The notes below the pieces were generated by a model. That model made no database searches. It saw only the letters and a list, made by a program, of their open reading frames with translations, and was not told the origin of the DNA. The position numbers were made by a program, and so were the translations under genes. From Norana najaformis (Eukaryota > Annelida > Clitellata > Crassiclitellata > Hormogastridae): DNA of 64,000 nucleotides. Positions 1 to 64,000 of the stretch are shown here, piece by piece. Every line of letters begins with the position of its first letter. Within the stretch, counting starts at the first letter, position 1. Location: contig OZ029916.1 of NCBI GenBank assembly GCA_964023275.1, positions 35,465,727-35,529,726 of the forward strand. The letters run 5' to 3'.

Positions 1-574
1 TGGTGAACGCCTTCAGCTACATGACCGTCATTCATATAAAGACAAATCTGTGGTGTTTTGTGAGGTACTCCGATGGCTCTATAAAAATCTCCAGGTACAT
101 ACATACATGCACACATGCCACTAAACTTATTTTAAGCGCCAGTTAAATGCCATTTCCTATAGCCACAAAGAGGTAAAAACAATTTGTACAAATAATTGCC
201 GGCCTCTTATAAACTCTGGCTAAAAAGGCAGTGGTACGCTACTACATTACATCTTGTGTGCTACTATTATATCACATGAGCATGACAGACGAAACTTAAA
301 ATGATATGCAGTCATGTTTTAGCAGTCCAGTTAGTGGTGTTCTTGGTAAAAAGAAACACAAATACAACGTTTCCAGTAGATCTGTGCAAATAAACGCTGG
401 CCTCTCTTAATCACCGGTGTCCAATTGCTGCCGAGGGGTACAAACAATTTATACAGATAAAAACTGGGGGACTTTTATAAAAAAAGTTTTATGATACATC
501 CATACATAAATAAATACATACATATATGCATACATACATAAATACATGCATACATGCAAGCATACACACATATA

Positions 575-650
575 ATAATAAATCATGCCTCAGATTCAGA
601 TTTACTGACCTCTTATACATAGTTAGAGCATTAAATTAAATAAATCATAA
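575..650 (+). repeat. Remnant of the AAT-tailed SINE
   Basis: CCTCAGATTCAGATTTACTG, followed by CCTCTTATAC and an A/T-rich tail, matches the 3' body of the SINE at 63480-63665. Confidence 0.45.
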
Positions 651-794
651 TAACTGAACAACTAAAACCCAAAGTTTGCTATAGTGGTTTTCATGAAAAG
701 ATGTCTTGCCTGCTGTCAATAACCTTCAGTTTAAAGCAAAAAATAGTCTACTTCCACAGCTAGGCAACCTGTTACGAGATAAGCAAAATCTTAC

Positions 795-8191
<7,397 letters not shown>

Positions 8192-9278
8192 AGCGTTTCT
8201 GCCTCGCACGAACGCTCACACGACGATCCAAACGGCTAACCAATGCACTTGCACAACGTTTTATCACCCGTGGTCGAAACAGCTTTCTTACGTTAAACTA
8301 TTATGTTTTTCAAACACAAAAATTATTCGGCGATACCATCCACCCAAAGGCCGGATCTGATAGTCACGGGTGATGTAATTGTACGTCATCGAGCTTCAAT
8401 GATAACAGTGTGTGACGTATTCGACAATATAAAGTTTAATAGATGACGCAAATCTATGCAATTTGCATATTTCTCAAGGATAACAGACATGCTGACTTAG
8501 CACTTGTAACAGCGTACAAACACGTACATAGAGCTTTAATATGCCGAGGCTTAGAAAATGAAGTCGCCAAGGCGCAGCCAAAAGGCAAATCGACCATGCC
8601 ATTCATCTGATTTTGAGGTGATTCTGCACATTGGTATGACTGACGGTTGCCTGCTAAATATTATAAAGTAAATAATCAGAAATCCTGTGAAACTAAAAAG
8701 GTTCTAAGCATCTGGAAAATTAACAAAAAGTTATAAATGCAATACAATACAACATATTTATAACGCGCCTTAATAAAACAATGTCTTACTCAAAGGACGC
8801 GTTACCCAACATAATAATTAGTTATAGTATTGAGAGAATAAATGAGTCTTAAGTTTTAATTTAAAAGTATGTATTGAAGAGCATCTTCGGATAGATTCAG
8901 GTTGAGAGTTCCATTCAGCTGGACCAGATATAAGAAATGCACATTGTTTCTTACAGGCTCAGATACGCTAGTTATGCCCACACTGGGCCCACAGCTGCCA
9001 CCGTTATTTATCATGGCAAGGTCGAGGCCTATAGGTCGTTGGGGCTGTAGAAAAACGCATACTATTACATTTAGAATGCGGTCTATCTATGGGCCCGAAG
9101 AACATGACCGTCTCAGTCACGCAACTGGAAGGTTTTATCGCGTATTAGAGAACCAGCCTCAAGGAAGGCGGAGCCTAAATTATAACTTCCTGTTAAAGTG
9201 AAACGGTGTATTGTAGTTTAACCCGCGGTTCGAAGATTGAGTTAAGATCGTGGGTGAAACTCTTTGAAGTTCTGCAAA
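8192..9278. promoter_or_regulatory. Probable bidirectional promoter region, SRPK / HSD17B10
   Basis: The predicted start codons of the divergent SRPK (minus) and HSD17B10 (plus) are about 1.1 kb apart and no other gene is seen between them. CG-containing stretches occur at 8200-8420 and 9150-9250. An ETS-type motif ACTTCCTG lies near 9184, about 90 bases before the HSD17B10 ATG; such sites are common before mitochondrial-protein genes. A short SINE-B remnant (8537-8575) sits inside. No TATA box was identified with confidence. Confidence 0.4.
8537..8575 (+). repeat. SINE family B, 3' remnant
   Basis: TATGCCGAGGCTTAGAAAAT then GAAGTCGCCAAGGC matches the 3' end of the longer family B copies. 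It lies in the SRPK/HSD17B10 intergenic region. Confidence 0.5.
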
Positions 9279-12200
9279 ATGTCTACTGTAGCAAAACTAA
9301 AGGTAGCTACATGTTAATCAGTTGCTTGTATCGGATACATTTACTACTGAAAGACGATGCCAGTTTTGCTGGAATGGTTGTATGCATGGGAAAGGATCCA
9401 TGGCTACTATGTTTAATGCTACAACTGGGAGGTACACTAGGCCGAAGCCTGATAAATGACCTTTTGTCTCCCCTTCCTCTTTCATTTGAAGTATTTCCCT
9501 CTGCAGACATTTGTTAAGAAGAATATCCAGATAAAGCAAGAAACCAGACGTATGTTGTAAACACGCATGCATAGTATCTGATCTGTCGAGGCCTTTTGGT
9601 TAAGGTCGAATGAGCAGTTCAGTTTTGAGCTAGGAAAACAGCCGACATCTGCTGCCTAGCATAAATTCAAGAGACATACCTGGGCCCTGGTTTTTGATGT
9701 TGAAAGGCGCTAGCACAGTACGAAATACAGCACTGCTATCATGATATACCTGCAACGACCCAACATCATTGCTAGTTATTGCATAAAGTGATACTACCCA
9801 AATGAGCTAGAACCAACCAAACGTAGAACATCCAACCTGTGTTCATAAGTAAGCAGTGGAAATCTGTGAAATGTCAACTGATGGCAGTAAATCAATTATT
9901 TGTGTATAACTTTATCTGGTGGCAACATTGAAAGGCAGTCCACTGCTTTGGGAAAACTGTGCTGGAAAATGCAGACAAGGTAGGTCTTTACTGTTGTTAA
10001 ACCTGAAAGTCCACAGATTCTGTAGAACAAACTAGCAGTTTGACTTATCAGTGTAAAATTACTGCACATTTGTATGGCACCTATTAAATTTGACTCTGTA
10101 CATCCATAAACAAATATTTCTCTTTGAGAATTTCTTGTTTCTCTCAGCAATGCCATAAAAACCTATAATTATTTCAAGCTGGTTTTGGTAATTGCTTTTG
10201 CTGGAAATGGATGTTTCTTCAGGGTCTGGTTGGTCTTGTAACTGGAGGTGCATCTGGCCTTGGACGTGCAACTGCAGAGAGATTTGTTCGAGAGGGTGCC
10301 AAAGTCGTAATATGTGACTTGCCAAAGTCAGCTGGAAATGACGTGGCCTCGAAACTTGGAGCAGATGCTGTCTTTGTTCCTTCAGATGTAAGCTAGCTGT
10401 GCACAAATTCTTAGCAAATCTGTTTCATTTCAGGGTGCTTAAAGATTATGACTTACTGAAAGTTGAATCACTATTTACCACAATTAAAGATTAGATATTG
10501 TGAAGTACGGTGCCATGCATTAAGGTTGTGTGTTTGATGCATTGCATGTGTATATGGTATGTGTATGTATCCAGACTGTTATATGGTACCTTTTATGGAA
10601 CCTTTCAAGGGCACTGAAGTGCAACCATCCAATATATCTAAAGAGACATGACAAGATAAGCTGAAAATGCATATTGAGCTGTCTTTAATGGTAAAGTTTG
10701 GGTGTTAAGTTAAGGCTTTTTTGAAGGAGATGGTCCATTACAGAAGAAAGCATGATGTTCTCAAGTAGTCACATTCTAGCTCTGTACCAGAGGGTCCCCA
10801 CAGAATGTGGAGTGGAGTGATCATCTTGTGTGTTATGTACTTGATTAGATTAGATATCTGCTAACATCAGTGAGATTTGATTAACTGATGTTGCAGAGAG
10901 TTGATGTTTGCTGAAGACACAATCAGAAGAAAGAATTTGTCTATTTTAATTTTCTGTTATACCTGATGGCAGAATACCCTTAATGGGTATTGAATATACC
11001 CAGTATTAGATGGATCAACTTGTTTTGAAGATCCCATGTTTGAAGCATCTGTAAATTTCTGTTTTGGGAGGCTTATCTACTGTACCAGTACACAATGATC
11101 TTATCTAACAACTTCTTTCAATCTGTATTAGACATGATAGCCATAAATAAAACATTAGTAAGAATTCAAAATATTATATATTGTTAATCTTTTCGTTTTA
11201 TCAGTATTTCGTGTTTCAAGGTAACTTCTGAGGTTGACATTAAGAATGCTCTGCAGACGGTAAAGGAGAAATTTGGTCGCTTGGATGTTGCCGTGAACTG
11301 TGCTGGAATTGGCATTGCTGCTGTTACGTATAATGCGAACAAAGATCGTGTGCATTCCTTGGAGGACTTCCTGAAAGTGATAACGGTGAGGTACTTGATG
11401 TTGCTTTTAACAGTGCTGGCGTTTTTTGGTCTTTTTCTGGATTCTACGCTGGGACCTGTTTTAGGAGCCGTATCAGGTACTGCATTATAATGAAGTTGTG
11501 TTATAAGGGAACTGATGGTAACAGTGCTTTTACGATGACAAACAACGAACTACGCCACTTGAGTGTTAATAGATACACTCGGGAAAGACTAACCCAGTCC
11601 TGCTAATAGTCACCAAATTTTAGTGCATGAACTTTGTAGGCAATGAATAATGATTATACAACATTTTATACAACCCAAACAATTGTGTAAAGAAAGCATA
11701 AACTAATTGTTGGATCCATTGCAACATAGGCTTTTCCTAAGGCTGAACTGCATTGGAAGTCATGTTATAATGTAGTAAGAAAGCTTCAAAATGCATGCAT
11801 ACATTTTTGCTTTGTTGTTAGGTCAACACTGGCGGCTCCTTCAACGTCATTCGCCTTGCCAGTCAGATGATGTCAGTCAATAAGCCAGATGAAAGTGGTC
11901 AGCGTGGTGTCATTATCAACACGGCCAGCGTTGCAGCATTTGATGGCCAGAGGGGCCAGGCCGCATATTCGGCCAGCAAGGGAGCCATTGCTGGTATGAC
12001 ACTTCCAATCGCCAGAGATTTGTCCAATATTGGGATCCGGGTCGTGACTATTGCTCCAGGTAGGTGAATTTGGCAGTCTTGACCGTTTTTAGAGATCAGT
12101 TCGTCATTCATTGCTTGTGCGGTGCTATGTAAGGTGTTATGTAACTGTTTGGTTGCTTCATGTTACAGTTTAAGGTTTTTTATTGCTTACTGTGGATTGC

Positions 12201-12838
12201 TTTTATTTATTTAAAAACTTTAGGACTGAGGGATGATTTGAGTAGCAGAGACAACAACATTGTTATTACTGCTTAAAACTTACAGTATGTACTTGATGAA
12301 TACTGCAAGTAGTAAGCTTCATTAGCTAGCAGGCAGGGACCAGGTAGCCCCTATGCACACATACAAGGGAGAGCACAAATGAGGTAATAAACATTTAAAA
12401 TTATGTTGATAGCGTTTGGAGATTTCTTCTTGTACTCGTTATCTGGGTTTTGGAAATCCTTGCTAGCCCCACCCTTTTGTAAGACTTTTCTGTACTTGGC
12501 TGCCAGTCTAGGAAAGAAAAATTATGGAAGATAATTCAGAAAGGTAAATCATGTGTTTATTTATTTGATGATCAAATAATTGTTTCATTGAAATAAATAA
12601 TGGCCTCATTAGAGATGTTACTTTATACTTGTTGATATTTGTTCTAGGTCTGTTTGACACACCGATGTTGGCCAGTCTTCCGGAAAAAGTTCGCAGCTAC
12701 TTGGCAAGCACAGTACCATTTCCGCAGCGTCTGGGCGATCCTGACGAGTATGCACATCTAGTGCAATGCATTATCGAAAACCCGCTTCTGAACGGTGAAA
12801 TTATCAGGCTCGATGGAGCCCTTCGCATGCAGCCTTAA
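9279..12838 (+). CDS. HSD17B10: 3-hydroxyacyl-CoA dehydrogenase type-2 (17-beta-HSD10), complete
   Basis: Mitochondrial NAD-dependent short-chain dehydrogenase. In animals it oxidises 2-methyl-3-hydroxybutyryl-CoA in isoleucine breakdown and is also a subunit of mitochondrial RNase P with TRMT10C. Exons: 9279-9302, 10223-10387, 11221-11385, 11822-12059 and 12648-12838; phases agree and give 260 aa (human protein 261). The first exon codes only eight residues (MSTVAKLK) and was placed because it joins in frame to GLVGLVTGG and mirrors the human start. Visible motifs: cofactor loop TGGASGLG (residues 15-22), VNCAG (88-92), and the catalytic set S154, Y167, K171 in INTAS and YSASK. The C-terminus [10 protein letters not shown] is nearly the same as in vertebrates. 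It lies head-to-head with SRPK. All key residues are present, so the product should be active. Confidence 0.97.
9303..10222 (+). other. HSD17B10 intron 1
   Basis: No repeat family or exon recognised. Open frames on both strands look random. Confidence 0.6.
10388..11220 (+). other. HSD17B10 intron 2
   Basis: Unique-looking AT-rich sequence with a TTGATTAGATTAGATATC remnant near 10850. The last intron (12060-12647) is likewise empty. Confidence 0.6.
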
Positions 12839-13904
12839 GTTGACATGCCAGTCAGTGCTAATCATGAGAAAATTATGGCAATGATTGAAGTGCTTTGTCT
12901 AATTTGGTATGCTAGTTAACACAGAATCAACTTAGTTTTTAATGCCTGGTATGGTTTAGAAATCCGGTAGAGTTATTTTTGGTGTACAAGCATATAAAAC
13001 ATACTACCATACAAAATTGGCTCTGTTACGCTTGTGCAAACTGTGTTGCATCCTCACAAACGTCAAATGCTTACATTTCCCTTCAGTCTGGTAGCCATAC
13101 GTAGAGCGCTTTGGAGAGGTGCCGAAGAAGTGATGTAGAACGTTTCTTTTACGGTAATATACTGATTATTGCTGGTAGCAGCAAAATTTTAAGATAATTG
13201 AGAAAGTATTTGGCATGTAGACCTGATTGTTAGTGCTGTTAGTATTTTAGATAGCATATTGATAGCAGAAAGCATACGCTTTGTGAATTCAACATGGGCA
13301 TGATCATGCATGAATATGATGTAAGACGATTCCACTAATTATCAAATAATGCAAAGGTGTATTAAATGAAATTGTTGTGACATATCATTGTTTTCTTTTA
13401 TGATGAGAAATAAATGAACAGTTATTTACGTTGGTTGTGACCTCGGAAGTGAGTCTCTTAGTGATTTTAAGTGTTTACATTTTTAATTACTGCCATAGTT
13501 TTGGGTTTTTATATCTTGGTTTGTGAAGAAGACCTGTGCAAGACATGGTTTTAAGCATTAAGCAACATCAGTTCCTGTAGTCTTGTTTTTGCATGTCTGA
13601 AGAAGGTCCTATTTGCCTACTAAAGATCGAGTGGTTTAAAATTACGAAATGTGACAAACAAGGAAAACGGCCTAGTTCAAACTATTCAGGGATAATATGA
13701 ATGTGCTGCTGTCTTTCGTTCCAAGCGTATTTTGTTCAGTCAGCCGTGATGACCCAAATCACAAAATTATGAAGATGAATCAAATTGTTAAGCCTAATCT
13801 GTGTAACTGACAGTTGTTAAATCTGATCAGGTTTTCACTTTGAACAATCCTTTCACCACACTTCCTGTTCTTATATTAACACGTTACTCCATCAGCATCC
13901 AGTC
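12839..13904 (+). other. HSD17B10 3' region and intergenic
   Basis: Contains the presumed 3' UTR up to the AATAAA at 13409, then unique sequence up to family D copy 2. Confidence 0.55.
13409..13414 (+). terminator. Candidate poly(A) signal for HSD17B10
   Basis: AATAAA lies about 570 bases after the HSD17B10 stop codon, within a TG- and T-rich context (GTTGTGACC follows). Chosen as a plausible match on the right strand; no transcript evidence is available here. Confidence 0.35.
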
Positions 13905-14152
13905 ACTGGCGAATTTAGAGTGGTATCGTAATCTCGAGATTTCTACAGCGCCCAAAAAAATCTTAAGTCATCAGTTTATTCACAGGCACTCAGTCAAAAC
14001 AAAATCGATAGGCAGGATTTGGTTCCAGGTCAAGATCCAAGAGTCAGGCAGTCTAACGGCTGTGATAGATGGTGTTTGGAATTGGAATGGAAAGAGGGAA
14101 GGGGGACGAAGAATCTGGATAGGATTTGTGAAGGAGGAGTGTTTTTATAGTT
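13905..14152 (+). repeat. Interspersed repeat family D, copy 2
   Basis: GATTTCTACAGCGCCC, CAGGCACTCAGTCAAAACAA, GGTTCCAGGTCAAGATCCAA, GTGTTTGGAATTG and GGATAGGATTTG match the copy at 40865-41097 in the same order. A 172-codon open frame runs across this repeat and should not be taken as a gene. Confidence 0.75.
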
Positions 14153-14329
14153 TTTCGAGTGAAAGACCTGCGCAGAAATTCCAAGAGGTGAAGTGTTGGC
14201 GAGTTCGTATGATGGATGTAACGAAAAAACTCGGAGGGGACTGGCGTTTTTTCAACGTTCTGGACCCCAATACTTGTTCCCAAAGTTCAAATCATGGTTA
14301 CCCTCTTAAATCAGCCGTCATACATTGCA

Positions 14330-14467
14330 TAACCTCGGGGTCAGTCCTCGGACCTTAAATGGCGTGACATCCATTTAAACGGGCAGCGGTGGTGAACGAT
14401 AAATTCATTGAAAATAACCATGATCGAGGCCAAACGGTCGCTATAAAAATTCGTACATTTACATTTA
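14330..14467 (+). repeat. SINE family A, copy 2
   Basis: Lies between HSD17B10 and MRPL46. Shows CTTAAATGGCGTGACATCC, GGGCAGCGGTGGTGAACG, GATCGAGGCCAAACGGTCGC, CTATAAAAATTC and the ACATTTACATTTA tail. Confidence 0.8.
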
Positions 14468-14787
14468 ACGTTGGAATTTGACTTGAAACCAAATCTAACT
14501 TTTCTACTGGCTTTTATTTGAACGTTAACAGTTATAATAGAGATATTTGTTTTAAAATGCCAGACATCCGTACAACTGCAAGTAATGTATACAGATGGAC
14601 AAAGAATGACTGTTGAGAGGTACAACCAACGATTTTAGAAGGGAAGGGCACCACTTCTTGAATTTTTTTGGGTAGAACTCAAACATTAAAATATTTAAAT
14701 AAAGGCGCTACAAAAATAATAATAACCATCTATAATGCATGTCTTCGTTCCAAAGATATATTTTGCTTCGTACTGTGATAGTGGTCA

Positions 14788-14803
14788 ACAATAATGGCGG
14801 CCC
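14788..14803 (+). promoter_or_regulatory. YY1-like initiator overlapping the MRPL46 start codon
   Basis: The start codon lies in ACAATAATGGCGGCC. This fits the AANATGGCGGC motif found at the start codons of many animal housekeeping genes with very short leaders. Seen directly in the sequence; a role in transcription is inference. Confidence 0.4.
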
Positions 14804-16106
14804 GTGGGCACGTTCTGTCCCTGTTAGGGGGTAATTTCTGTCGACGCTCACTTTTAAACGTCAGAAAACCCTACGGTATGTGCAGACAACGGCGCAAAAT
14901 TACTCAGTTTGCTTTGTCATTGATAGTTTGCAAAAGAAGGCAAAGACTGACGGATAATTATAGCATTGGCGTGCTCGGTTAGCAGAGGTTGAAACTAGAG
15001 GGCGTCACATAATTTCAATTTACTCAGCATTGCTGTCAGTCGCAAGGTAGTTTGGTAATTTGCAATACGGTAATTTTCCCAACCCTTCCGTGAATTTTTT
15101 CTGACATAGAGAGTTTGCACAAAACATATTCGATCGCATCTGTGACAGAGCGTCCAGATCTAGAGTGTTATGTGTTTACTTTATGTAGCGCTTCTACAGG
15201 TTGCATAATCAGATACGTCTGGACTGTCAGGCCAGTGGTCTGGGCACTGGGGTTCAAATCTCCGCAGAAAGGAACGGTATTTCTAGATTTCTTGTGTATT
15301 AGCACCCCTAGCAAACTACGCTATAAACTGAGTACGTCGACCGTACACTGTCGGAAGATCAGGCGACGAGGGAGAGTATTGGCCATCTGCCGTCGTATGC
15401 TGAGGCCATAAAAATAAAGATTCTAATTTGTCAAACCAATGTCCCCGTGCAGGATTGGCTTAACACATTGGCAGCGTGCCAATTTTTTATATAGGCGCGG
15501 CAAATATAGGCCAAAAAACACAGAACACGCGAGGGACGTGTTGACACGTCCCACAATTGTTTTTGTTCTTTTTTGACATCCTTTTGTTCACAGAATCAAA
15601 AATAACTGTTCCTTTTATCTGTTTATCTTACTATCTCACTGTAGGACGTCTAGAGATCACGTTCAGTGTGATACTGTTTGAAGCATAGTACTACACATGG
15701 TACATTCAGTCTTCGGCATATATATGATATACCAGGCCCTAGAGAGTGTCCAAAATAATCGTATATGCATTTAGTAGGTGACAGAACATGTCCACTATTA
15801 CTACTAAACAGCAGGAATTATTACTGGGAACTGCCTAGACACAGTTGATACCAGATGGACGTGTATACACGTCCGTGTATATATATATATACATATATGT
15901 ATCGATCTTGGCTTCACAGCCGAGGTCGAACAATATTCTGGCGCCTAGTTCCTCCAAGCTTCATGTAGAGAATATATGCATCTGCTACAGCCGTGTAAAT
16001 CATCTGTAGGACTATCTTTCTGTACCAATTCAATAACTTTCTCAATGGAGCGTAACGAGACTAAAAATCAGTCCATTTGGTTCATTCATTCTTCGGCATG
16101 TATGTG

Positions 16107-16137
<31 letters not shown>

Positions 16138-19100
16138 TCCAAAAATAATCGTATATGCATTCGGTAGGTGGCAGCACTTGTCCCCTATTACTACCAAGCG
16201 TTGCATGCCTAAAAACAGCTCATACCAGAGGGACGTGTATACACGTCCATAGTAAGGCCATTTGGCCCATTCAGTCTTCGGCATGTATATGATATATATA
16301 TATATATATGATAGTGTCCAAAATAATCGTGTATGTACTCAATAGGTGACAGAACATATCCACTATTATTACCAAGCGGCAGGAATTATTACTGGGACGC
16401 TGAACTGCCTAGAAAGGTTGCTACCTGAGGGACGTGTTTACACGTCCGTAGCGCCCCAGCTAAACAAATGAGGGACGTGTTAACACGTCCCTCGCGTCCA
16501 GTGTGTTAAGGTACAGTTATTGTGGTTCTTTAAATGTGCTAACACACTATTACACATAAAAACTAAGAACAGGCTGCGAAAATATTTAAATGCCTTCCAA
16601 AAATGGTGGACTGATGTTTTCCTTTATTGTTTTTTCTCATTACATACCAGACCCCAGTATTACTTCTACCCCAACTTGAAATCGTGGATCTTCCTCTGAT
16701 CTCATCGTTGGCCTAAATCATGATTAAATGTGTGGAACTGTTACAGTTTGTCAGGCAAGCTGCATCCATTCATCGCTGCAGTTGCAGGAGAAATGGCAGC
16801 TGATGAGCGCAGTTTGTTTGGAACGCTTTCCTGTCATAACTCAAGAAATGAATTCCACCGAAAAGGAATTTGCTCAGCTTCTGAGCAAAATGGAGTTGGA
16901 GCAAAGTTATCTGTCTAATCATGAGCTGCGACATTTGGAAGACATGTGAGTTATTAGCAACCCTGAGAAATAATTCCCAAAACTGGTTGCATGGTCACAT
17001 GAAATAGACACTTCTTAACATACAATCAGTGAACCATTATCTCTGAGAACTAAATTTGCTTGAAGAGATGTTAATAACAGGATTACTTTACCTTACATTA
17101 CCCTACTGTGCCTTACCTTACCCTATTTTCCCTTGCCCTACCATGCCTAACCTTCCTTCCTTCCTTACCATATCGTACATTACTTTATCGTACCTGATTA
17201 GTCATACTGGTATATGCCCATAAAGCCCGCCTAAGGTATTGGATCTTGAAATTAATTCTGACCTCGGCTGTTCTGAACCAATGCATTGTGAATGTTTGGT
17301 AATGTTTCCTTTTGTTCTATTTGTGTTAGTAAATTGGCGGAAAAACGAAAGCAAGAAAATATTGATGAAGGGGAGACTGATGTCAACCTGCAGACCGCAG
17401 TTGAGGTGCAGGATGCCTGGGAGGATGAACGCGAGGCATTTACTCCAGCCAGCCGTACAACAGGTGAGCTCAAGACTTCTTTTTTTTCAGCACCTAACCA
17501 AGCAACATTTTTAACAATCTCTGCCTTGGCCCCATGGCTGTGGGCAATACAGGTAGACCTGCCTTTTCTCAGCAAAGGCAGGTTATTCTTTTTCATCAGT
17601 TTGGGCTGGGAGTGCTTCTGAGTAGTTTCTTAAAAGACGCTACATAAATGATTGAATGAATTGCATGAACCACCTCATCCAAGGTGTCCATGGCTTTTAA
17701 CAGTAGTGTGGCTCAGGCTTGTTTCAAATATTCATTAATGCGGTCTATACCACCTCTCATCTCTACATTTCTGCTGCTTTTACAACCTCGATCATGACTT
17801 CTTCGATGACTATCTTCCTAATTTGGCATGTCTGATTCTGCTGTCCTTCTTTGGTTTCAGTCTTCTTGTCTTCCTGTGCATTTTCTTTGAAACATTCAGG
17901 CCTTTGTTTGCAACCTCTACTACTGTCTTCTTGTGGTGTCCCTCAAGGTTCCGTTCTAGTACCACTTCTATTCGTTTAGTACACTACACCACCGAACCGT
18001 CTCATCGAATTCTCTTCAGTCGACCACCATTTTTGTGCTGCTAACTCTCAACTCTTCATTTCTTTCACTCCAAGTTTCTTTTCCTCATCCATGTGATGTC
18101 ACGGCATTATTTAGATTCAGCCAACAGCAGCAAAAATAATAGGTGAAATTTGACCCTATGTCCATTCAAACTTGATTATATCTGTAAATACACGCTGCAG
18201 TTTTGGCACCTGTTCTCCCAGTGGGTCATAAAGGGATATTTGCATGTTGGTTGCACTCCTGCCTGCTGCTATGAGTGTGGAAAATGGACACTAAAGCTAA
18301 CTGAGTCTTCCATCATTTGTACTTTAGAAGCCGATGACAAGAATGATCTCCGATCAGTTGATCGTAAACTTGATCAAAAGCTGATCCTTCTTGTCAAGCA
18401 GAAGCTTGGCAACTTGAGTCACTGGGTTATGCCAATGGGACCAAGGAATGAAGGCGAATCTATGAGACAGGTAAGGATTTGAAGTGGGCTCATACTGTCA
18501 CTGATCACCTTCATGTGCAAACATTTACACTTACCGTTTGCTTTCCCTGCTGGAGATTATAGCAATGAAGTTGGTGATTATGCTGATGCTGATACTGATG
18601 ATGATGAAGCTGATACTGATGATAATGATGGTGTTGATACCAAATGAGTGGAACATTTAAGGTGAGTTGGCTTGTGTGTTTTAGGCAGCTGAAAGGGTGC
18701 TGACAACCTTATGTGGTACAGAGCTTAAAACAACATTCTTGGGGAATGCCCCATGTGGCTTCTACAAATACAAGTATAAGAGTTTAAACACGGCATCAGA
18801 TGGCTTGGTTGGTGCAAAGGTAGGTAGGTGGTGGTTTATCTGTGCCAAGTGTATGTGTATCCGAAGATTTTTAAAGCGCCTTTTAAGAACCTCACAGATG
18901 CGCTGAAATGTGGATTACGTGTTCACACAAAGTTGCCACATTTGTCCCCTGTGTAGACGAGGTTGATGCCAATGGGGGCTGGTTGAAGATTTTAAGTTGG
19001 GGAGGGGGTTAAAGTGATGTCAGGGTGTGGCATCAGGGTGTATGTTCTTATGGACTCCTGTAAATCTGCATTTGACCAGTGTATTTTGAGGTATGTGTTA

Positions 19101-19690
19101 CCTAGATGGTAAGTTTTGTGGTGTTGAGGTATATGTGATGTGGGTTTGCTGTGGTCCTTATCCTGTTCAACTGTTGACTTGTGTTGATGGCCTGTGTTGC
19201 CACACTTATTGCACATACACTATCCATGACATAAGCATAGAATGGGCCTATGATTTTAATTTGTCTATTCATTGAACAGGTACATTGCTGGAATACCTTT
19301 TAATTATACCCTTGATGATTAGCAGATTAGTGTGATGCAGTGGCTTACTGACAGTTAATCGCTATCCTTGTAACCTTAGGGCTTAGTTTTTAGTCTGTGC
19401 TAAGATTGACAACATGTATGAAGCTTTGGTCAGTCTTTTACAGACAATTTCCTAATGCCATTAATTGATACCTTGTCATGAGATAGTGGCATTACATAAT
19501 TACAGGAATAATAATAACAATTTCTTTTTTGTTAAAGGTTTTCTTCTTTAAGGCACAATTTCGTGAAGGTTCAGTTATTCCAGGAAGTAAGGATGTTTCC
19601 GATTTCTGCTGGTTAACAAAAGAGGAATTCGACAGACACCTCACACCGATATACAATGATGCTGTAAAAAATTTTATATTGGAACTCTAG
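14794..19690 (+). CDS. MRPL46: Mitochondrial large ribosomal subunit protein mL46, complete
   Basis: Component of the mitochondrial 39S (large) ribosomal subunit with a Nudix-like fold. Exons: 14794-14875, 16747-16945, 17330-17463, 18328-18470, 18685-18819 and 19538-19690. Phases agree at every junction and give 281 aa (human 279). The N-terminus MAARGHVLSLLGGNFCRR is basic and hydrophobic with no acidic residue, as expected of a mitochondrial presequence. Family landmarks in order: EKEFAQLLSKMELEQS, SNHELRHLED, EADDKNDLRSVDRKLDQKL, HWVMP, FLGNAPCGFY and GAKVFFFKAQF, ending KNFILEL. The start was chosen because the short exon splices in phase and the ATG sits in an AATAATGGCGGCC context like those of short-leader housekeeping genes. 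Intron 1 (1.87 kb) carries a SINE and a piggyBac-like element. Confidence 0.95.
15188..15412 (+). repeat. SINE family B (tRNA-derived), copy 1 in MRPL46 intron 1
   Basis: About 225 bp. The 5' part has tRNA-like pol III signals, with a B box GGGGTTCAAATCTCC after GACTGTCAGGCCAGTGG. The body contains AGGCGACGAGGGAGAG, and the 3' part reads ATGCTGAGGCCATAAAAATA. It shares landmarks with copies near 22320, 27780, 28858 and 38885. Confidence 0.75.
15460..16509. mobile_element. Non-autonomous piggyBac-like element in MRPL46 intron 1
   Basis: The unit is bounded by TTAA at 15460-15463 and 16506-16509, the target duplication used by piggyBac-type transposases. Just inside, the ends read CACATTGG and, on the other strand, CACACTGG, a short inverted terminal repeat. 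The interior (1,042 bp) codes for nothing recognisable. It holds three diverged direct repeats of about 180 bp (near 15700-15880, 16080-16252, 16267-16457). Each starts with TTCGGCATRTATRTGATATA and ends in a palindrome of the form GGACGTGTATACACGTCC. Two more such palindromes lie near the ends (about 15533 and 16470). It is therefore a MITE-like passenger that would need a transposase in trans. Confidence 0.75.
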
Positions 19691-20523
19691 GACTGTCTTT
19701 TGAAAATTACTGTTGAGCTGTGTCTGTATGCATTTTGCCTTTAATGTAGGTATTTCAGCAGAATACAGGAGAGAAGGGAATGTTGGCTTGAAAGCCAAAC
19801 TTAGTACCAATGACTAAAACAATCTCATTGTACTTCGTGGCCTCAGCTTCGAGACCAGAAATCACGATTGTCCAAAGACAGTGTGTCGCTGTTCTTCGTG
19901 TTGAGTCTGAGTTGTAATTTAAAAGTACTAAGTGAAGGTGCAGCACAAGCAGTTTTGAAATGGTTCTAAAAGGTGCTGTATACAGAGAGTATGAACTGTA
20001 TTGTTTGTTGGAAGTAAACATTTCTGCTTTTGATTGAGTAATTGTTTACTGTGTTTGACCTTGTAATCTAATCTTTTTGGAACATATGGCACTGTTATAG
20101 TACAGAAGGCATCAACTGATGGTTATGGGGAAGTGAAATACTGGACTGGAAAGTCTGCGGTCATGCTCCATTGGACAGGTGTATTTCAGATCCAGCAAGT
20201 TGGAAGGCGAGAAGATGGACAACCTTAAGCAACGAAGAAGTGATTCAGGAACAGTCTTTTGAAGTTAAACTACAGTAATTTGCAAAAGAAAGAGTTGCAC
20301 AATTCTGGCAAACTTTAAAAACGAGTATCACCCAAAAAGCTAGATTGATATTTCCCTTCTATTCAAGTAAAGTACAGGTACAAGTTAACAATCTGAGTTA
20401 TTTGTTTCATTAAATGTATCTCCAGTTCCTGTACTGACAGATGCAATGTGATTTTATGTGAATTTGAAACTGATCAAACAGTATGCTTCCCCAGTTGTTC
20501 AGTTTTACTGTACGTGTAGTTAT

Positions 20524-20529
20524 AATAAA
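20524..20529 (+). terminator. Candidate poly(A) signal for MRPL46
   Basis: AATAAA lies about 830 bases after the MRPL46 stop and before the SINE-rich stretch that starts near 20640. An earlier non-canonical signal is possible. Confidence 0.3.
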
Positions 20530-20639
20530 AAGACTTCCAAGTCCTTTTAGATCTAATCGAAGCTGGAAACTTCGATAGCGTCGTTCTTATGGTTCACAGG
20601 GCATGAATCTGTGGTCACCTCCAAGGGTTCGACCATTAA

Positions 20640-21110
20640 GAACGTCTGCAGACAATGACCTACTTTGGACCCTTCCGTAGCTTATCCCGCAAATGGCGTT
20701 ACTCTCCCACCCCTGTTGCGGACGTTTGCACCCCAAAGGCCTACTATGGCATGGCGGTACTCATTCAAACCGGCAGCAGCGGTGAAGGATCTCGCCCGAT
20801 AATTTGATTGTAAAATGAGCAGGGTCGGGGCCATACTGTCGCTATAAAAACTGTATACATTTACATTTTACTTGATACTATCGCTTTCAGCAAAGAGGCT
20901 CTACTAAGATCCAATGCAGTAAAGCCTGCTATCTGACTGAAGTTGGTGTTTTATTAAGGCAAAGGCTATGCTGAAATAACTACTGTATGTACCAACTTGA
21001 GATGCGCACGTCCGCACTGGGCAAAAAGTAAACCCCCTCCCCTTGTCCGCATTTGGGTGACCTCTTCCTCACTCTGCGGACTTCCTTTATGGACAGCCCC
21101 TAAGCATTGT
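20640..21110 (+). repeat. Interspersed repeat family E, copy 1 (holds SINE A copy 3)
   Basis: Two blocks on either side of SINE A copy 3. The left block reads ACTTTGGACCCTTCC and CGCAAATGGCGTTACTC. The right block (20890-21110) reads GATCCAATGCAGTAAAG, GCTGAAATAACT, CCCTCCCCTTGTCCGCATTT and TGCGGACTTCC. The same blocks occur in the same order at 30385-30770, where no SINE lies between them. Confidence 0.65.
20738..20870 (+). repeat. SINE family A, copy 3
   Basis: Shows GGCAGCAGCGGTGAAGGATC, GCCCGATAATTTGATTG, GGTCGGGGCCATACTGTCGC, CTATAAAAAC and the ACATTTACATTTTA tail. It is joined on its left to a family E segment. Confidence 0.8.
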
Positions 21111-21118
21111 ATTTTGAA

Positions 21119-21182
21119 ATATGAGCATGGTCGAGATCATACGGTCGCTTATGAAACCGTATAAATTTTACATTTACATTTA
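21119..21182 (+). repeat. SINE family A, 3' fragment (copy 4)
   Basis: Only the 3' third is present: GAGCATGGTCGAGATCATAC, GGTCGCTTATGAAACC and the TTACATTTACATTTA tail. This is the usual result of 5' truncation at insertion. Confidence 0.75.
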
Positions 21183-21542
21183 AGCAGAATAGCATTCCAA
21201 AATCGAAGTCCATTGGATAGAGTCATGCAGTCAGGATCCGTTAGGCCTCTGATACAGTATGAGGTGTAGATGCCAAACAATGTTTTCTCTGTTCAAAACC
21301 CTGGGTTCTTTAGGGAGAGGGTGGATGTCATTGGAACTTTGGTTAAGACGAATATCACATGTACTGAAATTTTTTAAAGTAAACTTGCTGTTTAAAACTA
21401 GCGGCTGTGACAGGGATTTAACAGTTTTTGTCATTGCAGACTCGAACCATGCTTGTCCTATCTGAGACTGAGTGCCTCCAGTTGCAGTAAAAGTCGCCTC
21501 GCATCACAACTAAACGACCTAATCTGCATCAGACGACACGAC

Positions 21543-21578
21543 ACACTAATCTAATAACTTCTGTAGCGCTAGGACAAT
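21543..21578 (-). repeat. SINE family C 3' end with ATTAG tail (short)
   Basis: On the minus strand it reads AGCGCTACAGAAGTTATTAG then ATTAGTGT. It is a short remnant. Confidence 0.5.
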
Positions 21579-21868
21579 TGCACTAGACAATATAATTTGC
21601 ACAAAAAGTAGCTATGGTTCAGCAAATTTCCAGGTTATTACGCTGAGAAACTGTCAAACAGCACTATCACCGGCTTGTCCTCGGGTTCTTATCTGGCACC
21701 GAGACTCACCAAACAACCTGGCTCTTGCGGCGTTGATTTAATATAGCGCCATGAATTAAGCTGGTCTCCCCAACGCAGCTTTTTGTGTGGCGCTGAGAAA
21801 TTTCGGATAGGTTTACGTTAAAATCTCGAATCTTGGCAGTCGACTTTAAAGAAATTCTTAACTGCATA

Positions 21869-24800
21869 ATGGCCCTGTTATTATTTGTGATTCTGTTTGT
21901 TGTAATTTTTTTCACAATAGCGCCAAAATTTTTATCGGCATTATCAAGCAAGGTATTGTTAACCAGTAAAATAGGTAATATTTCGGTAGCCTTTTGAAAC
22001 TAGCCAAGATATGCTCTATTATCGCCCACTTCAATACAAATTGCTTATTGCAAGCATTGTAATTAAATACGCAGTTTTCAAAGAAAATGCCGTTGTTTTA
22101 CTAGTATTAAATATGCCATTTTGTGATGCGCGTCTACACCTTTATACGAATTAGGCTGCCAGTTAGTTTCTGAAGCGTTTAAAGGTTTTATCGCAAACTG
22201 GACACAGACTTATATCATCAGTTGCCAACCAAAAGCTTAAGGGTAGAAACAATACAGAGAAGCAGAGCCGTCCTTTAAGCTAGCCCAGAGAGGCAGTATG
22301 AAGTATGAGTATGAAGTGTTGGCGACTTAATTTCACCTAGCCTTGGTATATGAGGGTGAGTTGCCAGCCATCCCTTGCCGCTTGATCTTCCCAATGACAG
22401 TCTACGGTCAGTGTAGTCATTATAGCCGAGTTTGCTAGGGGGCGCAAGTGGAGCAGAATTCCTGAAATAAATTTCCGGCCTGGCGGGGAGTCCAGCGCAC
22501 TAACCACACTGCTATAAATCATCCCAAATAATAAATAGTGAGCACCTAGTATAGAATCAGACACACTATGTGGTGATTTTGTATTCAAAGTCAGATGTAT
22601 TGTAACAATGAAACACAAATTCCTAATTAAATTTCAGCCATTGTAGTTTAAAACAAAGCAGGGCTGCATGCTTAACGATATTTCACAAATTCTACTAACC
22701 AATACTGTAGTTCACCCACCATGTTCTGTCTCAATGACCATTATTTATTTACTCATCCGGTATTCAATTCAAAACAGAAATCTCACCTTTTCAAAAAATC
22801 TTACCCTGATCAATCCAATCCACCTTTATATTTCTCTGAACCTAAACTAAACACAACCCACCATAACAGCTCCTCTACCCCCTTCTCTCTGGTCTTGTGG
22901 CAACTGGACTTTGCTCTTATATCATCTTTGAATAACCCCTTTGAATTGACACTGCGCGAATGAATAAGCTGGTGCCCTGTGATTAGCTTTAAAGTGACGC
23001 TTTAGAAATTCTTAAGATTATGATTACAAACTACTAAGCCACTTGCATTTATATAAATGCTACATTTACAACATTTTTCACACACATGTTGCACCATTTT
23101 GCAAACCATAGACTCGGAGGTTAATATCAGAAGCATCGGCAATCTGCTACGATGAAAACTACTGACAGTTTAGTAATTGTAAGCAATTATAGTCGGCACC
23201 TAGAAATATTTCAAGTCTGGCTGAATGTGATGTTGTGCATTTGCAGGTGTTAATATCTGAGCTGCTGACATTTTTTTGTAGCTGACGCAGTTTGTTGTTA
23301 AGCCATCTGCCAACGAGCATGATTTGAAAGAACAGCTGAATACACTGAAGAAGGAGCTTATTTCCATCAATATGGTTGATGAATTTCCTAGATATGCTCG
23401 AACTGAACGGAAGGTCAACAAGTTGAAGTCAGAAATTCAGTCGCTTGGTACGTCGGCTTAACACTTCGTGCTATTGTGCTATTATGTTTGTATTACAGTA
23501 TTGGATAAGGATCTTTAAAAGCCACTGAAATGTGGCTGTATGACAGATCGAAGACGTGCACCTTAAGACAAGCTGAAATGTTTCTTGAGCTGTTTGTGGT
23601 AAAACAGTTAGGATTTTAATGGAAAATTGTGCCAGAAGGCTGGTCAGACGCATGAGAAAGTATGATGCTAGAGCTGGGAAGATATGAAGAAATTAAATAT
23701 GTTGATGGTACCAGAATGCATCAACTATGTATGTATGTATCAGAACATCTGTGTACAGAGACGTCACAGATACTTAGCTGTCAACAAGTACAAGTACTTT
23801 GGTGTCAAAGTACGAGTACAAGTACTTAGGTCATGATAAGATCTGTACTGAATATTTGTATTTGATTCGCTACAGATCAGAATAATGCTGTTAATTGTTT
23901 ATTTGTATTTGGCCGTATGGTTTCTTGAATCCGAATCCGAATATTAATGTGCTGTAAAAATTTTGATATCTACTAATAAAAATGCGCTATGTAAATTTTA
24001 ACGTTTACTAGTAGTAAATATGCTATATAAAATTAACTCTCTGGTTATCGATATAATATTTCTTTGTGATCTTCTATAAACAGTTATATTGTTTAATTAG
24101 TATCTAATGTTAAGTATTTTGATTTATTTGCTAAAGCTCAAAACAGAAGAGAAGTGTGTCTGAAGATGAAATTGGGAATCAATGTGTCATATCACATTCT
24201 TCAGGTAAATATTCACATTTGATAAATCTCCATATTTAATTTTTTTACCATATTTACTGGTTCTAATGCATCTCTTAAACCTACAGTGATTTGGCATGCA
24301 TTACAATGGCTGTTTTAATCAGGAAAAGCAAAGTGACCCATATAGTGCTTTCTTTTCCATAAAATGAAGGATCTTGAAGTTACTACATGGAAAATAAAGT
24401 ACTAATGCACTTAACATTGAATGCATTAGTGCATTCAAAGAAATTTTGATTAGTTTTCTTCTTTTAATGGTGCATTTCAATGAGTGTTGCTGGTAAAAGT
24501 AGAGAATTAAGCATTAAAAAAAGTGGGAGACACCATGTCATGTTCCGTAATGTTCATATGTATGCTTCCAAGAGTTGTTCATGGGTGCTGAAAGCCATGT
24601 TAACTATTGCATCTTAATAAGGTTCTGTTGTAATGAGGCTATGCTCTGCAGCCAAATTAGGTTTGGGATCCACGTTGCAGACTGCCTAGCATTTGAATTC
24701 GTGTTACAATGAAGTTTTTATTTGCGGCGTCTGAAGTATTTAAAACTGCGTTTTTACCTCCCAAACACTTTTTCTATTTCTTTGTTTTTGTACATCATTG

Positions 24801-26137
24801 TGCTGACCTTGTTCATTTCTTTATTTTTTAGGTCATTGTATTTATTTGCGTAATTTATAATTTTCATCACAAGCCAGTCATTGTTCTTCCTCCGGAGTGG
24901 TTCTTTCCAATCGGCTCATTAATATCGTTTCCTACGGCAGTTTCAGGTAAGCAATCCGTTTTGGTTTATTTACTTTTGGTTCTGTGAAAACCATTTAATG
25001 AATTGTTTTTCAGCAGCCTAAGGTAATACAAAGGGAAGTCAATTGTAGCCATTGCTCATGTTATTTTGTGTGAAAAAAAAATAGTAAAATAGGCTGGAAA
25101 CCATTATCAACTGTGAAAAGGTGAAGTAGCATTTGGCTTGTTGTGCAGGGAAATTTGACTGTTGGAATTGAAAGAACAATGCAAAACATGTTTCTCATTT
25201 CAGACTGTTTATACTACTGTTATGGACCTATAAATAAGATGTTACCTAAGAAGAATATGATGTTACCGGGTATCTAGGACCAATTAGATGCTATCTAGGG
25301 TGATGAAGATGTTTCCAGAATGAATAGGATGATATCTAGGACAAATAACAAGTTATGTAGGACAAATAAGGTTTTTTTAAAAAGAAAGGCTACCTTTGGA
25401 CAAGAAAGATGCTGTGTAGAAGATATTAGGCTCACTGGTTCTCTCTCTGTTTATGCTGATCAGCTTAATGCTGTTTTTACAGCCCACCAGTTGCTCTAAC
25501 GAATGTTGACTACAGTTGGTGATTGTCTGAATAGGACTAGACACTGTTGCCTAGACTTATTGCCTTAATATGTGGTGTTGTTCATAAATGCTGTCACACA
25601 ATTTTGTAGATTCTAGCCCCTTCTCCATCACAAAAATGCAGTCCCCTCATGTATGACATTACAAGCTGTGAATGTCACCTGTTAAAACTACCTAGTGTAG
25701 ATTAGGGTAATGGCAACCAAATAGTAATCTCCCAAATTTCACAGCTTCTAATTGATCCACATTCTTATAAACTAGTTGGCAGTTTAATTGAAAGAGAGAT
25801 TCAAACAAATGTAATGTAGATTTGCAATCAAATTATGTATTAGGCATTCTGATTTAGTGTGTTGTATTACTGTATGAAAAATAGTAACTCTGAATTGTTT
25901 AAGAATCATTTTTATTTTGCAGAATTCAAAACCATTTTATAAACATTTTTAAAATTCACAAAAGATTAGTGCCACTGAATGTACACTATCTAAATTGCTG
26001 ATTATCCTGAGAGTACAATTTTTAACATAAAAGAAACTGAACTGGTGCTGTTTTCTGTACTTCCAGGTGCAGTCAGTACGGCTGTTTGGATTTTGGTGTG
26101 TCGAAGTGCAGTCAGTAACCTTGCGAAGTTCATCTGA
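21869..26137 (+). CDS. GET1: GET1/WRB, guided entry of tail-anchored proteins factor 1, complete
   Basis: ER-membrane receptor subunit that, with CAMLG (GET2 role), docks the TRC40/GET3 ATPase and inserts tail-anchored proteins. Exons: 21869-21952, 23282-23447, 24137-24204, 24832-24946 and 26067-26137; phases match, giving 167 aa (human WRB 174). Residues 2-18 form a first membrane segment (MALLLFVILFVVIFF). A cytosolic coiled coil follows (about 35-90) with the family signature NMVDEFPRYARTERKVNKL, which binds GET3. A second membrane region is split over exons 3 and 4 (GINVSYHILQ then VIVFICVIY), followed by PPEWFFPIGSLISFPTAVSG and a last helix, STAVWILVCRSAV. The small first exon was located by the membrane helix and an in-phase donor. 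The identification rests mainly on the coiled-coil motif and the membrane topology. Confidence 0.93.
22318..22512 (-). repeat. SINE family B, copy 2
   Basis: Minus-strand copy upstream of GET1 exon 2. Read on the minus strand it shows GTGGTTAGTGCGCTGGAC (A-box-like), GCGCCCCCTAGCAAACTCGG, GGCAACTCACCCTCATATAC and a 3' end AGGTGAAATTAAGTCGCC. Confidence 0.7.
22690..23028 (-). repeat. Interspersed repeat family D, copy 3
   Basis: An inverted and diverged copy in GET1 intron 1. On the plus strand it shows AAAAATCTTACCCTGATCAA, GAATGAATAAGCTGGTGCCC and GACGCTTTAGAAATTCTTAA. Confidence 0.5.
23448..26066 (+). other. GET1 introns 2 to 4
   Basis: Apart from the exons 24137-24204 and 24832-24946, no gene or strong repeat is seen. 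The stretch 25210-25400 has a loose repeat of GATGTTACC and TAGGACAAAT. Confidence 0.55.
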
Positions 26138-26509
26138 CATTGCATCAGACTTCAGTTTTGCCAAATTCCATCACGCTATGAAGAGGATTTATGTTTATGA
26201 AACACGTTTTTGTAAAGTGATACTGAAAGTTTGTGGTGGTCTTCTGCCACTGTATTGTTAATGTCACATTTGATTCATAAACTGCAGGATCTCCAATTTA
26301 ACTCTTTATCGGCTGTTTTGATATATGGTAACATTTTTATTTCCCTGACAGTTTATGCTTTGTTGCCATTATTTGCTGTTTTTTTTCATATGCGGTAACC
26401 TCTGTTCTTTTCCCCAAGTGCCCAGTTTTGCACTGGAAGAGTCCTTTCAACCTGACAGCCCCTCTGACAAGTGAGTAGGCTGTGGCTACAACTGAGGAGA
26501 AAGAGGCGT

Positions 26510-26780
26510 CGGCGGAAAATGATCCGCTGTGGACCCTTACCTCCCACTTGTCTGCATTTGGCAGTACCTTTTCCCCCTTCCTCTGTTGTACGACCACCCT
26601 CCATATATGTACTAAGACCTAGAAAAGGCTACCCTGTACCTACCGATTTAGATTGGACGTTTCGCATTGGCTCTAACCCCTACCCTTTATCCTCAGGAGG
26701 GTAACCCTTCCCTTCCCCTCGGCAGAAGTCCTTACAAGACGACTCTCAAAGAACTTTCAGTCTGAAGGCTAATGTTGTTA
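26510..26780 (+). repeat. Interspersed repeat family E, partial copy 3
   Basis: GTGGACCCTTACCTCCCACT, TGTCTGCATTTGGCAGTACC and a C-rich stretch match the left block of the other copies. The right block is diverged. Confidence 0.5.
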
Positions 26781-26938
26781 AAGGGATGTAATAACTGAAC
26801 ACCTAGTCCTACCTGAACAATTATGCCTAATTTACCTTACCTTACCTAGCTGGCCCTGGTTAGCTACTTTCGTTAAACCTTACGTTAAAGCGCCTCTGTG
26901 CATGAGGATGCCGGTTCGCTTACCGATCGTGGCTATAT

Positions 26939-27112
26939 TTAAGGGATTTGAATCTCGGACTAGCACGGTCCAGTCACGGGGACCTTAAATGGCATCGCGC
27001 CCTTTCAAAGGCAGCGATGGTGAAGGATCTCACCTGATCAATTCATTGAAAACTGAGCAGGGTCGAGGCCATATGCAATCGCTATATAAAATCGTATATA
27101 TTTATACGTTTA
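26939..27112 (+). repeat. SINE family A, copy 5
   Basis: Near full length: GGGATTTGAATCTCGGACTA, GGGGACCTTAAATGGC, GGCAGCGATGGTGAAGGATC, GAGCAGGGTCGAGGCCAT, GCTATATAAAATCG, with a degenerate TATATTTATACG tail. Confidence 0.8.
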
Positions 27113-27777
27113 TAACGCGTAGTGCGTCGATCAATAATTGCCCATGAGCCGTAGAATTAATGGTAGGCATATATTTTGTTTAGTGGGCGATGTGTTGTTG
27201 TTACTTGGTCTACAATGGGCTTAATGTGTGCCTCGGAGTAATAACGGACGTGTAATGGCAAACGGATTAACGGGAAATCTAAAGCAACACATACACCTAC
27301 ACACGCACGCACACGGAAGGTGTTTGCGACTGCATTGTTGTTGCGACGACAACGTGCACAGTCATGAACGAAGGGGAGGCGGCCGTAGATCAAAGGGATC
27401 GATGATCGAGACCATCCAACTTTCTAAGAAAACCGAGGCCGCCGCGGAGACGGCGTGGAACGGGCCTTTGTACAGTAAAGGTAAAAACGCAGTACTTGTT
27501 TACATACGACTCTATGGACACTTCAGAGAATGTTCGTTGGGTTGAAGGATCTTCCGGCTGAAGCGCAAACACGACCATAGCAATTCAACAACAGCTCACC
27601 TTTCTAACCACACAACTTCTGTTTGTACTACTGAATTAAATAAGCTTTATTGAGCAGGAAGCTGCACAAGGGAAAAACTCGGAAGGAATGAGAAGGACGC
27701 ATGGAGCCGCTGTTGGAATCGTCAAAGGCCGAGGAAGGGACGGGCAGCCACTTCAACTAACCCCGACAGGCAGCCAT

Positions 27778-28013
27778 CGGCACGAAGTGTTAACGACTTC
27801 ATTTTCTCGGTTTTGGCGTATGAAGGTGGGTGCCACGGGTGGCCTGTCCTTCCACTATCCGTCTTTCCACCGATGGTGAATGGTCAATGCACTCATTTCA
27901 TAGCTAAGTTCGCTAGGGAGCGCAAGTGGAACAGAAATCACAAAAAAAATTGCTGACCTGTCGGCGAAAAAGTCGAGAACGCCGACCATTAGACTCGTGC
28001 AGTCCAAGCAGTG
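27778..28013 (-). repeat. SINE family B, copy 3
   Basis: Minus-strand copy. Read in reverse it gives TTGGACTGCACGAGTC at the 5' end, TTGCGCTCCCTAGCGAACTT in the body and GAAAATGAAGTCGTTAACAC at the 3' end. Confidence 0.7.
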
Positions 28014-28857
28014 GCGGCTCCTGGATTGCTTGCGTGGGGGAAAGAGCATTTCCAGAGGGGCCTCATTCTGGCAGTCCACCATGCACGGGTCTGGTCGGAG
28101 GGGCGCCGGCTTATAACCAAGAGGGGCGTGGGGGAGGGGCGAACTGCCCCCACGCCTGTACCCAGTGACTCCAATTCTAGTCATTCATTAAATATGCACA
28201 CTCGAAAACTGTAAAACTATCGGAGTTGCAAGTCACATTTTCTATAAGTCGTTTCGCATAGACGTGCTGGTCAAATCTGCTGCGTCTAATCGAATGACTT
28301 TTATTGTCCTGTTACCGTAATGTAGGCCTACAAGGCGTCAATCGATGGTCGCTGATTTGTCGAGTTGAAACAGGTAACAGCGTGAAGAGGCTGACACTGA
28401 TGCAGAAAAGAAATGCAGGCTTGGCCAGTGCTGTTTTGGGGCATCGCTTTTAAGAATGGACAGTCGTTCTTATCTCGTGGACTTTGGATCTTCGGTTGTC
28501 GACAAATGGAGGCGGAATCCTCCGCGGCTGCAGGACCATGAAGGCGACGGAAAGGGGGAGGGCTGAACGTCTGCCTTGTGGTGCCTTTGACAGTTACAGC
28601 TCTTCTCTTGATGCCATGCAGTTGCTGGCGAAGACATCCCTTGTATGTAATCGCTAATTGCGCTCTTTAAAAACATGCCTGGTAATATTAGACACTACAG
28701 TGTGGTTAGAACGGTCATAGACAATTTACCTGGCTAACCACTAGACATTTGATATCGACTACTGCCAGACAATTTTGTCTAATTACTACAAAGGCCGCGT
28801 CGTAGTCTTGCCACAGGCTGTAGCGACTGTGCTTCATTACTAGACAATTATGTGATA

Positions 28858-29030
28858 GTCTGGGGGTTATCGTGCTGGACTGTCAACCTAGAGGTGGTGA
28901 GTTTAAATCTTCGTCACGGCAGAATGATATTTCGGGATTTCTGTTCCATTTGCGCCACCTAGCGCTCGACTGGTAACCCACGTTCATATGCCGAGGCTAA
29001 GAAAAATGAAGTTGTTAACATTTCATACTC
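28858..29030 (+). repeat. SINE family B, copy 4
   Basis: Shows GGGGGTTATCGTGCTGGACT, B-box-like GTGAGTTTAAATCTTC, TTTGCGCCACCTAGCGC and the 3' end GCCGAGGCTAAGAAAAATGA then AGTTGTTAACATTTC. Confidence 0.75.
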
Positions 29031-30384
29031 ATGACCTCTCGAAGTTAGCTCGTGACTGCTCATCGTCATCATCATTATCATCATCATTATCATCATCACC
29101 ACCACCACCATCATCGTCATCGTAATCATCAACGTCTTCCTCTATGTCTATGGGCAAACTGAGCTACATTAGTGCCTGCAATTTCCAGACATTAAGGATG
29201 TCTAGTAGTCGGCAGCCTGTATGGAAGTACTACGTGCACACTGTCGTTGGCGGGTGCGTATGTTAGACGGGGCAAATATTTGCTCCCTGCGCCCTCCGTC
29301 GGACCCCGCAAGCAGACGGAAAGTGACCGAGTCGCAAGTCTGAGACTAAGTCACGCGTTTTTCGTCGAGATTTGCCTCAGTGCAGCGCAGCCTAAGGACC
29401 TGTTAAGAGGTTTCAGCTGAAGCACATACACGTCGACATCGCCTCAACAGTCTGTGTAATAATTATTCCTACAGACCAACCTGTCCAACCAGAGAAGCTC
29501 CGCAAAAGAACACCTTTGCAAAGCGAACACGTGTTATGGATAATCGTACACGAAGGGTCGCCTCTATGGGCTTCGTGTATACTGAAGTAGCCGCAGACAG
29601 CGGTGGGGGTCCACAAGTGACTGGTGGAAGGGCAACTGGTGAACGACGGTGGCCATATCCAGTGGAACTATGGTCAGGTTTCGGAAGGGGGAGGGGATTA
29701 ACCCAAGGAAAATTACAATTTTGGCACTCACTTCCACAGAGTTCCCCATCTTAGATGGGGCCATGACTTGATTGCCCGTAAATTCCCCAAAGCATTCAGA
29801 CATCCAAAGTTGCTTCGGCTCACCTTACGTAATTTCTACCCAGTCCTCTTAGCGAATCCATAGAGCGCGGGAAAGTGTGCGTTTCTTTCAGGTAAAAATT
29901 TTAAGTGGGATATGACTGGAAGTGGATTTAGGTTCATTATAGATTGATATAGCGCCCTGTTGAGTCTAATGCTAAGTCAACATCAGTCCTCAGTTGGGGT
30001 TGAAGGATCTTTCAGCTGAGGCTGAAAGTGACGTTTATAGTAGATGGGATAACGTAAGATAATGTAGGCCTATTGCTAATTCATTGCGCGCCTCTTTCGA
30101 ATTAGTCCTCTTTAGGCGTGGTCCTAGCATTAAAAGAAATTTCAGCTGAAGCGCTTACACGACAACAGCAATCCTAACAACCTGACATTTCCTAATGTAA
30201 TGTAACGTACATCGTCGACATTTCTTAGAGCCAAACAAATGCCGCCTCAGAGATCTTTTTAATCACCACCAGCGCCTAGGAAAATCAAATCCATGAATGG
30301 CCGAGTTTTGGCTGGAATCGGTTTCGTTGCCAAGTCCAGGTAAAGACCTCGAAAAAGCGCCGGCAGCAAATGTACAGCTTGGGG

Positions 30385-30770
30385 TCGCCCAAAAAGGACG
30401 CCCGCAAACTATGAGTCACTTTGGACCCCTCAATTTCCCTTGTTTGCATTTGGCATTACCCTCTGCCCCTTTGCGAGTATCAGCACTCCATCGGAGCACT
30501 AAGGCCAACTGTGCTACAGGGTGAGGTGCTTTGGTACTGCCTCATCCAGTAAAGGGACTCTAATTAGATCCAAAGCAGTACAGACTGTCTGTTGTCTGAA
30601 TAAAGTCCTTGTTTAAAGGCACAGGCGCTACTGAAATAACTGTTCCAAATTTAGATGCGGACACCTGCATCGAGCATACCCCATTCCCTTGTCTGCATTT
30701 GTCCGCATCTGGATGACTCCTACCTCCTCCCTGTGCGGACATCCTTACCGAATAACCATCTAGCCTAATG
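30385..30770 (+). repeat. Interspersed repeat family E, copy 2
   Basis: ACTTTGGACCCCTCAATTTC, TTGCATTTGGCATTACC, GATCCAAAGCAGTACAG, GCTACTGAAATAACTG, CTTGTCTGCATTTGTCCGCA and GTGCGGACATCC. It lacks the SINE A insertion seen in copy 1. Confidence 0.65.
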
Positions 30771-30837
30771 TCTTGGTCTCCGGCTTCATCATCGGTTTCG
30801 ACTCCTGAGGCCTCGTTGGAAATGGAACCATAGTGAC

Positions 30838-31012
30838 ACATTGACCAAATGGTTAAGCGCTCGCCTGGCAACGCGGAGGGTGTGGATTCGAGACGAACCC
30901 TGCGTGACCTTCAGCATGTTCTTTATACACAATTGCTCAGCGTCGTCGACTGATGCTTGTCATAAGATATTGTCGCTATAAAAGTATACGAAATGCATAA
31001 TAATAAAAATCT
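30838..31012 (+). repeat. tRNA-derived SINE with AATA tail
   Basis: The 5' region has A-box-like TGGTTAAGCGCTCGCCTGG and B-box-like GGATTCGAGACG, as in a tRNA. The body contains GCATGTTCTTTATACACAAT, and the 3' end TTGTCGCTATAAAAGTATAC is followed by ATAATAATAAAAATC. Confidence 0.75.
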
Positions 31013-31497
31013 AATTTTCAGAAATATGAACTCTGTTTATCGCCATTTGGCTAAACATGACATGCAGACAGACAGACAGACAGGCAGACACACAAAGACA
31101 GAGACAGACAGAGATATATAAATAAACGTGGGCAGACATTAACCGACTGCAGTTGATGCAACAGCAGGCTATACATTCATCGATCGATCGACCGACAACA
31201 AGAGACACGGATGACGTTGTTGCATTCCCTCCTCGTGTACTTGTGCAGTCGACCGTGACGGGTTTCGTGCTTTGACGCCAGCAACCCTGCTTCACTCTGA
31301 CCCACTGCTGTAGAGAACCAAAAGAACGTGGGAAAATGCGGGACGTATTGCATCCCGCCTTCTCTGCCTATCTCCTCCATTGTCTATCCATTCCTCTGAC
31401 GCTCTCGTCCTCCCTTTCTGCCACCCTACCAACCTACCTTTACGCGGCCTGCCTTTCCAGATGCTTGCCTTCCTTTCTCTGTCTTCTGTGCCCAATC

Positions 31498-31830
31498 TCA
31501 TCTGAAGCACGGATGTGTCATGTGTCTTCTCAAACACGGATGCATCGATGCATCGATTGAACTAAGAACGCATCCTTTGAAGCATGGAAGTAGACTCTGC
31601 AGTAAGACTACATCCTTTGAAACATGCATACTTACACTGAAGTAAGGAGGAACGCATCCACTGAAGCACGGATGCATCCTTTGAAGTAAGGATGTATCCT
31701 CTGAAGCACGGATACATCCTTTGAAGGATACATCATATGAAGCACAGATGCATCCTTTGAAGCATACACTGATGTATCATCTGAAGCATAGATATATTCT
31801 TTGAAACATGAGTACAACCCTTGAAGCCTG
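31498..31830 (+). repeat. Degenerate minisatellite, about 24-bp unit with GGATGCATCC core
   Basis: Repeats of CTGAAGCACGGATGCATCC and TTTGAAG, with variants GGATACATCC and GGATGTATCC. The core GGATGCATCC is a palindrome. No open frame runs through the repeat on the plus strand. Confidence 0.8.
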
Positions 31831-32073
31831 GACGAGCCAATGCATCAGGCTTACGACTAGACAAAGTTGAATGTAGGTTGCAAAGAAATTAAATGTAAGC
31901 AGATACCACAACAGTTAGCCCGAGAGACAATACAAGAAAACTGCAGTCATTCTCTGAATTCCGCTCTGATACCACGTGGGCTATATAATAATACCCCAGC
32001 TCTCTGGTCCATATACTATTAACTAGACGTCCATGCAAAAAGAAGCGCCGTCTTTCACGGAAGGCAGTAAGAC

Positions 32074-35000
32074 CAATTGTAGTTTTTATACAGTGGTCTT
32101 ACTGGGTTTAACGCCATGCCAGTAGTTGTAGTCTTTAAACAGTGGTCTTACTGGGTTTAACGCCATGCCAGCAATTGTAGTCTTTAAACAGTGGTCTCAC
32201 TGGGTTTAACGCCATGCCAGTAGTTGTAGTCTTTATACATTGGTCTTACTGGGTTTAACGCCATGCCAGTAATTGTAGTCTTTATACAGTGGTCTTACTG
32301 GGTTTAACGCCATGCCAGTAGTTGTAGTCTTTATACAGTGGTCTTACTGGGTTTAACGCCATGCCAGTAGTTGTAGTCTTTATACAGTGGTCTTACTGGG
32401 TTTAACGCCATGCCAGTAGTTGTAGTCTTTATACAGTGGTCTTACTGGGTTTAACGCCATGCCAGTAATTGTAGTCTTTATACAGTGGTCTTACTGGGTT
32501 TAACGCCATGCCAGTAGTTGTAGTCTTTATACAGTGGTCTTACTGGGTTTAACGCCATGCCAGTAGTTGTAGTCTTTAAACAGTGGTCTTACTGGGTTTA
32601 ACGCCATGCCAGTAATTGTAGTCTTTATACAGTGGTCTTACTGGGTTTAACGCCATGCCAGTAGTTGTAGTCTTTATACAGTGGTCTTACTGGGTTTAAC
32701 GCCATGCCAGTAATTGTAGTCTTTAAACAGTGGTCTTACTGGGTTTAACGCCATGCCAGTAGTTGTAGTCTTTATACAGTGGTCTTACTGGGTTTAATGC
32801 CATGCCAGTAGTTGTAGTCTTTATACAGTGGTCTTACTGGGTTTAACGCCATGCCAGTAGTTGTAGTCTTTATACAGTGGTCTTACTGGGTTTAACGCCA
32901 TGCCAGCAATTGTAGTCTTTAAACAGTGGTCTTACTGGGTTTAACGCCATGCCAGTAGTTGTAGTCTTTATACAGTGGCCTTACTGGGTTTAACGCCATG
33001 CCAGTAATTGTAGTCTTTATACAGTGGTCTTACTGGGTTTAACGCCATGCCAGTAATTGTGGTCTTTGTACAGTGGTCTTACTGGGTTTAACTCCATGCC
33101 AATAATTGTAGTCTTTATACAGTGGTCTTACTGGGTTTAACGCCATGCCAACAATTGTAGTCTTTATACAGTGGTCTTACTGGGTTTAACACCATGCCAG
33201 TAGTTGTAGTCTTTATACAGTGGCCTTACTGGGTTTAACGCCATGCCAGTAATTGTAGTCTTTATACAGTGGTCTTACTGGGTTTAACGCCATGAGAGCA
33301 ATTGTAGTCTTTATACAGTGGTCTTACTGGGTTTAACGCCATGCCAGTAATTGTGGTCTTTGTACAGTGGTCTTACTGGGTTTAACGCCATGCCAGCAAT
33401 TGTAGTCTTTATACAGTGGTCTTACTGGGTTTAACGCCATGCCAGTAGTTGAAGTCTTTATACAGTGGTCTTACTGGGTTTAACGCCATGACAGCAATTG
33501 TAGTCTTTATACAGTGGTCTTACTGGGTTTAACGCCATGCCAGTAATTGTAGTCTTTATACAGTGGTCTTACTGTGTTTAACGCCATGCCAGTAATTGTA
33601 GTCTTTATACAGTGGTCTTACTGGGTTTAATGCCATGCCAGTAGTTGTAGTCTTTATACAGTGGACTTACTGGGTTTAACGCCATGCCAGTAGTTGTAGT
33701 CTTTATACAGTGGTCTCACTGGGTTTAATGCCATGCCAGCAATTGTAGTCTTTATACAGTGGTCTCACTGGGTTTAACGCCATGCCAGTTATTGTAGTCT
33801 TTATACAGTGGTCTTACTGGGTTTAACGCCATGCCAGTAATTGTAGTCTTTATACAGTGGTCTCAATGGGTTTAATGCCATGCCAGTAATTGTAGTCTTT
33901 ATACAGTGGTCTTACTGGGTTTAACGCCATGCCAGCAATTGTAGTCTTTATACAGTGGTCTCACTGGGTTTAACGCCATGCCAGTTATTGTAGTCTTTAT
34001 ACAGTGGTCTAACTGGGTTTAACGCCATGCCAGTAATTGTAGTCTTTATACAGTGGTCTTACTGGGTTTAACGCCATGCCAGTAATTGTAGTCTTTATAC
34101 AGTGGTCTTACTGGGTTTAACGCCATGCCAGCAATTGTAGTCTTTATACAGTGGTCTTACTGGGTTTAATGCCATGCCAGCAATTGTAGTCTTTATACAG
34201 TGGTCTTACTGGGTTTAACGCCATGCCAGTTATTGTAGTCTTTATACAGTGGTCTCACTGGGTTTAATGCCATGCCAGTAGTTGTAGTCTTTATACAGTG
34301 GTCTTACTGGGTTTAACGCCATGCCAGTAATTGTAGTCTTTATACAGTGGTCTCAATGGGTTTAACGCCATGCCAGTAATTGTAGTCTTTATACAGTGGT
34401 CTTACTGGGTTTAACGCCATGCCAGTAATTGTAGTCTTTATACAGTGGTCTTACTGGGTTTAACGCCATGCCAGTAATTGTAGTCTTTATACAGTGGTCT
34501 CAATGGGTTTAATGCCATGCCAGTAATTGTAGTCTTTATACAGTGGTCTTACTGGGTTTAACGCCATGCCAGCAATTGTAGTCTTTATACAGTGGTCTCA
34601 CTGGGTTTAACGCCATGCCAGTTATTGTAGTCTTTATACAGTGGTCTAACTGGGTTTAACGCCATGCCAGTAGTTGTAGTCTTTATACAGTGGTCTTACT
34701 GGGTTTAACGCCATGCCAGTAATTGTAGTCTTTATACAGTGGTCTTACTGGGTTTAACGCCATGCCAGCAATTGTAGTCTTTATACAGTGGTCTTACTGG
34801 GTTTAATGCCATGCCAGCAATTGTAGTCTTTATACAGTGGTCTTACTGGGTTTAACGCCATGCCAGTTATTGTAGTCTTTATACAGTGGTCTCACTGGGT
34901 TTAACGCCATGCCAGTAGTTGTAGTCTTTATACAGTGGTCTTACTGGGTTTAACGCCATGCCAGTAATTGTAGTCTTTATACAGTGGTCTTACTGGGTTT

Positions 35001-38000
35001 AACGCCATGCCAGCAATTGTAGTCTTTATACAGTGGTCTCAATGGGTTTAACGCCATGCCAGTAATTGTAGTCTTTATACAGTGGTCTTACTGGGTTTAA
35101 CGCCATGCCAGTAGTTGTAGTCTTTATACAGTGGTCTTACTGGGTTTAACGCCATGCCAGCAATTGTAGTCTTTAAACAGTGGTCTTACTGGGTTTAACG
35201 CCATGCCAGTAGTTGTAGTCTTTAAACAGTGGTCTTACTGGGTTTAACGCCATGCCAGTAATTGTAGTCTTTATACAGTGGTCTTACTGGGTTTAACGCC
35301 ATGCCAGTACTTGTAGTCTTTATACAGTGGTCTTACTGGGTTTAACGCCATGCCAGTAGTTGTAGTCTTTATACAGTGGTCTTACTGGGTTTAACACCAT
35401 GCCAGCAATTGTAGTCTTTAAACAGTGGTCTTACTGGGTTTAACGCCATGCCAGTAGTTGTAGTCTTTATACAGTGGTCTTACTGGGTTTAACGCCATGC
35501 CAGTAGTTGTAGTCTTTATACAGTGGTCTTACTGGGTTTAATGCCATGCCAGTAGTTGTAGTCTTTATACAGTGGTCTCACTGGGTTTAACGCCATGCCA
35601 GTAGTTGTAGTCTTTATACAGTGGTCTTACTGGGTTTAACGCCATGCCAGTAGTTGTAGTCTTTATACAGTGGTCTTACTGGGTTTAACGCCATGCCAGT
35701 AGTTGTAGTCTTTAAACAGTGGTCTTACTGGGTTTAACGCCATGCCAGTAGTTGTAGTCTTTATACAGTGGTCTTACTGGGTTTAACGCCATGCCAGTAG
35801 TTGTAGTCTTTATACAGTGGTCTTACTGGGTTTAATGCCATGCCAGTAGTTGTAGTCTAAATACAGTGGTCTTACTGGGTTTAACGCCATGCCAGTAATT
35901 GTAGTCTTTATACAGTGGTCTCACTGGGTTTAACGCCATGCCAGCAATTGTAGTCTTTATACAGTGGTCTTACTGGGTTTAACGCCATGCCAGCAGTTGT
36001 AGTCTTTATACAGTGGTCTTACTGGGTTTAACTCCATGCCAGTAATTGTAGTCTTTATACAGTGGTCTCACTGGGTTTAACGCCATGCCAGTAGTTGTAG
36101 TCTTTATACAGTGGTCTTACTGGGTTTAACGCCATGCCAGCAATTGTAGTCTTTAAACAGTGGTCTTACTGGGTTTAACCCCATGCCAGTAGTTGTAGTC
36201 TTTATACAGTGGTCTTACTGGGTTTAATGCCATGCCAGCAATTGTAGTCTTTATACAGTGGTCTTACTGGGTTTAACGCCATGCCAGTAGTTGTAGTCTA
36301 AATACAGTGGTCTTACTGGGTTTAACGCCATGCAAGCAATTGTAGTCTTTAAACAGTGGTCTTACTGGGTTTAACGCCATGCCAGTAGTTGTAGTCTTTA
36401 TACAGTGGTCTTACTGGGTTTAACGCCATGCCAGTAATTGTAGTCTTTATACAGTGGTCTTACTGGGTTTAACGCCATGCCAGTAGTTGTAGTCTTTATA
36501 CAGTGGTCTTACTGGGTTTAACGCCATGCCAGTAGTTGTAGTCTTTATACAGTGGTCTTACTGGGTTTAACGCCATGCCAGTAGTTGTAGTCTTTATACA
36601 GTGGTCTTACTGGGTTTAACGCCATGCCAGTAGTTGTAGTCTTTAAACAGTGGTCTTACTGGGTTTAACGCCATGCCAGTAGTTGTAGTCTTTATACAGT
36701 GGTCTTACTGGGTTTAACGCCATGCCAGTAGTTGTAGTCTTTATACAATGGTCTTACTGGGTTTAACGCCATGCCAGTAGTTGTAGTCTAAATACAGTGG
36801 TCTTACTGGGTTTAACGCCATGCCAGTAATTGTAGTCTTTATACAGTGGTCTCACTGGGTTTAACGCCATGCCAGCAATTGTAGTCTTTATACAGTGGTC
36901 TTACTGGGTTTAACGCCATGCCAGCAGTTGTAGTCTTTATACAGTGGTCTTACTGGGTTTAACGCCATGCCAGTAATTGTAGTCTTTATACAGTGGTCTC
37001 ACTGGGTTTAACGCCATGCCAGTAGTTGTAGTCTTTATACAGTGGTCTTACTGGGTTTAACGCCATGCCAGCAATTGTAGTCTTTATACAGTGGTCTTAC
37101 TGGGTTTAATGCCATGCCAGCAATTGTAGTCTTTATACAGTGGTCTTACTGGGTTTAACGCCATGCCAGTAATTGTAGTCTTTAAACAGTGGTCTTACTG
37201 GGTTTAACGCCATGCCAGTAATTGTAGTCTTTAAACAGTGGTCTTACTGGGTTTAACGCCATGCCAGTAATTGTAGTCTTTATACAGTGGTCTTACTGGG
37301 TTTAACGCCATGCCAGCAATTGTAGTCTTTATACAGTGGTCTTACTGGGTTTAACGCCATGCCAGTAATTGTAGTCTTTATACAGTGGTCTTACTGGGTT
37401 TAACGCCATGCCAGCAATTGTAGTTTTTATACAGTGGTCTTACTGGGTTTAACGCCATGCCAGTAGTTGTAGTCTTTATACAGTGGTCTTACTGGGTTTA
37501 ACGCCATGCCAGCAATTGTAGTCTTTAAACAGTGGTCTTACTGGGTTTAACGCCATGCCAGTAATTGTAGTCTTTATACAGTGGTCTTACTGGGTTTAAC
37601 GCCATGCCAGCAATTGTAGTCTTTATACAGTGGTCTTACTGGGTTTAACGCCATGCCAGTAATTGTAGTCTTTATACAGTGGTCTTACTGGGTTTAACGC
37701 CATGCCAGTAATTGTAGTCTTTATACAGTGGTCTTACTGGGTTTAACGCCATGCCAGCAATTGTAGTCTTTAAACAGTGGTCTTACTGGGTTTAACGCCA
37801 TGCCAGTAATTGTAGTCTTTATACAGTGGTCTTACTGGGTTTAACGCCATGCCAGTAATTGTAGTCTTTATACAGTGGTCTTACTGGGTTTAACGCCATG
37901 CCAGCAATTGTAGTCTTTAAACAGTGGTCTTACTGGGTTTAACGCCATGCCAGTAGTTGTAGTCTTTATACAGTGGTCTTACTGGGTTTAACGCCATGCC

Positions 38001-38460
38001 AGTAGTTGTAGTCTTTATACAGTGGTCTTACTGGGTTTAACGCCATGCCAGCAATTGTAGTCTTTATACAGTGGTCTTACTGGGTTTAACGCCATGCCAG
38101 CAATTGTAGTCTTTAAACAGTGGTCTTACTGGGTTTAACGCCATGCCAGTAGTTGTAGTCTTTATACAGTGGTCTTACTGGGTTTAACGCCATGCCAGTA
38201 ATTGTAGTCTTTATACAGTGGTCTTACTGGGTTTAACGCCATGCCAGCAATTGTAGTTTTTATACAGTGGTCTTACTGGGTTTAACGCCATGCCAGTAGT
38301 TGTAGTCTTTATACAGTGGTCTCACTGGGTTTAACTCCATGCCAGTAATTGTGGTCTTTATATAGTGGTCTTACTGGGTTTAACGCCATGCCAGCAATTG
38401 TAGTCTTTATACAGTGGTCTTACTGGGTTTAACACCATGCCAGTAATTGCAGTTTTTATG
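32074..38460 (+). repeat. Satellite array, 49-bp monomer, about 130 copies
   Basis: Head-to-tail monomers of 49 bp made of, in order, CCAGTARTTGTAGTC, TTTATACAGTGGTCT, TACTGGGTTTAACGCCATG. Copies differ at only a few positions: TAGTT/TAATT/CAATT/TTATT after CCAG; TATACAG/AAACAG; TTACTGG/TCACTGG; AACGCC/AATGCC. The period is not a multiple of three and no long frame is open, so it is not coding. Each monomer carries a short inverted pair, CCAGTA and TACTGG, 24 bases apart. Shared variants recur at 637 bp (13 monomers) and 931 bp (19 monomers), which shows higher-order duplication. The left edge is sharp; the right edge fades into diverged copies. Confidence 0.97.
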
Positions 38461-38880
38461 TAGTGGCCGACGCCATTGTACCTAGTATTCTTTTCCAGTC
38501 TCGCTGGGTATAATGCCGTGTCGGTGATCCGTGTATTTGTTTTGGTCTTACTGCGTTTAATGCTGTTCGAATTATCCTAATATTTTTGCTAGTGTTATAG
38601 GAAGCAGCCTAAGTCTTTGCTAGTGTCCCTAGTATTTAGTCTGTTCTTACTGGATTTGAGGTCAAGCGATTGATTCTGCAACCATTTGTCTTATTCTTGC
38701 TGGGTTTAAGGCTGTGTGAACGATTCTCGGTCATGGTTAACTTCATGCCGGAGATGAAATGTTTATGGTGGGTTTTACTTCAGCGAACGCTGTAAGTAAT
38801 CCTATAATTTGTGTTGGTCTTCTTGTTTCTGTCGCCATGCTAGTGTTTGTATCATGTATGGCGGTCTTGCCGGGGTGGTG
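38461..38880 (+). repeat. Decayed right margin of the 49-bp satellite
   Basis: Diverged monomers keep roughly the 49-50 bp spacing: CTCGCTGGGTATAATGCCG near 38500, GGTCTTACTGCGTTTAATGC near 38545, TTCTTACTGGATTTGAGG near 38645, TTCTTGCTGGGTTTAAGG near 38692, and GGTCTTCTTGTTTCTGTCGCC near 38818. Divergence is far higher than inside the array. Confidence 0.75.
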
Positions 38881-38884
38881 ATCG

Positions 38885-39121
38885 GTTGTTTAGTGGTTGG
38901 CGTGCTTGATTTTCAAGCGAACGGTTGTTGATTCAAATTCCGCCGGGGCAGAAACTGTTCGAGATTTTGGCTCAACTTACGCCCTCTAGCCAAGTCAGCT
39001 GAAATGAGTACAGTCCACTGCATACTGCCACTAGAACGATCAAGCGGCGAGGGAGAGAAATTGCCACCCGCCCTACTATTCCGAGGATAAGAAACTGAAG
39101 TTGCCAACACTTCGTAGGCAT
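38885..39121 (+). repeat. SINE family B, copy 5
   Basis: Clear tRNA-like head: A box TTTAGTGGTTGGCGTGC and B-box-like GATTCAAATTCCGCC. The body has ACGCCCTCTAGCCAAG and CAAGCGGCGAGGGAGAG, and the 3' end reads CCGAGGATAAGAAACTGAAG. It lies just beyond the decayed margin of the 49-bp satellite. Confidence 0.8.
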
Positions 39122-39964
39122 GGCTGCCTCTCGAGCGTAGCTTAAGCTCTTAATTAGCTTTTCTTCTGTTCGACTGGACGCTCTGCCTGTGATCCTAATA
39201 TTTATCTTGGTACTCCTCAGTAGCCGAGATGATACAAGAGTTCATTAAGAACATCAAATTAACTCGTAAGCAACTAATGCTCAGACGACCGCTCAGAAAA
39301 CCAGAAAGAAAACAGGAAGTCACTGTTGGCGAGCTACCGCTTGCACGTAAAGCTCAAGCAACGAAGCTGCTTCCATAGTTGGAAGTAGAAACAATGTTCA
39401 TATTTCCTGGTCCGCGTTGCCTCGAGGACGCTGAATGGGCACGGCCGAATGAAGCCTACAGCACGTGGTTACATCATCGACTGGCGCTGCTTCGCAGATG
39501 GTTGAATAGGTCATGCAAGGTCAGGCCAGATCATACTCGATTGGACTGGACTGAACTGTACTAGACGAGATTTGATTTGATGCGAGAGGGCACTTCCTCT
39601 GTATGGTTGGGACCTTCGCTGCCCTATTATAGGCCTACGTTTTCAGCACACATGCCGATTCTCCTTACCTTGTGTTTGGCTGCAGTGCTATTAACTAACT
39701 AAACTTAAACCATTATCTTACGCTAGTAAATATTTTGTAAGATATCAGCTAGTTTTAAACCGTTTTCTATCGCTTGTACATTACTCCTACTAACTAAAAG
39801 CTTAGAACGAAGCAGTATGCAAATTATTGGAACGATAAACAATAGCTTTCTTAAATAATTAGTGCAAAAAATAAAAAATGTGTTACTCGTATCTTCGCTT
39901 CCGTAGTGGCATGCATTCTGTCGTCTGTACTGTGTATATACAGCCCGAAGCTGTTTTACACGTC

Positions 39965-40285
39965 GACCATCTTCAAATTCTTCTTCATGCGAAGCTTTTC
40001 CAACATCGACCGTCTTCAAATTCTTCTTCATTCGAAGATTTTTCACTATCGACAGTCTTCAAATTCTTCTTCATGCGAAGATTTTGCAACATCGACCGTC
40101 TTCAAATTCTTCTTCATTCGAAGATTTTCCACTATCGACAGTCTTCAAATTCTTCTTTATTCGAAGATTTTCCAACATCGACCGTCTTCAAATTCTTCTT
40201 CATTCGAAGATTTTGCAACATCGACCGTCTTCAAATTCTTCTTCATTCGAAGATTTTGCAACATCGACCGTCTTCAGATTAGATT
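39965..40285 (+). repeat. Minisatellite, 43-bp unit, about 7 copies
   Basis: The unit is ATCGACCGTCTTCAAATTC then TTCTTCATTCGAAGATTTTGCAAC in variants; steps of 43 bp were measured (40004 to 40047). Because 43 is not a multiple of three, each unit shifts frame. All three plus frames stay open, which gives overlapping pseudo-ORFs. Confidence 0.88.
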
Positions 40286-40532
40286 TCCAAATTTCTTTCG
40301 AGAGTTGAAGAATTTTGCTACCATGTCAAATTCGTATGAAAGATGAGGCAAGACAATAGGCCATAAATGACGTCACCTTTCAAGTAACTTCCATGCATGG
40401 GGCTCAAATGACGTATTAACAAAGAGAAACACGCTGAAGGTGACTGAGGTTCTACCAGTGATGTCTATTTATAGTAACAGAGTGGGTTCTATCAGAGCCT
40501 TCAATTATAGCTGAAGGCGTTGGGTCCTACTA

Positions 40533-40690
40533 TTCGGCTAGGATGGTCCGTACACGGGGACCGTAAACGGCGTGGCGCCCATTCAAACGGGCCGCGGTGG
40601 TGATTATCTCACCCAATGACTTTACAAAATATGAGTAGGTCTTGGCCAAACGATCGCTATAGAAAACTGTGTATATTTACATTTACACTT
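40533..40690 (+). repeat. SINE family A, copy 6
   Basis: Shows GGATGGTCCGTACACGGGGA, CCCATTCAAACGGGC, GGTCTTGGCCAAACGATCGC, CTATAGAAAACTG and a TATTTACATTTACA tail. Confidence 0.8.
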
Positions 40691-40864
40691 ATCGCTTCGC
40701 CGACTTTACATCTGTGTACGGTAATAACAGGAATGAATGTAATTTTTGACGTTTATTTAACATATGCCCATATCAGTAAAACTAGTGAAAGGCGTGTGTG
40801 TCTGTGGAAGAATCTTTGACCTGGAGCTAAGAAATGCCCACATTAAGCCGAAGACCATAGGGCG

Positions 40865-41097
40865 TTAAGATTTCTACAGCGCCCAACGAAAGCTAAGTCG
40901 CGGAAACCAGCTTATTTACAGGCGCTCAGTCAAAACAAAATCGACAGGCAAGAAGGGTTCGGTTCCAGGTCGAGATCCAACAATCGGGCAGGCAGACAGT
41001 CAGACGGCTATGGTTGGTGGTGTTTGGGATTGTATCTGCAGGATAGATAAAGGAAGGAAAGGAATCAGGATAGGATCTGCGAAAGAGGAGTGTTTTA
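40865..41097 (+). repeat. Interspersed repeat family D, copy 4
   Basis: GATTTCTACAGCGCCCAACG, CAGGCGCTCAGTCAAAACAA, CGGTTCCAGGTCGAGATCCA, GGTGTTTGGGATTG and GGATAGGATCTGCGAAAG. It is the closest partner of copy 2. Confidence 0.75.
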
Positions 41098-43075
41098 AGC
41101 AAGGTAAAGTAAGACAAGGTACGGGAAGGTAAGGCACCTTACCTCACCTTACATGTGGTTAAATAAATTTGAGAGAAATGTTCAGTTCCTGTAAACATGG
41201 GTTTTTGTGGTCTACATTCGTTTCTGGTGGCAATAAACGAAAGAAAATCTTAGACTTTTGCTTAAAATGTGTGTTGCTGCCGTCTTATATGAGTCCCAAT
41301 CGCCTGGTTGCCTCGTGCAGTTACATTCGCCTAAACAGGTTACCGCAAATAAGCTAGAACAACAGCAAAAAGACCAGAGGCATTGTAGGCCGAACGGAGC
41401 CCTAAATTATGATCAATATGTGCACTTATGCGGAACGCTGTGCTGCGCCACCAGGCGTGACAAGCGGAGAGGCGGACGGAGGGACGGGCGGACCATCGCC
41501 CCACCAGAGCACATGAGTGATATTCTCTGACAATGAACACCACCATCAGAGTGACCATTACCACAACCAGCACCATTAAGATTACCACAACTACCAGCAG
41601 GCTCACCAACACACCATACCAGCAGCAGCAGCAGCGGCGGCGGCGGCAGTAGCAGCAGCAGCAGCAGCAGACGCCATTGTCATAGCGATCGACATCGAAA
41701 CACGCTCACGATTTATCGATTGATGCCAGTATTAGCGACGCACCCATCGACCGCACCTCCACACCCACCCCTTCCTCCCTCTCGCCCCTCCTCTTCCCGC
41801 AGAGCCCGCTGCACGTCCCTTGTCCACAGGCGCCTAGGCACTCGTGGCCCATCGGCCTCCAGCCCTCTGCCGAAGCCACCCACCAGCTGCTTGGCGTACG
41901 CGCCTTGCCGACGGAGGCTGAACGGGAGGCCTATGAGCGATACAGCAAGCAAAGGATGCCCGGGTCAGCGGTCTCGAGCGCGCGCGCTTACAGCCGAGTC
42001 CATTATTGTCTTGGTTGTCGCCTTCTAAGCCAAACAGCGCACGGCCGAGCAGCCAGGAAGCAGAGGCAGGCAGGCAGGCAGGCATGCAGGCCTGCACAGC
42101 ATCCCTCATCCTCTGAGCCCCAGCCGCCGTCCGTCCGTCCGTTCGTCTCTGCTTTGCTTGGCCGTAATACGACATTTGCATCAAAGCGGGGTTTCTTGGC
42201 TGAAAAAATCTGCGTTGCACCGTTGTCCGGTTGCCACTAAAGAGAAAGCGTTCGATTTTTCGGTGGTTCGCTCCAACGGATCTCGTCGACCACGTCATCA
42301 AAAGGCGCTACATAATTGTTCAGGTGCGCATACCTGAACGACGACGCTGGCGACGACGAAGTGACGGTAGAGTTGTGACGCCATTTGCCTTCGCTTGACG
42401 CCGCTTGACGCCGTCAGCCGGTTGCGTCGTTTTCCGGGAACTGGACAATCAATCGTCAGAGGAAATCGTTTCTTTCCTTTGGTCGATGGTTCCGTCTGCT
42501 GACTCATGATATCATCGGGCGAAGGGCACGCTTCACTGACGCCCGTCTTACTATGCTGTCGTCGCTGGAAGCGGAACGATTGCGCTGCGCGGACGCCTGG
42601 AATACCTGCTACCTGTGCGAAAAGACGCCGCAGGAACAACTAATGAAGAAGGTTCGAGACAAACTGCACGGAACGAGAGACGATAAATCACCAAAATTAA
42701 ACGACTGAGTGATTAATTAACGAATGAACGGTCGAACTGAGAGGTAACCCGACTGCGAAAAGAATGGCCCAAAAGATACGAAATTGGATGACACTAAGGT
42801 CTACAGAGGCTTACACGTAGGCCCTAGTCAAAGGACGGATACAGAACTGCATAGCCGGGAAATAGACAGGACCTGTGTTGTTTTTTTAAACACATTCATA
42901 CTGAAGTTCGACGATATCTCTAGAACAGCCGCTGGTAGAAAAATAATCTGATTAAAACAGTCGAGAAAAACTCTGACCTCGTAAGCTATAAACACGTGAA
43001 GGTTTGGAAGGAAAAGTCGAGGAACGGAAAAGGTCGTCACCCGCGTCTGTTTTATGATCAAAAGACCCGACAAAC

Positions 43076-46000
43076 ATGGCGGTCACAATCCGAACAGAAG
43101 ACCGGCGGAAAAGCGTTGCTATGACGACACTCGTCATTGTGGCGTCATGTCTGACGCTCGCCCCAGCCAGTGTGGGAGAAAGAAGGCCGAGACAAAATGA
43201 CGTCGATGCTGCCAGCGCCAGGTTCAAGCGAGGGCAGTCGATAGGCAGCGTCGAATGCCAATACAGGTGCAGCGGCGGTGGCGGCGGCGGACAGGTAAGA
43301 CATGCGCCAGCAGCCAATCAACCGCTGCAGGTGTTATCGGCTACGTGCTTATTAATGGCGTACGCAGCGAATTGCATGATCGCACTTGTCACACGCTTCT
43401 GTTGTTCAACCTGTTGTTGTTGTTGTTGTTGATGATGATGATGATGTTGTTGTTGTTGTTGTTGTCTTGCTGATGCCGATAATGTTGGAACAGCTGCAGT
43501 TACTTCTACTGTTGTAGTTGTAGTTGTAATCGCATATTTATATGGCGCCTTTTCAAGAGAGACTCATCAGACCTAATAACAGAAAACCACGATCGACAAA
43601 TGGTTTTCAGTGGCTTCTGCTTGTTGTAATAATGCGTTGTTGTTTTCATGTTCTTGTTTTGTTGCAGACGATGTTGTAACAGCTGGCGTTGCTTCTGCTG
43701 TTCTTGTTGTCCTTGCTGATGCTGTTTTCTTGTTGTTACAGATGCAGTTGCTATGACATTCTGTTTGTGCTGTTGCATTTAAGGTTGTAATTCATAGCAA
43801 AATGAGCAAGGTCGAGGCCATACGGTCGCTATATAAAACCTATACATTTATATTTACATTTGTATGTAGGTGCTACTTTATAACAAATGAAACATATTAT
43901 AGTCACGGGAGAAGTTCTCCATTCCATTATTACCATATGATTGTGATTATGGCAAACATAATACTTATTCATGACTGAATTCCGAGTCTTCCTGTCATAA
44001 AACGCCTACACTCAACGAAGGTGCCTATAATATACAAAAGGTTAACGCATTAATGAGAATGTGCTGCACAGCTTATGAAAGCGAGTTCAGAAATTCGGTG
44101 AATAAATGAACAACGTCTGCGTGAATGTTGCTTAGATTGTTAGCAACAGTCGGGTAGAATACGCCGTGCTGATTCTGCTTATTGTTTACGATTGAATGAC
44201 GATTTAGGGCACAGGCAGAGACATATATCACAGGAAAAACAGGAGACATCATCAAAAGAATAAGTGAATATATAAGCAAACATCAAGCTTTAGTAACGCA
44301 TAAACTGTAAAGCTAATTATCAGTTCATAGACTTCTGTAAGTAAACAATTTTTCGGTTGAACTATTCCCAACCAACCAGTCACAAGAATAAACGATAGAC
44401 TAAAGACATTTGGGTGAAAAAGACACCAGAGTGCCTCAGTTATGGGGAGGGTTGGGATTCCCACCTTTAAGTATATTTTCGGCCATCTCCTGGTTAAGGT
44501 GGGTTCTGTGGATAATGGTGAAAGGTATACAATGTAGCTGGCAAATTTTCATGTAGCTCAAAGTGTGATGAGCCTAACGCCCTAATTATTGGCGGAGACG
44601 GTTGATTATAGGACTGCCTTGAGTGTTTCCCACTTGATTCTTCCCAGCCAGAAGAATTAAGTGGGAAAATATCACTGTATTATACAGTGATATTTTCCCA
44701 CTTAATTCTTCTGTATATTCGTGAATTCCACAAACATCGAGAAGACCGTAGAAGAAGAAAATTCATAAAATCCTAGCTATAGGGGTCTGTACAGCATAAA
44801 TACGTGAATTGATTACAATGAATTATTAAAACGACTTTGTAATCAGCTGCTGAATTAATTAGCGAATCAGTTATTTATTAGCCGTGGCACCTGCAGAGAA
44901 AGGGCGAGAGGCAGGCGGCAGCAGCAAGTGCCTGGCAGTTGCATCTCATTAGTGCGATTTCTGGTCGCCGAAATTGACGGTTGCTGCCGCTGGAATTAAC
45001 GCAGCACGTCTTGCTTCGGTCTCTGCCATTAACATTTTATGGGCCGATGGCCGTTGGTTGGCCGACCATCGACCGAATCCATACAATGCTCGCCTGGCCG
45101 GCCGTCAACGAACATGTGGCATCGAACCAAAAGGCCTCGGCTGCTGCTGCTGCTGGTGTTGTTGCTGTTGTTGGTGATGACGGTCTCAGGAGTGATGTAC
45201 TTTACTAGTCAAATCCAATCGATTACGTGTCATCGAACGAACCAGCACCTCTGTCTCTCTCTTTCTCTTTCTCTTTCTCTGTCTGTCTATCTGTCTGTCT
45301 CTATCTCTCTCTGTCTCTCACTGGCGCTGGCCGCAGTTCCCCACTCGTGCATGCAGTTTAATTCTTCTTCTTCTTCTTCTTCTTCTTCTTCTTCTTCTTC
45401 TTCTTCTTCTTCTTCTTCTTCTTCTCCTCCTCCTCCTCCTCCTCCTCCTTCTCCTCCTTTGTTACTCTGCTGCTTTGAGCCACCTAGCCTTTCCTTGCTT
45501 TTCTTTTAAAGTAATCTTGAACAGCTTTTCCTTTTTTCATGTTACTTCTGTTCTCGCTCTTCCTCTTTCTCCGTTTCCCATTAATTCTTCTTTTTCTTCT
45601 TCCTCATTTTCCTCATGTTTCTTTTTAATTTTCTTCATCGTCACCCTACTCTGTCTTTGCCATGCTCCGTATTACTTTACTTCCTTCTCGACCTCTTTTC
45701 TTTCAATTTTTAACCAATTTATTCTCCTCTTTATTCTTCTATCCCTCGGCTTTTGCTAACTGTTCTGACTGTTCTCACCACGTGATAGTCGAGCCGGCAA
45801 ATTTGTCATTTTAACATAATCTGTGGTTGCATGTCGAGCTTTTTACGGGCGCTTAGCGTACATTTAGACCAAAATCTGCACTTAGTGGTTTGCACTGGCT
45901 TCAAATTTCACTCAGTTCGTCAATTGCCGAGAAAGCGATATCTCAGTTTGCCGAATACACAGTCGGCCATTTTGACTTGCCGACTATAGTCGACCATTGT

Positions 46001-49000
46001 GCTTTGCCGAATACACAGTCAGACATTTTGGTTTGCCGAATACACAGTCAGCCATTTTGATTTGCCGAATACACAGCCAGCCATGTTGATTTGCCGAATA
46101 CACAGTCGGCCATTTTGATTCGTGGAATACACAGTCGGCCATTTTGATTTGTGCAATGCACAGTTAGCCGTTTTCATTTGCCGAATACACAGTCGGCCAT
46201 TTTGATTTACCTTATTCACAGCCAGTCATTTTGATTCGCTGAACCTTTCATTCAGTCATTAAGGTGGATATTTTAGTCGATCTTGGTAAGATTGGACTCG
46301 AAACAGAATCGGACTATGTCAATTCGAGATTTAAACGCGATTTTGTCCTGTAACGGCGAATCAGAGATATAAAAAGCAAGCGAGGCAGGTTCTTCAATGT
46401 GAATAAAGCTATTTTGGTGGAGACATAACACAGAAACGTGCAGTTGTGAGTGCACGTTTTGTACAGTCCAATTTTGCGTAAAAAATTTCAGCCTTGTTTC
46501 CAATATTACTTATGGGATTCGTGCAGCGATAAAGTTTTCATGAAAAATATCTTGCAGATGATACAGTGCCAACTGAATGATTTTCGTTGAGTGGCCTTGT
46601 GAGTTTCTATGACAGACTGATTGTCGATTCCGATATTTTAGAAAAATACGAATTCTGGGCTGTGTTCTGGATCGAGTGTGACTCAGGTATTCGCCCCAAA
46701 TCCAAACTCGGAGCAGTTACCGTGTATTTTCGAGCGTCTCACCGATGAGCCAACTCCTATTATTCAAGCGTGCAGCGATGGTGAATGCTCTCACCCGATA
46801 AATTTATTCAAAAATGAACAGGTTGGAGGCCGTACGGTCGCTTGTACATTTACATTTATCATTATAGACTGTGGACCAGGTAAGCTAATTACCAGGTCTC
46901 CATGGGTTCAGCCGAAAGACCAAACAACCAAGGGACACGACTTTCACGACTCTGCATTATAATTTTAGATATAGCACATTAGGAATGATCCATTGACCTG
47001 ACCTTATACCTGACCTTACTACATACATAATAAGACGTGTGGGACGGCAGCTGGTGACGCAAATGCGGGCAGTAAAATCACCGTTTCTTCACTTAACACG
47101 AAACACCTCAACGTCAGTTCGTACAGTTATTGAGTCATTATTGCGTCATTATTCTGGCGGCGACGCAACAAAATGACTAGATATCTGACTTCCTTTATTC
47201 GGTCATTTATGGCGGAGCAGTCTATCGTTTCGGTCATAAAACATCTGCCGTAAAAATGAAGAAGCGCACCAGTTGGCCCGGAAAAAGCCATTTATTAAAC
47301 TCATATCGCAATATTACAACTTCCAGGTCCCGGTCACTGAGTTCAATCTCCACCGAAAAAAAATCGGCTGTATATCCCCGCATCATAAGCCGACATATCA
47401 ATTATACATATAGGCTAATAAATATTTGTGTATAGGCATATTTAAGCTATATATATGCCTCAAGTTGCATCTTTAAGCCACATATGATGCATATAGTCAT
47501 GTATTATATATAAACATATATAGGTAAGTAAGCAATACATTTCTGAACACGCCATATATAATATTGTGGTCCGCTGAAGAGACGCCGAGCAGACAAGTAG
47601 AGGAACTGTGTTTTATAGCGCCAGCATAAGAAGTCGACTACATATGGAGTCTGCGTGTTCATAGTGATTAGCTTTCCATGCATTTGGTTTCTTAATCTGA
47701 CCTTGATTAGTCGTCATCGGCGGCGGGAAAGCGTACGTCATGCATGCTTAATTTTATTTGTCGTCGTCGCCGTCGTCATAGAGACGCCGTCATAGAGTCC
47801 AACGTCTAGGTCCATATATAATCCGAGGACGACAGTAGCTCCACACAGCGACAGCCAGCTGTGCTTGTGAGTAGGTAAAAAGGAAGGCGCGCCGTCTTAT
47901 GTAAGAATTATGATGATGCTTTGTTCGGGAGGAAGACGGAAGTTGTTTCCTTCTGAGAATCACGGGATACATACAAATGTGAATTAAAGATTATGCGCAT
48001 GCCGTTTATATTTCTTGGTCCGCATACTGCATGATTTACGAATGTAGGCCTATATGAATGAGTATATGTATGTGTATGTATAGATACATGCATCCATGCT
48101 TGCATGTATGTGTGTGTGCAAGTGTGCATGTATGTATGTGTGTGTGCAAGTGTGCATGTATGTATGTATGCATGTATATGTATGTATGTATGTATGTATA
48201 TATGTTTGTATTTATGTATGTATATATGTATGTAGTATGTATGTATGCAGTATATGTATGTATGTAGTATGTATGTATGTATGTATTTGTTAATGTGCAT
48301 ATGTTCCGAGGTATGCATAAATACGTACTTATATATACATAAGTATTAATTTTTTTATTTATATATGTATAGATATGTTTCTATGCTTGCATTTATGTTT
48401 GTATTGTACATTATCTGTGTATGTTTCTATGTATGTATCGGTATTTGTATGTATGTATGTATGTATATATGTATGTATGTATGTAACACCCTGTTGGAAT
48501 GCTTGGCTATACCCCGAGGTAGGGCAACCCGCCATACCTCGGGGTCTGTGTATGAGCAACAAACGCAGATTGGCAACATAATAAGCTGTTGCAATGTTGT
48601 TTCCGTTGCTTGACACTGCTGTGCCTGTCAGCGTCGTATCCACGGCGCCACACTGCTACCCATGTCAAAACGCCGCAGGGGATTTATCCATTAAGCTGAC
48701 TTACATTACGCATTAAGCTGTACAAGGCGCAAATAAATTTCAAGACTCTGTATTTAACGGTCCTAGGGTTTTCGAACCTATACTCGATCAAAGGCAGTCT
48801 CCCTTTCTTGGCCCCTGATCTCGAGGGTCGACCGTCGAAAACGGGAAGGTCGGCTCAAGCGAGTTTCAACGAGAATCGCCATCTGGAACTCTCTTCTGTA
48901 AATAAACCACAGCCCACCATCGTCATACCACACTACCATTACCACAGCATACCACCAACGCCCCACGGTAATACAACTGCTTCTTCTGCTTCTTCTGCTT

Positions 49001-50840
49001 CTTCTTTTTCTTCTTCATCTTCTTCCTCTTCTTCTTCTTCTTCTTCCTCTTCCTCTTCTTCCTCTTCCTCTTCTGCTCCTCCTCTTCCTCCTCCTCCTCC
49101 TCTTCTCCTCCTCTTCCTCCTCTTCTCCTCCTCTTTCCTCCTCCTCCTCTGCTTCTACTCCTCTCCTCCTCCTTCTCTTCTTCTCCTCTCCCTCCTCCTC
49201 TTCTTCTCCACCTCCTCCTCCTATTCTCCTCCTCCTCTCCTCCTCCTCCTCTTTCCTCCTCCTCCTCTGCTTCTACTCCTCTCCTCCTCCTTCTCTTCTT
49301 CTCCTCTCCCTCCTCCTCTTCTTCTCCACCTCCTCCTCCTATTCTCCTCCTCCTCTCCTCCTCCTCCTCTTTCCTCCTCCTCCTCTGCTTCTACTCCTCT
49401 CCTCCTCCTCCTTCTCTTCTTCTTCTTTCTGTTTTTTCTGTTTGGATTATCGTTAATTTTCCACTCACGAGGGGCGTCATCGACGCAGAGTCACGCGCGC
49501 GCGGTTGTCTCAAGCGTTGAAAGGCAGACGAGTTTATATGGTCTTCGTTTGGTCCTGGTCTCTTGCTTGGTCCTCTTCTACGGCCGTCCGATTGTTTATA
49601 ATCTTCGTCTGCCTGTGGCGTAAATACGAAATGGCGCGCGCGCCGTTTCTTTGTAAGCAGACGACCGGGTTACGTTGAACAGAAGAGCCCGGATGCACCA
49701 AGGGCAAATGCCCGGGGGGATGCAGGGAGAGAGGGAGAGAGGAAGAGAGGGAAGCAGGGGAGAGAGACAGAGGCAGAGGAGCGGTAATTCAATTGCGGTG
49801 TTTATTGTAAAGTGGAATGGCTCCAGGACGGGCCAGAAATGAGGTAAAAGGAGAGGAGGTGGAGGAGGAGAAGGAAGAAAAGAAGGAAGAGGATGAGGGA
49901 GATTTTGGCAGAGGAGGAAGAGAAAAAGCAGGAGGAGAATGAAGAGGAGGAGAAGGTGGAAGAGGAGTATAGCAGGCGAAATAGAAACGAAGGAGTAGGA
50001 GGAATCGCAGGAGAAGGAGGAAAAGAAGGAGGATTGAGTAGGAGGATTACGATGAGTAGGAGTAGGAAGGGTTGGAATGGAAGGAGTAGCTGGTGTGAAG
50101 GAGGAGATTGCAAAGGAATAAAAGGAGGAGGAGGAGGAATAGAAAGAGGCGGAGGAGGAACAGGAGAAGGAACAGGAGGAGGAACAGGATGAGTAAGAAT
50201 AGGAGGAGGAGAGTACTATAGTAGTAGGAGAATAAGAATAGGAGTCTGAAGGAGAAGGATTTCGCAGTCTCTCCCACACACGGAAGAGCGACGGTTGCTT
50301 TTGCAATGGGAGCCGGAAATGGCCGATTCCATGCACTGAGTTCTGCTCCAGAACCAAACAAACGGCGAATATTAGACGCTTCAATCGCAACAAAATGACC
50401 GCAGAAATAAGAAATGCCGGCAAAGAAATCATCTTCATAACAATGACGAGTAAACACTGAAACAATACTCCTTTCGCTGTTTCGCTGTAACAATTGAGGC
50501 TCACTTACGCATCTTCTTATCCGAAACATCAAAATAATGGTAGTAGTAGTAATAGTAGCAGCAGTAGTAGTGTTAGTAGTAGTAGTAATGGGAGTGGTAG
50601 TAGTAGTGGTAGTAGTAGTAGTAAACTACTACTGGTAGTAGTAGTAGTAGTAGTACTGGTAATAATAACAATGACTGTGCATTTCGTTTCAGGGTGTTGC
50701 CTCATCCTGTCCTCTGTGGTGTCGGCAGATGTCGCTGATAACGGCTGCCATCGCCACCTCTTCCTTTACCTCTGCCTCCTCTTCTTCCTCCTCTTCCTCC
50801 ATCTCCTCCTCCATCTCCTCCTCTTCATCGTCATCTAAGA
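43076..50840 (+). CDS. Probable 5' exons of the same receptor kinase (signal peptide and Cys/Ser-rich segment)
   Basis: Two predicted exons. The first (43076-43294, 73 codons, donor GTAAGA) begins MAVTIRTEDRRKSVAM, then a hydrophobic stretch TTLVIVASCLTLAPASVG that reads as a signal peptide, and ends with GSVECQYRCS and a glycine run. The second (50693-50840, acceptor TTTCGTTTCAG, donor GTAAGT) reads GVASSCPLWCRQM, then a long serine run coded by TCC/TCT repeats. Phases join exactly: exon 1 ends in phase 0, and exon 2 leaves one base that completes AGC with the exon at 56574. Two CxxxC-type pairs are reminiscent of the Cys-rich start of anosmin-1 (inference). More small exons may exist in the 7.4-kb gap. 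The link to the kinase is by position and phase only. Confidence 0.55.
43390..43465 (+). repeat. (TTG)n/(ATG)n/(TTG)n compound microsatellite
   Basis: GTTGTTG, then GATGATG, then GTTGTTG triplets about 100 bases after the donor of the predicted signal-peptide exon. Confidence 0.9.
43796..43862 (+). repeat. SINE family A, 3' fragment (copy 7)
   Basis: Shows GAGCAAGGTCGAGGCCATAC, GGTCGCTATATAAAACC and the tail ACATTTATATTTACATTT. It sits in the first large intron of the receptor kinase. Confidence 0.75.
44650..44712. repeat. Perfect 30-bp inverted repeat, 3-base loop
   Basis: Left arm 44650-44679 and right arm 44683-44712 are exact reverse complements around the loop TTA. A partial third arm, TTTCCCACTTGATTCTTC, lies just upstream (about 44627-44644) and can pair with the left arm instead. 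No gene covers it. Confidence 0.95.
45361..45460 (+). repeat. (TTC)n then (TCC)n microsatellite
   Basis: About 21 TTC units followed by TCC units, after a CT-rich lead-in from 45250. Intronic. Confidence 0.92.
45951..46235 (+). repeat. Minisatellite, 29-bp unit, about 10 copies
   Basis: The unit is CCGAATACACAGTCGGCC then ATTTTGATTTG, with steps of 29 bp (46007, 46036, 46065). It lies in the presumed long intron of the receptor kinase. Confidence 0.88.
46755..46860 (+). repeat. SINE family A, copy 8 (partial)
   Basis: Shows CAGCGATGGTGAATGC, CACCCGATAAATTTATTC, GGTTGGAGGCCGTACGGTCG and the TACATTTACATTTA tail. All eight copies found run in the plus direction. Confidence 0.75.
48058..48295 (+). 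repeat. (GTAT)n microsatellite
   Basis: TGTATGTATG-rich stretch, with a second block at 48420-48485. Similar TACA-type blocks on the other strand lie at 485-570, 53870-53960, 56395-56530 and 56940-57030. Confidence 0.88.
48511..48545. repeat. 11-bp GC-rich hairpin
   Basis: ACCCCGAGGTA at 48511-48521 pairs exactly with TACCTCGGGGT at 48535-48545 around a 13-base loop. It follows directly after a GTAT microsatellite. Confidence 0.8.
48978..49440 (+). repeat. Polypyrimidine TTC/TCC tract with 118-bp internal repeat
   Basis: About 460 bases of nearly pure C/T. GCTTCTACTCCTCTCC recurs at 49151, 49269 and 49387, a tandem 118-bp period laid over the TTC/TCC microsatellite. Such tracts can form triplex (H-DNA) structures. 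Confidence 0.9.
49715..50255 (+). repeat. Purine-rich GGA/GAA tract
   Basis: About 540 bases of mostly A/G on the plus strand, opposite in strand sense to the pyrimidine tract at 48978-49440. Long low-complexity frames on the minus strand are by-products. Confidence 0.85.
50536..50660 (+). repeat. (TAG)n microsatellite before the predicted Ser-rich exon
   Basis: GTAGTAGTAG-type triplets ending about 35 bases before the acceptor of the predicted exon at 50693. Confidence 0.88.
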
Positions 50841-53489
50841 GTAAGTCATGCAAAAATTGATTCGAAGTATTAAAGTCGGTAAGTAAGTAATCAAGTATAA
50901 ACGTAAAAAGTCACAAAGAACATAGCGGGCAGATAATTTGTAAATATTTCAGATGAAAAGGAAATGCTTTTCAAAAACTGATTATTGCACGGTAAAATCA
51001 GTGGATTGCTTTAGGCCTGCAAGGGAAAGACGGGCCCCAGCTAAAGTACACAAAGTTTCTTTTTGGGTTCTACGGCGAGTAGTTTCTGCTACATCGAGAT
51101 ATTTCTCTTAGGAGCATCTAGCTACATGGTGTCTCCTGTATCAAGGCATTTCTTTTAGAAGCGGCGCCGACTGCATGCAACCTTGTATACAAACAGATCT
51201 AACTAATGTATACACAGGTTAATTTGTCTGTAGACCCCTTCCTCAGCCATTCACAGTTTACCCTATTCACTGGCAGCGAAAGAGTTAAAAGTAAGGATGA
51301 CGTCTGAGTTAGGCTTCTGCTTCAAGCTAAAGATGGTGCTATCGGCTGCTTGGCTTTTGTAAATAACCGGTTGCCATGGTGAGACAAGGTTCCTGGAAGT
51401 GAAGTCGTTCTGGTTGGGGGGGGGGAAGTGGGGGCGGTGTGCGTTGGGAGGGAGGGGTGCTTCGTGTATTTTATGTTCTGTGTCGTCAAGATCGGTTTAC
51501 GTCTGGCGTGGATGTGATTGTGCAGACTATTGATCTGGGTTGATGGAGAGTGCGGGGTGGGGGTCGACGGCGATGATGCTGGGTGGATGGGGTGAGTGAG
51601 TCTAGGAAGTAGAGAGATGGGTCGTAGTAAGCGGGGTGCCATTGGCAGAAGGCGAAGTGCATCTCGCTGCCGGCTGGTTTAGACTATCTTCCATGATTGA
51701 AGACGCAATTGCCTCACATCTCGCTCCAACCCAACTCTAGGTCTTCGCTCGGTCGTTCGGAATATCTTCAGCTGAAGATACGCATCTCTATACACTTCGC
51801 TCCGGTTAATAGATCTCTCCTCCACTCGGTTTACACCGTCTCCCAATGGAGATGATACACTTCCCACGCATTTCGTCCAGCTCTTTTTTTCCAATACAGC
51901 CAACCAAAAATCGCACTCTGAACAAGGCCTCCTTTTCCCACTTAAGATGCATTCTCTCCGTGCATTTAATCATGTCAAATGTTCTTTCCCCCATATTCCC
52001 CACGCATTTTCGATCTTGCCAATCAGTCTTTAAATCGCTGGTTCAGAATATATCTTCCGTTGAAGATATATATCCTTCACCACATGCATTTCGTACCTGT
52101 CCATGGATACATTTTCCCCTCGCGGTTGCCGACCCTATTTGGCCCCGTTTGATATTGGGGTGGGGACGCAACTGAGTTGTTCCAAACTGTGTAGCCAACT
52201 AAATGTCTAAATAAAAAACCGCCAAAGATAAATACGGCCTTTCTTATTAGACCAATTTGGCCCCTTTTAACTTTTGGATCAGACACTAGCATGCGCTCTC
52301 TTTTGGGCAACGTCTAATAGCAGGCACAAGTGTGGCTAGGCCAACGGAAGTCGCCTTTCTGGTAACTTCAGACACCATTTTAAACAAATGAAGAATCACT
52401 AGAAGAATGTAAAGCGTCTTCGGCGTCGACCATATAGCTTACAGACGCGTAACTTATGCTCTCAGCAGACACCGTTATGGTTAGAACACTCAAAGACATA
52501 AACTGTCTGGTGCCAAAGCACATTCACTGTCGCCTCTGCCAGACAGTTTTGTCTGATTATTGCAAAATTTCACCCGATTGTCTGATTTCAGGGCCAAGTA
52601 AGTTTTTGCTAGACAATTGCTGACATAGAGCTATCTGGCTCAAAGAGAACGATGATGTCTTACATTTCCAGACATTAATTTTAAGACTGCCAGAGTTTAC
52701 TCTTACGCTTTCTCCATTTCAGATCAGTCACATAAAGTCTTCCGAGACTTTTGTCAAAGCAACGAAATCACGACTAAAATAGTTGCTGAGACAAAATCAA
52801 GGTCGTTGCTAAGACGGGATGAAGGTTGTTGCTACGGCAGGACCTCCTAATCTCTGCCACTGTCACCGAAGCACAGAGGTGGAGGCAGACAGAAGGACAG
52901 AGACAGAAACAGAGACAGAGATACAAACAGTGTCTGTATGATTGAGATACAAACAGTGTATGATTGCAGAGAATATGAAGACAAACATAATTTCCCGCTA
53001 GATTCGCTGCTTCCGGTAGCCTAAAAAAGACTTACAGTTTGCTTACTTATTTACACGCATAAAGATGCCCGGCAAGTTGAGCCTACAGTATTAACTCACT
53101 AGTCAAGTATTCTTTGAATTTCAATATATATATACACACACATATATATGTATATATATATATATTGATTTCCTGACAAATTGCAGGCATTATCATAAAG
53201 AGCTTATGTGAATTTTTACATGACTTATGTAGCATATATTTGCCTTTAATACTGTGGTTATTTATATCCGTTTATATGTTTGTTTATATCCAGTATTTAA
53301 AAGTGTAATAAACCGCAGTGTATATCCGGTGGCCTGCCTGTCTAATTCCGAGGAATTACAACACATTATGAAATGCTTGCAGCCAGTCTATATTTAGGCC
53401 TAATAGTCCGTTCTGCAGCCCAGAGCTGATAAGGCTTCTTTACTGCGTGTATATTCAAGCGCGGAAACGCTCGAACTTAGCACGCACTC
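50841..53489 (+). other. Receptor-kinase intron, largely unique
   Basis: No exon recognised. A G-rich stretch with ten consecutive G lies at 51416-51425. Two palindromic motifs of the form ATATCTTCNGNTGAAGATA lie near 51762 and 52050. (TA)n-like sequence lies near 53125-53165. Confidence 0.5.
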
Positions 53490-53728
53490 AAATCGTGGGT
53501 ACTGCCAGTATAAATACATATATACATACATACGCATACATACAAATCGTGGGTACTGCCAGTATAAATACATATATACATGCATACGCATACATACAAA
53601 TCGTGGGTACTGCCAGTATAAATACATATATACATGCATACGCATACATACAAATCGTGGGTACTGCCAGTATAAATACATATATACATGCATACGCATA
53701 CATACAAATCGTGGGTACTGCCAGTAGT
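53490..53728 (+). repeat. Minisatellite, 54-bp unit, about 4.5 copies
   Basis: The unit is AAATCGTGGGTACTGCCAGT then ATAAATACATATATACATGC and ATACGCATACATAC. Copies are almost identical. Since 54 is divisible by three, open frames with an 18-residue repeat appear on both strands; they have no coding support. Confidence 0.9.
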
Positions 53729-54203
53729 AGTACTATACATGCCGCCATTTGAATAAGTCACATAATTGGTCAGAACACGTGATCTGCGTGCGTCGCGCTT
53801 CTTCGACAAAGTCAAGCACCGAGTTACATGCCATCTGCAACCGGGGGGATCATAAATTCAGTACTGTATACATAAATACATGTATGCATACATGCACATA
53901 CATACACACAAACATGTCTTAAGTTACACATACCTACATAAATACATTCATATATATATATTTAAATAGTAGTGTAGTTTAATACTCTTAACAGTTCAGA
54001 TAATGAGATAAATAAATATGCACAGAGACTCTTTAAAAGCCGTAGTTGGATTACATTTGCTTAGCAAAATATTGGGGGGGGGGGCAAAAGTGTCGTGGCG
54101 GACAATTTTGGGGAACCGCTGTAGCCAACCTGGCCGACCTGGTTCATATTCGGTCTATCGTTGTTTCTAAGAAAATGTGCAAGGGAACAAAACATCCACA
54201 TTC

Positions 54204-56350
54204 TGGTAGTAGCAGCAGCAGCAGTAGTAGTAGTAGTAGAGGTAGTAGTAATTTGAGAACTGCTATAGCGCCACTGCAAAATACTTAAGGCATCAGCCCA
54301 TGGTCGCTACTAAGCAAAATCGTTGTGGAAGCCTACAGAAGAAATGAGCCTAGAATGAGATAAGTTTTCAGTTGAGTTCTGAAGGTCAAACAGACCTTGC
54401 AGCGTTTGCCGGAAAAGAGTTCCAGAGTCTACTGTAGGGCTAGCGACAGAAAAGGCATGGCTGCCAAGTGCTGTCCTTGTCCACTTAGTAGTCAGATTAA
54501 GATAGTCAGACCTCGTCGAGTAGCTACAAGTGTTGAGAGTCGGCATAGAGTGAAGATAGTGAGGTTGGCTGAATTGTAGAGTCTTGTGTACAATTAGCCC
54601 AATCTTTAAAACTATTCGCTTTTCTATGCGCAGCCTATGCAAATCTTTCAGGATTGGTGATATATCATATTTTGGAGTTTAGTGATAACTCTTGCCAATG
54701 TATTCTGAACTCGCTGAAGATTCGTCAAGTTAATTTGGAAATCCAGTAAGAAGCGAGTAGCAGTAGTCAAGATGGCTGGAGACCAGGCATTAGCCAAACA
54801 AACTAGGCTAAAGAGGGCAACGTGGCGCCTAATTCTACGGATATCACGGATATTGTAGTGGGCAAACCTACATGTGGAATTAATATGTTCGCTAAATGAC
54901 ATGTTGGAGTCAAACACAGCACCTAAATTGCGGGATGGACAGCTGCGTTGTATGGCAGAGTTTCCTCGATGGGCAGAATTCAAACAGCAATATTTATTCA
55001 GTTCCTGTGAGGTTCAAAAAGGGAGAAACTCAGTTTTGGGTGGGTTTAAGAACAGTCCCTTTTCTGCCAATCCAAGACTGAACTTGAATAAAGACGTCAG
55101 GTAATAGAGTGAGAGAGCTAGAAGAAGAGGAATTATCGAAGGCAATATAGATTTGAGGATCATTCGGCGTAAAGATGATGTTTGAGACCATTTTGACTCA
55201 GTAAAACTTCTTGGAGTCATGTACAAGAATAAGAGTAATGGATCAAGAACAGAGGCTTGAGGTAGGCCGCATGGGAGTGGTACCCGGTCCGACAAAGTTC
55301 CACTAATGCAGACAGACTGAGGACGGGAGAAAGATATGATTGGAACCCGTTTATGGCCAGACGCTCCCAAAGATGTTTTCTTCAGCAAAGAGTGGACTAT
55401 TGTTTTCATAAGAGAAAGATAATGATAAGCCGCCCTCAGCAAACGACCGATTGATTAATGTCAAGATGGTGATACGACACACATCAAAGCAACTTTGAGA
55501 AGGCGAGTTGGAATTGCATCTAGGTGTGACTATCTGTCTAGAGAAAAGTAAATGACCGCATTTCGTCCGAAGTTGTGGGTGTAAGAGAATCAAGAGTAGG
55601 TGGGGCGATCAGAAGATGAAAAGTATTTCATAGAGATATATGCTTGTAGAGTTCAGGTTGAGACATTATTACACCTAGGTTTCTATTGTTTACATCATTC
55701 AGCTGTGTTTGAATTTTGAATAGGTCACCCCAACCGTAGACGTGTATATCATATTCAGAGAGCTTTTGAACTAGCGTAGATCAGCTATAGGTGCAAGATG
55801 TTTGAATAGTTCATTCACTTTAGTTTAATTAGGTTAGTCTATTCATTTCCTTTCCGTTTTGTGGACGATAGACATTGTATACAAATTAAAAATCTAAATT
55901 TTCAGTGTTTTACAATAAAGATCAAGGGTATGACCTTTAGCATGTGTTGACAAGGTTATGTGCTTAAGATCAAAAGAAGCGAAGAGCTCATGATACAGTA
56001 ATAGAAATGTGATCGTATGAATCGACACGAATGCTTAAGTCGCCCGATATGACTATAGTTCAGTAGGAGATGAGATTAGAGCCTCCAAAAGAGTTTGAAA
56101 TTCATTATAGAAATCCGTTAAAGACGGTTATGGAGGTCGATATAGACTTAAGAATGTAATGTGTTTGAGTGGCAACTAGAACTTCAAAAGACATGGGAAC
56201 CTTTACGTGTCTCCTAAAATCATAGAGACCTAAATCTGTGCATTGGTGTAGACACAAAAAGGGACGCGCTAAGAACTGTCCAGCTGAAAATTACTATGTC
56301 AAACAAAAAACTTTCCATCTGACTGAAAGCCACGTACGTATCGCCTCTGA
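54204..56350 (-). mobile_element. Decayed LINE (CR1/L2/Jockey-like non-LTR retrotransposon)
   Basis: Minus-strand fragments, broken by stops and frameshifts, keep the order of a non-LTR element. Near 56010-56060 there is an endonuclease-like piece (SGDLSIRVDSYDH, compare GDFNIHVD), followed by an HAKGHTLDL-type remnant near 55935. Around 55240-55290 lies a reverse-transcriptase piece reading LPCGLPQASVLDPLL (usual GVPQGSVLGPLL). Then come NLGAVFDSNMSFSEHI near 54900 and LQRVQNTLARVI near 54700, and a tail piece with TRTALGSHAFSVASPT near 54460. The 3' end reads GGCGCTATAGCAGTT and runs into a CTA/CTG trinucleotide tail (54204-54250). Much of the central region is missing. The clade assignment is from memory of typical motifs. 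Confidence 0.85.
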
Positions 56351-56573
56351 GAGTTTCTGAAGAGGCGGTATAAAAATGTTCTGTTACAATTACACTTACA
56401 TGTACATACACTTATTTATACATACATACACACACATGCATACGTACATACATTCATTCATACGTTACATTCATCCATATATACATACACACATACATAC
56501 ATACTTACTTATTTACTTACATACTTACTTACGAACGTTTACATGTACTTGTATATGAGCGATTGTTGTTTAG

Positions 56574-64000
<7,427 letters not shown>

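Follow-up and report, generated by a model that had tools for sequence, protein, structure and literature searches.

In the 64,000-nucleotide stretch of Norana najaformis DNA analysed here (the window), an array of 130 full copies of a 49 bp monomer carries two duplications of multi-monomer blocks and ends on its right in decayed copies of the same monomer. We consider it likely that the array is a long non-coding minisatellite residing at a single locus, and that homologous exchange between copies paired out of alignment drives its turnover. The features of the array and of its edges are collected in the table below.

Features of the array and its edges (coordinates within the window)
Feature	Coordinates	Strand	Remarks
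Homogeneous array	32075..38466	+	130 full 49 bp monomers and a 22 bp partial monomer; fixed register, no indel
637 bp block, first copy	33839..34426	+	Monomers 36-47; 0 of 1000 shuffles as high
637 bp block, second copy	34476..35112	+	Monomers 49-61, the extra monomer being number 59; gapped score 35.2
931 bp block, first copy	35603..36141	+	Monomers 72-82; score 24.7, 0 of 1000 shuffles
931 bp block, second copy	36534..37072	+	Monomers 91-101; 3 nt differences in 539 bp
Decayed monomers, about 8.6	38485..38874	+	62% identity to the consensus; wraparound alignment and blastn matches
Partial monomer in reverse complement	32065..32074	-	10 bp exact (11 with the first array base, 32065-32075); abuts the left edge
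Short dispersed repeat next to the decayed monomers	38940..39146	+	Diverged copies at 22275-22486, 27751-27964 and 15253-15426; short piece at 28976-29050

Tandem Repeats Finder describes the array with a period of 49, 130.4 copies, 95% matches and 0% indels, in agreement with the initial annotation, which had counted about 130 near-identical 49 bp monomers, and the window contains no N. When cut in a fixed register, the array yields 43 monomer types counting the partial monomer (42 without it). The monomers lie at a mean distance of 2.8% from the consensus, and their mean pairwise divergence is about 4.5% (0.047 in the comparison with simulations). Ten successive groups of 13 monomers carry a mean of 0.85-1.69 differences, with no clear trend along the array. 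Few sites account for most of the variation, as can be seen from the counts of A2G (50/131 units), T15A (18/131), T49C (35/130), T26C (17/130) and C38T (12/130). The only CpG of the monomer (positions 38-39; window 32075-38444) is lost in 19 of the 130 monomers, with C→T on seven different backgrounds, as would be given by recurrent deamination of a methylated CpG; alternatively, the loss could have been spread by conversion.

Both block duplications, of 13 and 19 monomers, are real. We searched the monomer-versus-monomer matrix for the best segment on each diagonal, giving more weight to rare variants held in common, and set the results against the best score from each of 1000 shuffles of the monomer order. 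At a lag of 13 monomers (637 bp), monomers 36-45 pair with monomers 49-58 at a score of 31.6; eight of the ten are identical, and the 490 bp contain 2 nt differences. At a lag of 19 (931 bp) the best segment joins the two 11-monomer copies given in the table, with nine of the 11 monomers identical. No shuffle reached either score, the highest shuffle score being 19.0. Of the 15 best diagonals, the other 13 lie at or below 7.6 and are uninformative, as all 1000 shuffles equal them. When whole-monomer gaps are allowed, the two blocks score 35.2 and 24.7, and the best of 100 shuffles 16.9. In the gapped alignment the first block grows to monomers 36-47 in one copy and 49-61 in the other, the second copy having gained a monomer, and nearly the whole of the 13-monomer tandem duplication is therefore still visible. 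For the second block, 11 of its 19 monomers are visible; a hand-set alignment gives a possible extension in which a monomer has been lost, although differences there are numerous.

Individual variants show the same spacings. GGTCTAACTGGG lies at 34006 and 34643, and CTCAATGGG, which is present four times, is followed by TTTAATGCC only at 33862 and 34499 (637 bp in both cases, or 13 × 49). Likewise, CCAGCAGTTG is found at 35990 and 36921 and CTAAATACAG at 35857 and 36788 (931 bp in both cases, or 19 × 49), the latter with a third copy at 36298. These pairs are the ones from which the initial annotation had read the two spacings, and both spacings hold; its positions were right to within four bases, although GGTCTAACTGGG had been placed four bases too high and the third copy of CTAAATACAG had been overlooked. 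It had also concluded that recent block duplications of different sizes had occurred inside one array. The scores confirm the blocks, and the duplications are recent relative to the array, since the copies of a block diverge by 0.4-0.6% compared with 4.5% between monomers at large.

The description of the array as nested higher-order repeats, on the other hand, has to be given up. The duplications extend over 33839-35112 and 35603-37072, side by side and without overlap, and each block has two copies; they are therefore neither nested nor higher-order. No multi-monomer unit amplified beyond two copies was found among the 15 best diagonals and the five best gapped alignments listed, and what is seen are two separate two-copy duplications rather than a multi-monomer unit amplified as the unit of homogenization. 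At the other end of the scale, there is no evidence of a shorter ancestral unit inside the 49-mer: its best internal self-match (20/49) is reached by 338 of 2000 shuffles.

How the array turns over can be approached from the likeness of neighbouring monomers. Monomers that adjoin resemble each other no more than randomly chosen ones do (z = 0.39 at lag 1), and eight of the 129 neighbouring pairs (6.2%) are identical. Monomers two to five units apart are more alike than random, the best lag being 4 (z = -3.75, p = 0.0058 over 40 lags), with low values also at lag 5 (z = -3.41) and lag 3 (z = -2.5). Copying of single monomers would make neighbours alike and is disfavoured for this reason. In simulations, which are rough and use hand-picked parameters that were not fitted, none of 80 arrays evolving by single-monomer slippage came down to 6.2% (identical neighbours 51-79%), nor did any of 100 further single-monomer arrays, some settings of which included conversion or hot mutable sites (lowest value 14%); another single-monomer set gave means of 21-69%. 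When the exchanged blocks averaged 4-15 monomers, 6.2% was reached in 13-78% of simulations, depending on the setting.

The distribution of variants over the monomers was followed by a second measure: all four allele combinations are present in 12 of 21 pairs of common variable sites (0.57). Under block exchange without conversion, the simulated mean fractions were 0.21, 0.04-0.09 and, with hot sites, 0.22-0.40; with short conversion tracts they were 0.46-0.66, 0.52-0.65 and 0.62-0.64. Single-monomer copying with conversion also gives 0.49-0.59, so that the fraction argues for conversion without bearing on the size of the blocks, and hot sites alone raise it as well. No simulated setting fits all of the observations. 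Among the block settings, those that bring neighbour identity down to the observed level are, where divergence was computed, about two to five times too divergent (0.088-0.24 compared with 0.047), and settings near the right divergence (0.037-0.077) give mean identical neighbours of 14-35% or 31%. Moreover, the run of identical monomers observed is four, and most simulated settings give longer ones (averages of 6.9-16.9 monomers for block models with 4-15 monomers). Within these models, multi-monomer unequal exchange combined with short-tract conversion comes closer to the data than single-monomer slippage.

The two edges of the array differ. The initial annotation had ended the array at 38460 and missed the decayed monomers of the right flank, the wraparound alignment of which to the monomer scores 58, a value that none of 20 resampled sequences approaches (13 or less). 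On the left, the same alignment gives no decayed monomers (score 8, at the level of that flank's own resampled sequences), and four control stretches score 7-10, again at the level of theirs. The reverse-complement match that abuts the left edge may be due to chance. Its placement is nevertheless curious, though noticed after the fact, because 10-mers of the monomer start at only nine positions outside the array: two in this left-edge stretch, three in the decayed flank and four elsewhere. Two further repeats lie close by. A degenerate repeat at 31492-31825, 250 bp to the left of the array, has GATGCATCCTTTGAAGCACG-like copies that are often 20 bp apart. The dispersed repeat next to the decayed end could be a tRNA-derived SINE, which is only a reading of the letters; a scan of the window with ARAGORN gave no tRNA.

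The initial annotation had called the array a satellite and had proposed a genome-wide search to tell a major satellite from a single locus. We compared a 301 bp probe from the array with the animal's own genome (608,420,607 bases in 17 contigs) and obtained 26 matches, all in this array. The search skips very common words, its counts are to be read as lower bounds, and a sequence without a match need not be rare. The matches all lie within C4:35497801-35504289, which corresponds to window 32075-38563, i.e. the array and the start of its decayed edge, and the first pass of the search had given one candidate place only. Since all 26 matches fall in this array at the sensitivity used, it looks like a large single-locus minisatellite and is probably not a major satellite: satellite DNA forms long arrays at many places in a genome, and the matches, as lower-bound counts, occupy 6.5 kb of one contig. 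A 49 bp unit in 130 full copies also lies within the range of 10-100 bp by which a passage of a review defines minisatellites (PMC5615363). Beyond this genome, an exact 24-mer is absent from viral_contigs and genome_contigs and a 501 bp query had no match in plasmids, although absence from these viral, bacterial, archaeal and plasmid collections says little; three monomer stretches sought as text in papers were not found.

The array might still be an outlier of a major satellite family, for example a centromeric one, seeded into a gene-containing region. Its 6.4 kb and 130 copies are, in our judgement, long for a minisatellite, and the genome search, in which a missing match does not prove rarity, leaves some room for such a family. 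With all 26 probe matches in this one array across 608 Mb and 17 contigs, and a decayed right end that suggests long residence, we hold this origin to be unlikely. Tandem arrays are also prone to misassembly, and copies that were collapsed or wrongly joined could have created the block structure or the array length. An artefact of this kind is less probable still, as the paired blocks differ by two and three substitutions, one pair also by a whole monomer, and the window has no N and lies inside a 17-contig assembly.

The array shows no sign of function that we could find in its sequence. Each of the six frames contains at least 119 stops and the longest open frame has 45 amino acids, which rules out a coding repeat. 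A structural RNA was rejected given the lack of any Rfam family at the gathering threshold in the window together with the weak fold of a trimer of the monomer, weaker than that of its shuffles (z = 1.51; 190 of 200 shuffles fold at least as well). A sequence-specific function, such as that of a binding-site array or a platform for phased nucleosomes, would find its best argument in the strongest correlation between monomers falling at lag 4 (196 bp). However, lag 5 is nearly as strong and lag 3 is low too, exchange alone can give such lag correlations, and the RNA and coding results are no more encouraging; we therefore give this explanation hardly any weight. The multiples 3 × 49 = 147 bp and 4 × 49 = 196 bp recall nucleosome lengths. 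It is conceivable, if highly improbable, that the strict 49 bp register is kept because three units make a nucleosome core and four a nucleosome repeat, chromatin phasing then guiding exchange and favouring steps of four monomers.

The reading that we prefer, turnover by homologous exchange, can be set out as follows. Sister chromatids misaligned by several whole monomers would undergo unequal exchange, or an equivalent break-repair event, by which multi-monomer blocks would be both duplicated and deleted; the 13- and 19-monomer duplications would be two such events that are still legible. Gene conversion over short tracts would shuffle variants among monomers. The exchange events seem to join homologous positions, because the register is kept without a single indel over 130 monomers. 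Exchange would also keep the interior homogeneous, and the right end, having passed beyond its reach, would have drifted to 62% identity. This decayed end agrees with the better homogenization of array centres than of ends described in a section of the same review (PMC5615363). A point against the exchange model is that the decay is one-sided, the left flank being without decayed monomers, and the model should be taken as a sketch rather than a fit.

The surrounding DNA has features of its own. Other minisatellites occur in the same 64 kb at 39963-40280, 45947-46243, 53489-53726 and 49024-49423 (units of 43, 29, 54 and 118 bp, respectively), and with its many microsatellites the region is rich in tandem repeats. 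A dispersed family of short repeats has at least seven diverged copies (2628-2810, 14339-14472, 20746-20868, 26920-27104, 40534-40686, 43789-43857 and 46762-46866), and a near-perfect palindrome at 44649-44713 matches its own reverse complement at 98% over 65 bp. Finally, the frame at 11188-11490, about 21 kb from the array, encodes part of a short-chain dehydrogenase; it is the sole frame above the cut-off among 20 translated frames compared with Pfam, and its nearest PDB match is 3-hydroxyacyl-CoA dehydrogenase type 2.

Block duplication is ordinary behaviour for repetitive DNA, and this array changes no view of repeat biology. It is a tidy example of tandem-array evolution, in which duplicated blocks, shuffled variants and the decay of one edge can be read side by side. 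It also suggests that an array may be long and uniform within a window without belonging to a satellite spread over the genome. Like the human minisatellite MSY1, it has variant monomers and a short unit repeated tens of times or more; at MSY1, changes in length and order were attributed by the authors to misalignment between sister chromatids and to conversion over short tracts (PMC2599865). The MSY1 allele described there has long single-variant blocks and changes by 1-3 repeats, whereas here, in one assembly, variants are interspersed, neighbours are unlike and the duplications span 13 and 19 monomers. With higher-order-repeat satellites, going by passages on alpha satellite (PMC5615363) and on Meloidogyne (PMC3694981), the array shares tandem monomers, a homogenized interior, a more divergent edge and the joint duplication of several monomers. 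In contrast to those satellites as portrayed there, it occupies one 6.4 kb locus at the sensitivity used, no unit beyond two copies was found in it and its monomers are only 4.5% apart.
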